Notes under the pieces: generated by a model
What the model saw: only the letters and a program-made list of their open reading frames with translations
Databases searched by the model: none
What the model was told of the DNA's origin: nothing
Shown: positions 1-49,304 of the stretch, piece by piece
Layout of the letters: each line of letters begins with the position of its first letter
How positions within the stretch are numbered: the stretch's first letter is position 1
Virus record (IMG/VR): IMGVR_UViG_3300048835_000303
Location: 1 to 49,304 of that record
Length of the DNA: 49,304 nt
Source: a virus
Strand: one strand, 5' to 3'
Translations under genes and position numbers: made by a program

Positions 1-41
1 ACCAACACTCGGACTCACCAGACATCCGATTCCTACGCCGC

Positions 42-126
42 GCCCGGGTGGCGAAATTGGTAGACGCAAGGGACTTAAAATCCCTCAGGGCAACCTATGC
101 GGGTTCGAGTCCCGCCCCGGGCACCA
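42..126 (+). tRNA. trnL: tRNA-Leu (anticodon UAA)
   Basis: The 7-bp acceptor stem GCCCGGG (42-48) pairs with CCCGGGC (116-122), followed by discriminator A and an encoded CCA. The anticodon loop CTTAAAA is closed by AGGGA/TCCCT and gives anticodon TAA. The long variable arm and the GGTTCGAGTCC T-arm fit a class II leucine tRNA. An integrase gene begins 125 bp downstream, so the 3' end of this gene is the likely attachment site of the element to its right. The tRNA remains complete. Confidence 0.96.
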
Positions 127-175
127 TACAAAAACAACGCCTTACCCGATCTTCCCCGCCTGATTTCCCGCCCCG

Positions 176-222
176 TGTGCGCAATCTGTGCGCAGTGTGC
201 GCCCGCGTGCTATGTTGTGCGC
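176..222 (+). repeat. Four direct TGTGCGC repeats between tRNA and integrase
   Basis: TGTGCGC occurs at 176-182, 187-193, 196-202 and 216-222, that is four times in 47 bp just before the integrase start at 251. Spacings of 11, 9 and 20 bp keep the copies near one face of the helix. They could be arm-type integrase sites or operators controlling int. Confidence 0.55.
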
Positions 223-250
223 CACTGCGTAAAGCTGCGACGGGGCGCAC

Positions 251-1312
251 ATGGCCAGCATCCGAAAGCTATCCGGGAACCGTTCCAAGGCTTACCGCGT
301 CGAGATCCGGCGCCAAGGTCGCGAGCCCATCGACAAGACCTTCCGCACCAAGAAAGAGGCCGAAGCGTTCGCGCGCGAAGTAGAGGCCGATTTCGACCAT
401 TGGTCGCGCCTGCTCGGCAAGGAGCTGACAAAACACACACTCGGCGACCTGCTGGACCGTTACGTCCTGGTCTGGACCGGCAAGGACCACAACACACCCG
501 TCCGGCTCGCCTGGTGGAAAGATCGGTACGGCGAAACCCCGCTATCCGCATTCAACGACGATACCGTCCGCGAGGCCCTGGCGTGCCTTGAGATCGAGCC
601 GCACGTGCGCGGGATGCGAACGGGCGCAACCCTGAACCGCTACAAAGCCGCGCTGTCGGCCGCCTTCAAGGCCGGGATCGATCGCGGATGGTACGGGCTC
701 AAGGTCAACCCAGCGGCCGGGATCCGCGGTCGGAAGGAATCCAGCCACCGTTTCGGCCGATCCCTTGAAGACGACGAGCGCGCCCGCCTGCTGGACGCCT
801 GCGACCGCTCAGCCTGGTCCGGGCTGGGTGTCTTCGTGCGCGTGGCACTCGCCACCGGAGCGCGCCGCGGGGAGCTGCTGAAGCTGGAATGGAAAGACGT
901 AGATCTGAAGTCCGGGTCGATCCTGCTGCGCGACACCAAGAACTCGGACGATCGGCGCGTTCCCTTGATCGGCGAGGCCAAGGCAAGACTCGAAGCCTGG
1001 TCCAAGGTCCGCAACCTGAAGGATCCGCGCGTCTTCCCCGGCTCGAAGCCAGAGAAGACGCCGCCGCTCGATTCGGCGTGGATATCCGCCAAGGCCGCGG
1101 GCGGGATCGAGAACCTCCGCATTCACGACCTGCGGCATTCGTGCGGGTCATACCTCGCCAAAGCCGGCGCGTCGTCGTTCCAGATCGCCGCGATACTGGG
1201 GCACAGATCCGGCCCCGGGTTGACCGCGCGATATGTGCACCTGGTTGCCGAGGATTCGCGCGCATTGATGGAAGACGCGATGGGAGGGCGACTCGGAGAC
1301 CCCTCGCGATGA
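251..1312 (+). CDS. int: Tyrosine recombinase / phage-type integrase
   Basis: 353 aa, the usual length for a tRNA-targeting integrase. The N-terminal ~55 residues look like an arm-binding domain, followed by a SAM-like core-binding domain (~60-160) and a catalytic domain. Visible catalytic residues are R205 in the TGARRGE motif, H292-x-x-R295 in HDLRH, H318 in LGH and the nucleophile Y328. All are present, so the enzyme should be active. It should integrate and excise the element at the adjacent tRNA-Leu. The stop overlaps the next start by ATGA, suggesting co-transcription with the following gene. Confidence 0.95.
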   Translation: MASIRKLSGNRSKAYRVEIRRQGREPIDKTFRTKKEAEAFAREVEADFDHWSRLLGKELTKHTLGDLLDRYVLVWTGKDHNTPVRLAWWKDRYGETPLSAFNDDTVREALACLEIEPHVRGMRTGATLNRYKAALSAAFKAGIDRGWYGLKVNPAAGIRGRKESSHRFGRSLEDDERARLLDACDRSAWSGLGVFVRVALATGARRGELLKLEWKDVDLKSGSILLRDTKNSDDRRVPLIGEAKARLEAWSKVRNLKDPRVFPGSKPEKTPPLDSAWISAKAAGGIENLRIHDLRHSCGSYLAKAGASSFQIAAILGHRSGPGLTARYVHLVAEDSRALMEDAMGGRLGDPSR

Positions 1313-1845
1313 GCGATGAATACGACGGATGGAACCCGCTGCTGCACCTCGAGGAGTGCGACCGCACCTTCCGCGAGGTCGCCTTGGAGCTCAAAGCAAA
1401 TGGCCGCCTTCCGGACCCGAGGGAGGTTGCCGAGAGTGTTTGTCACCTCGCGAAGCGCGCGATCCGTGCCAAGACACCCGAGCGATGGGCACGCGATGCG
1501 CTCACGACCCTTCTACCCCGGAAGAAACGCGGCCGCCCGGCGATCGGTCGCGAAAGCGATGTGAAGGCGCTCGCCGAGCTGATCCGACCCAAACACGAGA
1601 CCGCCGATGCCGCTCACGCCATGTCCGAGCTGCGCATGCGAAGGCCCTGGAACCCGCGCATCGTGCGCGAGTTGGTCGAGCTGGTGCGACCTTACGCGGA
1701 TGACCAGGGCCAAGCCCTCCGTTGGGTCGGGGCTTACCTGGGCGGACTGTCGGAGAGTCAAGTGAAGCGGCTTTATCGAGGGGGGGCGTCCGAGCCTTGG
1801 CCGATCGATCCTAACAGCATCTATCTCGAAGATCTCAAAACATAG
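1309..1845 (+). CDS. Hypothetical protein downstream of integrase
   Basis: 178 aa. The start is chosen by the ATGA overlap with the integrase stop (1309-1312). The protein is soluble, charged and alpha-helical, with a basic KKRGRP stretch near residue 72 resembling an AT-hook-like patch, which hints at DNA contact. It ends in a helical region followed by an acidic tail. I do not recognise the family. Translational coupling to int suggests a role in element maintenance or recombination, but this is only positional. Confidence 0.7.
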   Translation: MSDEYDGWNPLLHLEECDRTFREVALELKANGRLPDPREVAESVCHLAKRAIRAKTPERWARDALTTLLPRKKRGRPAIGRESDVKALAELIRPKHETADAAHAMSELRMRRPWNPRIVRELVELVRPYADDQGQALRWVGAYLGGLSESQVKRLYRGGASEPWPIDPNSIYLEDLKT

Positions 1846-1862
1846 AAAAACTCTCGCGTCAA

Positions 1863-1889
1863 GGTCATAAATGCGCCCGCATTATGACC
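1863..1889. promoter_or_regulatory. Palindromic operator candidate before excisionase-like gene
   Basis: The arms GGTCATAA (1863-1870) and TTATGACC (1882-1889) are perfect complements and extend inward through TGCG/CGCA with a one-base bulge. The site lies in the 104-bp gap between the integrase operon and the excisionase-like gene, where a regulator would bind. Transcript folding is an alternative. Confidence 0.5.
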
Positions 1890-1949
1890 CTGACGCCGCT
1901 CGAACTCACGCTGAAACTGCGCACCACACCCAACCGTGGAGCGCGTGAC

Positions 1950-2213
1950 ATGACCGACCAACCCGCACCGACAACCCTTGAAGACCTGACACCGTGGACA
2001 CCCTTCAAGCGCGAATGCGCCCGTAAGAAAGTTGCCACCGAGTCGCAGCTCGATTGGTGGATGCGCTATCGCGCGGAGAACGGGCTTCTCGCCTCCGGGG
2101 CCATCATCGAGAAGCGGGTAAGTCCGCATGCAACCCGGCCCCTGCTCTACGCCAATCGCTCGCGGTTCGTCGCTTGGCTTTCGACATCCGATGAGCAAGG
2201 CCGGGCGGCATAG
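1950..2213 (+). CDS. Excisionase-like small DNA-binding protein
   Basis: 87 aa from the ATG at 1950, with a GGAG element about 8 bases upstream; an in-frame ATG at 1884 lies inside the palindrome and is less likely. The pattern W-W-x-R-x-R-x-E-N-G-L-x-x-x-G-A (residues ~36-53), then a basic segment and a RFVAWL-type C-terminal helix, matches small winged-helix proteins that replace Xis/AlpA in integrated elements. It probably acts as recombination directionality factor or early regulator. Assignment is by pattern only. Confidence 0.6.
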   Translation: MTDQPAPTTLEDLTPWTPFKRECARKKVATESQLDWWMRYRAENGLLASGAIIEKRVSPHATRPLLYANRSRFVAWLSTSDEQGRAA

Positions 2214-2222
2214 GAGGGCGAT

Positions 2223-2558
2223 ATGGACATCTCAACACTCGAAGACATCGCCCATGAGATGGACACGGTAGCGTGCCTGGTCGGGAGCATCGACTCGACG
2301 GCGACCGCCCGTGTGGCGGATGTGGCGCCCGGACTCTACGGGATGTTGCGCCGATGGGCCGCGACGATCGAGCGGGTTTCCGTGGCCGCCTACGGGATCG
2401 ACGCGCCGACCGAGGCGTTTTCCGTGGCGCTGACCTCGGAGGAGGCGGACCATCTGCGCGCCCGCGCTGCCGCACATGGCGTGACGCCAGAGGGCGAGCT
2501 CCTCGCCTTGGTCGACGCTGCAATCCAGCGGCACCGGGGCACGGAGGGCGACCGATGA
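2223..2558 (+). CDS. Hypothetical protein
   Basis: 111 aa, starting at ATG 2223 with a strong GGAGGGCG ribosome site about 5 bases upstream. Mostly helical. Residues ~65-100 (sequence around TSEEADHLRARAAAHG) read as a short helix-turn-helix or ribbon-helix-helix-like segment. No family recognised. Its stop overlaps the next start (ATGA). Confidence 0.65.
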   Translation: MDISTLEDIAHEMDTVACLVGSIDSTATARVADVAPGLYGMLRRWAATIERVSVAAYGIDAPTEAFSVALTSEEADHLRARAAAHGVTPEGELLALVDAAIQRHRGTEGDR

Positions 2559-2731
2559 GCGACGCAGACCAAGACTTGTTGAACGTGTTCGTGGTCAAGC
2601 TCAACCAGGACGACGCCGATGCGCTGCGGGCGTGGGCTGCCGCCAATGACCTCAGCCCAGAGGCCGCAATCCTTTTTGCCCTCGGGGGCGAACTGCGCCG
2701 CGTACTGGGCGACGCGTGGGGCGCCCGATGA
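2555..2731 (+). CDS. Small hypothetical protein
   Basis: 58 aa, in ATGA overlap with both neighbours, a normal arrangement for this operon. The segment NQDDADALRAWAAANDLSPEAA resembles the C-terminal part of the preceding protein (EEADHLRARAAAHGVTPEGE), suggesting the two share a small helical module. Function unknown. Confidence 0.6.
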   Translation: MSDADQDLLNVFVVKLNQDDADALRAWAAANDLSPEAAILFALGGELRRVLGDAWGAR

Positions 2732-2898
2732 GTCGGCGATCAGTTGAGCGACGCAAGGCCCGCCGTCAAAAGCAGGCCCGACGCTGGACCGGAAATGAAA
2801 GCGCCCGGTCGGGAGCGATCCGGCCGGGCGTTGATGGTTTCGATCTAGGGGCGTATTCTGATGGCCGTCGCGAGAGCCCTGGCAGGCGTCTCGCGTAA
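2728..2898 (+). CDS. Small basic hypothetical protein
   Basis: 56 aa from ATG 2728, overlapping the previous stop by ATGA. The first 20 residues are almost all Arg/Lys/Gln, as in nucleic-acid-binding peptides. The second half lies over a GC hairpin (2802-2830), so only the first part may be meaningful. Low confidence as a protein gene. Confidence 0.4.
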   Translation: MSRRSVERRKARRQKQARRWTGNESARSGAIRPGVDGFDLGAYSDGRRESPGRRLA

Positions 2899-3033
2899 AG
2901 CTCCGACCGCTACCAGTCTGAGCACCGGCATGGAAGATGATAACCCAAGTCGCGCGCGTGCGTCTGCACCGCTCGCCCGTCCGTGCCCTGCCCACCCTAT
3001 GCGGTCGGTCTCCCAACCTTGGAGATCGACAAC
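2797..3033 (+). other. Structured leader upstream of primase gene
   Basis: This stretch has a hairpin CGCCCGG (2802-2808) with CCGGGCG (2824-2830), then about 200 bases with no convincing gene before the primase start, which has a GGAGAT ribosome site. P4-type satellites carry a regulatory RNA leader before their primase operon. The analogy is positional and no promoter is claimed. Confidence 0.35.
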
Positions 3034-3495
3034 ATGCCCGAAACGCCTAAGCCTCGCAGCGACACCCAGCCACCTCCGGGCCGCCCCGCGAACCCTCAGA
3101 CCATCCTATCCAGACTCGACCGCGTCCGATCGATGGGCGAAGGCCGATGGATCGCGCTATGCCCCGCGCACGACGACAAAGGCCCAAGTCTATCGATCCG
3201 CGATACCGGCGAGCGGATCCTCCTGCATTGCTTTGCTGGCTGCGATGCCGAGGACGTGCTCGCCGCGGTGAACATGACATGGGCGGATCTCTACCCTGAC
3301 CGATGGGACGCCGCCAGCTTGGCGCAGCGGCCGAACAAGGTCCTACGCCGCCGCCTCGCTGATCTGGATCCGCTCGAGGTGGACCGCCAAGTCCTACGCA
3401 TCGCCGCCGCCACCTTGGAGCGTGGCGAGCGCCTATCGATCGAGGACCAGGCCCGCGTACAGGTTGCCGTGGAGCGGCTGGAGCACTCCACATGA
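3034..3495 (+). CDS. Primase-type CHC2 zinc-finger protein
   Basis: 153 aa from ATG 3034. The N-terminal half carries a zinc-binding core with C43-x2-H46 and C66-x3-C70, in the arrangement CPAHDD ... HCFAGC found at the start of phage primases and P4-type primase-helicases. There is no TOPRIM or polymerase domain; the rest is helical and charged. It is therefore a template-recognition module rather than a complete primase, probably acting with the ATPase encoded just downstream. It overlaps the next gene by ATGA (3492-3495), pointing to one operon and one replication complex. Confidence 0.85.
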   Translation: MPETPKPRSDTQPPPGRPANPQTILSRLDRVRSMGEGRWIALCPAHDDKGPSLSIRDTGERILLHCFAGCDAEDVLAAVNMTWADLYPDRWDAASLAQRPNKVLRRRLADLDPLEVDRQVLRIAAATLERGERLSIEDQARVQVAVERLEHST

Positions 3496-4061
3496 CCGCC
3501 CCATCCGACCTGTCCGCGCGCCGCCTGCGCAAGCTCGCCGATGCCGATCCCGGCTCGCGCAAGAAGGGAGGGGCGGGAAAGACAGATGGGACGGCCGCCC
3601 CGCCGCCGCCGGAGGGCGCAATCGCGATCAAGGGAGGGTCCCTGTCGCACAACGCGGACAGTGCGACAGATGCCCTCCTGTCCGCGGACGCGGGCATCTA
3701 TCAGCACGGCCCGCGCCTGGTGCGGATCGGCCGCGCCGATGCCACCGACAGACCGGGCAAACGGACCCGCGCGCCTGGGTCGCCCGTACTCTTTGAGCTG
3801 TCCGCGCCGTGGCTGGTGGACGAGCTGACCCGTCGCGTCAAATGGGTCAAGTTCGACCGCCGTGCCAGCGATTGGGTCCCGACGAACGCGCCGCGACAGG
3901 TTGCAGAAACCATCCTTGCGCGTGCCGGATCCTGGCCCTTTCGTCGCTTATCCGGGTTTATCGAGGCGCCCGCGCTGCTGCCTGACGGGAGCGTTATTCG
4001 CGCCCCGGGCTACCACGCGGAGACCGCCTTGATCCTCTTGGAGTCCGACCCCGATGCTTGA
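3492..4061 (+). CDS. N-terminal half of split replicative ATPase/helicase-like protein
   Basis: 189 aa. After a low-complexity start the protein has the segment DAGIYQHGPRLVRIGR and, near the C-terminus, LSGFIEAPALLPDGSVI followed by PGYHAETALILLES. In homologues I know from other islands these regions form one polypeptide that continues directly into the ATPase domain encoded by the next gene. Here the frame closes at 4061, eight bases after the next ATG. It may be a true two-subunit arrangement with translational coupling, or a one-base frameshift of a longer gene. Confidence 0.75.
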   Translation: MTAPSDLSARRLRKLADADPGSRKKGGAGKTDGTAAPPPPEGAIAIKGGSLSHNADSATDALLSADAGIYQHGPRLVRIGRADATDRPGKRTRAPGSPVLFELSAPWLVDELTRRVKWVKFDRRASDWVPTNAPRQVAETILARAGSWPFRRLSGFIEAPALLPDGSVIRAPGYHAETALILLESDPDA

Positions 4062-5169
4062 GATTCCAGATAACCCCACCCGCAAGGACGCCGCCGCCTG
4101 CGAAACGCTGTATCAGGCTGTCGAGACGTTCCCTTTCGTGAGCGCGTCGGATCAATCGGCGTGCATGGCCGCGATCATGACGGGGTTATCGCGCCGGACC
4201 ATGCCGGCCGCGCCTTTGATCGCCGTCAACGCGAACACGCCCGCCAGCGGGAAAACGCTCCTCGCGAACGTGATTGCTGCGGTTGCCACCGGGCGCCCGG
4301 CAAGTCCGATGACGGTCGCGAAGGATCCGGCGGAGCTTGAGAAACGGGTTGACGCGGCACTGTTGGACGCGGACGCCTTCATCCTCCTGGACAACATCAG
4401 TTTCCCGATACGCTCGGACGCCCTGTGTGTGTGCGCGACCGACTCGACAAAGATGATCCGCGTCCTCGGATCGTCACGCAGCCTGAAGACGCCCATCAGC
4501 TCGCTGTTCATTTTGACGGGAAACAACCTCGCCCTCCTGGGTGACTTGGCGCGGCGGATCTTGATGATTCGACTCGATGCCGGATGCGAACGGCCCGAGC
4601 TGAGAACCTTCAAGCGCGATGCGATGCAGACGATTCGAGATCGGAGGGACGAGCTGATCGTTGCAGCCTTGACGGTCTCAATCGCGTACTTCCGCGCGGG
4701 TTGCCCGCCTGCACGCCCGGACCCTGACGGCCGCGAGACGGTAAGCCCCTACGGATCATTCGATGATTGGGATCGGATGATCCGCCGCCCCTTGATCTGG
4801 GCGGGCATGCCGGACCCGCTCGACGCCGTGGGCGATCTCCGTCAAGACGACCATGAGTTTATCGCTATGCGTGACCTGCTCCGCGCATGGCACGCGACCT
4901 ATGGTGAAAAACCCGTGACGGCCGGTTGCGTGGTTCAGAACGCCGCCGAGTTCATCGGAGGCGGGCCGTCCCCTGCCGAGCGCAAAGCCCCCGCCCTTTT
5001 CGACGCGATGTCGGCGATGGGCATTGAGCCGCGGACGAGCGCGTCCCGTGAGTTGGGCTACAAGCTCCGGGCATGGCAAGGCCGCATCGTCGGCGGCTTG
5101 AGGCTCGATCGCGACCGGAAAACCATGACTGGAATCGCCTATGCCGTTCGCCAGATCGGCAATTCCTGA
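4054..5169 (+). CDS. AAA-type ATPase, C-terminal half of split helicase-like protein
   Basis: 371 aa. It has a Walker-A-like loop NTPASGKTLL (61-70), a Walker-B-like FILLDNI, and a sensor-1-like TGNN followed by LARR, which could provide an arginine finger. These are features of the virus/plasmid replicative helicase group that accompanies satellite primases. It probably unwinds or remodels DNA at the element's origin, which may be the iteron inverted repeat just downstream. The start ATG lies inside the end of the preceding gene. Function is inferred from motifs and neighbours. Confidence 0.8.
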   Translation: MLEIPDNPTRKDAAACETLYQAVETFPFVSASDQSACMAAIMTGLSRRTMPAAPLIAVNANTPASGKTLLANVIAAVATGRPASPMTVAKDPAELEKRVDAALLDADAFILLDNISFPIRSDALCVCATDSTKMIRVLGSSRSLKTPISSLFILTGNNLALLGDLARRILMIRLDAGCERPELRTFKRDAMQTIRDRRDELIVAALTVSIAYFRAGCPPARPDPDGRETVSPYGSFDDWDRMIRRPLIWAGMPDPLDAVGDLRQDDHEFIAMRDLLRAWHATYGEKPVTAGCVVQNAAEFIGGGPSPAERKAPALFDAMSAMGIEPRTSASRELGYKLRAWQGRIVGGLRLDRDRKTMTGIAYAVRQIGNS

Positions 5170-5469
5170 TGATCTCCATGACTCCCTATATGACGATGAT
5201 GACGATCATGACGATCATTTGGCTAACGCGGGAAAAGTGTCAAAAGGATAAGGATGGGCGCGCGTTGCGCGCTGACACATTCGGGTGACGGGCGGGAACA
5301 TCGTCATGATCGTCATCATCGTCATGGGTCGGAAGTCGTCGCCTTTGCTTCGGCTCCCGTTACGAGCCAGAGAACCGGCCGCGCTCCGGTCGCGCGGGTC
5401 CTTCCTGGGGAACCCGCCTCGAGAGTGGTCGAGGCATCGGAATTTCGCTAGGGTCGGGCTGCATCCTAG
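5170..5469. other. Non-coding interval holding the iteron repeat
   Basis: 300 bases without a convincing gene. Apart from the iteron inverted repeat it contains a perfect palindrome TGCATC-CTA-GATGCA (5460-5474) at its right edge, overlapping the most upstream possible start of the next gene. That palindrome could be an operator if translation begins at 5509. Confidence 0.5.
5190..5325. repeat. 26-bp perfect inverted repeat of 9-bp iterons (origin candidate)
   Basis: Arm 5190-5215 consists of about three tandem copies of the 9-bp unit ATGACGATS. Arm 5300-5325 is its exact reverse complement over all 26 bases, with 84 bp between. The site follows the primase/ATPase genes directly. In P4, PICI and plasmid replicons such iterons are bound by the replication protein, so this is the best origin candidate in element 1. 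Confidence 0.65.
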
Positions 5470-5508
5470 ATGCAACACCATTTACAAGATGCTGAATCGG
5501 TTGACGAT

Positions 5509-6192
5509 ATGACAAACGCGCAGTCGGATCTGTCGAAACTGGGCGCAAAGTTAAGCCCTCCGCCCCTGCCTTTCGGCGAGGGCGAGGTAAGCGTCGTCCG
5601 CCTCCGGCCCGCCGATGTGGCGCGCCTTCTGGGGTGCTCCCGCGCACGTGTGAGCCAGCTTGTTAAGCAAGGCAAGATATCGGCGTTCGCCGACGGGTCG
5701 ATCGACCCGAGCAGATGCGCCGCGGAGCTGATCCGATCCGACCCCAAGGGCGCGCGATCGAAGATCCTGACCAGCATACGATCTGAACTCGACGAAGCCC
5801 AAGGCCAGGCGGTCGAGGCGTTGATGCTGCGCGATGCGATGGCCCGCGAGCGTGACCGCCTCGCCGCGGAGCTCGCCGACGTGCGCGAGGTTCTCCGGTC
5901 GATCGCGCACGCCTGGTTGACCGCCGAATATTGGTTGAACGCCTTGGACGCCACCACCCGCGCCCGAGCCGCCACTGCTGCGCAGACTGCGACAGACCTT
6001 GAAGCCGCGTTCGACCAGGCGGGCGCCGCCGCCCTCGCCGCCGCTCTCCCGGAACTCTTGGCGGGTGGCCCCGACCCGGACCTGATTGCGTCGCTTGCGG
6101 CGGTCGACCCGGCCGGCCCTTGGCTGTCCCCACGTGGGGGCATGCCGCGCTGCGCGGGTCCTTCTGAAGCCCCACCCGACGCGGGTAATTAG
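5509..6192 (+). CDS. Nu1/terminase-small-subunit-like HTH protein
   Basis: 227 aa from ATG 5509; an alternative ATG at 5470 adds 13 residues but overlaps a palindrome. The segment around RPADVARLLGCSRARVSQL (about residues 31-49) is a MerR/Nu1-type winged helix-turn-helix, followed by KQGKISAFADGSID, the wing. A long helical region, probably coiled coil, follows to about residue 185. Nu1-type proteins bind cos/pac DNA for packaging, and satellites often carry their own small terminase to divert helper capsids. A plain DNA-binding regulator is the alternative. Confidence 0.6.
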   Translation: MTNAQSDLSKLGAKLSPPPLPFGEGEVSVVRLRPADVARLLGCSRARVSQLVKQGKISAFADGSIDPSRCAAELIRSDPKGARSKILTSIRSELDEAQGQAVEALMLRDAMARERDRLAAELADVREVLRSIAHAWLTAEYWLNALDATTRARAATAAQTATDLEAAFDQAGAAALAAALPELLAGGPDPDLIASLAAVDPAGPWLSPRGGMPRCAGPSEAPPDAGN

Positions 6193-6268
6193 AACCGCGG
6201 AGTTTGGCTAGGTAACGGGGTTTTTGCTTGTGGTTTGGGATCACAAAACAAGGCGTTAGGAGTAAGCG

Positions 6269-6766
6269 ATGAGCGAAGTCGACGTGTTTGAACAGGTGAA
6301 GGTTAAAACTCACGTGAGTTCCGATCCGATCGCCGACCTTCTCCTCCTCGCCGCCAAGCTGGAGGCCGCGGGGGCCGAACCAGGGAGCCCCGAGCATCGG
6401 TTCGTCGTCGGGATGCGCGCCTACGTTGCTGGCGTGAGCGCGACCCTGGAGGGGGCGCTCGACCTGGTTGGAGCCCGGGGCATCAGCGACGCGCGCCGCC
6501 GCCACCACATGGCCCGCCGCGCGGAGGATCTCGCCGCCGCGCTGCGCCTGATGCCAGGGGCGAGCGACTGGCAGCGCGCCAAGGCCCTTGCTGCGGAGGT
6601 CTCACGATTCGAGGGCCAAGTGTGGCCGCGCTGGCGAGGCATGGAGGCTCCGCCCGCAAACGCCTCCGACGTGCGCGTCCTGCTGTTCCGTGCGCGCAAA
6701 TCCGGGCCGCTTCCCGCAACCGCCCCCGGGCTGCGCAAGGCCGCCGCCCGCGCGCAAACTGGCTGA
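6269..6766 (+). CDS. Hypothetical helical protein
   Basis: 165 aa, preceded by AGGAG seven bases before the ATG. Predicted mostly alpha-helical, rich in Ala, Arg and Leu, with no motif I recognise. It lies between the Nu1-like gene and the capsid protease and may belong with the packaging or morphogenesis functions. Confidence 0.7.
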   Translation: MSEVDVFEQVKVKTHVSSDPIADLLLLAAKLEAAGAEPGSPEHRFVVGMRAYVAGVSATLEGALDLVGARGISDARRRHHMARRAEDLAAALRLMPGASDWQRAKALAAEVSRFEGQVWPRWRGMEAPPANASDVRVLLFRARKSGPLPATAPGLRKAAARAQTG

Positions 6767-6830
6767 CGGGTTTTCGGTTTGCGCCGCTCGGTCGATGATG
6801 AACGCACTCCCGAACGAGGCAACTCAAGAC

Positions 6831-7961
6831 ATGTTCGACCTATCGACAGCGACACCCTGGGCCTGCGATGCAGGCGCCTTCCGAGACATCGCCGAGGCGG
6901 CGGACAACGCCATGCGCGCAACCGGCATCGACGCCATCGAGGCCGCGCTGCGCCCCGTCACCCGGCCCCCGGTTGCGCCGCGCGCGGCCGCGTCCGGCAC
7001 GGCCGTGATCCGCGTCCTCGGCCCCATCGCCCGGCGCAAATCGTGGGTTACGGAGCTGCTGGGTTGGACGCATCATGACGGCATCCGAGACCAGCTTGCG
7101 ACCGCGAACGCGGATCCCGCGGTATCACGAATCGTATTCGAGGTCGACTCGCCTGGTGGAGTCGTCTCGGGCGTCTCCGACACGGCCGACCTGATCCGCC
7201 GCTCCGCCAAGCCGACCGTGGCTTTCATCGACGGCATGGCCGCCTCCGCCGCCTATTGGCTCGCCTCCGCCGCCGACACCATCGTGACCAGCAAAAGCGC
7301 GACGCTCGGCTCCATTGGCATCGTGGCGACGTGGCGCAGCGATCCGAACCGGCCCATCACCATCATCTCCTCGCAGAGTCCCATGAAAAACGCCGACCCA
7401 TCGACCCGCGACGGCCGCGCAGAACATCAACGCGTGGTTGACGATCTCGCCGCCATCTTCGTCAGTGACGTGGCGCGATACCGCGGCAAGACCCCGCAGC
7501 AAGTCATCGACACGTTCGGCCGCGGCGGCCTGCTGGTCGGGGCAAGCGCCGCCGCCGCCGGGATGGCGGATCAGGTCGGCAGCTTCGCCGACGCCCTGAG
7601 CGCCGCGCCGACGCTCCGCGCCGGCACCGCCGCGAAACCGATGCAGAGCCCGGCCGCGCGGATGAATGCCACGATCGAGGACCTCGTGCAGGGCGGCATG
7701 GACCGCCCGCTCGCGGTCCTGCAGGCCGCGCGGGATAACCCCGATCTGGTCGCGCAGCTCGCCCCCAAGGCGCCGCCGCGCGAGGATCCGCGCGTCCTGG
7801 AACGCTACGAGGCCGCGCTCGCCCGCCTGGTCGCCGCCGGCACGCCCGCCGCCGTGGCGCCGCTGACGCTCGCCAGAACCGAACCCGACTTAGCCGCAGC
7901 CGGCGCCCGCGCGGCCCGCGAGGCGGCCGACAACGTAAAAGGGATCATCCATGGCTACTAA
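6831..7961 (+). CDS. S49-family peptidase (phage capsid protease, lambda C/SppA-like)
   Basis: 376 aa from ATG 6831; earlier in-frame ATGs at 6795 and 6798 are possible. Diagnostic motifs are FEVDSPGG (103-110), the nucleophile region MAASAAYW with S139, and LGSIGIVATW (159-168), all typical of the SppA/lambda-gpC group. In tailed phages this ClpP-fold protease cleaves scaffold and portal during prohead maturation. The C-terminal third could be a built-in scaffold or adaptor. No portal or capsid gene is found in this element, so it may act on a helper phage's proheads or have another role. Confidence 0.88.
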   Translation: MFDLSTATPWACDAGAFRDIAEAADNAMRATGIDAIEAALRPVTRPPVAPRAAASGTAVIRVLGPIARRKSWVTELLGWTHHDGIRDQLATANADPAVSRIVFEVDSPGGVVSGVSDTADLIRRSAKPTVAFIDGMAASAAYWLASAADTIVTSKSATLGSIGIVATWRSDPNRPITIISSQSPMKNADPSTRDGRAEHQRVVDDLAAIFVSDVARYRGKTPQQVIDTFGRGGLLVGASAAAAGMADQVGSFADALSAAPTLRAGTAAKPMQSPAARMNATIEDLVQGGMDRPLAVLQAARDNPDLVAQLAPKAPPREDPRVLERYEAALARLVAAGTPAAVAPLTLARTEPDLAAAGARAAREAADNVKGIIHGY

Positions 7962-8565
7962 AGCATCCCCCCTCTTCGGGCCGCTCAACGCCCTCCGCGC
8001 CGCGCTGTCGACGGCGACCCGCGACTACAACGCCGCGCTGGCGGAACTTGAGAGACTCAAACGCGAGCGCGATGAGATCGCCCAAGCGCCTTGTGCCCGC
8101 GCCGATCTGATCGCGGAATTGGAGCGATGGACCGACAGGATTGCCGCCGAGTACGAAGATGCGTTGGACAACCGCCTTATGCTGTTCGCGGAAGTCGGCC
8201 CAGACCGCCTCGCGCGCGAGCTCGACCCCTCGGGATTCTCATCTCTGCGCGACCTCTTCAGCTTGGTCCGAACCAACCGAGGGAGCATCGATGACCTCAA
8301 AGACCAGCGCACCGCGAGCGGCGGCGCGCTGGTCTACCTGGCCGGCCCCGACCGCGTTAAGGCCCTGCTGCGCGCGCGCGTGGAGGCCCTGGACTTCAAG
8401 GACGGTCTGCCCGCCGCCGCACGCCGCGCCCGCATTGCGGAGCTGAACGCGCAAATCCAGGCCGTAGAGGACGAGCTCGAAAGCATGCGCGAGGCCCTGC
8501 GCGCCTCCGGGCTCGCGGTTCCTGCCCCCACACCCGCCCCGAGGCCGCTGACGCCTCGCATCTGA
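7951..8565 (+). CDS. Coiled-coil hypothetical protein
   Basis: 204 aa, overlapping the protease gene end by 11 bases. Residues ~15-60 and ~150-190 are heptad-like Leu/Ala/Glu/Arg segments expected to form coiled coils. A decoration or scaffold role would suit its place after the protease, but there is no sequence proof. The C-terminus is a Pro-rich tail. Confidence 0.7.
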   Translation: MATKASPLFGPLNALRAALSTATRDYNAALAELERLKRERDEIAQAPCARADLIAELERWTDRIAAEYEDALDNRLMLFAEVGPDRLARELDPSGFSSLRDLFSLVRTNRGSIDDLKDQRTASGGALVYLAGPDRVKALLRARVEALDFKDGLPAAARRARIAELNAQIQAVEDELESMREALRASGLAVPAPTPAPRPLTPRI

Positions 8566-8693
8566 CCTTTGGCGCCCGCGTGGCTGGTCACCCGCGGGAA
8601 CAACCGCCCGCCGTGGGGCGTTAAATCGGCTTCGCGCCGGCCGAAGAACGGCAAAGCCGGCAACCCCTTCCCCGTCGCCCTGGAGCGCCTCGC

Positions 8694-9047
8694 TTGACCA
8701 CACTCAGAATTCCGCCGATCCGAGACGGCGCCGACCGCACGATCCCGGCGAGTGCCGAAATCGTCCTGATGCGAAAGCCCCGGGCGTCTACCGAAGCGTG
8801 GCGCGAGATCATCGTTTTCCGCAATGACGACGGGAGCCTCCTGCAGGAGCATACCGTTCGCGCTGTACCGCCCGATGGGCTGCTGATTCCGCTTGTCCCC
8901 CAAGACCAGATCAAGACCGGCGAGCCCGGGGAGGAGACCGCGTACAGCGTCACCGTCCGTTGGGCGCACGGCTCGGAGCGCTATCGCGTGGAGATCCCGG
9001 AAAGCGCCGACGTGCTCGACCTCGCCGACGTTGCAAGCGCGTGGTGA
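8694..9047 (+). CDS. Hypothetical beta-rich protein
   Basis: 117 aa starting at TTG 8694, supported by GGAGCG about seven bases upstream; the frame is closed upstream by TAA and no ATG or GTG fits. The alternation of hydrophobic and charged residues (EIVLMRK, EIIVFRN, YSVTVRW, YRVEIPE) predicts a small beta-sandwich. Possibly a structural or decoration protein, family unknown. Confidence 0.65.
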   Translation: MTTLRIPPIRDGADRTIPASAEIVLMRKPRASTEAWREIIVFRNDDGSLLQEHTVRAVPPDGLLIPLVPQDQIKTGEPGEETAYSVTVRWAHGSERYRVEIPESADVLDLADVASAW

Positions 9048-9056
9048 CATGCTCGG

Positions 9057-9093
9057 CTTGCCCCAAAACGGAAGACTTCCGTTTTGGGACAAG
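9057..9093. repeat. 37-bp palindrome, copy 1
   Basis: 18-base arms separated by one A, form CTTG-N4-AAAACGGAAG. One mismatched pair at the fifth base. It directly follows the stop at 9047, so it could also terminate that transcript. Confidence 0.85.
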
Positions 9094-9134
9094 GTTGGTC
9101 TGCGGATCTGCATCAACAATAACGCCTTGAATTT

Positions 9135-9162
9135 GTTGATAATCCAAAGTTGGATTAACAAC
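9135..9162. repeat. 28-bp palindrome with unrelated core
   Basis: 13-base arms (GTTGATAATCCAA and its complement with one mismatch) and a 2-base loop. It is A+T-rich compared with its surroundings and does not share the AAAACGGAAG core. Confidence 0.75.
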
Positions 9163-9255
9163 CCTCCGGCCAGCGCCGACCGCGAAGCCGCCGCCGATGG
9201 ATCGAGGCGCACCCCTACCACGCCCACACGACAAGCAACCGTCTCGAACCGCCTT

Positions 9256-9286
9256 GGGGAAAAACGAAAGCCTTTCGTTTTTCCCC
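9256..9286. repeat. 31-bp palindrome, variant copy 2
   Basis: Perfect 15-base arms GGGGAAAAACGAAAG with a single C loop. The core differs from the other copies by a G-to-A change that is matched by a C-to-T change in the opposite arm. Confidence 0.85.
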
Positions 9287-9292
9287 GCCGCC

Positions 9293-9329
9293 CTTGATCA
9301 AAAACGGAAGACTTCCGTTTTTGATCAAG
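9293..9329. repeat. 37-bp palindrome, copy 3
   Basis: Perfect 18-base arms CTTGATCAAAAACGGAAG, single A loop. Only 6 bases separate it from copy 2. Confidence 0.88.
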
Positions 9330-9431
9330 ACAACCCGCCGGCACCTGACCACGAAGCAGCGCGCGGTGATTGCTGCGGAGCTGGCGACGATGACCAAAGC
9401 GCAAGCAGGCGCAAAAGGTGGTCGGTCAGGC

Positions 9432-9457
9432 AAGCAAGGGCAAAATTGCCCTTGCTT
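9432..9457. repeat. 26-bp palindrome
   Basis: Perfect 12-base arms AAGCAAGGGCAA with loop AA. Shares the interval but not the AAAACGGAAG core. Confidence 0.8.
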
Positions 9458-9500
9458 AGACGACGCACTCAGCATCGACCAAGCAACCGTCTCGAATCGC

Positions 9501-9537
9501 CTTGGGCAAAAACGGAAGTCTTCCGTTTTTGCCCAAG
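9501..9537. repeat. 37-bp palindrome, copy 5
   Basis: Perfect 18-base arms CTTGGGCAAAAACGGAAG, single T loop. Lies at the same place in the repeat unit as copies 2 and 3. Confidence 0.88.
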
Positions 9538-9611
9538 ACAACCCGCCGCTTGTCGGATCTTTTTTGCACCGGACCCTTGCGCGCCGCGCGTGCGAGGTCT
9601 ACGCTTGCCAC

Positions 9612-9785
9612 ATGTCCGAAGTAACGAAGCAACCCAAAAGCAACCCCAGCCGACAGGCTGCGCACCGGGACCGCATGCGCGCGTCAGGTCTGGTGCCGAT
9701 CACCGAATGGATCCCGCCCGAATCCAAAGAGCTGGTGCGCAATCTTTGCAGGCGATTGAGGGAGACGAAGAAGACGACGAAGTAG
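9612..9785 (+). CDS. Small protein resembling MazE-like DUF3018 antitoxins
   Basis: 57 aa from ATG 9612. The pattern RQAAHRDRMRASGLVPITEW resembles the conserved start of DUF3018 (MazE-like antitoxin; typical form AHRxRLRxxGLRPVxxWVP). No toxin gene follows, so it may be an orphan or a DNA-binding protein of the ribbon-helix-helix type. No strong ribosome site is seen. Confidence 0.5.
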   Translation: MSEVTKQPKSNPSRQAAHRDRMRASGLVPITEWIPPESKELVRNLCRRLRETKKTTK

Positions 9786-9863
9786 CAGTAGAAGCGGACC
9801 CCGACCCGGTTGCACCCGGATCGAGGCCCTGACCACCACCCAACCTGTAACGGAGGTTCGGCA

Positions 9864-10049
9864 ATGGCTACCCGCCATGATACCAACACGCGCGCCCGTC
9901 GTTTCGAGCGCGTCATCCGCCGCGCGATCGGCACCGGCAACCCCACCACCTTGCGCGCTGTCGCATGCCTTGCGCATGACGATGGGCACGCCCCGGTGCA
10001 GGTCCGCGCCGAGGCCGCGCTGCGCTTCGTGGGGGGTCGCCATGTGTGA
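9864..10049 (+). CDS. Small hypothetical protein
   Basis: 61 aa from ATG 9864 with CGGAGG eight bases upstream. Basic and helical. The next gene starts inside its end, so the two are likely coupled. Unknown family. Confidence 0.6.
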   Translation: MATRHDTNTRARRFERVIRRAIGTGNPTTLRAVACLAHDDGHAPVQVRAEAALRFVGGRHV

Positions 10050-10239
10050 CCCGACCCAAGCGCCGCTGTTCGTCTGGTCCTATGCCTTGCTCAAGCAACT
10101 GCCGAGCATGTACTCGATCGCGAGCAACTACGGCGGCATCGACTTGACCGAGGACGACGAGATCCGTGAAGCCGTTCGCGCCGCGGTCGAGCCGATCCTG
10201 CGTCGGCGTATCCAGGCCGCACGGGAGGCGCAGTCATGA
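10042..10239 (+). CDS. Small hypothetical protein
   Basis: 65 aa from ATG 10042, overlapping its neighbour by 8 bases. Hydrophobic first third, then an acidic segment and a basic amphipathic helix. Unknown function. Confidence 0.55.
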   Translation: MCDPTQAPLFVWSYALLKQLPSMYSIASNYGGIDLTEDDEIREAVRAAVEPILRRRIQAAREAQS

Positions 10240-10295
10240 GCGACGACATCCGCAAAGAGAATGAGCTCGATAACCTCGAGGAGCAGACAGCGTGA
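10236..10295 (+). CDS. 19-residue micro-ORF
   Basis: ATG 10236 overlaps the previous stop by ATGA and its own stop overlaps the GTG start at 10292. The acidic peptide (MSDDIRKENELDNLEEQTA) exactly fills the gap between two coupled genes, so it may serve as a translational relay. Too short to be certain. Confidence 0.4.
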   Translation: MSDDIRKENELDNLEEQTA

Positions 10296-10648
10296 CCGAC
10301 ACCACTCCAAACCCGTCAACCTGCACCGGCATGTCCGAGCTGTTCAACCTCGCATGGAGCTTGTCGGGTATTACCCGAACGCTCGACATGGAGGGAGGGG
10401 AGCCCGCCGAGTCGGCGAGCGACCGTGACCGCATTCATGGGCTGACCTGCGCCGCCCACCTGCTGTCGACCCGCCTGCTGGAGCTTGTCCTTGACTTCAG
10501 CCCGGCCCTGACCCGCCGGCACGACGAAGCCCTTGCGCGGATCGGCACGCAGACCGGGGAGAGGCCCGCGGAGGTCGCCGCACGCCTGCTGTGCGAGGCC
10601 CTGGAGGCGGACATCGCGCGGCACGAAGCCGAGCAGGCCGCGGCATAG
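10292..10648 (+). CDS. Hypothetical helical protein
   Basis: 118 aa from GTG 10292. Alpha-helical throughout, with two conserved-looking Cys (in the segment HGLTCAAHLL and LLCEALEAD). Unknown family. Position within the run of small genes suggests an accessory function. Confidence 0.6.
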   Translation: MTDTTPNPSTCTGMSELFNLAWSLSGITRTLDMEGGEPAESASDRDRIHGLTCAAHLLSTRLLELVLDFSPALTRRHDEALARIGTQTGERPAEVAARLLCEALEADIARHEAEQAAA

Positions 10649-10695
10649 ACCCAACCGCCCGGATCCGTCCGGGCGCAACAATGAGGGACCGAGAC

Positions 10696-10917
10696 ATGAT
10701 CGCCGTCATCCTGCAACTCGCCGCTATCGCGCTCGGTCTCTGGATCGGGGCCGCCACCGAATCATGGTGGGTCGGTCTGGGGTCCGTCGCGTTCCTGTGG
10801 CTGCTCGCACTGCTCGCCATCGGCACCGTGCGCGTCATTGTCGGGCCGCACACTGCCGAGGCAAGACGATTCGGGGAGATCCGCAGCACCGGAAACGATC
10901 AAGAGGGCAAAGACTGA
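10696..10917 (+). CDS. Small membrane protein with two transmembrane segments
   Basis: 73 aa from ATG 10696 (GAGGGA upstream; ATG 10681 also possible). Two hydrophobic segments, IAVILQLAAIALGLWIGA and WWVGLGSVAFLWLLALLAIG, separated by a short turn, followed by a charged tail. The topology suits a small holin-like or inner-membrane accessory protein. No family recognised. Confidence 0.6.
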   Translation: MIAVILQLAAIALGLWIGAATESWWVGLGSVAFLWLLALLAIGTVRVIVGPHTAEARRFGEIRSTGNDQEGKD

Positions 10918-10968
10918 AGACGGCCGCCGAGTCCGGCCCGCCGCTCGACACCCGATCAGGAGGGAGCG

Positions 10969-11077
10969 ATGTCCATCGACAACACCACGAAGCGCCGAAC
11001 GTGTGGCAAGAAACGCACGGTTCCGGTCAATCGACCGGAACCGTGTCCATCGACAACACCACGATCTTCTGTGGTGG
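10969..11077 (+). pseudogene. 5' fragment of a gene cut by the Mu-like insertion
   Basis: ATG 10969 follows an excellent AGGAGGGAG site, and the frame runs as MSIDNTTKRRTCGKKRT up to the proposed phage left end. Beyond it the frame continues only into phage end sequence. A second copy of its first codons, starting GTG, lies at 11043. I infer a gene of element 1 interrupted by the phage. Confidence 0.45.
10971..11064 (+). repeat. Two direct 20-bp repeats flanking a hairpin
   Basis: TCCATCGACAACACCACGA and its preceding base occur at 10971-10990 and 11045-11064. Between them is a 12-bp-stem hairpin ACGGTTCCGGTC/GACCGGAACCGT (11017-11044, 4-base loop). Both copies follow a potential start codon (ATG or GTG). 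Confidence 0.7.
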
Positions 11078-11094
11078 TGTTAGCCGCAACCTGC

Positions 11095-11268
11095 TTTGAG
11101 ATTACGGGACTAACAGGGATGTGGCGGTATAAAGCGGCCAAAGTATTGTTTTGTTTCTGGAATCGCGGTGGATGCGGGCTCGTTTTCGGGAAATGGGCGC
11201 GCAGGGTGATTTGAGACAAAACAAGGCAAAAACGACCGTTTAAGCGAAAAGCGCAAATCGGTTTGAGA
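11095..11268 (+). promoter_or_regulatory. Three candidate MuA end-binding sites (L1-L3)
   Basis: TTTGAGA occurs at 11095-11101, 11210-11216 and 11262-11268, always followed by a pyrimidine. Offsets of 115 and 167 bp resemble Mu L1-L2-L3 (about 105 and 145 bp). They sit between the TG terminus and the end of the repressor gene, as in Mu. Confidence 0.55.
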
Positions 11269-11272
11269 CGGC

Positions 11273-11854
11273 CTAAAGGAGCTTCCGCGCAAGGCGGGCG
11301 AGCTGGTCGAGGTCGTCTTGGTCGAGTCTGGCTTGGTGGTCCTGGTCACGGGCCATGGTCGCCAGAGCGTAACGCATGCGCATGGCGATGTCGGCCTTGA
11401 CGGGCTCGGCGAGCTGCTCCTCGAGGCGATCCACGGCCCTGACGACGCCGAAGAATATCCGCACGTCTTCTTCTTCTATTGTACCGCTATCCTCCTGCGC
11501 GTGCGCTCCATGCCTCGCAGCTGCGGGGCGGGCGCCTGCCAGCCCCGCCTTCCGTCGCCCCTCGCCGGTCGCAAGCCAGTCCAGCGACACTTGCGCCTCG
11601 CGCGCCAGCCCGGCCAGCGCCTTGAATGGCGCCGCCACATCTCCGCGCACATACCGCTGCAGAGTTGACACTGACACGCCTGCGGCATGTGCTGCAAGAG
11701 CCTGACTCCCGATCTCATCTATTGCCGCAGAAATGCGCGCACCAACGCCTACGCTCCACGCGTCATTTTCTGTCTTCTGAATCTGACGCTGATTTTCAGC
11801 CTCTCTTGGCGCGTCACTTTCCTGCTTTCTCTCTGTTTTTTCTTCGTTTTTCAC
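11273..11854 (-). CDS. Phage repressor, XRE-type HTH (Mu c analogue)
   Basis: 193 aa on the minus strand, starting GTG at 11854 with AAGGAGA eight bases upstream. Residues ~33-80 form an XRE-like helix-turn-helix (GARISAAIDEIGSQALAAHA, then GVSVSTLQRYVRGD) followed by a LARE/WLATGEG region typical of CI-type regulators. The C-terminal part is helical and acidic; there is no S24 LexA-like peptidase domain, so RecA-driven self-cleavage is unlikely. As the only leftward gene at the left end, divergent from ner, it fits the lysogeny repressor position of Mu-like phages. Confidence 0.85.
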   Translation of the reverse strand: MKNEEKTERKQESDAPREAENQRQIQKTENDAWSVGVGARISAAIDEIGSQALAAHAAGVSVSTLQRYVRGDVAAPFKALAGLAREAQVSLDWLATGEGRRKAGLAGARPAAARHGAHAQEDSGTIEEEDVRIFFGVVRAVDRLEEQLAEPVKADIAMRMRYALATMARDQDHQARLDQDDLDQLARLARKLL

Positions 11855-11947
11855 TTTCGATGTCTCCTTAGTCGGTCTCGTTGGGTGCGCTCAAATCTGA
11901 CGCGCACATAGGCGTTTATCTCCGTCTGAAAAATTCGCAGTTCTGCG

Positions 11948-11976
11948 TTGACAGATTCCAGATATGCGCGCATCAT
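11948..11976 (+). promoter_or_regulatory. Early promoter candidate for ner and transposition genes
   Basis: TTGACA (11948-11953), 17-bp spacer, CATCAT (11971-11976). The -35 is a consensus match and the -10 matches four of six. The predicted start of transcription falls on or next to the ner ATG at 11983, so the mRNA may be nearly leaderless. The repressor/ner gap (11855-11982) should also hold operators, for example the inverted TGCGC/GCGCA pair at 11886-11906. Confidence 0.55.
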
Positions 11977-11982
11977 AGGACC

Positions 11983-12300
11983 ATGAACACTCAAGCAGAG
12001 CGCAAGACAGCGGCCCCAGCCTCTCCTGAGGACTGGCATCCAGCCGACATCGTGGCCGCCCTCCGTAAGGCTGGCTGGTCGCTTCGTCGACTTTCCGTGC
12101 ACAACAACCGGTACCCGAACAGCCTGGCCAAGGCGCTCGCGCGGCCGTGGCCCAAGGCCGAACGGTTGATCGCCGAGGCTATCGGGATTCCGCCCGAGGA
12201 GATCTGGCCGGAGCGTCACGCCAAGCGCCTGGAGCGGGTCGCGCGACGTGACCAGAGGGCCGCCGAGGGCGGGCCTCCAGGCCGCGTCGGCGCTCCGTGA
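11983..12300 (+). CDS. ner: Ner-family early regulator
   Basis: 105 aa from ATG 11983. The core WHPADIVAALRKAGWSLRRL, then NSLAKALARPWPKAERLIAEAIGIPPEEIWPERH, is the Ner/Nlp helix-turn-helix signature. In Mu, Ner binds between the divergent promoters and turns down both repressor and early transcription. The C-terminal ~25 residues are a basic, Gly-rich tail. Place and orientation agree with this role. Confidence 0.88.
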   Translation: MNTQAERKTAAPASPEDWHPADIVAALRKAGWSLRRLSVHNNRYPNSLAKALARPWPKAERLIAEAIGIPPEEIWPERHAKRLERVARRDQRAAEGGPPGRVGAP

Positions 12301-12367
12301 ATCCGTCACCTACAGCCTAGACAAGCCCGGCCGGCACGGTCAGGGCGATTTTCAGAAGGGGGCTTCC

Positions 12368-12865
12368 ATGTCATTTCCGCGGCGATCGATCAACTGGAAA
12401 CGCTACCAGCCGAAGGACCTTCGGGACGCCTTTCGGGCCTGCAAGGACTGCGCACGGGAGCGCAAGCATTTGAGCGTGGAGCGGATCGCCGACCTGATGG
12501 GGGTGAGCGCCGATTGCCTCTACAAATGGCTTGCGGATGCAAGGATGCCGGCCCTGAGCATCCCCGTCTATGAGCACGTTTGCGGTGCGCACTTCGTGAC
12601 CGAGTATCTGGCGGCGGGCTGCGGGCGGATGGTGGTGGCGATTCCGCCCGGCATCCCGGCGGATGCGGCGGATCTGGCGGCCCTGCAAGGGCAGATCGCG
12701 GAGGCGGTGGCGCGGTTGATCCGCTGCTATCGGGGTGATGCGGATACGGCGGAGACGCGCGAGGGGTTGGCGGGCTCGATCCGCTCCCTGGCGTGGCATC
12801 GGGAGAACGTCGCCCATTTGGGCGCGCCGGAGCTGGACCTTGATGGAGGGGAAGGTCATGTCTGA
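12368..12865 (+). CDS. HTH-containing early protein
   Basis: 165 aa from ATG 12368. The segment LSVERIADLMGVSADCLYKWLADARMPALSI is a helix-turn-helix, preceded by a basic region with a Cys pair (CKDC). The C-terminal half is helical. Similar small HTH proteins sit between ner and A in Mu-like phages, where their job is unknown. Its stop overlaps the next gene's start. Confidence 0.75.
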   Translation: MSFPRRSINWKRYQPKDLRDAFRACKDCARERKHLSVERIADLMGVSADCLYKWLADARMPALSIPVYEHVCGAHFVTEYLAAGCGRMVVAIPPGIPADAADLAALQGQIAEAVARLIRCYRGDADTAETREGLAGSIRSLAWHRENVAHLGAPELDLDGGEGHV

Positions 12866-13316
12866 GCGGTGGATTCGTGCCGAGGATCTGGTTGGGCTGC
12901 CTGGAATGCCGGACACGCTTGAGGGGGTCGAAGATGCTGCGCGCGTGATGGGCTGGAAGTCGCGCCCGAGCCTTGACGCTCTCATTGACTCGGCCGCCCG
13001 CGCGATAGCGCTGATGAGCGACCAGGACGCCGAGGACCTCGTGCTCGCACTTTGGTCTCTCATCGTCGGCATCGATGATCACTTCGACGACCTGTACGAG
13101 TGCGGGGAGCAGCATCTTGATCTTGGGCGGGAGATGCTTGCCGGCTTCGTTGAGGACGGCTATTCGCGCCGCGCGGCAATAGATTTTCTGTTCGCTGAGT
13201 CCGTTGGGGTGTTTGACGGCATGCCGGATGGCGTGGCGCGCGTCTTGGCCTACCACGCAGATCACCTGGCGAGCCATTGGCTGGCGCTCCGCGCGCGGGA
13301 CGTTGGCCATGCGTAG
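12858..13316 (+). CDS. Free MuA N-domain-like protein
   Basis: 152 aa from ATG 12858. Its first ~37 residues (W...AEDLVGLPGMPDT...GWKSR) closely parallel the N-terminus of the transposase encoded just downstream (ELAGLPAMPAT...GWKSR). In MuA that region is the Ia subdomain, which binds the transposition enhancer/operator DNA. The remaining ~115 residues are acidic and helical, unlike MuA. The gene lies directly before A, separated from the transposase frame by one TAG codon. I infer a regulator that competes for or modulates enhancer binding. Confidence 0.65.
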   Translation: MSERWIRAEDLVGLPGMPDTLEGVEDAARVMGWKSRPSLDALIDSAARAIALMSDQDAEDLVLALWSLIVGIDDHFDDLYECGEQHLDLGREMLAGFVEDGYSRRAAIDFLFAESVGVFDGMPDGVARVLAYHADHLASHWLALRARDVGHA

Positions 13317-13334
13317 CTGGACACCGCTTCGGAG

Positions 13335-15452
13335 TTGGCCGGGTTGCCCGCCATGCCTGCCACGCCAAGCGCGGTTATCCGCGCTGCCAAGCGCAACGGC
13401 TGGAAGTCGCGCAAGCGCGAGTCGGGCAAGGGCCTCGAATACGCCTTCGCCAGCCTCCCCGTCGAGACCCAAAACGCACTGATCGCTCGGGACTTCGCGG
13501 CCAAGCCGCTTGCCGAGCCGGCGGAGACGGCCCTCGCGGTCATCCCCGAGACGCAGACGCTGCCGGCGGTGCGCGAGCCGCGTGCCGTGAAGACCAACGC
13601 CGAGCTGAAAGGCTGGCAGCGCGAGATCCGCGACGCCCGCGCCTTGGTGCTCGCCCTGGTCGACGACCTGACTCACTCGCTTGGGACGACCCGCAAGGCG
13701 GCGGAGCGGGTCGAGGCGATGGCCAAAAGCGGCACGCTCTCGCCGATCCACGCCGAAGCGGTAGTGCGTGCCAACGCCCGCAACGGCGGGGCGCGCACGG
13801 TCTCGGCGGCGACCTTGTATCGGTGGCTGCAACTGCGGGCCATCAGCGTGCATGCGCTGGCCCCGGATGCCGGCCCGGAGCGCGACCAGCCGGCGTGGAT
13901 TCCGTACTTCCTGGAGCTCTACCAGGACCCGGCGAAGCCCTCGATCGCGGCCTGTCTGCGGCGCTTGCGTCGGGAGCCGCCGCCGGGCGTGGAGCTGCCG
14001 TCGGAGCGGTCCGCGTCGAGCTGGATCAACGACCGGCTGCCCAAATCGATCACGCAATACGGGCGGATGGGGACGCGGGCGCGTCGGGCGATTCGGCCCT
14101 TCACCCGCCGCACCACCGACGGGCTGTGGCCCATGGACATCGTCGCGGTCGACGGGCACGCCTTCAAGGGGTACGTGGCCCACCCGGCGTCCGGAAAGCG
14201 CATCCATCCGGAGGTGACGACCTACGTCGACATCGCCACGCGGCGGATCGTCGGCTTCTCGGTCTGGGTGAGCGAGAGCGCCTATGCGATCTGGCTGGCG
14301 CTGCGGCAGATGGTGCTCAACCCGGATGTCGGGATCCCGGCGATGCACTACAGCGACAACGGCGCCTACAAGGGCGAGCAGCATCGGTTTTTGCTGGATC
14401 GGCTCGGGATCACGCAGGAGTTCAGCCGGCCCGGCAACCCGCAGGCCAACGGCGTGATCGAGCGCATCAATCGCACCCTGTGGCTGCCGTTGGCGAAGCA
14501 GCTCCCGCTCTACAGCGGCAAGGACATGGATAAGGAGGCATTCAAGCGCCGCAAGGATCGCGCGGACAAGACCGGCGCCGGGCTGGTGGGTTACGCGGAC
14601 TTCGTGGCCGGGTGCGCCGAGGCCGTGGCCGAGTACAACGCCCGCGAGCATTCCAGTCTGCGCCGCGGACGCGAGCGCCTGAGCCCGAACGCCGCCTGGG
14701 CGCGTGCCGTCGAGGAGGGGTGGCAGCCTACGACGCTGGACAGCGACGACCTGCACGACCTGCTGCCGTCCGAGGTCCGCACCTGCCTGCGCTGCGAGGT
14801 CGCGCTGCCATGGGGGAGGTACTTCAGCCTCGCGCTGGAGCCGTACGAGGGCCAGCGGGTGCATGTCGGCTACGAGCCGTCGGACAACGCGCGGGCCTGG
14901 ATCAGCGATCAGGATGGCCGGCTGATCTGCGTGGCGGAGCTGGGTGCGAATCAGCGGGCCTATCAGCCGACGACCGCGATCGAGAAGGCCCGCGAAAACC
15001 GCGGGACGCAGAAGGTCAAGCGCCTGGAGCGCCGGATCGAGCGGGCCAGGGCGGAAGAGACCTCGGTGATCGAGGGGCAGGTGCTGGAAGGCGAGGCATC
15101 GGACCTGCCCTATCTCGGCTTCTCGGCGGAGCCGTCGCTGACACCAGCACTGACGGCGATCCCCTCGACGGCGCTGGATCCGTCCGCCGTCTCGGCGCAG
15201 CCGGAGCCGGCCCGCGTCGCCGCGGAGCTGCCCAAGGCGCGCCCGGTGCGCAGCTACATCGACGAGCTCGACAACGACGCGAGCCGCTACGAGGTGCTCA
15301 AGACCTTGCGCGTGCGGATGGCGGCCGGCGACGCGCTCACCGAGCGCGAGCGGCAATTCTTCACGGCGTTCGGCACCAGCGAGTACGTGCGGATCACGGA
15401 GAAATTACAGGCGGATTGGGACGCGCGATGGGCGCAGACCGCCGCCGGATAA
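13335..15452 (+). CDS. Mu-type DDE transposase (MuA)
   Basis: 705 aa from TTG 13335. The N-terminal Mu DNA-binding domain (GLPAMP...GWKSRKR...EYAFASLP) is followed by end-binding HTH regions and the catalytic core. The acidic triad is readable as D273 (VAVDGHAF), D341 (HYSDNGAY) and E376 (GVIERINRT), a D-35-E spacing. The C-terminal region contains the beta-barrel and a tail expected to contact MuB and ClpX. It should catalyse integration and replicative transposition. The upstream ATG 13309 is one base out of frame: adding a base near 13325 would give MRSWTPASELAGLPAMP, the expected MuA start. The N-terminus is therefore either shortened or frameshifted. Confidence 0.93.
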   Translation: MAGLPAMPATPSAVIRAAKRNGWKSRKRESGKGLEYAFASLPVETQNALIARDFAAKPLAEPAETALAVIPETQTLPAVREPRAVKTNAELKGWQREIRDARALVLALVDDLTHSLGTTRKAAERVEAMAKSGTLSPIHAEAVVRANARNGGARTVSAATLYRWLQLRAISVHALAPDAGPERDQPAWIPYFLELYQDPAKPSIAACLRRLRREPPPGVELPSERSASSWINDRLPKSITQYGRMGTRARRAIRPFTRRTTDGLWPMDIVAVDGHAFKGYVAHPASGKRIHPEVTTYVDIATRRIVGFSVWVSESAYAIWLALRQMVLNPDVGIPAMHYSDNGAYKGEQHRFLLDRLGITQEFSRPGNPQANGVIERINRTLWLPLAKQLPLYSGKDMDKEAFKRRKDRADKTGAGLVGYADFVAGCAEAVAEYNAREHSSLRRGRERLSPNAAWARAVEEGWQPTTLDSDDLHDLLPSEVRTCLRCEVALPWGRYFSLALEPYEGQRVHVGYEPSDNARAWISDQDGRLICVAELGANQRAYQPTTAIEKARENRGTQKVKRLERRIERARAEETSVIEGQVLEGEASDLPYLGFSAEPSLTPALTAIPSTALDPSAVSAQPEPARVAAELPKARPVRSYIDELDNDASRYEVLKTLRVRMAAGDALTERERQFFTAFGTSEYVRITEKLQADWDARWAQTAAG

Positions 15453-15535
15453 GGTGATCCGCCCCTGGCAGGGCGGATCGAGACGGGGGCTCGGGAGGGA
15501 CCGAGCCGACATGCAACATCACAAGGACCATCAGT

Positions 15536-16291
15536 ATGAATGATCGATCGACACCTGTCACGGGGGGCGGGTCCCCGACCGTGGCGCCGCTCACCAACGT
15601 GGGGCTGACGCTGGGTGCGCTGGACCGCGCCAAGGCGCGCTCCGCCGGGCTGCCCGGCATCGTGGTCCTGCACGGCCCGAGCGGCTGGGGCAAGAGCACG
15701 GCGGCAGCCTATGCCGCAGCCCAAACGCGGGCCTACTACGTGGCCATGCAGTCGGTGTGGACGCGTCGGGCCTTCCTCGAGGCCGTCGCGCGGGAGATGG
15801 GCCTGGCCGTGACCGGGACCATCAGCACCATGGCCGGGCAGGTCGCCGAGCAGTTGGTCCTCTCGGGTCGCCCACTCCTTATAGATGAGGCGGACGTCCT
15901 GGCCGAGCGCGACGGCGGCGCGGGCGTCATCAAGGACATCTACGAGAGCACGCTCGGGACCATCCTGCTGATCGGCGAGGAGCGTCTGCCCCAGAAGCTC
16001 GCTCGGTACGAGCGCCTGCACGGGCGGGTGCTCGAATGGGTCGGGGCGATGCCGGCGAGCCTGGCGGATGCCCGCGCGCTCACGCGCATCTACTGCCCCG
16101 GGGTCGAGGTGGCCGACGACCTGCTCGCGGAGCTGGTGAAGCGGGCCAAGGGCTCGGTGCGGCGCATCGCGGTCAACCTGGACCGGGTCCGCAGCGAGGG
16201 CGCGAAGATGGGCTGGACGCAGGCCGACCTGGGGCTGTGGGGCGAACGGGCGATCTACACCGGCGAGCCGCCGGCGCGGAGGGTCGGGTGA
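15536..16291 (+). CDS. MuB-like target-selection ATPase
   Basis: 251 aa. Walker A GPSGWGKST (47-55) and Walker B PLLIDEAD (113-120) lie in an AAA+ fold, with a helical C-terminal domain ending in a winged region. In Mu, the B protein binds target DNA in an ATP-dependent manner, delivers it to MuA and gives target immunity. The gene follows A by 83 bp, the standard order. The stop overlaps the next start (TGATG). Confidence 0.92.
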   Translation: MNDRSTPVTGGGSPTVAPLTNVGLTLGALDRAKARSAGLPGIVVLHGPSGWGKSTAAAYAAAQTRAYYVAMQSVWTRRAFLEAVAREMGLAVTGTISTMAGQVAEQLVLSGRPLLIDEADVLAERDGGAGVIKDIYESTLGTILLIGEERLPQKLARYERLHGRVLEWVGAMPASLADARALTRIYCPGVEVADDLLAELVKRAKGSVRRIAVNLDRVRSEGAKMGWTQADLGLWGERAIYTGEPPARRVG

Positions 16292-16764
16292 TGGCTGAAT
16301 ACGACACGTTTTGGGAGAGCCCGCAGCCGCAATGCCCGCAAGAGGTCGCTGCGCCTTATCTGGCGTTGCGTGTTTCTCGCGGGCCAACGTCTGACGTTTG
16401 TCTCGTCATCAACGGGTTTCCGATGAGGTGCGACCCCTGCCTCTCCGAGGCTCGCATGTTTGTCCCGGTCAAGCTTGCGCTCGGCGAGTGCGGCGCTCTC
16501 GGAGCCTGGATTGCCGGAGGGGTGGACGGTGCGTCGCAGGGCTATCGCAGCACGTTCGGTGTGCTCGAAACGCCTTCAGGTCTCTCGCCGCACGCTGCTT
16601 GGTCGGTGCGTTGGCTGATTTTTACGCCGGTTTTCGGGGGGTGGTTGAGGGACCTGGTCGTCGCGCTGAACCGACTGGCTTTGCGCTGCGAGCCTTCGGT
16701 TGGCGGGTTATCGCGCGGCAAGCCGCAGGCGAAGGGCACCGTCGAGCGGGTGAGGAGGAAGTGA
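16291..16764 (+). CDS. Hypothetical protein with atypical base composition
   Basis: 157 aa, coupled to muB by overlap. Contains several Cys and a hydrophobic stretch SVRWLIFTPVFGGWLRDLVV (about residues 105-125). The DNA is visibly richer in T than neighbouring genes. Ends in a basic tail. Family unknown; probably an accessory insertion in the early operon. Confidence 0.65.
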   Translation: MAEYDTFWESPQPQCPQEVAAPYLALRVSRGPTSDVCLVINGFPMRCDPCLSEARMFVPVKLALGECGALGAWIAGGVDGASQGYRSTFGVLETPSGLSPHAAWSVRWLIFTPVFGGWLRDLVVALNRLALRCEPSVGGLSRGKPQAKGTVERVRRK

Positions 16765-17246
16765 TGGCTCGTCATCTGCTGTTCAGGTCTTCTTTTTCGA
16801 TGATTGAGCTGAAGCATTCGACCGTGACCGTTTTTGGTCTCGACGCGCGCTCGCCGAGCGCCTGTGTCGTTCAGATTGTCCTTGGCGCAACCGCTCTGGA
16901 CGCCGATTTCGCCCCGACTGAGAAAGAGTGCGTTATCCCGCTCTGTCTCGACCGCGGGGACGCGATGTCGGTCGCCGAGGCGTGTCGGGATGCAGCGAGA
17001 GGGTGGTGGTCCGCGGTCCGGATCCATTGGAGAGACCTGCCGCGCCAGCGTGTGATCGGCTTCGAGGTCTATGAAGCGGACAAGTTTGGCGGGTCTGTCT
17101 TATTTGGTTGCGTGGACGCCGCCGGGTGGCTGTCGTCTCCCTGCTACGCGCCATTGGACAGCGGCGAGATTGCGTCGATCGCCGATGCGCTCGAAGGTTG
17201 GTGCGATCGACTCTTCGGGTCGGATGCCGCGGAGGCCGCCCAATGA
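16764..17246 (+). CDS. Hypothetical protein
   Basis: 160 aa from ATG 16764, overlapping the previous stop. Mixed alpha/beta pattern with alternating hydrophobic strands (STVTVFGLDA, VVQIVLGA, VIGFEVYEAD). Like the gene before it, it is less GC-rich than the phage core, suggesting the two arrived together. No function assigned. Confidence 0.65.
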   Translation: MARHLLFRSSFSMIELKHSTVTVFGLDARSPSACVVQIVLGATALDADFAPTEKECVIPLCLDRGDAMSVAEACRDAARGWWSAVRIHWRDLPRQRVIGFEVYEADKFGGSVLFGCVDAAGWLSSPCYAPLDSGEIASIADALEGWCDRLFGSDAAEAAQ

Positions 17247-17824
17247 CCCGCGACCTCCGCCCCGAAATGTGGCGCGCCATCCGTCGCGTCGGCGCCCAGG
17301 GCGCCATCTTCCAAGTCCCTACGGTCCGCGGCCAGCTCCGAGGCGCGGTGAAACGCGAGCGGGTGCGTGACTACCTCCGAGCCCTGGAGGCCGGCGGCTA
17401 CCTCGCCCCGGTGACGACCGAGGACGGTCTCGACGGCTGGCAGTTGATCCGCGATCCGGGCGCCGAGGCCCCGCGGCTGCGCGCCGACGGCTCGCCGGTG
17501 ACGATGGGCGCCGGGCGCGAGCAGTGCTGGCGCACGATGCGGATCCTCGGCAGCTTCACGGTCCTGGATCTGGTCGCGACCGCCTCCACCGAGACGCATC
17601 GCGTCGCCGAGGGCGAGGCGCGCGACTACTGCGACCGGCTCGCCCGTGTCGGGATCCTCGCCCGCACCCGCAGTCTGGCCGGGCTCATCTACCAGCTCCC
17701 GCCGAGCCGCTACACCGGCCCGCAACCGCCGCAGATCCGCCGCACAAAGGCCGTTTACGACCCCAATACGGGCCGCGTTTACGCCCCGGACGGGACGCTG
17801 CTCGAGAGCGGGGGGCGCGCATGA
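17243..17824 (+). CDS. Winged-helix regulator-like protein
   Basis: 193 aa. Two winged-helix-like segments are visible: GAIFQVPTVRGQLRGAVKRERVRDYLRALEAGGYL (about 19-53) and a second around TVLDLVATASTETHRVAEGEARDYCDRLARVGIL. It may be a transcription regulator or DNA-binding accessory protein. Such proteins are frequent after B in B3-type Mu-like phages. Role inferred only. Confidence 0.65.
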   Translation: MTRDLRPEMWRAIRRVGAQGAIFQVPTVRGQLRGAVKRERVRDYLRALEAGGYLAPVTTEDGLDGWQLIRDPGAEAPRLRADGSPVTMGAGREQCWRTMRILGSFTVLDLVATASTETHRVAEGEARDYCDRLARVGILARTRSLAGLIYQLPPSRYTGPQPPQIRRTKAVYDPNTGRVYAPDGTLLESGGRA

Positions 17825-18171
17825 GCACCGGACCAGATTGGCTGGAAACCCTGCGCGAAGCGGTCGCCAAGACCTCGCAGCGGCGCGTGGTCGAGGCCCT
17901 GCGCGGCGGCAACGGCTACCCCTCCGAGACCCTGCTGAGCCAAGTGCTCAGCGGCAAGTACCGGGGCCGCACGGAGCGCCTGCAGCGCCTGGTCGAGGGG
18001 CATTACCTGGGCTGCACGGTCGATTGCCCGGTCCTCGGGGAGATCACCCGCGACCGGTGCGACCACGAGCAGCGCAAACCCTTCTACGCCACCAACCCGC
18101 AGCGTGTGGCCCTGTTCCGGGCCTGCCGCGGCTGCGAGCACAACGCCAGCGACAAAGGAGAGGACGCATGA
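17821..18171 (+). CDS. HTH and zinc-binding protein
   Basis: 116 aa. N-terminal helix-turn-helix-like region (VVEALRGGNGYPSETLLSQVLSGKYRG) followed by a Cys-rich C-terminal half (GCTVDCPVLGEITRDRC, then CRGCEHN) that could bind zinc. It is coupled to neighbours by ATGA overlaps. Proteins of this build are common in Mu-like early operons; function unknown. Confidence 0.65.
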   Translation: MSTGPDWLETLREAVAKTSQRRVVEALRGGNGYPSETLLSQVLSGKYRGRTERLQRLVEGHYLGCTVDCPVLGEITRDRCDHEQRKPFYATNPQRVALFRACRGCEHNASDKGEDA

Positions 18172-18380
18172 GCCACGACACCGGCAACCCGCAGGCGGTG
18201 ACCTCCGCGGCGGTGGAGATCCTGGACGCCGGAGACGCCCTGGTCACCGCGCTGGGTGCGTCTCTGGACGGCGAGCGCGGCCCGCGCGTGGAGGCGCAAG
18301 CATTGGAGGCGCTCGAGCGCTGGCACCAGGCGAGCGCGACCTTTCTGTCCATCGTCGATCGCGAGCTGGGAGAGCGTTGA
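18168..18380 (+). CDS. Small helical hypothetical protein
   Basis: 70 aa, starting at ATG 18168 inside the ATGA overlap with the gene before, with GGAGAG upstream. Acidic and helical; no motif. Confidence 0.6.
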   Translation: MSHDTGNPQAVTSAAVEILDAGDALVTALGASLDGERGPRVEAQALEALERWHQASATFLSIVDRELGER

Positions 18381-18661
18381 TGCGCACCACGACACCGATG
18401 AGCCCCGTCCTGACCGTGCGCTGCCGCACGCTCACCAACGCCCGCCGGGTGTTGGCGGCCTGCGCCATCCTGCAGCGCGCCGGCTGCCGGATCCTCTCCG
18501 CCAGCGCGCACGGCCGGCCGTGCATTCGCGTGGACCGGCGTCCGCGCCTGGACTGGATCCAGCCCGGCCGCAAGATCTCAACCCTCTGGAACGCCACCAT
18601 GGCCGCACGCATCGGCGACATCCAGGTCGAGTGGGAGCGCGACATGGGGTGGCCGTCATGA
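18380..18661 (+). CDS. Small basic hypothetical protein
   Basis: 93 aa from ATG 18380 (TGATG overlap). Beta-alpha pattern with a C-R-I-L-x-A-S-A stretch and many Arg residues (RPCIRVDRRPRLDW). Possibly nucleic-acid binding. Family unknown. Confidence 0.6.
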   Translation: MRTTTPMSPVLTVRCRTLTNARRVLAACAILQRAGCRILSASAHGRPCIRVDRRPRLDWIQPGRKISTLWNATMAARIGDIQVEWERDMGWPS

Positions 18662-18876
18662 GCGAAGGTCCGCCCGTGACCGACCACCACCTGACCCCCG
18701 ACCAGCTCCGCGAGAAGGCCCGGGACATGCGCCAAGAGGCACAGTACATCCGCGCCACCCTCGACAGCGCCCCGCCGATGCAGCGCGCCGGCCTGCGGGC
18801 CCGGGCCGAGCGCATGGAGCGCCTCGCCAGCGAGCTGGAACGGGCCGCCCAACGCGCGGAGGCCATCGGCGTATGA
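18658..18876 (+). CDS. Small coiled-coil protein
   Basis: 72 aa, ATGA-coupled on both sides. From residue 12 on it is one long amphipathic helix rich in Arg, Glu and Ala, predicted to be a coiled coil. Unknown function. Confidence 0.6.
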   Translation: MSEGPPVTDHHLTPDQLREKARDMRQEAQYIRATLDSAPPMQRAGLRARAERMERLASELERAAQRAEAIGV

Positions 18877-19511
18877 GCAAGCGCAGATCCAACCAGAACG
18901 ACGGGCCGCTCTTCCGGCCCGCGGAGTTCCGCGAGATGAAGGCCGATCCGACCTACACCTCCGGCCCGGCCGCGCGACACCCGCGCAACCCGATCGCGTC
19001 CGTGCACCTGGGGGTGATTCGCGACGTCGCCGCCGCCACGCGCTCCGCGGGCGCGACGGGCGCCGGCGTGCAACCGCTGCACTCCGACACGGCGCAGCGC
19101 GCCAATCGGCGCCGCGCAGCCGCCAAACTGGAGCGCGAGGCCGTCTCGCGCGCCAGCCAAGACCAGGCCAGGCAGCGCCTCGCCGGGTTGCGCAAGGGGC
19201 GCGCGCGCCGGCCGGAGTCGCTGACCGGGCGTATCGTCGCCGTGTTGCGCGCCGCCGATCGCTGGCTGACCACGCGCGAGCTGATCGACATCCTCAATGA
19301 TCCCGCGCGCACGCCGCCGACGGCATCGACCCGCACCATCCGCGGGAGCGACGTCGCCGCCTGTCTGGCCGGCTACTGCAAGGAGGGCGCGGTCCTCGCC
19401 CGCCCGATCGCCGAGGGCTCGCGACTGCTCGAGTGGCGCTGGGCAGCGTTCGAGGCGGCCGACGCGGCGGCCGAAGCGGCCGACGCGGAGGCCGCGGAGG
19501 CCGCGGCATGA
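18873..19511 (+). CDS. Hypothetical protein with helical DNA-binding-like C-terminus
   Basis: 212 aa. The N-terminal half is basic and low in structure. Residues ~110-185 (LTGRIVAVLRAADRWLTTRELIDILND, then ACLAGYCKEGAVLARPI) look like a winged-helix domain. The C-terminus is an Ala/Glu repeat (EAADAAAEAADAEAAEAAA) caused by a GC-rich codon repeat. Unknown role. Confidence 0.6.
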   Translation: MSKRRSNQNDGPLFRPAEFREMKADPTYTSGPAARHPRNPIASVHLGVIRDVAAATRSAGATGAGVQPLHSDTAQRANRRRAAAKLEREAVSRASQDQARQRLAGLRKGRARRPESLTGRIVAVLRAADRWLTTRELIDILNDPARTPPTASTRTIRGSDVAACLAGYCKEGAVLARPIAEGSRLLEWRWAAFEAADAAAEAADAEAAEAAA

Positions 19512-20329
19512 GTGCGCGCCCCCGCATCATCCCGAGCATCGAGACCCCGGTCGGTCCGGCCGAGGGCTTCGTCGGCCGCGGCCCACGCTGGAGCATGGAC
19601 GAGCTGCGCGTCCTGCGCGAGCGCTATCCCACCGGGGGTGCGCTGGCGTGCCTGCCGTTCCTGCCGGCGCGGCACGAGAACACCATCCGCGCCAAGGCCA
19701 ACAAGCTCGGCATCCGTCATCAGCGCGGGTACATGCGCCAAGCCCCCAGCGACGACCTCCTGGACGCCGCTATCCGCAAGCTCTACGCCAAGGGCAAGCC
19801 GGCCCCGGGCGCGATGGCCAAGCTGTGCGCCCGCTACCACCGCCCGCGGCAATGGGTGCGCAGCCGCGCCATCAAGCTCGGTGCCATCACGCACATCCGC
19901 GGGCGCAACTGGACGGCAAGCGAGGACGCCATCCTGCGCGAGCTCGCCGGCTTCGGCCCGCGCAAGATGCAAAAGGCGCTGGTCAAGGCCGGCTTCACCG
20001 ACCGCACCGAGCCCGCCATCGCCGAGCGCTGCCGGCGCGTGCATGCCATCTCCAACCGCGTGGAGCGCGACCCGGACCTCTACAGCGCCAACGACGTGGC
20101 CGGCCTGCTCGGCGAGGACGACCACCGCATCCTCGGCTGGCTCAACCGCGGCGCGCTGCGCGGCCGTGCGGAGCGCGACCCCGTCACCGGTCGCGTCACG
20201 CGCTGGAACGTCACCCGCAAGGACCTACGCGAGTGGATGATCCGTCACCCGCAGGAGTGGCTGCCCGCGCGCTGCGATCGCTACTGGCTGGTCGAGATCC
20301 TCGCCGGGAGGGTCGGCCGTGCCGATTAG
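19508..20329 (+). CDS. Myb/SANT-like multi-HTH regulator
   Basis: 273 aa from ATG 19508. Two repeats of the form RWSMDELRVLRERYPTGG...IRAKANKLGI and NWTASEDAILRELAGFG...AIAERCRRVHAI look like Myb/SANT domains. A MerR-type excisionase-like segment follows (YSANDVAGLLGEDDHRILGWLNRGALRG). It is probably a DNA-binding regulator of the early operon. The next gene begins within its last codons. Confidence 0.7.
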   Translation: MSARPRIIPSIETPVGPAEGFVGRGPRWSMDELRVLRERYPTGGALACLPFLPARHENTIRAKANKLGIRHQRGYMRQAPSDDLLDAAIRKLYAKGKPAPGAMAKLCARYHRPRQWVRSRAIKLGAITHIRGRNWTASEDAILRELAGFGPRKMQKALVKAGFTDRTEPAIAERCRRVHAISNRVERDPDLYSANDVAGLLGEDDHRILGWLNRGALRGRAERDPVTGRVTRWNVTRKDLREWMIRHPQEWLPARCDRYWLVEILAGRVGRAD

Positions 20330-20960
20330 CCTCGTCTGCCCCGTGTGCTCGGCCGCCTTCCCGGTCGAGGCCGGGCTGCTGGATCCGGCCGCGCGCAACG
20401 CCCTGGTCGCCGCCATCGGGCTGTGGCCAGCCCCGGTGCGCCCGCACGCCCTGCGCTATCTGGCCCTGCACGCCCCCAAGGCGCGCAAGATCCAGATGGA
20501 GAAGCTCGCCAGGCTGCTCGAGGAGTTCGCTGTCCTGGTGAGTGCCGGCACCGTCACCCGCAACCGCGAGACCCGGCCCGCCCCGCTCGCCGCCTGGGGC
20601 GCGGGACTGGCCGAGGTGCTCAAGGCCGCGGATGCCGGCACGCTCGACCTGCCGCTCAACGGGCACGGCCTGCTCGCGGAGATCGTCTTTCGCAGCGCCG
20701 GGCGGGCGCAAGCCGCCGTCGCCCGCGAGACCGCTCCGCTGCACCCCAGCCACCGGCCCGCGCAGATCCCGGCGGCGCCGGGTCCCGCGGCGCAACCTGC
20801 CGAGCCGCCCCCGGCGGCGGAGCCGGTTGTCGAATCCGGCTGGGCCGACGCCAAGCGGCGCGGCATGCAGCAGGTCGGCGCCCTGGCGGCGGCGCTCAAG
20901 GCCCGTTCAACCCCGGATCAACCCGACCAAAACCCGACTAACCCCACCCGAGAGGACTGA
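20319..20960 (+). CDS. Zinc-ribbon hypothetical protein
   Basis: 213 aa from GTG 20319. A CPVC motif at residues 7-10 forms half of a zinc ribbon at most. It continues as helices to about residue 115, then a Pro/Ala-rich linker and a basic C-terminus. This build suits a DNA-associated accessory protein. Family not recognised. Confidence 0.6.
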   Translation: MPISLVCPVCSAAFPVEAGLLDPAARNALVAAIGLWPAPVRPHALRYLALHAPKARKIQMEKLARLLEEFAVLVSAGTVTRNRETRPAPLAAWGAGLAEVLKAADAGTLDLPLNGHGLLAEIVFRSAGRAQAAVARETAPLHPSHRPAQIPAAPGPAAQPAEPPPAAEPVVESGWADAKRRGMQQVGALAAALKARSTPDQPDQNPTNPTRED

Positions 20961-20963
20961 CCC

Positions 20964-21251
20964 ATGAACGACCCTAAAATGACCGTGTCGACCGACGAGG
21001 TGGTGCGGGCGATCGCCGACCTCAGCGGCGTGAGCCAGGCCGACGCCCGCAAGGTGCTGCGCGCGCTCGTGGACGTCTGCGGCGATGCCCTTTTCCGCGG
21101 GGCGGACGTGCGCGTCCAAGGGCTCGGCACCTTCGAGCCCCGCGCCGTCCCCGCCCGCGAGGGCAGCATGGGCGGCAAGGCGTGGACCAAGCCCGCCCAC
21201 CGCAAGGTCGTCTTCAAGCCCGCCAAGGCCCTACGCGACCGCATCGCCTGA
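20964..21251 (+). CDS. HU/IHF-family DNA-bending protein
   Basis: 95 aa. It shows the HU fold order: helices (TDEVVRAIADLSGVSQADA), beta strands with VRVQGLGTFEPRAVPAR, a flexible arm and a final helix with KPAKALRDRIA. In Mu the host HU/IHF bends the enhancer and ends during transposition; here the phage supplies its own. Position before gemA and mor fits the early/middle region. Confidence 0.88.
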   Translation: MNDPKMTVSTDEVVRAIADLSGVSQADARKVLRALVDVCGDALFRGADVRVQGLGTFEPRAVPAREGSMGGKAWTKPAHRKVVFKPAKALRDRIA

Positions 21252-21268
21252 TCCAGGCCAGAAGCGAA

Positions 21269-21307
21269 ACCGCCCTCGGGCGGTCGCCCCGGCGTGGTGG
21301 CCGGGGC
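21269..21307 (+). terminator. Two tandem GC hairpins after the HU gene
   Basis: ACCGCCC-TC-GGGCGGT (21269-21284) and GCCCCGGC...GCCGGGGC (21286-21307, 6-base loop) follow the HU stop by 17 bases. There is no U-tract, so termination would be partial or Rho-aided; a processing or pausing site is possible. Confidence 0.5.
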
Positions 21308-21355
21308 CTGAAGAGCAGCCACACGGCAGAGCAGCCACGACAACAGGACACCGCC

Positions 21356-22021
21356 ATGACCACCCCGACCCCGACCGAGCCCCCGGACCTCGCCGCGCTG
21401 CGTGCAGACCTGGCGCGCGCCTGGGCGGAGGCGGCCCGCAGCAAACCCGACCCCCATACCGACGGGCGCGCCTACTTCGACGATGAGGCCCGCCACAACC
21501 GCGCCGTCTCCGAGGCGCTCGCGATCGCCGCCCGCGTCAAGGCCGCCGAGCATGCCGGGCGCATCGAGCGCCAAAAGATCGGCATCGCCCGGCGCCAGCT
21601 CGGCATTCCGGACGACAGCCACGCCGCGCGGGTCTACCGCATCACCAACGGGCGCACCCGCACCACGACCGACTGCACGGCGCGGGAGCGGCGCGCCATC
21701 CTCGGCGAATACCGCGATCTCGGCTGGAAAGCGACCAACCCCAAAAAGGCCGGGCGTCGCGCGCCGCCCCCCGAGAAGCTCACCCGCGGGCAGATGCTCA
21801 CCCGCGTGGAGCAGCTCCTGACCGTACTCGGCAAACCCTGGGAGTACGCGGACAGCATCCTGCGCCGACAACGCGGGCACGACGTGCCTGGTCGGGCCGC
21901 CGTTGCCGCGCCGATCCAGTTGGCGACGGCCGAGGAGCTGCGCGGCGTCATCGCCGCACTGGACACCCGCCGCAAGCGCCTGGATCCTTCCGCCGACGCA
22001 CACACGGAGGCCGCGACATGA
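21356..22021 (+). CDS. gemA: GemA-like regulatory protein (Mu gp16 family)
   Basis: 221 aa from ATG 21356. The segment QKIGIARRQLGIPDDSHAARVYRITNGR..., then RRAILGEYRDLGWKAT, matches the conserved N-terminal region of GemA/DUF1018 proteins. A C-terminal helical region (KLTRGQMLTRVEQLLTVLGK) follows, as in that family. In Mu, GemA modulates host gene expression and decatenation. It lies directly before the Mor-like gene, the normal Mu order. Confidence 0.85.
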   Translation: MTTPTPTEPPDLAALRADLARAWAEAARSKPDPHTDGRAYFDDEARHNRAVSEALAIAARVKAAEHAGRIERQKIGIARRQLGIPDDSHAARVYRITNGRTRTTTDCTARERRAILGEYRDLGWKATNPKKAGRRAPPPEKLTRGQMLTRVEQLLTVLGKPWEYADSILRRQRGHDVPGRAAVAAPIQLATAEELRGVIAALDTRRKRLDPSADAHTEAAT

Positions 22022-22482
22022 CCCACAAGACCGCCCACGCCCCGGACGACAACCTCGACCTCTGGCCCGAGGTCGACCCCCAGCTCGTGGAGGGTGCGGC
22101 CACCCTGGCTGCGGACCCCGAGCGCTGGCCCCGACAGATGGCCGAGATCACCGATCTGCTGGTGGACGAGCTGGAGAAATCCAGCCCCCCGATGGAGCCG
22201 AGCGCCGCGCGCCGTCTCGCCGGCCGGCTCATGGCCCGCATCGCCCGCGAGTTCGGCGGCGGATCCATGTACCTGCCCAAGGCGGACGCACTGGAGCGCA
22301 CCCTGCGCGACGCGCGCCTCTGGGCCGAGTTCGACGGCACCGTCGACGGCCCCGGCGGCGTCAACACCCTGGCCCGGCGCGAAGGGCTCACGACGATCCA
22401 CGTCTATCGCATCCTGGCCGTACAGCGCGGGTTACATCGGCGCGCGGTGCAGGGGGATTTGTTCGCGGAGGCCAAGGCGTGA
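22018..22482 (+). CDS. mor: Mor/C-family transcription activator
   Basis: 154 aa, ATGA overlap with gemA. Contains the Mor signature: a dimerisation region, then LMARIAREFGGGSMYLPKADALERTLRDARLWAEFDG and an HTH (GGVNTLARREGLTTIHVYRILAVQRG). Mor and C activate middle and late Mu promoters by binding dyads and recruiting RNA polymerase. As the only such gene seen here, it may serve both functions, acting at the repeated 23-bp dyads near 27866, 37048 and 43280. Confidence 0.9.
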   Translation: MTHKTAHAPDDNLDLWPEVDPQLVEGAATLAADPERWPRQMAEITDLLVDELEKSSPPMEPSAARRLAGRLMARIAREFGGGSMYLPKADALERTLRDARLWAEFDGTVDGPGGVNTLARREGLTTIHVYRILAVQRGLHRRAVQGDLFAEAKA

Positions 22483-22892
22483 GCGAGCGCAACATCGACG
22501 ACTTCAACCGCGGTGCCGCGCGCGTGCTCGCCCACCTCTACCGCCGCTTTCCCGTGCCCACGCTGATCCTGGTCGAGGACCTGGACGACGGCGCCGACCT
22601 GGTGCCCGAAGAGCATGCCGTGCGCCTGGCCGAGCGGCGCGTCGTCTACGGCGCGACCGTGGAGTTTCTCGCCGCCGAGGGGCTGCTGGTCTTCAGCGGC
22701 AGCGCCGGCAGCACGGCCAGCCGCAAGTTCTCCGGCGCGCGGCTCACCGCCAAGGGCCTGGGCACACTCAACCGCACGCCCGAGGCGCTCGCCCCCGCCC
22801 GCCCCTCGCTGGGGGATCAGTTGGTCGGTGCCGCCGGCGACGGTGCGCGCGAGGTGCTGCGTCAGTTGATCGGCATGGTGCTCGGAGGGTGA
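22479..22892 (+). CDS. Hypothetical winged-helix-like protein
   Basis: 137 aa from GTG 22479, overlapping mor by ATGA-like GTGA. The region LAERRVVYGATVEFLAAEGLLVFSG...FSGARLTAKGLGTL has the pattern of a small winged helix found in phage DUF-type regulators. The C-terminal helix is probably a dimerisation element. Function unknown. Confidence 0.6.
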   Translation: MSERNIDDFNRGAARVLAHLYRRFPVPTLILVEDLDDGADLVPEEHAVRLAERRVVYGATVEFLAAEGLLVFSGSAGSTASRKFSGARLTAKGLGTLNRTPEALAPARPSLGDQLVGAAGDGAREVLRQLIGMVLGG

Positions 22893-22896
22893 GGGG

Positions 22897-23121
22897 ATGA
22901 GCAAGCACGCTGAGCGGATGCCGCTGCCGTGGCGCGACTGGATCGCCGCCGCCGAGCGCGAGCTGCGCGACACCGCAGACGCCGCACGCGAGGCGGGCGA
23001 TCCGATCGCGGCGATCGACTCGCTCCTGGATGACCTCGACAACCTGCGCGCGGGTCGCTCGACCTGGCGCCGCGTCCTGGCCGACCAGGCCGGCGACGAC
23101 GACGCGCTGAGGTGCCTGTAA
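22897..23121 (+). CDS. Small helical hypothetical protein
   Basis: 74 aa from ATG 22897, four bases after the previous stop with GGAGGGTGAGGGG upstream. Acidic, helical, no known motif. Its stop overlaps the next start (TAATG). Confidence 0.6.
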   Translation: MSKHAERMPLPWRDWIAAAERELRDTADAAREAGDPIAAIDSLLDDLDNLRAGRSTWRRVLADQAGDDDALRCL

Positions 23122-23471
23122 TGAGCGAGCGCACCGAGCGCATGTGCGGGGAGTCCGAAGCCGTCGCCGCGCTGCTGCGCGGCAAGAGTGCCGAAGACCT
23201 GCGCGGCGCCATTCATCACATGGCCCTGTGCTGGCGCTTCAGCCCCGGGGACCTGGAGCTGGCGCTGCGTCACGCCGCCCAATGCCGGCATTGGCGCAAG
23301 GCCGATGCGGCCTGGGCGCGTTACGTAGAGGGACGTGAGCGCCTGAATGCGCTCGACCCCGACGACGTGGATTACCAAATCGAGTGGCTGAAGTTGTTCG
23401 ATGCGAACGAGCAGGCATTCTCGGAGTATCAGCGGCACTACGAGGCCGCGAACACGTTGTGGGGCGCGTGA
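23121..23471 (+). CDS. Hypothetical protein closing the early/middle operon
   Basis: 116 aa from ATG 23121 (GTG 23112 possible). Helical, with a Trp-rich middle (ALCWRF...HAAQCRHWRKADAAW). Followed directly by a terminator-like hairpin, so it looks like the last gene of a long co-directional run that started at ner. Confidence 0.6.
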   Translation: MSERTERMCGESEAVAALLRGKSAEDLRGAIHHMALCWRFSPGDLELALRHAAQCRHWRKADAAWARYVEGRERLNALDPDDVDYQIEWLKLFDANEQAFSEYQRHYEAANTLWGA

Positions 23472-23492
23472 TTTCCCCAAAAGCGGGGAAAT
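23471..23492 (+). terminator. Hairpin ending the early/middle operon
   Basis: ATTTCCCC (23471-23478) pairs perfectly with GGGGAAAT (23485-23492) around a 6-base loop, right after the stop at 23471. The oppositely oriented gene ends at 23517, so the hairpin may act for both directions. Confidence 0.65.
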
Positions 23493-23516
23493 GACGCGGA
23501 GGATAAGGCGGCAGAG

Positions 23517-23777
23517 CTAACCGCGGACCGGCTTCGTCTGCTCGCCTTTGAGCTGCCTAAGGTAGTTTACCGCGGCCCTGAAGTGTTCGACCTGATACAG
23601 GACGTAAGCAAGATCGACCTCGGCAAAGTCGCTCCGAAACTGCTCGGGGTTGGCATGATACTGCTCGGCCAGGTTGTCGTTGGGCGGCGCGCCCTCCACC
23701 GCGTGGCGCAGCGCCAGGTAGTAGGCTTCAAGCTCGCGCAGGTACGGTGCAAGATGTTCTTTCCGATAGATCGCCAT
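23517..23777 (-). CDS. Small acidic protein, leftward, head-to-head with next gene
   Basis: 86 aa on the minus strand, ATG at 23777-23775. Helical with many Tyr and Glu (LAPYLRELEAYYLALRHAVEGA). Its ribosome site is part of the palindrome GGAGACTCC (23781-23789), which also serves the gene on the other strand. Only 15 bases lie between the two start codons, so its promoter must be inside or beyond the opposite gene. Function unknown; regulation by overlapping transcription is possible. Confidence 0.6.
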   Translation of the reverse strand: MAIYRKEHLAPYLRELEAYYLALRHAVEGAPPNDNLAEQYHANPEQFRSDFAEVDLAYVLYQVEHFRAAVNYLRQLKGEQTKPVRG

Positions 23778-23780
23778 GAA

Positions 23781-23789
23781 GGAGACTCC
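23781..23789. promoter_or_regulatory. Shared Shine-Dalgarno palindrome GGAGACTCC
   Basis: The palindrome presents GGAG on both strands. Spacing to each ATG (23793 on plus, 23777 on minus) is eight bases in both directions, so one 9-bp element gives both genes their ribosome site. Confidence 0.75.
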
Positions 23790-23792
23790 GTG

Positions 23793-24059
23793 ATGATGAC
23801 CGCAACCATGAACAACTTCGACCGCGCCGACCCCGACGCCGCCGCGCGCATCGCCGCCCTGCTGCCCGTGATGGACGAGCGCTACCGGCGGCTGCAGGGC
23901 ACATTGTCGCGCGCCTGCGCCGGGGAGGATATCCCGGATTGGGAGTTGGATCTGCATCGCGCTGACCTGCTCGCCGCACTCGAAGCCATGTCGCCGGGGG
24001 GCGACGAGGACGACGAGGCCGCGAGCAAGTTGTGGGATGGGCCGCCGCGGGCGGGCTAA
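23793..24059 (+). CDS. Small acidic protein, rightward partner of the head-to-head pair
   Basis: 88 aa from ATG 23793 (GTG 23790 and ATG 23796 also possible) with GAAGGAG upstream. Helical N-terminal half, strongly acidic C-terminal region (GGDEDDEAASKLWDG). No family known. Together with the leftward gene it may form an accessory pair. Confidence 0.6.
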   Translation: MMTATMNNFDRADPDAAARIAALLPVMDERYRRLQGTLSRACAGEDIPDWELDLHRADLLAALEAMSPGGDEDDEAASKLWDGPPRAG

Positions 24060-24113
24060 ACTGGGGGCGGGCGACAGTGGGTCGCTCGGGATCGTCAGGA
24101 TTAGGGAGAGCTT

Positions 24114-24629
24114 ATGAAGACGTCCACAGTGGTCTGTCGTCAGTGCGGGGCGAGAAACCCCGGCAGCCAAGAAGCCTGTTGTGGGTGCGGGCGACTCTTG
24201 CGGACATCGGGCAATGCAATCAAGGTGGCGGCCGCCATCGGGCTGGTCGTCGCAGCCGGAGTCATCGTGTCGATGGCGCCGTCGCACAAGGATCTCTATC
24301 GGGAGTCGGCCGCCTCTGCATCCGCAAGGCTGCAGGCAGCTCGAGCGCCGGCCGATCCGTCCGGGTGCGGCGGGAGCCCTCGGGACGCTTTTCTGGGGGC
24401 GTTGCCTCACGTGCGCCGCGCGCTCGAACCGAATCCGGCGAAATTCGACCACGTGCGTTACGCGGCTGAGCCGACGGGCGAGCCTGCTGAATGCTTATGG
24501 TTGGTCCGAGGGTCTGTCGATACCGAGAACCAATTTGGCGGTTCGGTGCGACGGCAGTGGGTTGTCATGATGGAGTACCGTCCAGGCTCCAAGGGCTGGG
24601 CGGGAGAGATGCCGCTCTTTCTCAACTAG
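24114..24629 (+). CDS. Zinc-ribbon membrane protein
   Basis: 171 aa from ATG 24114 with GGGAGAG upstream. The N-terminus is a zinc ribbon (C8-x2-C11 and C22/C23-x-C25) followed by one transmembrane helix (about 37-55) and a periplasmic domain of about 115 residues with a Cys pair. Topology: ribbon in cytoplasm, domain outside. Such proteins occur both in bacteria and as prophage accessory genes; no specific function is known. Could be a lysogenic-conversion factor. Confidence 0.65.
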   Translation: MKTSTVVCRQCGARNPGSQEACCGCGRLLRTSGNAIKVAAAIGLVVAAGVIVSMAPSHKDLYRESAASASARLQAARAPADPSGCGGSPRDAFLGALPHVRRALEPNPAKFDHVRYAAEPTGEPAECLWLVRGSVDTENQFGGSVRRQWVVMMEYRPGSKGWAGEMPLFLN

Positions 24630-24653
24630 CGTCGGCACGGACCAGGAGCGGTC

Positions 24654-25058
24654 ATGAACGGCGACGTAAAACAGAATGTTCAGTTTGCGAAAAACCGCAA
24701 ACTCCGCGGGGGACTGCTCATGCTGAGCATGGTGGCTGTGTCGATGCCGAGCGGCGCCATGTGCTTCCACCTCGTCGATTCAGCAGGCGAGACGATTTAC
24801 ATGGACGATCGCCCGCCGTTCGACATGTCCTGGCCGCCCGCCACGACTCCGGGGCGGGAGGCATCCAGGGCGCGCGGCGAGCACTTGACGGTCAACCCCG
24901 TCAACTGCTGGGTCGCGCACGACCGCGGCGAGGGCTCGGGGTCAGCAGCGCCGGACGCCACGTCCGCAGGCGGCAGATGCGAATCGGAGTCGCAACGCGA
25001 CAGCGCCGGACGCCGATGCGGCAAGCGCGCCGCGTCGGCACGTCCGGGCGGGAGATAG
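24654..25058 (+). CDS. Exported protein with DUF4124-like motif
   Basis: 134 aa from ATG 24654 (GGAG upstream). A basic start then a hydrophobic stretch (GGLLMLSMVAVSMPSGAM) looks like a signal peptide. A short CFHLVDSAGETIYMDDRPP segment resembles the DUF4124 pattern (Y-x-x-x-D-x-x-G-x-x-x-x-x-D-x-P-P). The C-terminal half is Arg/Ser/Gly-rich and may be disordered. Unknown role outside the membrane. Confidence 0.55.
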   Translation: MNGDVKQNVQFAKNRKLRGGLLMLSMVAVSMPSGAMCFHLVDSAGETIYMDDRPPFDMSWPPATTPGREASRARGEHLTVNPVNCWVAHDRGEGSGSAAPDATSAGGRCESESQRDSAGRRCGKRAASARPGGR

Positions 25059-25062
25059 CTTC

Positions 25063-25218
25063 ATGGGCGAGCGATCCGCATGGGCGCATGTCGTGTGCCG
25101 TCTTCTCGGTCACCGCTGGCGCTTCGCGCGCATCACGCTGGAAGGGCATAAGCTCTGGCGGTGCCAGAGATGCGGCGCAGAGCGTCAGGGCGCCTATATC
25201 GGGCGTAGGCCAGGTTAA
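25063..25218 (+). CDS. Small zinc-binding protein, DUF1660-like
   Basis: 51 aa from ATG 25063, with GGGAG nine bases upstream. C12, the GHRW motif (16-19) and C34-x2-C37 in LWRCQRCGAER match the small phage protein pattern CRLLGHxW...C-x-x-C (DUF1660-like). Probably a minor regulator or structural zinc knuckle. The start lies four bases after the preceding stop. Confidence 0.65.
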   Translation: MGERSAWAHVVCRLLGHRWRFARITLEGHKLWRCQRCGAERQGAYIGRRPG

Positions 25219-25522
25219 CCGGCTCATTTCTCGACGCTTGTAATTCCGGGTGCCGTGGTCTAGGCTTCCCGTGTCGCCCCACATCGGGCGGCCGGGATGA
25301 CAGCCCGAACCACCTCTGAGCGCAGTAGTAGGCGCTCACTCGACGGCGCCTTTTTTGTGCCTGGCCCATAGCCAAGAACCGATTTTGGCGGGTCATGCGG
25401 GGGGACGCCTTCGGGCGTGCCGGGTCTCAGAGGCCGGTCTGTCAACCCGTCGCATGGTCCGCCGCCCTCACACGATTGACAGCGTTGGTGGCGGTCTACT
25501 CAACCCTCTGAGAGACCTTGTC
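25219..25522 (+). other. Leader region upstream of BRO antirepressor gene
   Basis: 304 bases without a supported gene, though the antirepressor frame stays open back to 25355. It holds a terminator-like hairpin with a T6 tract (25331-25356) and several short GC-rich dyads. Comparable leaders precede bro/ash-type genes in other prophages, from general knowledge. Confidence 0.5.
25331..25356 (+). terminator. Intrinsic terminator or attenuator in the leader
   Basis: GGCGC (25331-25335) pairs with GCGCC (25346-25350), followed by TTTTTT (25351-25356). It is the clearest Rho-independent terminator in the phage, and it lies upstream of a gene, as an attenuator would. Confidence 0.65.
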
Positions 25523-26215
25523 ATGACCGACCTAACCCTCTTTACCTTCGAGAATCACGAGCTGCGCATCGTCGACCAGGCCGGTGAGCCCTGGTTCGTC
25601 CTCAAGGACGTATTGTCCGCGATGGGCACCACGCGCACGACAGCACAGGCAGTAGCCTCGATAAAACAACACCTTGGCGATGGGTATATCAACGATATAC
25701 CCATCCTCGATACGCTCGGGCGCATGCAGTCCACGACGATCGCCGCCGAGCCCGCCGTGACCTTCCTGGTCAGTCGCGGCAATACCGACGACAGCCGGCG
25801 GCTCAACCGCTTCATCCACGTCGAGGCGCTGCCGTCGATCCGTAAGACCGGCGGCTACAGCATCAACCCGCCGCCCGCCGCCGACCCCGCCGCGGCGACC
25901 CCGACAGGCATCACCGTTGAGATGTCGCTGGAACAGTTCGCTCGGATCGCGGCGCCGCTGCTCGGGATGACGATCCGCCCGACGCCGATCTCGAGCCCGG
26001 CGCCGATCGCCGGGCCCGCCAAGCCGGCCCCGCGCCCGGTGACCGAAGAGGAGCGCGTCAAGGTCCTGGAGCTCTACACCTCCGGGCAGTCGATCCGCGC
26101 CATCTCCAGGGCAATGGGGCGCAGCCACAGCACCATCCAGCGCATCCTCGATCAGGCCAACGCGGACGCCGATCCGCAGATCGCCCTGCGCCTGCTCGAC
26201 GGGGGTGCGTCATGA
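25523..26215 (+). CDS. BRO-family N-domain antirepressor-like protein
   Basis: 230 aa from ATG 25523. The first ~110 residues form a BRO-N domain (FTFENHELRIVDQAGEPWFVLKDVLSAMG...FIHVEALPSIRKTGGY). A linker rich in Pro/Ala follows, then a C-terminal helix-turn-helix of resolvase/Hin type (EERVKVLELYTSGQSIRAISRAMGRSHSTIQRIL). BRO-N proteins bind DNA and act as antirepressors in many prophages. The combination with a resolvase-like HTH suggests a regulator of phage genes. It heads a run of four coupled genes. Confidence 0.82.
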   Translation: MTDLTLFTFENHELRIVDQAGEPWFVLKDVLSAMGTTRTTAQAVASIKQHLGDGYINDIPILDTLGRMQSTTIAAEPAVTFLVSRGNTDDSRRLNRFIHVEALPSIRKTGGYSINPPPAADPAAATPTGITVEMSLEQFARIAAPLLGMTIRPTPISSPAPIAGPAKPAPRPVTEEERVKVLELYTSGQSIRAISRAMGRSHSTIQRILDQANADADPQIALRLLDGGAS

Positions 26216-26436
26216 GCCTGCGCGACCTCTCCCCCCTCGACGCCTTGCTGTTCACCGGCAACCCCGCCGTCACCTGGCTGGACGAGGGCGGCGGCTTTGT
26301 CCGCGTCGTCGACGGCCCGGAGGGATCCGGGTGGTTCTGCGGTGCATGCGGAAGTCCGGTCGACGCTCCCGAGGATGGCTGCGACCATTGCGGCTACGGC
26401 CAAGACGACACCGACACCGAGGGGGATGCCCGATGA
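26212..26436 (+). CDS. Small zinc-ribbon protein
   Basis: 74 aa, ATGA overlap. Contains CGACG (C43-x2-C46) and CDHCGYG (C57-x2-C60), a complete four-Cys zinc ribbon, and an acidic tail. Probably binds nucleic acid or protein; no known family. Confidence 0.65.
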   Translation: MSLRDLSPLDALLFTGNPAVTWLDEGGGFVRVVDGPEGSGWFCGACGSPVDAPEDGCDHCGYGQDDTDTEGDAR

Positions 26437-26642
26437 GCCGCTTCGACACCCCCGACGCCCGCCGCGCGCTGGTCGCCAAACAGGCCGCGTACGCTGATCT
26501 CTCCGCCGCGCAAGCGCGCGTGCACACCCTCCAGCAGCAGTTGACCCGCGCCCGCCGGGAGCTGAAGGCCGCGCAGGCCACGCACGCCCGCGCGGTCGAC
26601 ACCTGGCTCGGCCTGGTCGAGACCGAGGAGGCCGCGGCATGA
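26433..26642 (+). CDS. Small coiled-coil protein
   Basis: 69 aa, coupled by overlaps on both sides. One long heptad-repeat helix (residues ~15-60) with Leu and Ala core positions. Function unknown. Confidence 0.6.
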   Translation: MSRFDTPDARRALVAKQAAYADLSAAQARVHTLQQQLTRARRELKAAQATHARAVDTWLGLVETEEAAA

Positions 26643-26821
26643 GCGTCCGCCCCGCGCCTTTACATGCACGCACCAGCGTGGAGGAGGTCGACGCGGCCTT
26701 TCGTGCGGTGGCGGACCTGATGGCCCCCGAGCGCGACCTCTCGGTGGTGGACCGCGACGAGCTCGGCACGCTGCTGCGCCTGCTGTGCATCGTGCGCGAG
26801 ACCCTCTCCGCGCCCGCTTAA
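26639..26821 (+). CDS. Small helical hypothetical protein
   Basis: 60 aa from ATG 26639. Helical, Leu-rich C-terminus (ELGTLLRLLCIVRETL). It is followed 10 bases later by a strong hairpin, so it ends the small operon led by the BRO gene. Confidence 0.6.
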   Translation: MSVRPAPLHARTSVEEVDAAFRAVADLMAPERDLSVVDRDELGTLLRLLCIVRETLSAPA

Positions 26822-26831
26822 ACGCCCTTCA

Positions 26832-26861
26832 CCGGGGCTTCAACGGCTGTTGAAGCCCCGG
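26832..26861 (+). terminator. Perfect 13-bp-stem hairpin
   Basis: CCGGGGCTTCAAC (26832-26844) pairs with GTTGAAGCCCCGG (26849-26861) around GGCT. There is no T-tract. It isolates the upstream operon from the next gene, as expected for a moron border. Confidence 0.7.
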
Positions 26862-26910
26862 CCTGAACACGGCACACTGCGCAAACATTGCATCCGCCCC
26901 GGAGCGCGCC

Positions 26911-27831
26911 ATGTCGCAAGCGCATTTTCGCGTCATCTACGACGGACCGGCCCTCGCCGCCCATGAAATGGACGTGCGCGAGCTGGCGCCGGCCCTCATC
27001 GCTATGGGCGACCTGCTCGACGCGGCCACGCGCGTGATCAATGCCGAGCGCGCCAAGGCGCAGGTGAACGTGCGCGGCAGCTTCCAGACGGGCTCGTTCG
27101 GGATCGATTTCGCGGTCGCCGCCGACTGGGTTGCGAAGGTGCGCGACATGCTGATCGCGGAGAACGCCACAGCCGTGCTCAATGCCGCGGCGATGCTGGG
27201 TCTGTTGGGGCTGGTTGTAAAGGCGGGGCACACGGGCCTGCACGGCGTGGTCGGCGTGCTCAAGTGGTTGCGCGGCCGGCGCATCGACCGCGTGGAGGTG
27301 CTGGTCAACGATCATGTGCGGCTGCATGTCGAGGCCGATCATCTCGACGTCGAGCGCGCGGTGCTCGCGCTGTTGCGCGACCTGCGGGTGCGTCGGGCGC
27401 TGGAGCAGGTGCTGGCGCCGCTGGCGCGCGACGGCATCGAGACCTTCGCCAGCGGCACCGACCGCGACATCGCGGTCACGATCGAACGTGCCGAGCGCGC
27501 GTGGTTCGACGTTCCGACCCCGGAGGATGTCCTGCTGCTGGAGGAGACGCAAAAGCGTGCTTTCTCCATCGTCTCCCTGGCCTTTCGGGACGACAACAAG
27601 TGGCGCCTCTCCGACGGGGCCGCCACGATCTACGTCACCATCTCGGACGCGGCCTTTCTGGCGCGCGTGGAGCAGAACCTCGAAACCTTTGCCAAGGGCG
27701 ATCTGCTGATCTGCCGCATCGTGGCGCGGCAGTGGGAAACCGCCGCCGGGACGCGCAGCGAATACGAGGTACTGGAAGTCCTGGAACATCGGCAGGCGGC
27801 GCGGCAGTTGCCGATCCCGTTCGAGGAATGA
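26911..27831 (+). CDS. Hypothetical protein, candidate moron
   Basis: 306 aa from ATG 26911. Residues ~89-115 are hydrophobic (TAVLNAAAMLGLLGLVVKAG, then GLHGVVGVLKWL) and may form a membrane hairpin. The flanking parts are soluble alpha/beta. It stands alone between a terminator hairpin and the lysis cassette. Single genes in this place are often morons expressed from the prophage, for example for superinfection exclusion or defence. That role is inference from layout and the membrane segment; I recognise no family. Confidence 0.7.
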   Translation: MSQAHFRVIYDGPALAAHEMDVRELAPALIAMGDLLDAATRVINAERAKAQVNVRGSFQTGSFGIDFAVAADWVAKVRDMLIAENATAVLNAAAMLGLLGLVVKAGHTGLHGVVGVLKWLRGRRIDRVEVLVNDHVRLHVEADHLDVERAVLALLRDLRVRRALEQVLAPLARDGIETFASGTDRDIAVTIERAERAWFDVPTPEDVLLLEETQKRAFSIVSLAFRDDNKWRLSDGAATIYVTISDAAFLARVEQNLETFAKGDLLICRIVARQWETAAGTRSEYEVLEVLEHRQAARQLPIPFEE

Positions 27832-27865
27832 CCCGAAGCCCCGCCCGCTCCTCGCTCCTATGCCT

Positions 27866-27888
27866 GGATAACCCCGATTAACTGACCC
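27866..27888 (+). promoter_or_regulatory. 23-bp dyad motif, copy 1 (Plys candidate)
   Basis: GGATAA-CCCC-GATTA-ACTGACCC, 17 bases before the first lysis-region start. It matches the two other copies at 37048 and 43280. The position corresponds to the C-activated Plys of Mu. Confidence 0.6.
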
Positions 27889-27905
27889 GCCCCCCCGCGC
27901 GGCCC

Positions 27906-28151
27906 ATGCTCCACCGCATGACCGCCGCCCCCGAGATCCGCCCCCTACGCATGTACGGCGACGCCGAGCGCGACGCCGTGCGGCGCGAGCTGTGGGGCTT
28001 TGCCCATTGGGTGGATTACGTCGAGGCCGGCAAGGATCGCGACGAGCGCATTGCCCGCCTGCACGACGTGCCCGCCGGCTTGGCCGATGCGGTCGCCGAA
28101 CGCTGCAAGAAGCGCGCGGCGCGCGCGCAACGGGAGGGAAGGCCGGGATGA
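27906..28151 (+). CDS. Small protein opening the lysis region
   Basis: 81 aa from ATG 27906 (ATG 27918 also possible). Charged, helical, with a WGFAHWVDYVEAGKDRDERIARLHDVP segment found in small Mu-like phage proteins. It overlaps the muramidase start. Probably co-expressed with lysis proteins from the dyad motif just upstream. Function unknown. Confidence 0.65.
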   Translation: MLHRMTAAPEIRPLRMYGDAERDAVRRELWGFAHWVDYVEAGKDRDERIARLHDVPAGLADAVAERCKKRAARAQREGRPG

Positions 28152-28690
28152 GCGCAGACAACTTCCAACGCGCCCTTGCGCTCGTACTTGAGCACGAGGG
28201 CGGCTATGTGCACGACCCGGCCGACCCGGGCGGCTGTACCAACTACGGCATCACCATCGGCACCTACCGGGCCATCATCGACCCGCGCGGCACCTGTGCG
28301 GACGTGCGCCGTATCGATCCCGCCACCGTGGCGCGCATCTACCGGCACGCCTACTGGGACGCGATCCGCGGCGACGATCTGCCGAGCGGCTTGGATCTGG
28401 CCGTCTTCGACGTCGCGGTGAACAGCGGCCCCCACCGGGCCGCCCAATTCCTCCAGCGCGAGCTCGGCGTGAAGGACGACGGACGGATCAGCTCGGCGAC
28501 ACTGGCCGCGGCCGAGCGCGATGACCCGGCGGACCTGGTTGCCGGCCTGTGCGATGCGCGCCTGGCCTGGCTGCGCGGGCTGAAGCTCTTTGCTCGCTTC
28601 GGGCGGGGCTGGACGCGGCGCGTACAGCTCACCCGCAAGACAGCGCTCGCCTGGATCGCGGAAAAAAAAACTCCGGAGCGCCGCCGATGA
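28148..28690 (+). CDS. Endolysin: glycoside hydrolase family 108 muramidase
   Basis: 180 aa from ATG 28148. The motif EHEGGYVHDPADPGGCTNYGIT (15 onward) with candidate catalytic E17 is the GH108 (ZliS-type) signature. A peptidoglycan-binding C-terminal helical domain (VNSGPHRAAQFLQRELG) follows. It should cleave murein at lysis. No signal peptide is visible, so it needs a holin. A run of nine A residues near 28662 precedes the end, a place prone to indels. Confidence 0.92.
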   Translation: MSADNFQRALALVLEHEGGYVHDPADPGGCTNYGITIGTYRAIIDPRGTCADVRRIDPATVARIYRHAYWDAIRGDDLPSGLDLAVFDVAVNSGPHRAAQFLQRELGVKDDGRISSATLAAAERDDPADLVAGLCDARLAWLRGLKLFARFGRGWTRRVQLTRKTALAWIAEKKTPERRR

Positions 28691-29142
28691 GCATGCCCGA
28701 GCCCTCCGCCGATGTCTCCTCTGGACCTGACCAGCGCAGCGACTGGGATCTCGGCGCCGTCATCGCCGCCGAGGTCGCGCAGCCCAAGGCCAAGCGGCCC
28801 TGGCGGTCGCGCACCTACTGGTTTATCGGCATCAGCCTGCTGGCCAAGGTCATCGTGCTGGTCCCCGGCCTGTCCGGGCTACAGATCGATGTGGGCGCGA
28901 CCACGGACATCATCCTGCTGTGCCTCAGCTTCTTCGCCGACCTCGGTGCCCTGTGGGGGCGCAACAAGGCGCAGGGGCCGATTACGTGGCGCCGCGGCGA
29001 TCCTCGCGCTGTGCCTGTCGGTGATGACGACGGCCTGCGCGCACCCGCGCGACCGGATCGACCCGAGGAGCTGCCGCCCGACGCTCTCGGGGATCCCGCA
29101 GGTTATTGGCGGGCTGGTCGAGGCCCGTTCCATGACTCGTGA
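28687..29142 (+). CDS. Holin-like membrane protein
   Basis: 151 aa from ATG 28687, overlapping the endolysin stop. Two hydrophobic segments (TYWFIGISLLAKVIVLVPGL and DIILLCLSFFADLGALWG) span about residues 41-97. After residue ~98 the reading frame becomes Arg/Pro/Gly-rich and looks out of frame, while the next frame encodes a lipoprotein-like sequence. The true end may be shorter. Position after the muramidase supports a holin role. Confidence 0.65.
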   Translation: MSMPEPSADVSSGPDQRSDWDLGAVIAAEVAQPKAKRPWRSRTYWFIGISLLAKVIVLVPGLSGLQIDVGATTDIILLCLSFFADLGALWGRNKAQGPITWRRGDPRAVPVGDDDGLRAPARPDRPEELPPDALGDPAGYWRAGRGPFHDS

Positions 29143-29191
29143 TGCACTCGACCTGTTCGTGCTCATGCCGGGCGTGCGGTGCCCGTACTGA
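28946..29191 (+). CDS. Rz1-like lipoprotein embedded in holin-like gene
   Basis: 81 aa if started at GTG 28946. The basic start (ATRRRGRLRG) is followed by a hydrophobic stretch and a lipobox-like MTTAC, Cys about residue 31. After the Cys, a mostly polar domain remains. Overlap of an outer-membrane spanin with another lysis gene in a different frame is the classic Rz/Rz1 arrangement. The start codon is uncertain and no Rz partner is recognised with confidence. Confidence 0.45.
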   Translation: MPCGGATRRRGRLRGAAAILALCLSVMTTACAHPRDRIDPRSCRPTLSGIPQVIGGLVEARSMTRDALDLFVLMPGVRCPY

Positions 29192-29207
29192 TGCGGAGAA
29201 TCCTGCA

Positions 29208-29618
29208 ATGAGACTGACCCTGTTGTCGGCAACGCTCGCACTTGGAGCGCTTGCCGCGCCTGCCGCGTCCGCGCAGACCCTGGTGCCGGCCTACGAGGGT
29301 TGCGCCATCGCCTGGGACTACCCGGCCGCGACGGCCCATCACAAGGGGTTTGCGTTGTCGCTCGACGGCGTGACCGGGCGGACGGAGATCGGCAAGGACC
29401 TGCGGCAGATCCCGTGCGCCGACACGCCGCTGAAAGGCAAGCCGTTCGGCACCTACACCCTGAAGCTGGTCGCCACCGCGAACAGTCCGGCGCTGGAGAG
29501 CTCTGCGGCGGTGCTGCGCATCGACTACCAGGCGCGCCCGACGCTGGTCGCGCCGACCAACATCCGCACCACACTCGAGTGGGCGCCACCCCAACCCCAA
29601 CCCGAGGCCGTGAAATGA
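29208..29618 (+). CDS. Exported protein in lysis region
   Basis: 136 aa from ATG 29208. A clear signal peptide (MRLTLLSATLALGALAAPAASA) predicts cleavage near A22. The mature part is beta-rich with two Cys (GCAIAW, IPCADT). Probably periplasmic. Could be a surface or exclusion factor, with no family recognised. Confidence 0.65.
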   Translation: MRLTLLSATLALGALAAPAASAQTLVPAYEGCAIAWDYPAATAHHKGFALSLDGVTGRTEIGKDLRQIPCADTPLKGKPFGTYTLKLVATANSPALESSAAVLRIDYQARPTLVAPTNIRTTLEWAPPQPQPEAVK

Positions 29619-29920
29619 ACAAGCTCCTCCTCAACGCCGCACTCGCCCTCGTCGCCCGCCTGCCCTGGGATGACATCCTCCAGGTCCTCAAGGCGGTCGC
29701 GGTGCGCAAGCTCAACGTCGTTGTGCTCGAACAGATCGACCGCCTCGTGGCCGCCGTGGATGCCGTCGACATGAAGGGTGCGGCGAAAAAGCAGCAGGTG
29801 ATCGATGCGCTCCTCGGCGAGAACAGTCCCGTGCGCCTGCTCGCCGCCGGCGCCCCCGGCTGGCTGCTCGGCTGGGCCATCGACACGGCCGTGCTGCGCC
29901 TGCGCACCGCGGGGAGCTGA
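29615..29920 (+). CDS. Small hypothetical protein with hydrophobic C-terminus
   Basis: 101 aa, ATGA overlap. An amphipathic helical N-terminal half and a hydrophobic segment near residues 75-95 (LLAAGAPGWLLGWAIDTAVL). Possibly membrane-associated and part of the lysis or gp25-type block. Function unknown. Confidence 0.6.
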   Translation: MNKLLLNAALALVARLPWDDILQVLKAVAVRKLNVVVLEQIDRLVAAVDAVDMKGAAKKQQVIDALLGENSPVRLLAAGAPGWLLGWAIDTAVLRLRTAGS

Positions 29921-29922
29921 CC

Positions 29923-30345
29923 ATGGACCTCGGGGCGCCGGAGATGCGCCTGTATTGGGATGTCGCGCAGTTTCTGCTCACGGGCGCGGTCGGCATTTAC
30001 GTCTATCTCAGCCAGCGGGCGCAAGTGCGTCGCGAGGCGCTGAGCAAGCTCGAGGACGACATCGACGGGCACCTGGACGCGATCCAGACCCGGCTCGGCA
30101 AGATCGAGGCGCATGTGCAATACGCCCCGACGCCCTCCATGTGCGCCGCCACCCACGCCAAGATCGCGGTGCTCGAGGAGTCCGTCAAGCGTGGCCCCAA
30201 CGACGACGACATCAAGCGGCTGCACATGCGGATCGACGATGCCGCGCAGGGCCTGGCCGCCCTGCGCGGCGAGCTCTCCGGCATTACCCGGCTTCTCACC
30301 ACCATCGACGGCTACCTACGCGACTCCTCGCACGCGAGATCCTGA
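29923..30345 (+). CDS. DUF2730 (Mu gp25-like) membrane-anchored coiled coil
   Basis: 140 aa. One transmembrane helix near the N-terminus (WDVAQFLLTGAVGIYVYLS) and then a long coiled coil (residues 35-130), the build of Mu gp25/DUF2730. These proteins precede the gp26/gp27 genes in Mu-like phages, as here. An Rz-like (i-spanin) role has been considered for proteins of this topology, but is not proven. Confidence 0.72.
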   Translation: MDLGAPEMRLYWDVAQFLLTGAVGIYVYLSQRAQVRREALSKLEDDIDGHLDAIQTRLGKIEAHVQYAPTPSMCAATHAKIAVLEESVKRGPNDDDIKRLHMRIDDAAQGLAALRGELSGITRLLTTIDGYLRDSSHARS

Positions 30346-30347
30346 CC

Positions 30348-30650
30348 ATGTCCGAGCTCAGCTATCCCGAGACCCTGCGCGCCGACCGGCGCCTGTGCGC
30401 CCTGCAGATCCTCGCCGGCTGCGCCGACTACACCGCCCACGCCCACCTGCTGCGCGACCGGCTCGACCCGCTCGGCCACCGCCCGAGCATGGACCAGCTG
30501 CGCACGGAACTGGCCTGGCTCGACGAGCAGGGCCTGATCGTGCTCGCCGACGGCGCCATCCCGGTCGCCACCCTCACCCTGCGCGGCGAGGACGTGGCCC
30601 GCGGTCGCGCCCTGCTGCCGGGTGTCGCCCGGCCCCGGCCGGCGGGCTGA
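30348..30650 (+). CDS. ArsR-like winged-helix protein (Mu gp26 position)
   Basis: 100 aa. A winged helix-turn-helix is visible from the first helix (TLRADRRLCALQILAGCADYTAHAHLL) to the recognition helix and wing (LRTELAWLDEQGLIVL). This is the small HTH gene between gp25 and gp27 in Mu-like phages. Its role is not established. Confidence 0.72.
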   Translation: MSELSYPETLRADRRLCALQILAGCADYTAHAHLLRDRLDPLGHRPSMDQLRTELAWLDEQGLIVLADGAIPVATLTLRGEDVARGRALLPGVARPRPAG

Positions 30651-30651
30651 A

Positions 30652-31212
30652 ATGCCTCCGCGCTCCAGCGTCTACGCGCTGCCCCAGGAGGTCCGCGACC
30701 GCCTCAACGCCCGGCTGGTCGAGAGCGGCTTCGGGGACTATTCCGCCCTGTCCGCCTGGCTCGCCGAGCAAGGCTACGAGATCAGCCGCTCCGCCGTGCA
30801 CCGCTACGGCCGGGAGCTGGAGGGCGAATACGAAGCGGCGATGGGCGATGTCAAGCGCGCCACCGAGCTGGCGCGGGCCTATGCCGAAGCGGATCCCGAC
30901 GACGGGGCGGCACTCACGGGGTCGATTGCGCGGATGGCGCAGGAGAGCCTGCTGCGGATCCTCTTGAGCCTGCGCAAGGCGGAGGCGGCCGGGGAGGCCG
31001 AGCCGGCGGAGATGGCCAGGCACATGAGCCAGGTCTCCCGCGCGCTGGCGGATCTGGGGCGGGTGACGATTCAGCACGCCAAACATGCGGCGACCTTGCG
31101 CCGGGAGATCGCCGCCGAGGTGGTCGAGCGCGCCGAGGCCGTGAGCAGCCGCGCCGGGGTGAGCCCGGAGGCGATTGCGGCGCTGCGGGCGGCGATTTTG
31201 GAGGGGATGTGA
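30652..31212 (+). CDS. Small terminase subunit (DUF3486, Mu gp27-like)
   Basis: 186 aa. The N-terminal pattern RSSVYALPQEVRDRLNARLVESGFGDYSALSAWLAEQGYEISRSAVHRYGREL is the DUF3486 signature, a helix-turn-helix with DNA-recognition role. The rest is coiled-coil, suitable for oligomer formation. It lies two genes before the large terminase. In Mu gp27 recognises or contributes to recognition of packaging DNA; the same is expected here. Confidence 0.85.
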   Translation: MPPRSSVYALPQEVRDRLNARLVESGFGDYSALSAWLAEQGYEISRSAVHRYGRELEGEYEAAMGDVKRATELARAYAEADPDDGAALTGSIARMAQESLLRILLSLRKAEAAGEAEPAEMARHMSQVSRALADLGRVTIQHAKHAATLRREIAAEVVERAEAVSSRAGVSPEAIAALRAAILEGM

Positions 31213-31469
31213 GCGGCTGGGCCTATTACGCGGTCGGCATGTGCCAGCATGATCGCTCGTGTCACGGTGCCCGCTTTGTGTCGTCGCGCGCGACGGTCGC
31301 TACACGCGAATTCTCGACCGTCGAGGCGCTGGATGTTGAGTTGGCGGCCCTTGCCGCCGATCCGCGTCGGCGTCGCTGCGGGTGCTGCAATCGGCCGATC
31401 GCCGTGAAGCGTTTCCAGCGCCGCCGGTGGAATGCGCAGACCGAGACGGTCGAGGTCCTGGATCAATGA
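31209..31469 (+). CDS. Small zinc-knuckle protein
   Basis: 86 aa from GTG 31209, overlapping both neighbours. Has CQHDRSCHG and a C-terminal CGCCNRPI cluster, enough for one zinc site. It lies between the small and large terminase genes. Unknown function; may assist packaging. Confidence 0.6.
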   Translation: MSGWAYYAVGMCQHDRSCHGARFVSSRATVATREFSTVEALDVELAALAADPRRRRCGCCNRPIAVKRFQRRRWNAQTETVEVLDQ

Positions 31470-33010
31470 CCACCGCCATCCTCCTCCCCTACCAGCAGCG
31501 CTGGAGCAAAGATCCGGCCCAAGTGAAGCTCTGGGAGAAATCCCGCCGCATCGGCGCGAGCTACGGCGAGGCGGCGGACGACGTACTGCACGCCGCGGCG
31601 AGTACGGGCGGCGGGAACGTCTATTACATCTCCTACAACAAGGACATGACCAGCACGTTTGTCGATGACTGCGCGGGCTGGGCCAAGCGGTTTAATAGCG
31701 CGCTCGGCTCGATCGGCGAAAGCGTCTTCAAGCGCGACGACGACCGGGATATTCACGTCTTCGATATCGAATTCGCGAGCGGCCACCATATCCGCACCTT
31801 CTCGAATAACCCCCGCAACCTACGCAGTAAAGGCCGCCCCGGCGATCGCGTCGTCATCGACGAGGCCGCTTTCGTCGACGATCTGGAGGAGCTGCTCAAG
31901 GCCGCCATGGCGGTCACGATGTGGGGCGGCGAGGTGCGGATCATGTCGACCCACAACGGGGACGATAATCCGTTCAATACCCTCATTGCCGACATCCGCG
32001 CCGGGAAGTTCGATTACTCCATTCACCGGGTCACCCTGGACGATGCGATCGCCGACGGGCTGTATCGGCGCATCTGTCAGGTCACCGGCAAGCCCTGGTC
32101 CGCCGAGAGCGAGGCGGAATGGCGGGCGCAGTTGGTGCGCCGCTATCGCCCCAACGAGGACGAGGAGCTGTTCTGCATCCCGGCCATGGGCGGCGGGTCC
32201 TATCTACCGCGCGCCCTGATCGAGCGCTGCATGCCGCGGGCGGAAGACTCCGCGCCGCTGGTGCGCTTCAACGGCAACGCCGCCTTCAACGCCATGCCCC
32301 CGCACATGCGCGCGGCCGATATGGCGGATTGGATCCGCGAGCACCTGGACCCGGTCCTCGCCGCCCTGGACGGCGCGCGCCGGCATGTCGCCGGGATGGA
32401 CTTCGCGCGCTCCGGGGATATGACCAGCATCGTCCTGCTCGAGATCGGCGCGGATCTGCGCCGCACCTGGCGGGGCCTGATCGAGATGCACAACACCCCT
32501 TTCAGCGAACAAAAACAGGTGTTGCACCACGCGTTGAGGCGTCTTCCGCGCTTCTCCGGCGCGGCCCTGGACGCGCGCGGCAACGGCCAGCAGCTCGCCG
32601 AGGAGACGGTCGACGTGTTCGGCGCCAGCCTGATCCAGGCCGTGATGCCGACCGAAGCCTTCTACCGCGAGAGCTTCCCCAAATACAAGGCCGGCCTCGA
32701 GGACCGCACCACCATCCTGATCCGGCACGACGACGTGCTGGAAGACCATCGGGCGGTGAAGATCGTGCGCGGCGTGCCGCGGGTGCCCGAGGGCAAGACC
32801 GACGGCAAGGGCCAGCGCCACGGGGATTCCGCGATTGCCGGCCTGCTCGCCGACGTGGCCGCCAGCGCCGACCCGCCGGACCTCAACACGGTCGCCTCCG
32901 CCGGCGAGCGCGAGCCCGGCCGCCTCGGGCTCGACCCCGCGGAGCCGTCGCTCTCCGCGGTCGGCTTCGGCGCGGTCTCCAACGGCATGGCGGAGTACAG
33001 CTATGAGTAA
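31466..33010 (+). CDS. terL: Terminase large subunit (Mu gp28-like)
   Basis: 514 aa from ATG 31466. The ATPase part shows a Walker-A-like KSRRIGAS (25-32) and a Walker-B-type VVIDEAAF (129-136). The C-terminal nuclease region has GMDFARSGDMTS with its metal-binding Asp, and a later GDSAIAGLLA. It cuts and pumps phage DNA into the prohead at the portal. Downstream, the portal start overlaps its stop, the usual Mu order. Confidence 0.94.
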   Translation: MTTAILLPYQQRWSKDPAQVKLWEKSRRIGASYGEAADDVLHAAASTGGGNVYYISYNKDMTSTFVDDCAGWAKRFNSALGSIGESVFKRDDDRDIHVFDIEFASGHHIRTFSNNPRNLRSKGRPGDRVVIDEAAFVDDLEELLKAAMAVTMWGGEVRIMSTHNGDDNPFNTLIADIRAGKFDYSIHRVTLDDAIADGLYRRICQVTGKPWSAESEAEWRAQLVRRYRPNEDEELFCIPAMGGGSYLPRALIERCMPRAEDSAPLVRFNGNAAFNAMPPHMRAADMADWIREHLDPVLAALDGARRHVAGMDFARSGDMTSIVLLEIGADLRRTWRGLIEMHNTPFSEQKQVLHHALRRLPRFSGAALDARGNGQQLAEETVDVFGASLIQAVMPTEAFYRESFPKYKAGLEDRTTILIRHDDVLEDHRAVKIVRGVPRVPEGKTDGKGQRHGDSAIAGLLADVAASADPPDLNTVASAGEREPGRLGLDPAEPSLSAVGFGAVSNGMAEYSYE

Positions 33011-34652
33011 CCTCTTCCGCTCGCTGTTCGGTGCGCGGGTGCCGACGGCCGACCTCGCCGCCCCGGGCCGTCCCGTCATGGGCGAGCTCGCCACGCTGGC
33101 CGCGGGGCGCGACATCACCCGCGGCGTGGTCGAGGGCCTGCCGCTGCTGTCGCCGCAAGACGAATGGCAAGGGCGCGGCGGCGGGCTGTGGCTGGACGTC
33201 TACCGCCAGGTGCTCGATGACTTCCAGGTCTTCTCCGCCCTGCAACAGCGCCGGCTCGGCCTGATCGCCACCGAATGGGAAGTGCTGCCGGGCGGGACCT
33301 CGCGCAAAGACAAGCAGGCCGCGGAGCTGATCCGCAACGTGATCGAGGACGTGCTGCCCTGGGACCGGGTCACCGAGCAGATGCACTACGGCGTGTTCTA
33401 CGGCTATGCCGTGAGCGAGCTGGTCTGGGTGCGCGACGGCCGCCACATCATCCCCGAAGCAATCCGCACCCGCGACCAGCGCCGCTTCGCCTACGACCCC
33501 GAGGGGCGGCTGCGCCTGCTCACCGTCGGCAACCCGCTCGGGGAGCTGTTGCCGGAGCGTAAATTCTGGACCTTCAGCACCGGCGCCACCCACGAGGACG
33601 ACCCCTACGGGATGGGCCTCGCGCACTGGTGTTTCTGGCCCGCCCAGTTCAAGCGCGGCGTGGCGAAGCTCTGGCTGATCGCGCTGGACAAATACGCCTC
33701 CCCGACCGCGATGGGCCATTTTCCGCCCGGCGCGAGCGCGGACGAGCAGGCCAAGCTCCTGGCCGCGCTGGCCGCGATCCGCAACCAATCCGCCCTGATC
33801 CTGCCCGAGGGCATGACCGCGGAGCTGCTCGCCGCCTCACGCTCCGGCGGGGCGGACTACGACACCGCCGCGCGCTACTGGGACACCGCGATCTCCAAGG
33901 TCATCCTCGGCCATTCCGCCGGGGCGGACGCCACGCCGGGGCGCCTGGGCGGGGAGGATTCCTCCGATGCCGTGCGCGCGGATCTGGTGACCGCCGATGC
34001 CGATGTGCTGTGCGGCAGCGCCAACGCCACCTGGGTGCGCTGGGTGACGGAGTGGAGTTATCCCGGCGCCGTCCCGCCGCAGATCTGGCGCCGCACGGAC
34101 GAGGAGGAGGATCTCTCCGAGCGCGCCGATCGGGAGCGCAAGCTCTTCGATGTCGGCTACCGGCCGACCTTGGCGCAGGTGGTCGCGACCTACGGCGGGG
34201 AGTGGGAGCGCGTGAACACCGCCACGCCCGAGACTCTCGCCGACGGCGCGGCGCCGACATCGGCGGACGACGCCGAGCCGGCCGAGCCGACCGAGACCGA
34301 CGACGGGGATCCCGCCGAGGGATCCGGCGCCCGCGTGGGCGAGGCGGATCCGGACGACGAGCCGGCCGATCTGGCCGCGCCGACCGAGCCCGACAGCGCG
34401 CCCGACTACGCCCAGCTCACCGTCGCCGCCCTCGGGCGCCTCGCCGAGCCCGCCATGCAGGCGATGGCGATGCGCATCCGCGCGGAGCTCGACACCGCGA
34501 TCGCCGCGGGCGAGACCCCGGCTGATCTGATGGCGCGTCTCGAGCGGCTCTACCCGCAGCTTCCCGACGGGGAGCTCGTCGCCGTGATGGGCGAGGCGCT
34601 CGCCGCGGCCGAGCTGGCCGGGCGGTTTGCGGTGATGGAGGGCGCGGCATGA
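33003..34652 (+). CDS. Portal protein (DUF935, Mu gp29-like)
   Basis: 549 aa from ATG 33003. The N-terminal and core pattern (SALQQRRLGLIATEWEVLPGG, later YGVFYGYAVSELVW, RDQRRFAYDPEGRLRLL, WLIALDKYASPTAMGHFPPGA) is that of DUF935 portals. A low-complexity acidic linker (around residues 410-470, rich in Asp/Glu/Pro) separates the core from a C-terminal helical domain. It forms the DNA entry ring and docks terminase. Confidence 0.94.
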   Translation: MSNLFRSLFGARVPTADLAAPGRPVMGELATLAAGRDITRGVVEGLPLLSPQDEWQGRGGGLWLDVYRQVLDDFQVFSALQQRRLGLIATEWEVLPGGTSRKDKQAAELIRNVIEDVLPWDRVTEQMHYGVFYGYAVSELVWVRDGRHIIPEAIRTRDQRRFAYDPEGRLRLLTVGNPLGELLPERKFWTFSTGATHEDDPYGMGLAHWCFWPAQFKRGVAKLWLIALDKYASPTAMGHFPPGASADEQAKLLAALAAIRNQSALILPEGMTAELLAASRSGGADYDTAARYWDTAISKVILGHSAGADATPGRLGGEDSSDAVRADLVTADADVLCGSANATWVRWVTEWSYPGAVPPQIWRRTDEEEDLSERADRERKLFDVGYRPTLAQVVATYGGEWERVNTATPETLADGAAPTSADDAEPAEPTETDDGDPAEGSGARVGEADPDDEPADLAAPTEPDSAPDYAQLTVAALGRLAEPAMQAMAMRIRAELDTAIAAGETPADLMARLERLYPQLPDGELVAVMGEALAAAELAGRFAVMEGAA

Positions 34653-34924
34653 CGCGGCCGATCCCCTGCGGCGAGCTCATCGAGCGCGACCCGCCCGAGT
34701 GCAAGCTCGACCGCAAGGTCCCGCAGGACTGCCCCGAGTGCCCGCATTACACGCCGGGGCTCAATGCGCAGGAGCGCACGCGCTGCGAGGTGTGGAGCAG
34801 GGTCATGGGCTACCATCGCCCCGTGTCCGCTTGGAACGTCGGCAAGCAGCAAGAGCACCGCGACCGCAAGCCGTTCCGGGAATCCCCGCGCCACACCCTG
34901 GTCGAGGGGGAAGGGCATGACTGA
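34649..34924 (+). CDS. Small NrdD C-terminal-like (glycyl-radical motif) protein
   Basis: 91 aa from ATG 34649. Residues 46-73 carry RVMGYHRPVSAWNVGKQQEH with G54, the order R-V-x-G-Y...N-x-G-K...E...R seen at the end of anaerobic ribonucleotide reductase (NrdD). Upstream C7, C18, C28-x2-C31 and C46 mimic its zinc site. The protein is far too short to be a reductase. It could be a stand-alone glycyl-radical domain like GrcA or an unrelated zinc protein. It sits between portal and MuF genes. Confidence 0.7.
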   Translation: MTRPIPCGELIERDPPECKLDRKVPQDCPECPHYTPGLNAQERTRCEVWSRVMGYHRPVSAWNVGKQQEHRDRKPFRESPRHTLVEGEGHD

Positions 34925-35072
34925 GCCCCGCCCCTGCGCGACCTGTCGCTATCGCCTGACGTTCTCGTGCCCGTGCCAGCGGCCCAAGTGCCGGCTGGAC
35001 CGCCCCGAGCACGCGAGCGGCCAAGGTTGTCCGCAGTGGGCGGCCAAGCCTGCCGAGCCCGCCCATGGCTGA
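34917..35072 (+). CDS. Small Cys-rich protein
   Basis: 51 aa from ATG 34917. Seven Cys in CATCRYRLTFSCPCQRPKC...GCPQW suggest one or two zinc sites. It overlaps both neighbours. It may pair with the preceding Cys-rich protein. Unknown function. Confidence 0.6.
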   Translation: MTEPRPCATCRYRLTFSCPCQRPKCRLDRPEHASGQGCPQWAAKPAEPAHG

Positions 35073-36264
35073 CGCGCGCTACGGCTCGCTCGCCTTCGCC
35101 GAGCAGATCCAATTCTTCCTCGGCAAGCTCAGCCTGCCGACCGCCACCTGGCGCGATATCTGGCAGAGCGCGCACGATCGCGCCTTCGTGGTCGCCGGCG
35201 CCATGAAGGCGGACCTCATCGACGACCTGCGCATGGCCGTACAAAAGGGCATCGACCAGGGCACGACCCTGGAGGAGTTCCGGCGCGACTTCGAGGCCAT
35301 CGTCGCGCACCACGGCTGGACCGGTTGGACCGGGGAGGGCACCAAGGCCGGCCGCGCCTGGCGCACCCGCGTGATCTACGAGACCAACCTGCGCACCAGC
35401 TATGCCGCCGGGCGCTGGGCGCAGCTCAAAGCGATGGGCGTGCCGTATCTGCGCTACAAACACAACGACAACGTGCTCAACCCGCGTCCGCATCATCTGG
35501 CCTGGGACGGGACCGTGTTGCGTGCCGACGATCCGTGGTGGTCCACGCACACCGCGCCGAGCGGTTGGGGCTGCAAATGCTGGATAGAGGGCGTCTCCGA
35601 GCGCGAGCTCGCGCGCTCCGGCAAAGACGGCCCGGACCAAGCGCCCACCGCCCCGGACGACCTGACGGGGATCGACGAGGGATGGGGGTATGCGCCGGGG
35701 GCGAGCTGGTGGCCGGTCTTCGACAAATACCCTCACGACACCGCACGCGCCATCGTCAAGAGCTATGCCGCCGACGGGGTGATGCAGCGCTGGTTCGATC
35801 GGGTGAGCGGGCAAGTCGCGCAATGGCTGCGTCTGCCGCTGTCCGTCGGGCTTGCCGGTGATGCGCTGGTGAGGGCGTGGCGCCAGGCCCGGCTGATCCC
35901 TTCCGAACGGCTCCCGCTGGCGGTGATTTCACCCGCCGTCAAGGCGCTGCTCGGCACCGAGCGTCAGGTCGTCATGCTGTCCGCCGACACCCTTGTCAAG
36001 CAGCTCGTGAAGCGGGAAGGCCAGGGGCATGCCGCAAGCTGGTATGAGACGCTGCAAGGGATGCTGGACGGGGCGCCGGTGATCACCCATGACGGCGCGC
36101 AAAAGGTCATCTATTGGCGGAAAGGGGATGTGATCTGGATGGCTGTCGTGAAGACGACCAGGGCACGCGACGAGGTGTATCTCATCAGCCTGCACCAGAC
36201 GGACGCGAAGGAAGTGAAGAAGAAGGTCTCGCCCGACGATTGGGGAAAGCTCGGCGTCGCCTGA
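35065..36264 (+). CDS. MuF head-morphogenesis protein with C-terminal toxin-like domain
   Basis: 399 aa. Residues ~75-215 form the MuF domain (YETNLRTSYAAGRWAQLKAMGVPYLRY, HHLAWDGTVLRADDPWW, APSGWGCKCWIEGVSE). Residues ~300-395 form a separate domain (VVMLSADTLVKQLVKREGQ... and YWRKGDVIWMAVVKTT...YLISLHQTDAKEVKKK). This resembles the nuclease-type PBECR toxins at the end of many MuF proteins. The protein is packed in the virion and could be delivered into the host on infection. No immunity gene follows directly. Confidence 0.85.
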   Translation: MADARYGSLAFAEQIQFFLGKLSLPTATWRDIWQSAHDRAFVVAGAMKADLIDDLRMAVQKGIDQGTTLEEFRRDFEAIVAHHGWTGWTGEGTKAGRAWRTRVIYETNLRTSYAAGRWAQLKAMGVPYLRYKHNDNVLNPRPHHLAWDGTVLRADDPWWSTHTAPSGWGCKCWIEGVSERELARSGKDGPDQAPTAPDDLTGIDEGWGYAPGASWWPVFDKYPHDTARAIVKSYAADGVMQRWFDRVSGQVAQWLRLPLSVGLAGDALVRAWRQARLIPSERLPLAVISPAVKALLGTERQVVMLSADTLVKQLVKREGQGHAASWYETLQGMLDGAPVITHDGAQKVIYWRKGDVIWMAVVKTTRARDEVYLISLHQTDAKEVKKKVSPDDWGKLGVA

Positions 36265-36403
36265 CGCGCCGAATGTTCCTTGCGTCGCTGGCCCGTGCTC
36301 AGCGAACGAAACTCTCACCCAGTCAGGAATGGGTCACCAGGGTTGGTGCTGGCGGCGACCGCGTCGGGATTTTGCCGCAAGGACTACTTAGGAGCATAGC
36401 ACA

Positions 36404-36895
36404 ATGGCCGGCACCCGCATCACCATCCAGATCGACGACGCCGCCCTGCGCGCGTCGCTGTCCAAGCTCGCCGCCGCCGTCGGCGATCCGTCCCCCGCGC
36501 TCGCCGAGATCGGCGAGCATCTGCTGCGCACCACCCGCGCGCGCTTCGGCCAAGGCGAGAAGCGCGCCCCGGACGGCACCCCCTGGGCGCGCAACACCGA
36601 TGTCACCATCGCCCGCAAGGGTCGCGACAACCCGCTCTACCAATCCGGCATGCTCCAAGGCCAGATGCGCTGGCAGCTCGCCGACGGCGCTCGCGCGGTG
36701 GAGGTCGGCTCCAACCGCATCTATGCCGCCGTGCAGCAGTTCGGCCAGCCCAAGGGCGCGAGCGGTACCACCAAGCGCGGCGGTCCGATCCCGTGGGGCG
36801 ACATCCCGGCGCGGCCCTTCCTGGGCGTCTCCGCGGACGATCGGGAGGCCATCGGGGACATCTTGAGCGACTACCTGTCAAAAACGGCCCTCTGA
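36404..36895 (+). CDS. Phage virion morphogenesis protein (Mu gpG-like)
   Basis: 163 aa. Pattern ITIQIDDAALRASLSKLAA at the start, APDGTPWARNTDVTIARKG, LYQSGMLQGQMRWQL and a final IPARPFLGVS match the gpG tail-completion family. The gene follows MuF after 139 bases that I find empty. It likely joins tail to head. Confidence 0.88.
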   Translation: MAGTRITIQIDDAALRASLSKLAAAVGDPSPALAEIGEHLLRTTRARFGQGEKRAPDGTPWARNTDVTIARKGRDNPLYQSGMLQGQMRWQLADGARAVEVGSNRIYAAVQQFGQPKGASGTTKRGGPIPWGDIPARPFLGVSADDREAIGDILSDYLSKTAL

Positions 36896-37099
36896 GGCGT
36901 TGCAACCCCGACCCGCTACCCTTGCCTTACCGACCCCCCGTCAGACGTTTTTAAACCACCTACAGCAAAAATTAAAACGGAAACCGGCCCTCCCGCACGC
37001 TCGACCCTCGCGGCGGGTCGCGCGAGACCCGCAAGCGGGCTCGGAACGGATAACCCTGGTTAGCTGATCCGCTCGACCCGCCGGGGCAGGATGCCCGCC
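36896..37099 (+). other. Interval before the protease gene
   Basis: 204 bases without a gene. It includes an A/T-rich patch (about 36950-36980), unusual in this GC-rich sequence, and dyad motif copy 2 (37048-37070). It is a sensible place for a late promoter. Confidence 0.6.
37048..37070 (+). promoter_or_regulatory. 23-bp dyad motif, copy 2 (PI candidate)
   Basis: GGATAACCCT-GGTTAGCTGATCC, with the perfect inner dyad TAACC-CT-GGTTA. It lies 29 bases before the protease start, the equivalent of Mu PI. Confidence 0.65.
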
Positions 37100-37474
37100 A
37101 TGAGCACCCCCTCCCTGCTGCACATCTTCCGCGCCGGCACCTACCAGGCGATGGCCGGGCAGAGCGTGACCCTCACGCCTGCCGATCTGGCCGCGACCGC
37201 TGCGGCCTACGACCCCGCGCGTCACGAGGCGCCGCTGGTGGTGGGGCACCCCGTGGACAACGGCCCCGCCTGGGGCTGGGTGTCCGGGCTGGCGGCCGAA
37301 GGCGAGGACCTTCGTGCCGCCCCGCGCGATGTTGCCGCGGAGTTTGCCGAGGCCGTGCGTGCCCGGCGCTTCGCGAAAGTATCCGCCTCATTACATGAAG
37401 CCGGGTCGCCCGACCAACGCCGAGGAGATCATCCAGCGCCGCGCGATGGGCTCGCATTTGTACAGCGACCGTGA
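37100..37474 (+). pseudogene. Head protease/scaffold gene I, 5' fragment
   Basis: From ATG 37100 (ATG 37091 also possible) the frame encodes the beginning of the Mu I protease: FRAGTYQAMAGQSVTLTPAD, AAAYDPARHEAPLVVGHP, then GWVSGLAAEGEDL and FAKVSASLHEAG. It then leaves homology and ends at 37474. The usual length is about 350-370 residues; only ~100 are protease-like. The following DNA encodes the capsid in another frame, so the gene was cut by a deletion near 37390. Confidence 0.8.
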
Positions 37475-38207
37475 CCTCGTCGGTGCGGCGCAACGCCAGA
37501 TCGGGCGCGACATCGAAGACCTCGACGACATGATCGACCGGCGCATCGAGTTTATGGCCGCGCAGGGCGTAATCACCGGCAAGACCCCGCTGGTGTCGCT
37601 CGACGAGACCGGTGCGGTGACGGGGATCGATGCCGAGGTGGATTGGGGCATGCCCGACACCCACCTTGTGACGCTCTCCACCGACACCGAGAAGTGGACC
37701 CACGCGGACTCCGACCCGATCGCCAACCTGCGCACCTGGGGCAACCGCATCGCGCAAAGCTCCGGCCTGTCCGCCACCATGGCCACGATCGGCGCCGAGG
37801 TCGCCGCCGCGCTGCTCAAGCACGAGGCGATCCTCAAGCTGCTGGACAACCGGCGGGTCGAGGCGGGCATGATCGATCTGCGTGCGATGGACATCGAGGG
37901 CATCAACTACTTCGGCCGGATCGCCGGGATCGATCTGTACGAGGACCTGCGCACCTACCAGGCCGACCACACCGGCGTCGCCACGCCCTACACCCCGGTG
38001 GACCGCGTGGTGCTCGGCACCCGCAATGCCGAGAATCGGATCCACTACGGGCCGATCTCGGACCTGAAGTGTCCGACCCCGATCACCCAGCGCTGGGTGA
38101 AGACCTGGGAGACCGACGAGCCCTCGCAGCGCTTTGTCGCCGTGCACGCCGCCCCGTTGCCCGCACTGCACCAGCCGGACGCGTTCGTCTCGGCGAAGGT
38201 GCTCTAA
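37395..38207 (+). pseudogene. Major capsid protein, N-terminally truncated
   Basis: 270 codons from ATG 37395. The sequence from KPGRPTNAEEIIQRRAMG through EVDWGMPDTHLVTL, FGRIAGIDLYEDLRTY and GPISDLKCPTPITQRWVK to FVSAKVL fits the lambda-E-type capsid C-terminal two thirds. Family members have about 340 residues, so roughly 70-80 N-terminal residues are missing. An upstream open stretch from 37314 encodes only out-of-frame protease DNA. A functional capsid is unlikely unless this is an assembly error. Confidence 0.75.
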
Positions 38208-38209
38208 GC

Positions 38210-38521
38210 ATGGCCGCCGACGCGCCAGCCCCGCAGGCCCGCTATCGGGTCCTGCGGGGCATCGTCCACCACCCCGGCGGGGTGGCGTCTCCGGGAGACA
38301 TCATCGCGCTGCCGCCCAACGACGGGGATCCGCTGTGCGAGCCGCCCGGTGCGGTCCTGGAGCGGCTGCCCGAGGAGCCTGCGCTGGTCGGGGAGGGCGA
38401 AGGCTGGCAGACCGGCGAGCGCCCGGACGACGCCCCGGTCGGCGAGCAGATCGACGGCCCGGGGCTGGAGTCGATCGAGCCCATGCAGCCCCCCAAGCGC
38501 CGCCGCAAGGCCCCTGTGTAA
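38210..38521 (+). CDS. Small head-region protein
   Basis: 103 aa from ATG 38210. N-terminal YRVLRGIVHHPGGVASPGDIIALPP is beta-rich; the rest is acidic with a basic end (PPKRRRKAPV). Similar small proteins follow the capsid in Mu-like phages. Role unknown, perhaps decoration or connector. Confidence 0.65.
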   Translation: MAADAPAPQARYRVLRGIVHHPGGVASPGDIIALPPNDGDPLCEPPGAVLERLPEEPALVGEGEGWQTGERPDDAPVGEQIDGPGLESIEPMQPPKRRRKAPV

Positions 38522-38947
38522 ATGTACGCCGACGTTGCCGCCTTCCGCGCCCGCTTCGACCGGCCCGCCAACCCGGAGCTCACCCAGCTCACCGGCGGTC
38601 CGGGAGCGGAAGGCCCGGACGAGGCCCGCCTCGTCCAGGCCCTGACCGAGGCCAGCGGGGAGATGGACGACGCCTTTCGCGCCCGCTACGCCGTGCCCCT
38701 GACCGGCTACGGCCCCGCGACCGCGGAGCGCCTCGCGCAGGTCTGCTGCGACATCGCCCGCTATCGCCTCTGGTCCGATGCAGCCTCCGAGGAGGTCGTG
38801 CGCCGCTACGAGCAAGCCTACGCCTGGCTGCGGGATGTTGCGCGCGGACTCATGATCCTGGACGTCCTCGCCCCCGGAGCCGCCGGCGCACCCGCGCACA
38901 GCACGCCGAGCCCGACGTTCAGCCCCGACACTCTGTCCGATTACTGA
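38522..38947 (+). CDS. DUF1320 connector protein (Mu gp36-like)
   Basis: 141 aa from ATG 38522. FRARFDRP..., then LTEASGEMDDAFRARYAVPLTG and CCDIARYRLWSDAASEEVVRRYEQAYAWLRDVARG are the DUF1320 pattern. These proteins are head-tail connector subunits. In Mu the next gene is gp37 (DUF1834); here the DGR cassette lies between them. Confidence 0.88.
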   Translation: MYADVAAFRARFDRPANPELTQLTGGPGAEGPDEARLVQALTEASGEMDDAFRARYAVPLTGYGPATAERLAQVCCDIARYRLWSDAASEEVVRRYEQAYAWLRDVARGLMILDVLAPGAAGAPAHSTPSPTFSPDTLSDY

Positions 38948-38986
38948 GCGCCGACGCCACCGCGCCGGCCACGAGCGAGGTCAGCC

Positions 38987-39262
38987 ATGCTTGAGCGCGC
39001 CAGCCGATACACCGTCCCGGCCGACGAGTCCTTGATTCTCACGCCACGCGGCGCGCCCTGGAGCCTCTCCGTCTCCCCTGGCGAGGGCGGCACCGTCACC
39101 GTCGCCGTCACCGTCTCCGACCCCGCGGACGACGCCGCCGTGTGGCATGCGCTCGCCGCTGTTCCGCTCGCCGCGGCGACCCTCTACCTCTTCTCCGGCC
39201 CGGTCTCGGGCGTGCGGATCAGCGCCGTCGATGCGCCCGCTGTCGCGGAGCTGATGGTATGA
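38987..39262 (+). CDS. Small beta-rich hypothetical protein in the DGR cassette
   Basis: 91 aa from ATG 38987. Alternating hydrophobic strands (GGTVTVAVTVSDPADD). May be a structural accessory to the following surface proteins. Overlaps the next start by ATGA-type GTATGA. Confidence 0.6.
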   Translation: MLERASRYTVPADESLILTPRGAPWSLSVSPGEGGTVTVAVTVSDPADDAAVWHALAAVPLAAATLYLFSGPVSGVRISAVDAPAVAELMV

Positions 39263-39696
39263 GCATCAAGGTCTTCGGATTTTGGGGCAGCGTCGCTGCC
39301 GACGATCCTCGGCTGGCTGCGGCCGGGACCGCGCTTCAGCCCGAAAACCTCAACCCACTCGCCACCTACACAGAGTCCGGCGCGACACTCGAGCCCGTCG
39401 GCGGCGTGCTCACGCTCCCCCTCGACGGGCGGGTCCGGGGGCTCACGCTCACCGGCGACCTGACGGGCGTCGTCCTCGTCGCGCCGGCGCCGCCCGTCTG
39501 CGGCTCGGTCATTTGCTACGTACTGCAGGACGCGACGGGCGGGCACCTGTTCCCGATCCCGGCCGCCTGGTATTGGCCCGATGCGACCGTGACCGATATC
39601 GCGCCGGAGCCCGGCGCGCTGACCGAGCTGATCCTCAACACCACGCCGGCCGGAGTCGTGATCGCGCGCGCCACGGTGCTGGGTGTGCCCGCATGA
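39259..39696 (+). CDS. Beta-rich structural protein upstream of DGR target
   Basis: 145 aa from ATG 39259. Strand-rich and Gly/Pro/Thr-rich, with LTGDLTGVVLVAPAPPVCGSVICYVLQD. It directly precedes and overlaps the variable protein gene. It may form the base or chaperone on which the variable protein sits. Family not recognised. Confidence 0.6.
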   Translation: MSIKVFGFWGSVAADDPRLAAAGTALQPENLNPLATYTESGATLEPVGGVLTLPLDGRVRGLTLTGDLTGVVLVAPAPPVCGSVICYVLQDATGGHLFPIPAAWYWPDATVTDIAPEPGALTELILNTTPAGVVIARATVLGVPA

Positions 39697-41045
39697 TGGC
39701 CCGTCGCCTCATGGGCTCTCGCGGAGCGCGTCGCCTCGACGCCATCGGTGTTCAGGGTGAGATGGGGTTCGGCGTCGGCGTCTGCCCGCCAGCCCTGCTG
39801 CCCGCGGGCTTTGTTCCGCTGGCCGGCTACGATGACCCGCAGTCCGGCAACTACGGCAATTACCTCTACGGGGTCTCGCAATGCGTGTGGGTGCCGGCGC
39901 ACTACTACCGCATCGGCCATCCCGAGAGCCCGCGCTATGCCGCGTACGGGCTCGATGCGGTCGATATTGCGCCGCTGAGCGCCTACGCGTCCGACGCGTC
40001 CGCAAATCTCGACGGCTACATCCTCGACCGTTCCTTCATCGACGGCGGGATCGTGCAGCCCGGCGTCATGGTCGACAAGTACACGGCCTCGCCGTCCGCG
40101 GACAACACGCACGGCGTGTCGGTCGCCGAGGGCGTACCGATCTCGCTGACGACGGCCTCGACGTATACCCGCTCCCAGACAATGGCCGGCTGCGTCGGCC
40201 AGTATCACGATGCGCTGACGCTCAGCCGCGCTCGCGGCGGGGCGTGGCAATGCGCCAGCGCCTTCGTGTACGCGATGCTCGCCCGACTTGCCATGGCGCA
40301 CGGGCAAGCGGCGACCGGCCCCGAGGCGTGCGCCTGGTACGACGCGGCGGGGCTGACCAACTGGCCGAAAGGGGCCAACAACAACGCCCTCGGCGACAGC
40401 TCGGAGCCGTCGCTGCTGTGGCTCTCGGCCGGGGATGCGGGTGCGGCTGCAAAGCCGCGCACGGGATCCTGCGCCGTGCCCGCCAAGGCGGCCCACAACG
40501 GCCAGGCCAACGGCATCATGGATCTCAACGGCGGCATGCGGGAGGTCGCAATCGGCGTGACGACCCCCGGCGTGTCGGCGGTCGACGCGGCGGCGGCCTC
40601 CAATGGCGACCTCTGGGTGTTGCGGCCGGAGGTGGCGACCGCGACACTGACCCCCGGCTGGGCCGGGCCGACCGACGCTTGGCAGTCCGCAGAGACCATC
40701 GGCGCGCTGTACGAAAGGGCGCAGGGCGCCATGTGGTGGGAAAATGCGGCTGCTTGGGTGCGTCTCGGTAATGGCGCCGAGCAGGTCTTTTCGGGGGCGA
40801 CTTCCGGCCTGGAGCGTGTGCGCACGGCGCTGGGTATCCCGCGACCGGCCGGCGCCAGTGCCGGCGGCGCCGCGCGGTTCGGTAATGACGGCATCTATCA
40901 ATACTGGCGCCGCAACCTTGCGCTTCTGGTCTCCGGCTATTGGGGCAACCCCACGATCGCCGGGGCGGGTTGCCGGGATTGGTCTACCTATCGGACGAAT
41001 GCCCACAACACGTTTTCGTTCCGTGCGTCCGCCTATGTACTGTGA
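39693..41045 (+). CDS. DGR variable protein (C-type lectin/FGE-fold surface protein)
   Basis: 450 aa from ATG 39693. The C-terminal ~300 residues have the formylglycine-generating-enzyme/C-type-lectin-like layout, with GGAWQCASAFVYAMLARLA, WPKGANNNALGD, NGIMDLNGGMREV and the final GCRDWSTYRTNAHNTFSFRA. The last ~40 residues are the variable region, copied from the template repeat 598 bp downstream with adenine-specific changes. It is probably displayed on the virion and decides receptor binding. The N-terminal part is likely the anchoring domain. Confidence 0.9.
   Translation: MMARRLMGSRGARRLDAIGVQGEMGFGVGVCPPALLPAGFVPLAGYDDPQSGNYGNYLYGVSQCVWVPAHYYRIGHPESPRYAAYGLDAVDIAPLSAYASDASANLDGYILDRSFIDGGIVQPGVMVDKYTASPSADNTHGVSVAEGVPISLTTASTYTRSQTMAGCVGQYHDALTLSRARGGAWQCASAFVYAMLARLAMAHGQAATGPEACAWYDAAGLTNWPKGANNNALGDSSEPSLLWLSAGDAGAAAKPRTGSCAVPAKAAHNGQANGIMDLNGGMREVAIGVTTPGVSAVDAAAASNGDLWVLRPEVATATLTPGWAGPTDAWQSAETIGALYERAQGAMWWENAAAWVRLGNGAEQVFSGATSGLERVRTALGIPRPAGASAGGAARFGNDGIYQYWRRNLALLVSGYWGNPTIAGAGCRDWSTYRTNAHNTFSFRASAYVL
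40916..41037 (+). repeat. DGR variable repeat (VR)
   Basis: 122 bp that match TR (41514-41635) except at 11 positions. Nine of the 11 are positions where TR has A (changed to T, G or C), the mark of mutagenic retrohoming. Two are not A (T to A, G to T). The first 22 bases are identical. Confidence 0.94.
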
Positions 41046-41054
41046 CTGGGCAGA

Positions 41055-41070
41055 GTCCGCGGTAGCGGAC
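41055..41070 (+). other. Hairpin downstream of VR (DGR target-recognition structure)
   Basis: GTCCGC (41055-41060) and GCGGAC (41065-41070) form a 6-bp stem with tetraloop GGTA, 9 bases after the stop of the variable gene. Such cruciforms follow VR in phage DGRs and promote target recognition, as shown for BPP-1. Confidence 0.75.
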
Positions 41071-41089
41071 GGGATGGAGGCTGCTGCGC

Positions 41090-41491
41090 ATGCCTAAGCC
41101 GATCGACCCGAATGCGGCGATCTTCTTCAAATGCAGGGAGGTGATTTTGCTGCTCAACGTGCACTTGAATCACTTCCCGCATCACGAGAAGTACGGGCTG
41201 AGCCAGCAGATCCGAACGGCGGCTTACGATGTCTATGCTTTGCTGGTGGAGTGCCGCAAGCGCTATCACAACAAGACCAGCCTCCAAAAACTGGACGTGA
41301 GGCATGAGCAGCTGCGGGCGCTGGTGAACTTGGCGTTCGAGCTTGGGTATTACGACTTTCAGCACCACAAGCGCGGCCGGTCCGAGCCGGAAGCGCTGCG
41401 ACGCTACACGGCGATCTCGATCCTGGTCAACGAGCTGGGGGCGATGATCGGCGGGTGGATTCGGTCGCTGCGTCAGCAGTGGTCGCAATAA
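41090..41491 (+). CDS. avd: Avd, accessory variability determinant
   Basis: 133 aa from ATG 41090. Helical protein with HLNHFPHHEKYGLSQQIRTAAYDVYALLVECRKRY, typical of the four-helix-bundle Avd family. It binds the DGR RT as a pentamer and is needed for template-primed cDNA synthesis. It lies between VR and TR, the usual position. Confidence 0.9.
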   Translation: MPKPIDPNAAIFFKCREVILLLNVHLNHFPHHEKYGLSQQIRTAAYDVYALLVECRKRYHNKTSLQKLDVRHEQLRALVNLAFELGYYDFQHHKRGRSEPEALRRYTAISILVNELGAMIGGWIRSLRQQWSQ

Positions 41492-41513
41492 GGGCAGGCC
41501 ACGACGTGATGGG

Positions 41514-41635
41514 CCTTGCGCTTCTGGTCTCCGGCAATTGGAACAACACCTCGATCGCCGGGGCGGGTTGCCGGAATTGGAATACCTATCGGACGAATGC
41601 CAACAACACGGTTTCGTTCCGTGCGTCCGACTATG
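41514..41635 (+). repeat. DGR template repeat (TR)
   Basis: 122 bp homologous to VR. In the VR reading frame it holds many AAT/AAC codons (for example two adjacent AAC codons twice), which give diverse residues after A mutation. It lies between avd and the RT, on the same strand. Confidence 0.94.
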
Positions 41636-41754
41636 ACTCCCGCCAACCTGATAGCCCACACATGGGCAGACTGGAGACATAGGGATGGTCCTGTCCTGCG
41701 GTATGGCGAAATCAGCGGGCCTCTGAGCTCCAGTATCCAGCGGAGAACGTTCTC

Positions 41755-42774
41755 ATGCCCACCCGTTTCGGTCGCTTGTATGAGCAGGTGGCCTCTTTGG
41801 AGAGCCTGTACGCCGCCTTCCTGAAGGCGCGAGCGGGCAAGCGATGCAAGGCGGCCGTGGAGGTATTCGAGCGCAACCTCGGGGCGAATCTCGCCGCCCT
41901 TGCCGACGAGCTGTCCGAGGGGCGCTATCGCCCGCGCGGCTACCGCAAGTTCGAGGTGCGCGAGCCCAAGCCCCGCGTGATCTATGCCCCGGAGTTCCGC
42001 GACACGATCGTGCAGCACGCCGTTTATGCCGTCGTCTACCCGATCTTCGATCGGACCTTCATTCACGACGCCTACGGCTGCCGGGTCGGGAGAGGGCATC
42101 ATCGCGCGGCGGACCAAGCGCAGCGGTATTTGCGCGCGAGCGCGCCGGACTCCGTGACGCTCCAGCTGGATGTGCGCAAGTTTTTCTACCGGATCGATCG
42201 CGGGGTCCTGATGACGCAGGTCGAGCGCAAGATCAAGGATCCGCGCTTGCTCGCACTCATGGCCGCGTTCTGCGACTACGACGAGCCGCGCGGCCTGCCG
42301 ATCGGCAACCTGCTCAGCCAGCTGTTCGCCGGAATCTACCTGCATGATCTGGATGTGCACGTGAAGCGCGTCATGCGCATTCGCCGCTATGTGCGCTTCG
42401 TCGACGACTTCATCCTGTTCGATCTGGATCGCTCGCAGGCGCGCGCGGCGCTGCAGGAGATCGAGGCGTTTCTTGCCGATCGGCTCGGGCTGGAGTTGTC
42501 CCGCTACACCATCGCGTCCGTGCGACGCGGAGTGAACTTCGTCGGCTTCCGCACCTGGCGCCGCACGCGTTGCGTGCGCAAGCATAGCTTGTGTCGTTTC
42601 TCGCGGCGGCTGAAGGAGGGTGATGTCCCCGCCCTGGTGTCGATGCTCGGCAACGCACGCGCGACCGCATCCTTTCGTCATTTCGCGGGCCGGCTGTACG
42701 CGCAGCGGCCCGACCTGGTGCCGCGCTTGCCCGCGGCGACCCGCGCCAGCCTGGAGGCCGCATGCTGTTCATGA
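41755..42774 (+). CDS. DGR reverse transcriptase
   Basis: 339 aa from ATG 41755. Motifs: LQLDVRKFF (136-144), IGNLLSQ (183-189) in place of the QG-x3-SP of other RTs, a DGR feature, and YVRFVDDF (212-219) with D217 and D218 as metal ligands. The compact length without RNase H fits DGR RTs. It copies TR RNA with error at adenines and the cDNA replaces VR. The next gene starts inside its end. Confidence 0.95.
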   Translation: MPTRFGRLYEQVASLESLYAAFLKARAGKRCKAAVEVFERNLGANLAALADELSEGRYRPRGYRKFEVREPKPRVIYAPEFRDTIVQHAVYAVVYPIFDRTFIHDAYGCRVGRGHHRAADQAQRYLRASAPDSVTLQLDVRKFFYRIDRGVLMTQVERKIKDPRLLALMAAFCDYDEPRGLPIGNLLSQLFAGIYLHDLDVHVKRVMRIRRYVRFVDDFILFDLDRSQARAALQEIEAFLADRLGLELSRYTIASVRRGVNFVGFRTWRRTRCVRKHSLCRFSRRLKEGDVPALVSMLGNARATASFRHFAGRLYAQRPDLVPRLPAATRASLEAACCS

Positions 42775-43268
42775 CGCACGACCACGCTACCCCGCCGTCC
42801 CACGTCGTTGTTGACGAGCATCGCTACCCTGTGGCTCAGCTGATCCGCAACGAGGATATCCACCGCCTCGCCAGTCTGGGCGTGCTGCGGCACATCACGG
42901 CCGAGGGCTCGGCGCCGCTCGGCTATACCCCGTGGCAGCTCGCCGAGGACGCGCAGGGGCCGCACTACTACCGCGAGCCGGCCGGCACGCCGGAAGAGCG
43001 CGCCGCCGCCGTTGCCGCGATCGCCGAGCAGCCGCCGACGTCCGTGTCTGCCCTGCAGGGGATGCGGGCGGTGAAGGCAGCCGGCCTGGTCGGGGCGTTC
43101 CTGGCCTGGAAGGCGGCGCTGGATCCGGTCGCCGACTTCGAGGCGCTGGCCTTCCTCGACAAGGCGCAGACCTGGGAATACGACGACCCGATCCTCAATG
43201 CCGCGCTGGTTGCGGTGGGCGCAACGGATCGCAAGGCGGACCTGTTCCGGCTCGCCGCGACGCTCTAA
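42762..43268 (+). CDS. Hypothetical protein at the end of the DGR cassette
   Basis: 168 aa from ATG 42762, overlapping the RT by 13 bases (ATG 42771 also possible). Contains HRYPVAQLIRNEDIHRLASLGVLRH and PYYR-type segments of a small alpha/beta domain. Coupling to the RT suggests it belongs to the cassette, or else to the tail region. Function unknown. Confidence 0.65.
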   Translation: MLFMTHDHATPPSHVVVDEHRYPVAQLIRNEDIHRLASLGVLRHITAEGSAPLGYTPWQLAEDAQGPHYYREPAGTPEERAAAVAAIAEQPPTSVSALQGMRAVKAAGLVGAFLAWKAALDPVADFEALAFLDKAQTWEYDDPILNAALVAVGATDRKADLFRLAATL

Positions 43269-43279
43269 TCGGCCGATCC

Positions 43280-43302
43280 GGATAACGTCGGTTAGCTGAT
43301 CC
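43280..43302 (+). promoter_or_regulatory. 23-bp dyad motif, copy 3 (PP candidate)
   Basis: GGATAACGTC-GGTTAGCTGATCC, inner dyad TAAC-GTCG-GTTA. It precedes the tail genes by 58 bases, as Mu PP precedes later tail genes. Confidence 0.65.
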
Positions 43303-43360
43303 CACCTCCCGCGGGCGCCACACTGGCGCCCATGACGCCCTCCCGCAACACCCCGGCGCG

Positions 43361-43807
43361 ATGAGCGCCCCCAATCTGCTCGCCCTCGAGCCCGCGCTGG
43401 TCGCGCGCCTGCGCGAAGCGCTGCCCGCAAGCGATGCCGTCATCCGCACGGCCGAAGACGCGGAGGCGATTCTCAAGGGCGGGGCGCGTGCCCCGTCCGT
43501 TTACGTGATCTATGCCGGCGGGCTGCCCGTGGAGGCGCTCGACGCCAAGCGCAAACCCTACCCCGTGCGGGTGCGTCAGGATTGGCTGATCGTCGCGGCC
43601 TCCCGCAACGTCGCGAGCCCCGAGGGCTGGCCGGGGCGCGCCGGAGCCGGCACGCTGGCAGGGGCGGCGCTCGCCGTGCTGCTCGGCTGGACCCCCGAGG
43701 GGGCGCTGCGCCCCCTGCAACTCATCGCCATGCCGGACCCCGGCCTGGTCGCCGGGGCGCAGCTCTGCCCCTTCGTGCTCTCCACCGAAATCCTCCTCGG
43801 AGTCTAA
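43361..43807 (+). CDS. Tail terminator-like protein (DUF1834, Mu gp37-like)
   Basis: 148 aa from ATG 43361. LVARLREALPASDAVIRTAEDAEAILKGGARAPSVYVIYAGG, then VRQDWLIVAASRN and FVLSTEILLGV match the DUF1834 shape. Position before the tail tube fits a tail-end or terminator subunit. Confidence 0.8.
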   Translation: MSAPNLLALEPALVARLREALPASDAVIRTAEDAEAILKGGARAPSVYVIYAGGLPVEALDAKRKPYPVRVRQDWLIVAASRNVASPEGWPGRAGAGTLAGAALAVLLGWTPEGALRPLQLIAMPDPGLVAGAQLCPFVLSTEILLGV

Positions 43808-43810
43808 ATC

Positions 43811-44590
43811 ATGTCCACCTCAAAAGCCTTTCTCGGGTCCGGCAAGGTGTTTCTGGATCGGCTGACCGCCGCGGGCGCCTCCACCGGCCTGCTCGACCCG
43901 GCCGAGCTCGGCGTGCTCGAAATCGCCGAGACCACCGAGCTGAAGAAGATGACCAGCAAGGGCCACGACACCTACGGCCAGGTCGCCGCCAGCGTGTCGG
44001 TCAAACAGCCCGCCTCGCTGAAGATCTCGCTCAAGGAGGTCGATGCGGAAATCATGGCGCTGGCCCTGCTCGGCACCGTCTCGGCCTTCACTCAGATCGC
44101 CGGCACCGTGGCCGCCGCGGCCGAGGACGTGACCCTGATCCCCGGTCGCTGGGTGCAGCTCGCCAAGCGCAACATCACCCCGCATGTCGACGTGACCAGC
44201 CCGATCGTGATCGCCACCGACGAGACCACCCCCGTCACGGTCCCGCTCGCCGATGTCGAGATCAATCACCGCTTGGGCCTGATCAAGTACATCGGCACCA
44301 CCCTGACCGAGCCGACCGCCTGCACCATCGGCTACAAGTACGGCAACGTCTCCGGCTCGCAGATCGCCGGCTCCACGCAGCCCCAGGTCAAGTTCAAGAT
44401 CCTTTTCGACGGGCGCAACATGGTCACCGGCGAGTACGTCCAGGTGGAGATCGACGAGGCCACCTGTACCCCCGCCAGCCCGATCGACTTCATGGGCGAG
44501 GACTTCGCCGAGCTGACCCTCGAAGGCGAGATGCGTACTGTCGCCGGCCAGAGCGCGCCCTACCGCGTGACCGTGGTCGAGGCCGCGTAA
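43811..44590 (+). CDS. Major tail tube protein (siphovirus type)
   Basis: 259 aa from ATG 43811. Beta-rich with KAFLGSGKVFLDRL, ETTELKKMTSKGHDTYGQVAAS (typical tube pattern), FDGRNMVTGEYVQVEI and PIDFMGEDFAELTLEGE. No sheath gene lies beside it, so the tail should be noncontractile, as in B3/D3112-like phages. Next come the chaperone and tape measure. Confidence 0.87.
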   Translation: MSTSKAFLGSGKVFLDRLTAAGASTGLLDPAELGVLEIAETTELKKMTSKGHDTYGQVAASVSVKQPASLKISLKEVDAEIMALALLGTVSAFTQIAGTVAAAAEDVTLIPGRWVQLAKRNITPHVDVTSPIVIATDETTPVTVPLADVEINHRLGLIKYIGTTLTEPTACTIGYKYGNVSGSQIAGSTQPQVKFKILFDGRNMVTGEYVQVEIDEATCTPASPIDFMGEDFAELTLEGEMRTVAGQSAPYRVTVVEAA

Positions 44591-45009
44591 TGCGCGCCGT
44601 CGCCGTCGTCGCGCTCGACCCGGGTCGGGATGCTCGCGTGCAGGAGCTGCGCGTGCGCGACGTGCGCCGCATCCTCGCCCTGGCCACGCCCGAGCAGCTC
44701 AAGCGGCCGGTGCCCGAGCTGGTGCGCGAGCACCTGCCCGAGCTGCTCGACCTGCTCGGGGAGACGCTCATCCTGCCGGGCGGCCTGTGCGTGGACGATC
44801 TGAGCCTCTCCGAGTGTCAGGCCATCGCCGCCGCCTGGTGGGAGATGCACGCGCGTTTTTTCGCCCCGCTGGCCGGGCTCGCGCGCCAGGCGCTGGCCGC
44901 GGGCCTGGTGCCGCCGACGGCGATGCCGGGCTCCTCGACCGCGCCTGCCTCGCCTGCATCGAGCGCGGACACCGCGACGTCTTCGACTACGGCTGGTCCC
45001 TCTACCTGA
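44590..45009 (+). CDS. Tail assembly chaperone G (frameshift donor)
   Basis: 139 aa from ATG 44590, overlapping the tube stop (TAATG). The first 90 residues are helical (VQELRVRDVRRILALATPEQLKRPVPELVREHLPELLDLLGE...CQAIAAAWWEMHARFF). At residues 89-91 the codons CGT TTT TTC contain the heptamer T-TTT-TTC. A ribosome slipping back one base makes the GT form. The C-terminal part in this frame is Ala/Ser/Thr-rich and looks like a non-selected tail. Confidence 0.8.
   Translation: MRAVAVVALDPGRDARVQELRVRDVRRILALATPEQLKRPVPELVREHLPELLDLLGETLILPGGLCVDDLSLSECQAIAAAWWEMHARFFAPLAGLARQALAAGLVPPTAMPGSSTAPASPASSADTATSSTTAGPST
44856..44862 (+). other. -1 programmed frameshift heptamer T-TTT-TTC
   Basis: The heptamer fits X-XXY-YYZ in the frame of 44590. 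After a -1 shift the frame stays open to the stop at 45042-45044, adding 60 residues. Tail chaperones of siphoviruses widely use this device. Confidence 0.75.
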
Positions 45010-45044
45010 CGCTGCTGGAGATGGTGCGCGATGGCCACGGGTAG
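44863..45044 (+). CDS. Tail assembly chaperone T extension (after -1 shift)
   Basis: Reads in the frame of positions divisible by three, up to 45044. It encodes FRPAGRARAPGAG...DGDAGLLDRACLACIERGHRDVFDYGWSLYLTLLEMVRDG, with a helical, Cys-paired end typical of a T domain. The stop lies 13 bases inside the tape measure gene. There is no start codon of its own in a good place, which supports a frameshift fusion (about 151 aa). Confidence 0.7.
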
Positions 45045-48000
45045 CGATCTCGACCTCGCGCTCAAGCTCAAGACCGAGGGCTTCGCCGAAGGCGAACGCG
45101 CGCTCGAAGACCTCGCCGACGCCGCCAAGGCCACCGGCACCGCGGCCGGCTCGGCTGCCGACGGCATCGGCGCGCTCGGGGATGCCGCCGACGGTGTCGG
45201 GGACGCCGCGGGCCGGGCCGATGCGGGCGTGGAGGCCCTGGCCGAGTCCGCGCGCCGTGCCGAGTCCGCCGCGGACGGTGCGACCGGCGAGGTCGAGGTC
45301 CTGGCCGATGCCGCCCAATCCACCGGCACCGCCGCGCGACAGGCCGGTGACGGGGTCGAGGAGTTGGCCGAGGCGGCCGAGTCCGTCGGGGATGCTGCCG
45401 GCACCGCGGCGGTCGAGACCAAGAATCTCTCCGCCGGGACAAAGAAGGCTGGCGAAGAAGCCAAAGGCGCAAAAAAGCCCGTCGACGACCTGGCGGGCAC
45501 GTTCGGGGTGCTCAAAAACGCTTTGGCAAGCGTGGCGTCGGCTCTCGCGGTCGTCACCCTCGCCCAACTGGCCGACGCCTACTCCGGGGTCCAGACCCGT
45601 GTCGGCCTGGTCACCGACGGGACGCAAGCCTACGGCGAGGCCCTCGAGGAGGTGCGCGGGATTGCCGACGACACCCGCTCGGACCTGACCGCCACCGCGG
45701 ACCTCTACGCCTCGCTTGCCCGCACGCTGGATGATCTGGGCAACAGCACCACCACCGCGGGCGCGCTCACCACCACCACCGCCCAAGCGATGCGACTCTC
45801 CGGCGCCTCCGCCGAAGCCGCGGATGCCGCGCTGACCCAGTTCGTGCAGGGCCTCAACAACGGGGCGCTGCGGGGGGAAGAATTCAACAGCGTCATGGAG
45901 CAGGCCCCGCGCCTCGCCCGTGCGCTGGCCGACGGGCTCGGCGTGACGGTCGGGGAGCTGCGCGCCATGGCCGAGGCGGGCAAGCTGACCGCGGACGTGC
46001 TCGTCAATGCGCTGTCCGGCCAGGCCGCGACGATTGCCGCGGAATTCGCCACCATCCCGGCCCGCTTCGACGACGCCATGACCCGGCTGCGCAACAGCGT
46101 GACCGTGTTCGTCGGCGAGCTCAATACCGCATCCGGCGCCTCGCGCGCGTTCTCGCTCGGCATCGATGTCTTGATCGCCGGGGTCGAGGTGCTGCGCGCC
46201 ATCCTGGTGCCGCTCGCCTCCCTGGTCGGCGCCGTCCCGCCGGAGCTGCTGGCCACCGCCGCCGCGGCCTGGATCCTGCACGCCGCGTGGGTCCCGCTCA
46301 CGGCGCTGGCCACCGCCCTGGCCGGAGCCATCACCACCCTGGTGCTCGGCACCCTGAGCCGCTCCATCCTCGTCTGGGGGCAGACGGCGGCCGCCGTCGG
46401 CACGCTCACCACGGCCTTGCGCGCACTCTGGGTCGTGATGCTCGCCAACCCGCTCACGGCTCTGCTGGCTCTGCTCGGGGGCGCTGCGGCCGCCTTCTAT
46501 CTGTTCCGCGACTCGGCCGAAGAGAGTGCCGCGGCCTTGCGCGAGCAGCGCGAGGCCATGCAGGGCCAGGTCGAGGAGGTCGAGGCGCTCGTCGATGCGA
46601 TGGCCCGCGCCAAGCCAGGCAGCGACGCCTACAACGAGGCCGCCCGGCGGCTGGCGGAGATCGTGCCCGGGCTGACGCTCTCGCTCTCCAGCCAGGGCAC
46701 CATGATTGCCGAGCTGGGTGCCGGCTACGAGGAGAATGCCGCGGCGCTGGCCGCGTGGCGGGCCGAGCAGGAGCGCGCTACGCAGGCCCTGCAGGTGCAG
46801 GAGTTGGCCGTCGCCGCCCAGCAATGGCGCGACGCCTCCGGGGCTGTCGACGACCACGCGCGCCACATGCGCGAGATGTACGGCGAGTCCGAGGCGACCC
46901 GTACGGGGCTGCAATCGTTGACGGTGGCGCTCGCCAGCTGGGGCGGCAAGCTGCAAGCCGACAACCAAGCCGCGCTGGAGCTCAACGGTACCTTGCGCGA
47001 GCAGGGCGGGCGCTTCCGCGAGCTGGCGCTGGCGACCTTCGACGCCACCGGCTCGGTCGACGGCGTGGCCCAAGCGCTGCGCGATGTCGGCGCAAGCGAT
47101 GACGTGATCGCTGCCGTCACGGCGGAGCTCGAGCGCATGTTCGGCGTCTCCGACCAGGCCCTCGACGGGCTCACCGACGCCCAGCGCCGTGCCGCCGAGG
47201 CCGGCCTTGCCGCCGCCCGCGCCCTTTCCGGTACCATCGGAGAGGTCGACCAGGTCATCACGGGGCTGGACGAGCGCATCGCGACGCACGCCAAGGATCT
47301 CGACGCCGCCCTCAAGCGCGAGGCCGAAGGCTGGAAGGCCGTCGGGGAGGCTGCGCGCGGCACCTATGATGCCGCGATCGAGGAGGCGGAGCGCTACGCC
47401 CAAGCTCGCCGCGACGCTCTGGCCGGCAGCACCGCGAGCGAGGCGGAGCGGGCGCGGCAAAGCATCGCCATCGAGCGCGATGCTGCAGCCGCCAAGCTCG
47501 CCGCACTCCAAGACTACCAGCGCCAGACCTTGCGTCTGCTCGACGAGGAAGGCCGGCGCCGCATCGAGGCCGCCCGCGCCTCCGGCGGCGACGTGCGCGC
47601 CGCGGAGCTGGAAGTCCTCAAGATCAAGCGCGACACCCTGCGCAGCATTGAGGCCGACTACCGCCGCCACATCGACACGCTCAACGCCGAGAGCCGGCGG
47701 CATCTGGACGAAGTCAAGCGGATCGAGGACGAGATCCGCGGCCTGAAGATGTCCACCGAGGACCGCATCCGCGAGTTGGAGCGCGGGGCGATGTCGGATG
47801 TCGACGCCTACTACGACGCGCGCAAGCAGGCCGCCGAGAAGGCGGCCGATGCGGAGCGGGCGATCCTGGAGGGTAACTTCGAGCTCGCCAAGGACCTGGC
47901 GCAGCAGTCGGCCGATATCCAAGCCCGCCTCGCCTCCGCCGTCACCGATGACAACGGCAACGAGGTCATCAGCAAAAACAGAGCAATCGCCGAGTCGGTC

Positions 48001-49134
48001 GAGGGGGTAGGTAAGGCCGCCGAGATCGAGCGGCGCGCCATGGAGGGCCAGGCCGAGGCCATCAAAGCAAAAGCCGACGCCAGTGCCCAAGCCGCACGCG
48101 ACGGCGAACAAGCCCTCTCCGGGCTTGCCGACGAGGCCGACCGCACCGCCGACGCCCTCGACCGCGAGGTCACGCTCAAGCTCGGGGTCGACAGGGAATC
48201 CGTCGACGCCCTGGTCGAGACCATCCGCCCGCTGGTGGAGGAGCGCGACTACCTGCTCAAGATGCGCGCGGATCTCGACACCGTGCGCACCGCCCTGGCC
48301 GACGTGCAAAGCTACGCCGAGGACAACCCGATCCCGATCGGCCTCACGCTCGGCGCGGCCGATGCCCTGCTCAATGACCTGCAAGGCCACCTTGACGCCA
48401 TCAAGGATGAATCCGGGGTCGAGCTGGATCTGGGTATCGGTCCCGCCCTGTCCGCCATCGAGCAGGTCGAGAGCCGCATGCGCGGCATCGGCGACACCGA
48501 CGCCACCCTGACGATTCGTCCCAACGACAGCCAGGTCCAGGCCACGCTCAACCGCCTGCGCCAAGGCACCCAGTCCACCCACACCATCTACGTGCGCACC
48601 GTCCAGCAAAACGCCGCGGGCGGCCTCATTCGGCGCTACGCCACGGGCGGCCCGGTCTTCGACGCCCCGCACTGGGATGTCGTCCCCGGCACCGGCAACA
48701 CCGACAGCGTCCCCGCCGGGCTGCGTCCGGGCAGCTTCGTCCTGCGCAAGCGCGCGACCGCCTACTATGGCGACCTGCTCAAGCGCTTCGCCACCGGTGG
48801 TCCGGTCCCGTCAATGCTCATGCCGGGCGAGCGCCTGTTCGCCCCCGAGACCGTCGGGCGCTGGGGTCAGGGCCTCTTCGAGTCGCTCAACGCGATGACC
48901 ATCCCTCGCGAGCAGCTCGCCGCCGCGCTCGGCGGACTCACCGCTCCGGTCGCCCGCTTTGCCGCCGGCGGACCTGTCCCCGGCGCGGCGAACCCCGCCT
49001 TCGCCGCCCCCGCCGCCCGCGAGACCGTGGACATCAACCTGCGTTTAAGCGGCCGTGAAGTGCGCTTGAACGGTGCCCGCGACCAAGCCGCCGCACTCGC
49101 CGCGGCGCTGCGCGAATTGGCCAGGGGCGGCTGA
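45031..49134 (+). CDS. Tail tape measure protein
   Basis: 1367 aa, one of the longest genes, whose length should set tail length. The N-terminal ~130 residues are Asp/Ala/Gly heptad repeats, then a conserved tape-measure region (AQAMRLSGASAEAADAALTQFVQGLNNGALRGEEFNSVMEQAPRLARALADGLGV). Two hydrophobic segments (about residues 390-490, including VVMLANPLTALLALLGGAAAAFYLF) may form the membrane channel on DNA ejection. Long coiled coils (about 770-950) and a Gly-rich C-terminus follow. Confidence 0.94.
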   Translation: MATGSDLDLALKLKTEGFAEGERALEDLADAAKATGTAAGSAADGIGALGDAADGVGDAAGRADAGVEALAESARRAESAADGATGEVEVLADAAQSTGTAARQAGDGVEELAEAAESVGDAAGTAAVETKNLSAGTKKAGEEAKGAKKPVDDLAGTFGVLKNALASVASALAVVTLAQLADAYSGVQTRVGLVTDGTQAYGEALEEVRGIADDTRSDLTATADLYASLARTLDDLGNSTTTAGALTTTTAQAMRLSGASAEAADAALTQFVQGLNNGALRGEEFNSVMEQAPRLARALADGLGVTVGELRAMAEAGKLTADVLVNALSGQAATIAAEFATIPARFDDAMTRLRNSVTVFVGELNTASGASRAFSLGIDVLIAGVEVLRAILVPLASLVGAVPPELLATAAAAWILHAAWVPLTALATALAGAITTLVLGTLSRSILVWGQTAAAVGTLTTALRALWVVMLANPLTALLALLGGAAAAFYLFRDSAEESAAALREQREAMQGQVEEVEALVDAMARAKPGSDAYNEAARRLAEIVPGLTLSLSSQGTMIAELGAGYEENAAALAAWRAEQERATQALQVQELAVAAQQWRDASGAVDDHARHMREMYGESEATRTGLQSLTVALASWGGKLQADNQAALELNGTLREQGGRFRELALATFDATGSVDGVAQALRDVGASDDVIAAVTAELERMFGVSDQALDGLTDAQRRAAEAGLAAARALSGTIGEVDQVITGLDERIATHAKDLDAALKREAEGWKAVGEAARGTYDAAIEEAERYAQARRDALAGSTASEAERARQSIAIERDAAAAKLAALQDYQRQTLRLLDEEGRRRIEAARASGGDVRAAELEVLKIKRDTLRSIEADYRRHIDTLNAESRRHLDEVKRIEDEIRGLKMSTEDRIRELERGAMSDVDAYYDARKQAAEKAADAERAILEGNFELAKDLAQQSADIQARLASAVTDDNGNEVISKNRAIAESVEGVGKAAEIERRAMEGQAEAIKAKADASAQAARDGEQALSGLADEADRTADALDREVTLKLGVDRESVDALVETIRPLVEERDYLLKMRADLDTVRTALADVQSYAEDNPIPIGLTLGAADALLNDLQGHLDAIKDESGVELDLGIGPALSAIEQVESRMRGIGDTDATLTIRPNDSQVQATLNRLRQGTQSTHTIYVRTVQQNAAGGLIRRYATGGPVFDAPHWDVVPGTGNTDSVPAGLRPGSFVLRKRATAYYGDLLKRFATGGPVPSMLMPGERLFAPETVGRWGQGLFESLNAMTIPREQLAAALGGLTAPVARFAAGGPVPGAANPAFAAPAARETVDINLRLSGREVRLNGARDQAAALAAALRELARGG

Positions 49135-49136
49135 GG

Positions 49137-49304
49137 ATGCGGACCCATTTCATGGCCCGCTTCAGGCCCGCGGACGACACCGCCTGGGCGGATCCGGACA
49201 CCGACCCGCGTCTGCACTTCAGCCTGGTCACCGACCTGCGCGGCGTGCGCGGCTACGACAGCACCGCCGGGCAGCGTCTGAGCCGGGAGTTGGAGATCCG
49301 CTTT
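49137..49304 (+). CDS. Tail protein, partial (continues beyond window)
   Basis: 56 codons from ATG 49137 (GAGG upstream), open to the window edge. MRTHFMARFRPADDTAW..., then LHFSLVTDLRGVRGYD and LSRELEIRF. Its place after the tape measure suggests a tail tip or distal-tail protein. Family cannot be fixed from a fragment. Confidence 0.7.
   Translation, partial: MRTHFMARFRPADDTAWADPDTDPRLHFSLVTDLRGVRGYDSTAGQRLSRELEIRF

Follow-up and report, generated by a model that had tools for sequence, protein, structure and literature searches.

Introduction

Integron attC sites carry the box consensus RYYYAAC and GTTRRRY at their two ends, and they keep their fold with varying sequence at repeated junctions. 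Intrinsic terminators, including the bidirectional ones, consist of an A-run, a stem and a T-run, and are recognized by a stable G+C-rich hairpin directly before the T-run. REP elements are palindromes of 20-40 bp that occur in several copies and share a constant tetranucleotide at the foot; they carry an unpaired GTAG or CGTC tag at one end (PMC3733652). Template-switch mutation leaves hairpins with perfect arms, clustered mirrored changes and unrelated palindromes side by side. Such mutation was reported to create and maintain perfect stems and to produce multi-base compensatory changes; the mechanism was described for RNA genes, and earlier microbial work is cited therein (PMC8794818).

In the present study, we analyzed a palindrome array in a viral DNA stretch of 49,304 nucleotides, hereafter the window, which is an IMG/VR virus record. 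The array resembles REP elements in palindrome length, copy number and the constant tetranucleotide at the foot; however, it forms one local cluster without the unpaired tag, a RAYT or dispersed copies in the sequences searched. As in attC sites, the fold is kept at repeated junctions while the sequence varies, although the array lacks R''/R' boxes and the window lacks an integron integrase. It also shares the A-run, stem and T-run of intrinsic terminators, and its first palindrome comes after a stop codon, whereas its inner stem is weak and the T-run is buried within a longer stem. The hairpins left by template switching are matched in perfect arms, clustered mirrored changes and unrelated neighboring palindromes; the array differs from them in having no ancestor to show an event. 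On present evidence, the array appears to be local rather than part of a known repeat family, and it is unusual in its locality.

Results and discussion

Genomic context of the array

The cluster is inside a phage- or satellite-like element integrated beside a tRNA-Leu gene (Table 1). The element carries a tyrosine integrase followed by primase-like ORFs, and a head maturation protease of the S49 type. A Mu-like phage begins at about 11.1 kb, a left end that is an estimate, and runs off the right edge of the window; it may have inserted into the tRNA-Leu element. A search for a repeat of the 3' part of the tRNA found none in the window, which leaves the right end of the tRNA-Leu element out of view. 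As a side observation, the record appears to hold two elements, the tRNA-Leu-integrated phage or satellite with the head protease and the Mu-like phage, and neither right end falls within positions 1-49304.

Table 1. Positions of the palindromes, their flanks and the neighboring genes in the window
Feature	Position	Strand	Description
tRNA-Leu (taa)	42-126	+	Element integrated beside it
Tyrosine integrase of the element	251-1312	+	
Terminase-small-subunit-like protein	5470-6192		
S49-type head maturation protease of the element	6588-7961	+	Start codon uncertain
pal1	9057-9093	.	37 bp, CTTG-CCCC-AAAACGGAAG-A-CTTCCGTTTT-GGGA-CAAG, one C.A mismatch
palX	9135-9162	.	13-bp arms, one mismatch, unrelated sequence
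Left flank of pal2, CAAGCAACCGTCTCGAACCGC	9232-9252	+	Repeated with one change at 9480-9500
pal2	9256-9286	.	31 bp, core AAAACGAAAG-C-CTTTCGTTTT, compensated G/A and C/T
pal3	9293-9329	.	37 bp, perfect, N4 = ATCA
Right flank of pal3, ACAACCCGCCGGC	9330-9342	+	ACAACCCGCCG also at 9538-9548, after pal4
ParB-like protein fragment (RRHLTTKQRAVIAAELATM...SIDQA)	9330-9500	+	Open frame between pal3 and pal4
palY	9432-9457	.	26 bp, perfect, 13-bp arms, unrelated sequence
Left flank of pal4, second copy	9480-9500	+	Directly before pal4
pal4	9501-9537	.	37 bp, perfect, N4 = GGCA
Small ORF, 57 aa, MazE-like (PF11455)	9612-9785	+	Weaker matches: KorA, plasmid repression protein F
Mu-like repressor	11273-11854		
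Mu-like transposase	13335-15452		
Mu-like transposition ATPase	15536-16291		
Mu-like large terminase	31382-33010		

Palindromes and two-arm changes

The palindromes and their clustering in about 500 bases are real, exceptional and not a product of chance. Palindromes were counted with arms of at least 13, at most one mismatch and a loop of at most 3 (0-3). Six were found in 9041-9600, spanning 9057-9539, whereas 200 dinucleotide shuffles of these 560 bases gave 0.005 on average and never more than 1. The whole window contains 10 such palindromes, compared with 0-2 in each of 20 shuffles. The four related palindromes (pal1-pal4; 37, 31, 37 and 37 bp) lie where a preliminary description of this DNA had placed them and have the N4 segments that it listed (CCCC, GGGA, ATCA and GGCA); its two further palindromes with other cores in the same 500 bp correspond to palX and palY. 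The first palindrome, pal1, starts 10 bases past the stop codon of ORF 8694-9047, and the end of palX overlaps ACAACCCTCCGGC (9158-9170). Six palindromes in 500 bp, two of them unrelated in sequence, point to a local palindrome-making process rather than to one sequence spreading.

CTTG-N4-AAAACGRAAG is common to pal1-pal4. Three copies carry an unchanged 21-bp dyad, AAAACGGAAG-N-CTTCCGTTTT, which is repeated four times if pal2 is counted; within the core, an A-run precedes and a T-run follows the inner stem. Among pal1, pal3 and pal4, only the center and three arm columns (5, 6 and 8) vary, and the variation is mirrored in the opposite arm save for column 5 of pal1. The preliminary description had given the four a common CTTG-N4 palindrome form with N4 matched in the opposite arm, which needs two corrections. 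The CTTG is paired with CAAG in three of the four, whereas the CTTG of pal2 (9253-9256) has no closing CAAG, so this palindrome reaches only 31 bp; N4 is generally mirrored, but in pal1 three of the four positions pair and the outermost is C.A. The core change of G to A matched by C to T, also described earlier, was located in pal2 (column 15 with column 23).

When the four 37-mers were compared, 5 of the 17 stem pairs had changed in both arms. Column shuffles reached this number 0 times in 500 on the plus strand and 3 times in 500 on the minus strand, counts that do not amount to a probability because only four sequences, probably related by duplication, were compared. It had been concluded that structure is conserved here and not sequence. 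The pairing is indeed kept as the sequence changes; however, conservation in the sense of selection does not follow because template-switch mutations make or mend perfect hairpins and generate multi-base compensatory changes.

The source of the window, an IMG/VR virus record, raises the possibility that metagenomic assembly produced the array artificially. Identical arms extending into the flanks would be expected from a collapsed inverted read, whereas the copies found here differ in sequence and center base and have ordinary flanks, and we give an artefact very little credence.

Repeated flanks and the ParB-like fragment

The left flank is shared by pal2 and pal4 (score 43; reached in 0 of 300 shuffles), and pal3 and pal4 have their right flank in common. 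To the right of palX, the flank (4/300 shuffles) and the body after it (5/300 shuffles) are similar to their counterparts at pal3; the similarity of the left flank of palX to the other left flanks was not significant (19/300 in both tests). The ParB-like fragment has neither a start nor a stop of its own and is cut off at palindromes on both sides, with palY in frame within its linker. Over 52 aligned positions, it is 46% identical to a plasmid protein from Azotobacter, whose own matches to ParB models are weak. With these shared flanks and a fragment lacking both start and end, the stretch therefore gives the impression of a gene piece that was duplicated in part and has palindromes where the parts join.

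Our leading explanation, put forward tentatively and with less than even confidence, is that template switching made the palindromes and kept them symmetric, around a core that is a possible binding or hairpin site, in a partly duplicated stretch. The process would start in replication, when a single strand folds into a hairpin; the polymerase would then switch template inside it and rewrite one arm as the complement of the other. Such rewriting would make near-palindromes perfect and would turn one-arm mutations into apparently compensatory two-arm changes; template switching would also favor duplication beside hairpins. The constant part (CTTG, AAAACGGAAG and its mirror) probably serves, or once served, as a recognition or hairpin site, and N4 would be free to vary with its symmetry kept by the mutation process.

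Template switching would fit the unrelated palindromes side by side, N4 segments that are mirrored yet vary, duplication at the joints, and a ParB-like fragment that ends at palindromes. The switching itself, the order of duplication and any binding function of the core are inferred. Additionally, relatives carrying the same unit were sought in viral_contigs and none was found, which agrees with this explanation. On the other side, a drifting palindrome without function should vary over the whole arm, yet CTTG and the core barely change, which suggests that part of the unit is, or was, recognized by something. The mismatch of pal1 stayed uncorrected, and the mismatches in the stems of pal1 and the extended pal4 form G-U pairs only on the minus strand. 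The sequences searched yielded neither an ancestral nor a sister sequence, so no template-switch event can be reconstructed. The matching arms may come from copying error as easily as from function. If template switching explains the symmetry, the array would preserve, on a small scale, a natural trace of that process in a mobile element of bacteria, and it would warn that covariation alone is no proof of a selected RNA structure.

RNA folding and terminators

Both strands of the stretch fold far better than their shuffles (z -9.0 for minus and -8.4 for plus). As minus-strand RNA, the pal4 stem reaches 25 pairs (9493-9545) through G-U pairing. Read on the minus strand, the mismatch in pal1 and all four non-Watson-Crick pairs in the outer part of the pal4 stem are G-U, where the plus strand has A.C; the extension of pal3 behaves in the same way (G-U on minus) but is homologous. 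This G-U pattern hints at a minus-strand RNA and at selection on RNA. Together with the two-arm changes and the A-run and T-run on either side of the inner stem, it is consistent with a functional array of hairpin RNAs, where the stretch would be transcribed, with the minus strand as the probable source, and selection would maintain the hairpins, which would act as RNase sites, stability elements, small-RNA precursors or weak bidirectional terminators.

We consider such an RNA array possible, though on the unlikely side. The strand bias is based on about five pairs, and a sigma-70-like promoter was sought in 8500-11400 and not found. No Rfam family reaches its gathering score. Furthermore, the inner stem ahead of the T-run amounts to -3.1 kcal/mol in pal1, pal3 and pal4 and to -0.7 in pal2, and the T-run itself is buried in the stem, which continues for several more pairs. 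None of the four palindromes was picked up by the terminator scan, in which the T-run is treated as part of the stem. If the hairpins are selected, the window would hold a hairpin array in an integrated phage-like element.

Ordinary terminators were the outcome that the preliminary description had set against its own interpretation, and the palindromes do not look like such. Their inner stems (-0.7 to -3.1 kcal/mol) are too weak, and a stable G+C-rich hairpin directly before the T-run is absent from pal1-pal4.

Searches for relatives

The exact 20-base core had no match in viral_contigs and one match in genome_contigs, in a Planctomycetota MAG. When the core pattern was searched with at most three mismatches, four matches were obtained in the window, all in the cluster (expected 0.01). 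A dispersed viral family was rejected as follows: the relaxed core recovered seven stretches in viral_contigs, none with a second long core palindrome; the left flank recovered 12 stretches that do not share the palindrome context; and the right flank recovered none. No protein relatives were found in viral_contigs for ORF 8694-9047, the primase-like ORF or the ParB-like fragment. The S49 protease had relatives there at seven loci (35-43% identity), which contain one long palindrome among them and no array. No DNA similarity was detected in phages and plasmids. We met no published description of this array or of the planctomycete palindromes reported below, which does not show that they are unpublished.

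These results bear on the REP-like family that had been proposed for this locus, with copies dispersed by a RAYT-type transposase. Short palindromes in several copies with a constant CTTG at the foot would suit it. Nevertheless, all the copies lie within 480 bp, with none elsewhere in the 49,304 bases, and the core is nearly absent from the collections (0 in viral_contigs and 1 in genome_contigs). The CTTG is paired with CAAG in three of the four copies and is not an unpaired tag of the GTAG/CGTC type. The Y1 transposase domain of RAYT type (Y1_Tnp, PF01797) is absent from the window, in a search that detects PF01797 in 5 of 14 control genomes. On the window and the collections covered, we judge a REP-like family to be highly improbable. 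The preliminary description had also proposed a replication or packaging structure or a source of small RNAs, either of which may apply.

A structure-recognized site for single-strand recombination, similar to integron attC, would imply units separated by sites that hold their fold despite variable arms. The repeated junctions with variable palindromes and the fold kept under sequence change are in line with this, but pairs of RYYYAAC/GTTRRRY boxes 40-140 bases apart number 0 in the whole window. The integrase of the element scores 33.8 bits against the integron integrase model TIGR02249, whose cut-off is 265, and the repeated unit contains a broken gene. As a result, an attC-like site is very unlikely.

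Palindromes upstream of planctomycete integrase-like genes

In the Planctomycetota MAG, the core match lies between a tRNA-Ala gene and a long ORF, which we take to be an integrase from its sequence. For relatives of this integrase-like ORF, 26 genomes of the family were searched and 13 had a match at E <= 1e-20, and the MAG itself gave 10 matches at E <= 1e-10. The 24 loci analyzed are those whose match begins within the first 10 query residues; rows with a later match start were dropped because the start codon could not be placed. As an observation apart from the array, a palindrome with arms of at least 9 occurs in the 75 bases before the start in 20 of these 24 related genes (18/22 and 2/2). 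The control rate was 28 of 377 75-mers taken further upstream at the same loci.

The planctomycete palindromes are variable in sequence and stand 10-35 bases ahead of the integrase start codon, usually after a tRNA gene; the distances are approximate, the start codon being counted back where the match begins after residue 1. ARAGORN found a tRNA in 16 of the 24 loci. ARAC..GTYT is present in 13 of the 20 palindromes. They are like the array in having the core AAAACGGAA..TTCCGTTTT or a similar one, with outer arms that vary and still pair in several cases. Unlike the array, they occur singly, one per locus, before an unrelated integrase. The window integrase is not a close relative of the planctomycete integrase (28% over 46 positions). 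Since the integrases are not close and the Mu-like transposase is matched in 0 of 246 planctomycete genomes, we read the likeness as convergent: a hairpin or operator form in which the core AAAACGGAA..TTCCGTTTT is combined with variable paired outer arms seems to have come up more than once. These loci provide a set where selection and template switching could be separated with a real phylogeny.

A planctomycete host was considered because the sole core match in genome_contigs lies there, and it was rejected. The threshold for the Mu-like transposase in the 246 genomes was E <= 1e-30, in a search run without a positive control; the core with at most one mismatch occurs in 1 of 294 genomes, the same MAG; and the integrases are barely similar.

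The position of the planctomycete palindromes before integrase starts, with the same or a similar core, would fit an operator. A dimeric regulator or a partition protein could bind the 21-bp dyad of the window in double-stranded form, so that the array would be one of operators or centromere sites. The constancy of the dyad in three copies, four repeats with pal2, and the adjoining ParB-like fragment and MazE/KorA-like small gene are consistent with this. However, binding of double-stranded DNA needs no complementary N4 arms, only part of the ParB-like gene is present, the MazE/KorA-like match of the 9612-9785 ORF is weak (25 and 17 bits), and the planctomycete integrase is distant from that of the window. 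Consequently, we hold an operator or centromere array to be unlikely.

A more speculative proposal, to which we attach a low probability, is that the array consists of sites read by their shape as single-stranded RNA or DNA. Recognition by one of the element's proteins or RNases would require CTTG and, at a fixed distance from it, the AAAACGGAAG hairpin; N4 would be a paired spacer drifting under pairing alone, and integrated elements of other phyla would use the same hairpin form before their integrase genes.

Other palindromes in the window

Two further palindromes were observed outside the array. A 30-bp perfect palindrome at 11016-11045 lies just left of the supposed left end of the Mu-like phage, and the region around it bears no resemblance to the array (83/300 shuffles). 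A 19-bp sequence is found on both sides of this palindrome, at 10972-10990 and directly after it at 11046-11064. The second one, also perfect and 30 bp long, is located at 26832-26861, soon past the end of an ORF of the Mu-like phage and without a T-run.

Follow-up and report, generated by a model that had tools for sequence, protein, structure and literature searches.

A putative Avd-type diversity-generating retroelement in the late operon of a D3112-type Mu-like prophage

Background

Diversity-generating retroelements (DGRs) have already been published for the Mu-like phages hankyphage, Mushu and YPCBV-1 (PMC6199706, PMC5883640, PMC9769972), and most DGR targets in viruses carry a tail-protein annotation (PMC8144416). 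The element described here, a DGR in a Mu-like phage, is therefore a known kind of system, and its machinery is itself ordinary for phages. The DGR of Bordetella phage BPP-1, mtd-avd-TR-brt, is likewise of the Avd type and has the same gene order; its reverse transcriptase (RT) is 35% identical to the one described here over 307 residues, and the folds of the two variable proteins are related.

The DNA analysed (the window) is the whole 49,304-nucleotide stretch of IMG/VR record IMGVR_UViG_3300048835_000303, in which all positions are given. We conclude with high confidence that it carries a canonical Avd-type DGR in the late operon of a D3112-type prophage, and that the element diversifies the 3' end of a variable protein (VP) gene by transfer from a template repeat (TR) to a variable repeat (VR).

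Results and Discussion

Phage identity and gene order

Judged by its genes, the phage in the window is a Mu-like prophage (D3112-type, with a long non-contractile tail), and its host is probably a purple sulfur bacterium. Both transposition genes were found with PHROG and Pfam:

13335..15452, + strand, MuA-type transposase (PHROG 310, 1.7e-132; Pfam Mu domains)
15536..16291, + strand, MuB-type transposition ATPase (PHROG 296, 3.8e-56; D3112 B, 49%)

Mu-type portal, F, G and gp36 genes were also detected, and the head genes stand in the Mu/D3112 order (terL, portal, F, G, protease, major capsid protein, gp36), with the protease and capsid genes truncated by a deletion. These genes, with D3112-like head and tail genes, bear out the earlier sequence-only reading, which had called the phage Mu-like. 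Its left end probably lies near 11.0-11.1 kb, and its right end is outside the contig.

The cassette, with the gp36 adaptor on one side and the tail terminator on the other, lies among the head and neck genes of the late operon and not next to a tail fibre. The features of this region are:

38522..38947, + strand, Mu gp36-type head-tail adaptor, left neighbour of the cassette (Pfam Phage_Mu_Gp36, 5e-24)
38987..39262, + strand, x2, 91 aa, 4-nt overlap with x3 (73% amino acid identity in relative L078; dN/dS 0.32)
39259..39696, + strand, x3, 145 aa, 4-nt overlap with the VP start (88% identity in L078)
39693..41045, + strand, VP, 450 aa, TaqVP-type C-type-lectin/FGE fold (AlphaFold2, Foldseek)
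40916..41037, + strand, VR at the 3' end of the VP gene, a 122-nt repeat of TR with 11 differences
41014..41037, + strand, homing end (IMH-like), the invariant 3' stretch of VR, with a fixed C at 41032 against A at 41630 in TR
41055..41070, + strand, hairpin/cruciform GTCCGC-GGTA-GCGGAC (6-bp stem, GGTA (GRNA) loop, 9 nt past the VP stop)
41090..41491, + strand, avd, accessory variability determinant, 133 aa (Pfam bAvd, 9e-12; PHROG 3206 'Avd protein of DGR', 8e-20)
41514..41635, + strand, TR, 24 adenines, none at third codon positions (repeat and adenine analysis)
41755..42774, + strand, DGR RT, 339 aa, IGNLLSQ and YVRFVDDF motifs (Pfam RVT_1, 2.8e-14; PHROG RT, 5e-100)
42762..43268, + strand, x4, 168 aa, after the RT (89% identity in L078; dN/dS 0.10)
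43361..43807, + strand, tail terminator, right neighbour of the cassette (Pfam, 6e-18; directly after gp36 in D3112)

A start for the VP further upstream in the open frame (39282) was rejected, as in that upstream part the changes relative to L078 fall mostly at codon positions 1 and 2 (dN/dS 3.2) and the frame overlaps x3.

Parts of the retroelement

From its sequence features, the element at 39693-42774 is a complete Avd-type DGR. The VP, VR, hairpin, avd, TR and RT that the sequence-only reading had listed were all recovered at the same positions. The RT carries the [IVL]GxxxSQ motif (as IGNLLSQ), and in the RT tree it groups with DGR enzymes, separated from group II introns with a support of 100; a placement outside the DGR clade would have refuted that reading. 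Among solved structures its best match was the BPP-1 bRT (8ub7, E 8e-51), followed by group II (9.5e-25), and Avd, for which that reading had proposed a database search, was recognized by both Pfam bAvd and PHROG.

TR and VR form a 122-nt direct repeat of 91% identity, the sole repeat of such size in the region, and the gene whose 3' end holds VR encodes a C-type-lectin-type fold. A second VR was not found in the window, nor in the overlapping contig L070. By codon position 1/2/3 in the VP frame, the TR adenines number 13/11/0. The earlier count of nine differences out of eleven at TR adenines stands (24 A in 122 nt; hypergeometric p=4.6e-6), except that one of the nine, at 41630/41032, is a fixed mark and no mutation. 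This A/C difference is, as sequence comparison indicates, a family-wide mark of the 3' homing end: GA in TR and GC in VR are common to 48 of the 53 non-redundant TR/VR pairs. The mutated TR adenines are therefore 8/23, and without the mark 8/10 VR/TR differences lie at TR adenines. The two at non-adenines, 40953 and 41013, are both missing in the relative L004/L078.

Across the 53 pairs, 676/1320 TR adenines were changed against 44/4707 other sites, a contrast somewhat inflated by search scoring that favoured A mismatches. An ordinary duplication whose copies came to differ by chance has, as an origin of the repeat pair, nothing in its favour beyond the small number of differences, and is refuted by the identical pattern in these pairs; the adenine bias in the window and the presence of RT and Avd also stand against it, and we regard its probability as negligible.

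The homing end, differing between VR and TR, is followed by a hairpin downstream of VR, as it also is in BPP-1. GRNA-loop hairpins occur at a similar distance from VR in 19/61 loci (the window and its near-copies counted), and their stems vary across loci yet remain complementary. An Rfam scan of 39600-43400 gave no match, and RNA folding showed no extra stability of the TR region over shuffled sequences (z -0.25). For finding such elements, the A/C mark of the homing end and the hairpin with its covarying stem, both seen across the family, should be useful.

By analogy with BPP-1, RT and Avd would copy the TR transcript and misread adenines, and the mutated cDNA would take the place of VR in the 3'-terminal part of the VP gene. 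Homing would begin in the invariant 3' end (C41032 opposite A41630), assisted by the hairpin just downstream of VR. The outcome would be a TaqVP/Mtd-type lectin with about 14 variable residues, encoded through 23 mutable adenines and allowing up to 7e13 sequences.

Diversification and the capsid-gene deletion

In L078, a prophage in a Thiocapsa MAG, VR has a dN/dS of 3.1 relative to the window, compared with 0.15 for the VP outside VR, 0.06 for avd and 0.13 for RT; VR apart, all three genes are under purifying selection between the two lineages. Three further loci (L029, L031, L034) are identical in RT and in the adjoining 800 nt of the VP gene before VR, and 13-15 sites distinguish their VRs, every one of them at a TR adenine. 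Past activity of the DGR, as the sequence-only reading had proposed, is supported by this adenine-specific divergence, and the identity of VR among related prophages that would have contradicted it was not encountered in these relatives. No variation was seen within the window's own population, since VR is identical in L001-L003, three other assemblies carrying the same element.

The capsid genes of the window are interrupted by a deletion of 1.56 kb:

37381..37392, no strand assigned, deletion junction at an 8-bp repeat (ATCCGCCT), from alignment with L078

The protease is truncated, the sequence between the protease and capsid genes is lost and the major capsid protein is without its N-terminus. 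Misassembly was rejected as the cause, because a second assembly (L097), which may not be independent, has the identical junction at 100%. This deletion, found in two assemblies, raises the possibility that the prophage is defective and that its DGR is a relic, with parts that can still be read but that have ceased to diversify the VP. The identity of VR in four contigs fits such a relic, as do the two lasting non-adenine VR differences, which hint at no recent homing. The RT, avd and VP frames are nevertheless intact and under purifying selection between two lineages (dN/dS 0.06-0.15), and the deletion may be recent or limited to some copies, because the 97% identical strain L096 has the capsid genes intact. 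We consider a relic unlikely.

The variable protein and its place in the virion

The AlphaFold2 model of the VP (pLDDT 90, pTM 0.92) confines disorder to residues 1-15 and leaves only about 16 residues ahead of the lectin body. Foldseek matched it to TaqVP (5vf4, E 7.9e-14) and weakly to Mtd (2e-3 to 1.5e-2), and many of its matches among viral models were tail collar fibres; there was no match in Pfam. Neither Ig-repeat architecture nor a capsid-binding domain was found in the VP, which is a single TaqVP-type lectin body with no further domain. It resembles neither a Hoc-like capsid-decoration target nor an Mtd-like tail-fibre target with a fibre/attachment N-terminal domain. By analogy with BPP-1, the VP most likely binds cells from the surface of the virion; its virion location, receptor binding and any host-range benefit are inferred from that phage. 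With VR identical in three other assemblies and a deletion through the protease and major capsid genes of this copy, the suggestion of the sequence-only reading that such a phage could change hosts with every transposition cycle is speculative.

A place in the tail is in doubt because, within the late operon, the cassette falls among the head-neck genes. We nevertheless give an even chance to the VP being the tip of a tail or side fibre, Mtd-like as in BPP-1, joined through x3 and with an incidental gene position. x3 weakly resembles the C-terminal parts of tail-fibre proteins (PHROG 4549, E 0.03; 15437, E 0.18), although it had no match among annotated phages up to E=1 and matched viral contigs in its own lineage only; it could stand in for the fibre/attachment N-terminal domain that the VP lacks. 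In the near RT relatives L005-L014 and L079, the last from Ectothiorhodospira mobilis DSM 237, this lectin domain forms the C-terminal end of proteins of 830-900 aa, and in L006, the one tested, the N-terminus is that of a tail fibre. The frequency of tail collar fibres among the fold matches and the predominance of tail annotations among viral DGR targets agree with a fibre tip. The shaftless form of the VP, which sets it apart from its nearest relatives with their fibre shaft, and the location between gp36 and the tail terminator do not.

Awkward too for a tail-anchored protein is the comparison with L078. The two phages share the block G-protease-MCP-gp36-x2-x3-VP-avd-TR-RT-x4 (MCP, major capsid protein) at about 90% nucleotide identity, and homology stops after x4, its final gene. 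Beyond it the tails are unrelated, siphovirus-type in the window and with sheath and baseplate (contractile) in L078. The L078 phage may also be Mu-like: its MAG gave no MuA, but the phage is cut by the contig end. The shared head-plus-DGR block ahead of two different tails points to another possible, though less probable, arrangement, in which the VP is a hypervariable lectin decorating the capsid or neck and moves with the head genes independently of tail type. Head-module DGRs recur in the RT clade: the DGR lies between the major head protein and the head-tail connectors in L044, adjoins the major head protein in L064 and directly follows G in L082. A Hoc-like target of the capsid-decoration type has been published for the Mu-like phage Mushu (PMC5883640). 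Gene order is, however, no proof of virion position, a single tail exchange may be coincidence, and the L078 phage runs off the contig end of its MAG; x3 is also more fibre-like than decoration-like, and the capsid-binding domain expected of a decoration protein was not found. Only tentatively, therefore, do we suggest that the DGR hypermutates a shaft-less capsid or neck lectin that passes on together with the head module, persists when the entire tail is exchanged (non-contractile/contractile) and entered head modules several times in one RT clade.

This locus raises the question of whether head-side virion proteins, too, are diversified by DGRs. With a head-side VP, 'retargeting' would mean attachment to surfaces, mucus or cell coats and not the tail's choice of a receptor.

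Comparison with known systems

The locus adds a DGR-bearing, apparently undescribed lineage of Mu-like phages, probably of purple sulfur bacteria. To our knowledge BPP-1 is not a transposable phage, unlike the phage in the window; its record contains an att site. Mtd lies at the end of the BPP-1 structural genes, and the VP of the window is nearer to TaqVP than to Mtd. The nearest RT in an annotated phage is that of Pseudomonas phage Bise (RT 50%, avd 56% identical), whose record holds gp37-type and other Mu-like structural genes; unlike the window, Bise has a contractile tail and carries its DGR where the tail-fibre region ends. Hankyphage p00, Mushu, BalMu-1 and YPCBV-1 share with the window a DGR in a transposable or Mu-like phage, but in hankyphage, BalMu-1 and YPCBV-1 it stands at the tail end, and the Mushu target is an Ig-repeat (Hoc-like) protein whereas that of the window is TaqVP-type. 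With Pseudomonas phage D3112 (Casadabanvirus) the window shares the order MuA, MuB, portal, F, G, gp36, tail terminator, Ig-tube; D3112 has no DGR and its gp36 and tail terminator genes are adjacent, whereas in the window the cassette lies between them.

Repeat pair and component genes

A repeat search of the window found a single long direct repeat (122 nt, 91% identical), and every coordinate proposed in the sequence-only reading was confirmed; neither the window nor the overlapping contig L070 held a second VR.

Components of the retroelement
40916-41037, variable repeat (VR)
41055-41070, hairpin, GTCCGC-GGTA-GCGGAC
41514-41635, template repeat (TR)
Variable protein (VP), 450 aa
Avd, Pfam bAvd 9e-12, PHROG Avd 8e-20
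Reverse transcriptase (RT), Pfam 2.8e-14, PHROG 5e-100

The best solved match of the RT was BPP-1 bRT (8e-51; best group II intron RT, 9.5e-25). A tree built by a quick method, in which hankyphage and Haboob form long branches of uncertain position, placed the RT among DGR RTs with a full-support split from group II introns. In the predicted VP model (pLDDT 90, pTM 0.92) disorder was limited to residues 1-15, and the best PDB fold match was TaqVP, the DGR variable protein of Thermus aquaticus, followed by Mtd.

VR and TR differed at 11 positions, 9 of them opposite TR adenines as first counted (24 A in 122 nt; hypergeometric p = 4.6e-6). The TR adenines lay at codon positions 1 and 2 only (13/11/0), which fits the expected template for amino-acid change. 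RT relatives were drawn from viral contigs and genomes, and TR/VR pairs were detected in most loci using an adenine-tolerant scan. Across 53 non-redundant pairs, 676 of 1320 TR adenines were changed versus 44 of 4707 other sites, a contrast that is somewhat inflated because the scan penalised non-adenine mismatches more, although its direction is not in doubt. A TR A opposite a VR C near the 3' end was common to 48 of the 53 pairs; the corresponding window difference (41630/41032) is therefore a fixed feature that marks the homing end and is no mutation. Of the 10 differences left, 8 are at adenines. A GRNA-loop hairpin with roughly this spacing from VR was present in 19 of 61 loci, some of them near-copies of one another (chance expectation ~7 with any loop), and the stems differed yet stayed complementary.

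L058 had a second TR match (9088-9150, 63 nt, 8/9 differences at adenines), located 3' of the RT within a further VP-like frame, and is probably a two-target DGR. In L010 (repeats at 1303-1422 and 1871-1990) the TR had 14 adenines only, with 10 of 17 VR/TR differences off adenines; this DGR has possibly decayed.

Diversification

VR was the same in the window and in L001, L002 and L003, three other assemblies of this element (L002 differed at three sites only, all outside VR). The block in L078, a prophage in a Thiocapsa sp. MAG, was 90% identical to the window with TR changes of its own, and 19 of its 22 VR/TR differences were at adenines; viral contig L004, which equals L078 in RT, VR, TR and VP backbone, may derive from the same data. 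A comparison of the window with L078 gave dN/dS values of 3.1 for VR, 0.15 for the rest of VP, 0.06 for avd and 0.13 for RT. Loci L029, L031 and L034 were identical in RT and the 800 nt preceding VR, and their VRs differed at 13-15 sites, all TR adenines; L050 and L064 differed at 15 sites, 14 at adenines. Given the dN/dS contrast and these VR differences, the element type is active, on the basis of relatives and not of the window's exact copy.

Phage type and host

The phage encodes MuA (PHROG 1.7e-132), MuB (PHROG 3.8e-56), Mu-type portal, F, G, gp36, Ig-domain tail tube and tape measure proteins, in a gene order resembling that of D3112. The leftmost 11 kb (1-11000; integrase, primase-like gene, head maturation protease) look like an element other than the Mu-like phage. 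A 20-bp direct repeat, GTCCATCGACAACACCACGA, was located at 10971 and 11045, close to where the Mu-like element probably begins on the left. On L070 (2-3166, minus strand), 3' of the tape measure gene in the expected tail-tip region, was a frame of at least 1055 aa, mostly short tandem repeats (RHGLAAGSA.. type).

Since RT relatives occur in Thiocapsa (96%) and Ectothiorhodospira (60%), the host is likely a purple sulfur bacterium. In the Thiocapsa prophage, L104 contained a 4714-codon open frame (4598-18739, minus strand) upstream of an F fragment; this frame might encode a giant polyvalent phage protein. The Ectothiorhodospira mobilis genome (L079) had a second DGR-like RT (40% identity), and a MuA gene lay ~21 kb away in the same orientation (contig C3, 61919-62794 and 83695-85758); the two may mark a further Mu-like prophage with a DGR.

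Relative to L078 and L096 (a 97% identical strain), the window was without 1.56 kb, lost between two 8-bp ATCCGCCT repeats (junction 37381-37392; identical in the related contig L097). This deletion cuts both the protease and major capsid genes, which are intact in L078 and in L096 (in L096 the protease frame is 331 aa and the capsid protein frame 353 aa). The window copy probably cannot build heads unaided, so the suggestion that hosts could change with every round of transposition fails for it as it stands; intact relatives exist.

Cassette position and known systems

The gp36 and tail terminator genes are adjacent in D3112, whereas in the window 4.4 kb separates them, comprising x2, x3, VP, avd, TR, RT and x4, with 4-nt overlaps at x2/x3 and x3/VP. 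L078 shared the G-to-x4 block at about 90%, and homology ended past x4, where L078 encodes spike, baseplate wedge, tail fibres and sheath (PHROG 3e-120), unlike the non-contractile tail of the window. Because the block is common and the tails differ, gene content indicates that the DGR stayed with the head module through tail exchange. DGRs recur in head modules: genes for a major head protein and connectors flank the DGR of L044, the one in L064 adjoins a major head protein, and the one in L082 (Rhodoferax MAG, MuA on the same contig) directly follows G. The weak likeness of x3 to tail-fibre C-termini argues against a possible head-side placement of the VP. In near RT relatives the same lectin body ends 830-900-aa proteins whose N-terminus, in those tested, resembles a tail fibre; the window VP is without their shaft.

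In the purple sulfur bacterium Thiohalocapsa PB-PSB1, DGRs belong to the cell and are linked with defence genes (PMC10907252), a setting different from that of this phage DGR. DGRs in Mu-like phages are already known: hankyphage, with a Mu-like transposase (PMC6199706), YPCBV-1 (PMC9769972), BalMu-1, per its annotated record, and Mushu, whose target of Hoc-like capsid-decoration type is a precedent (PMC5883640). Worth following here are the position of the cassette in the head-neck region and the exchange of tails.
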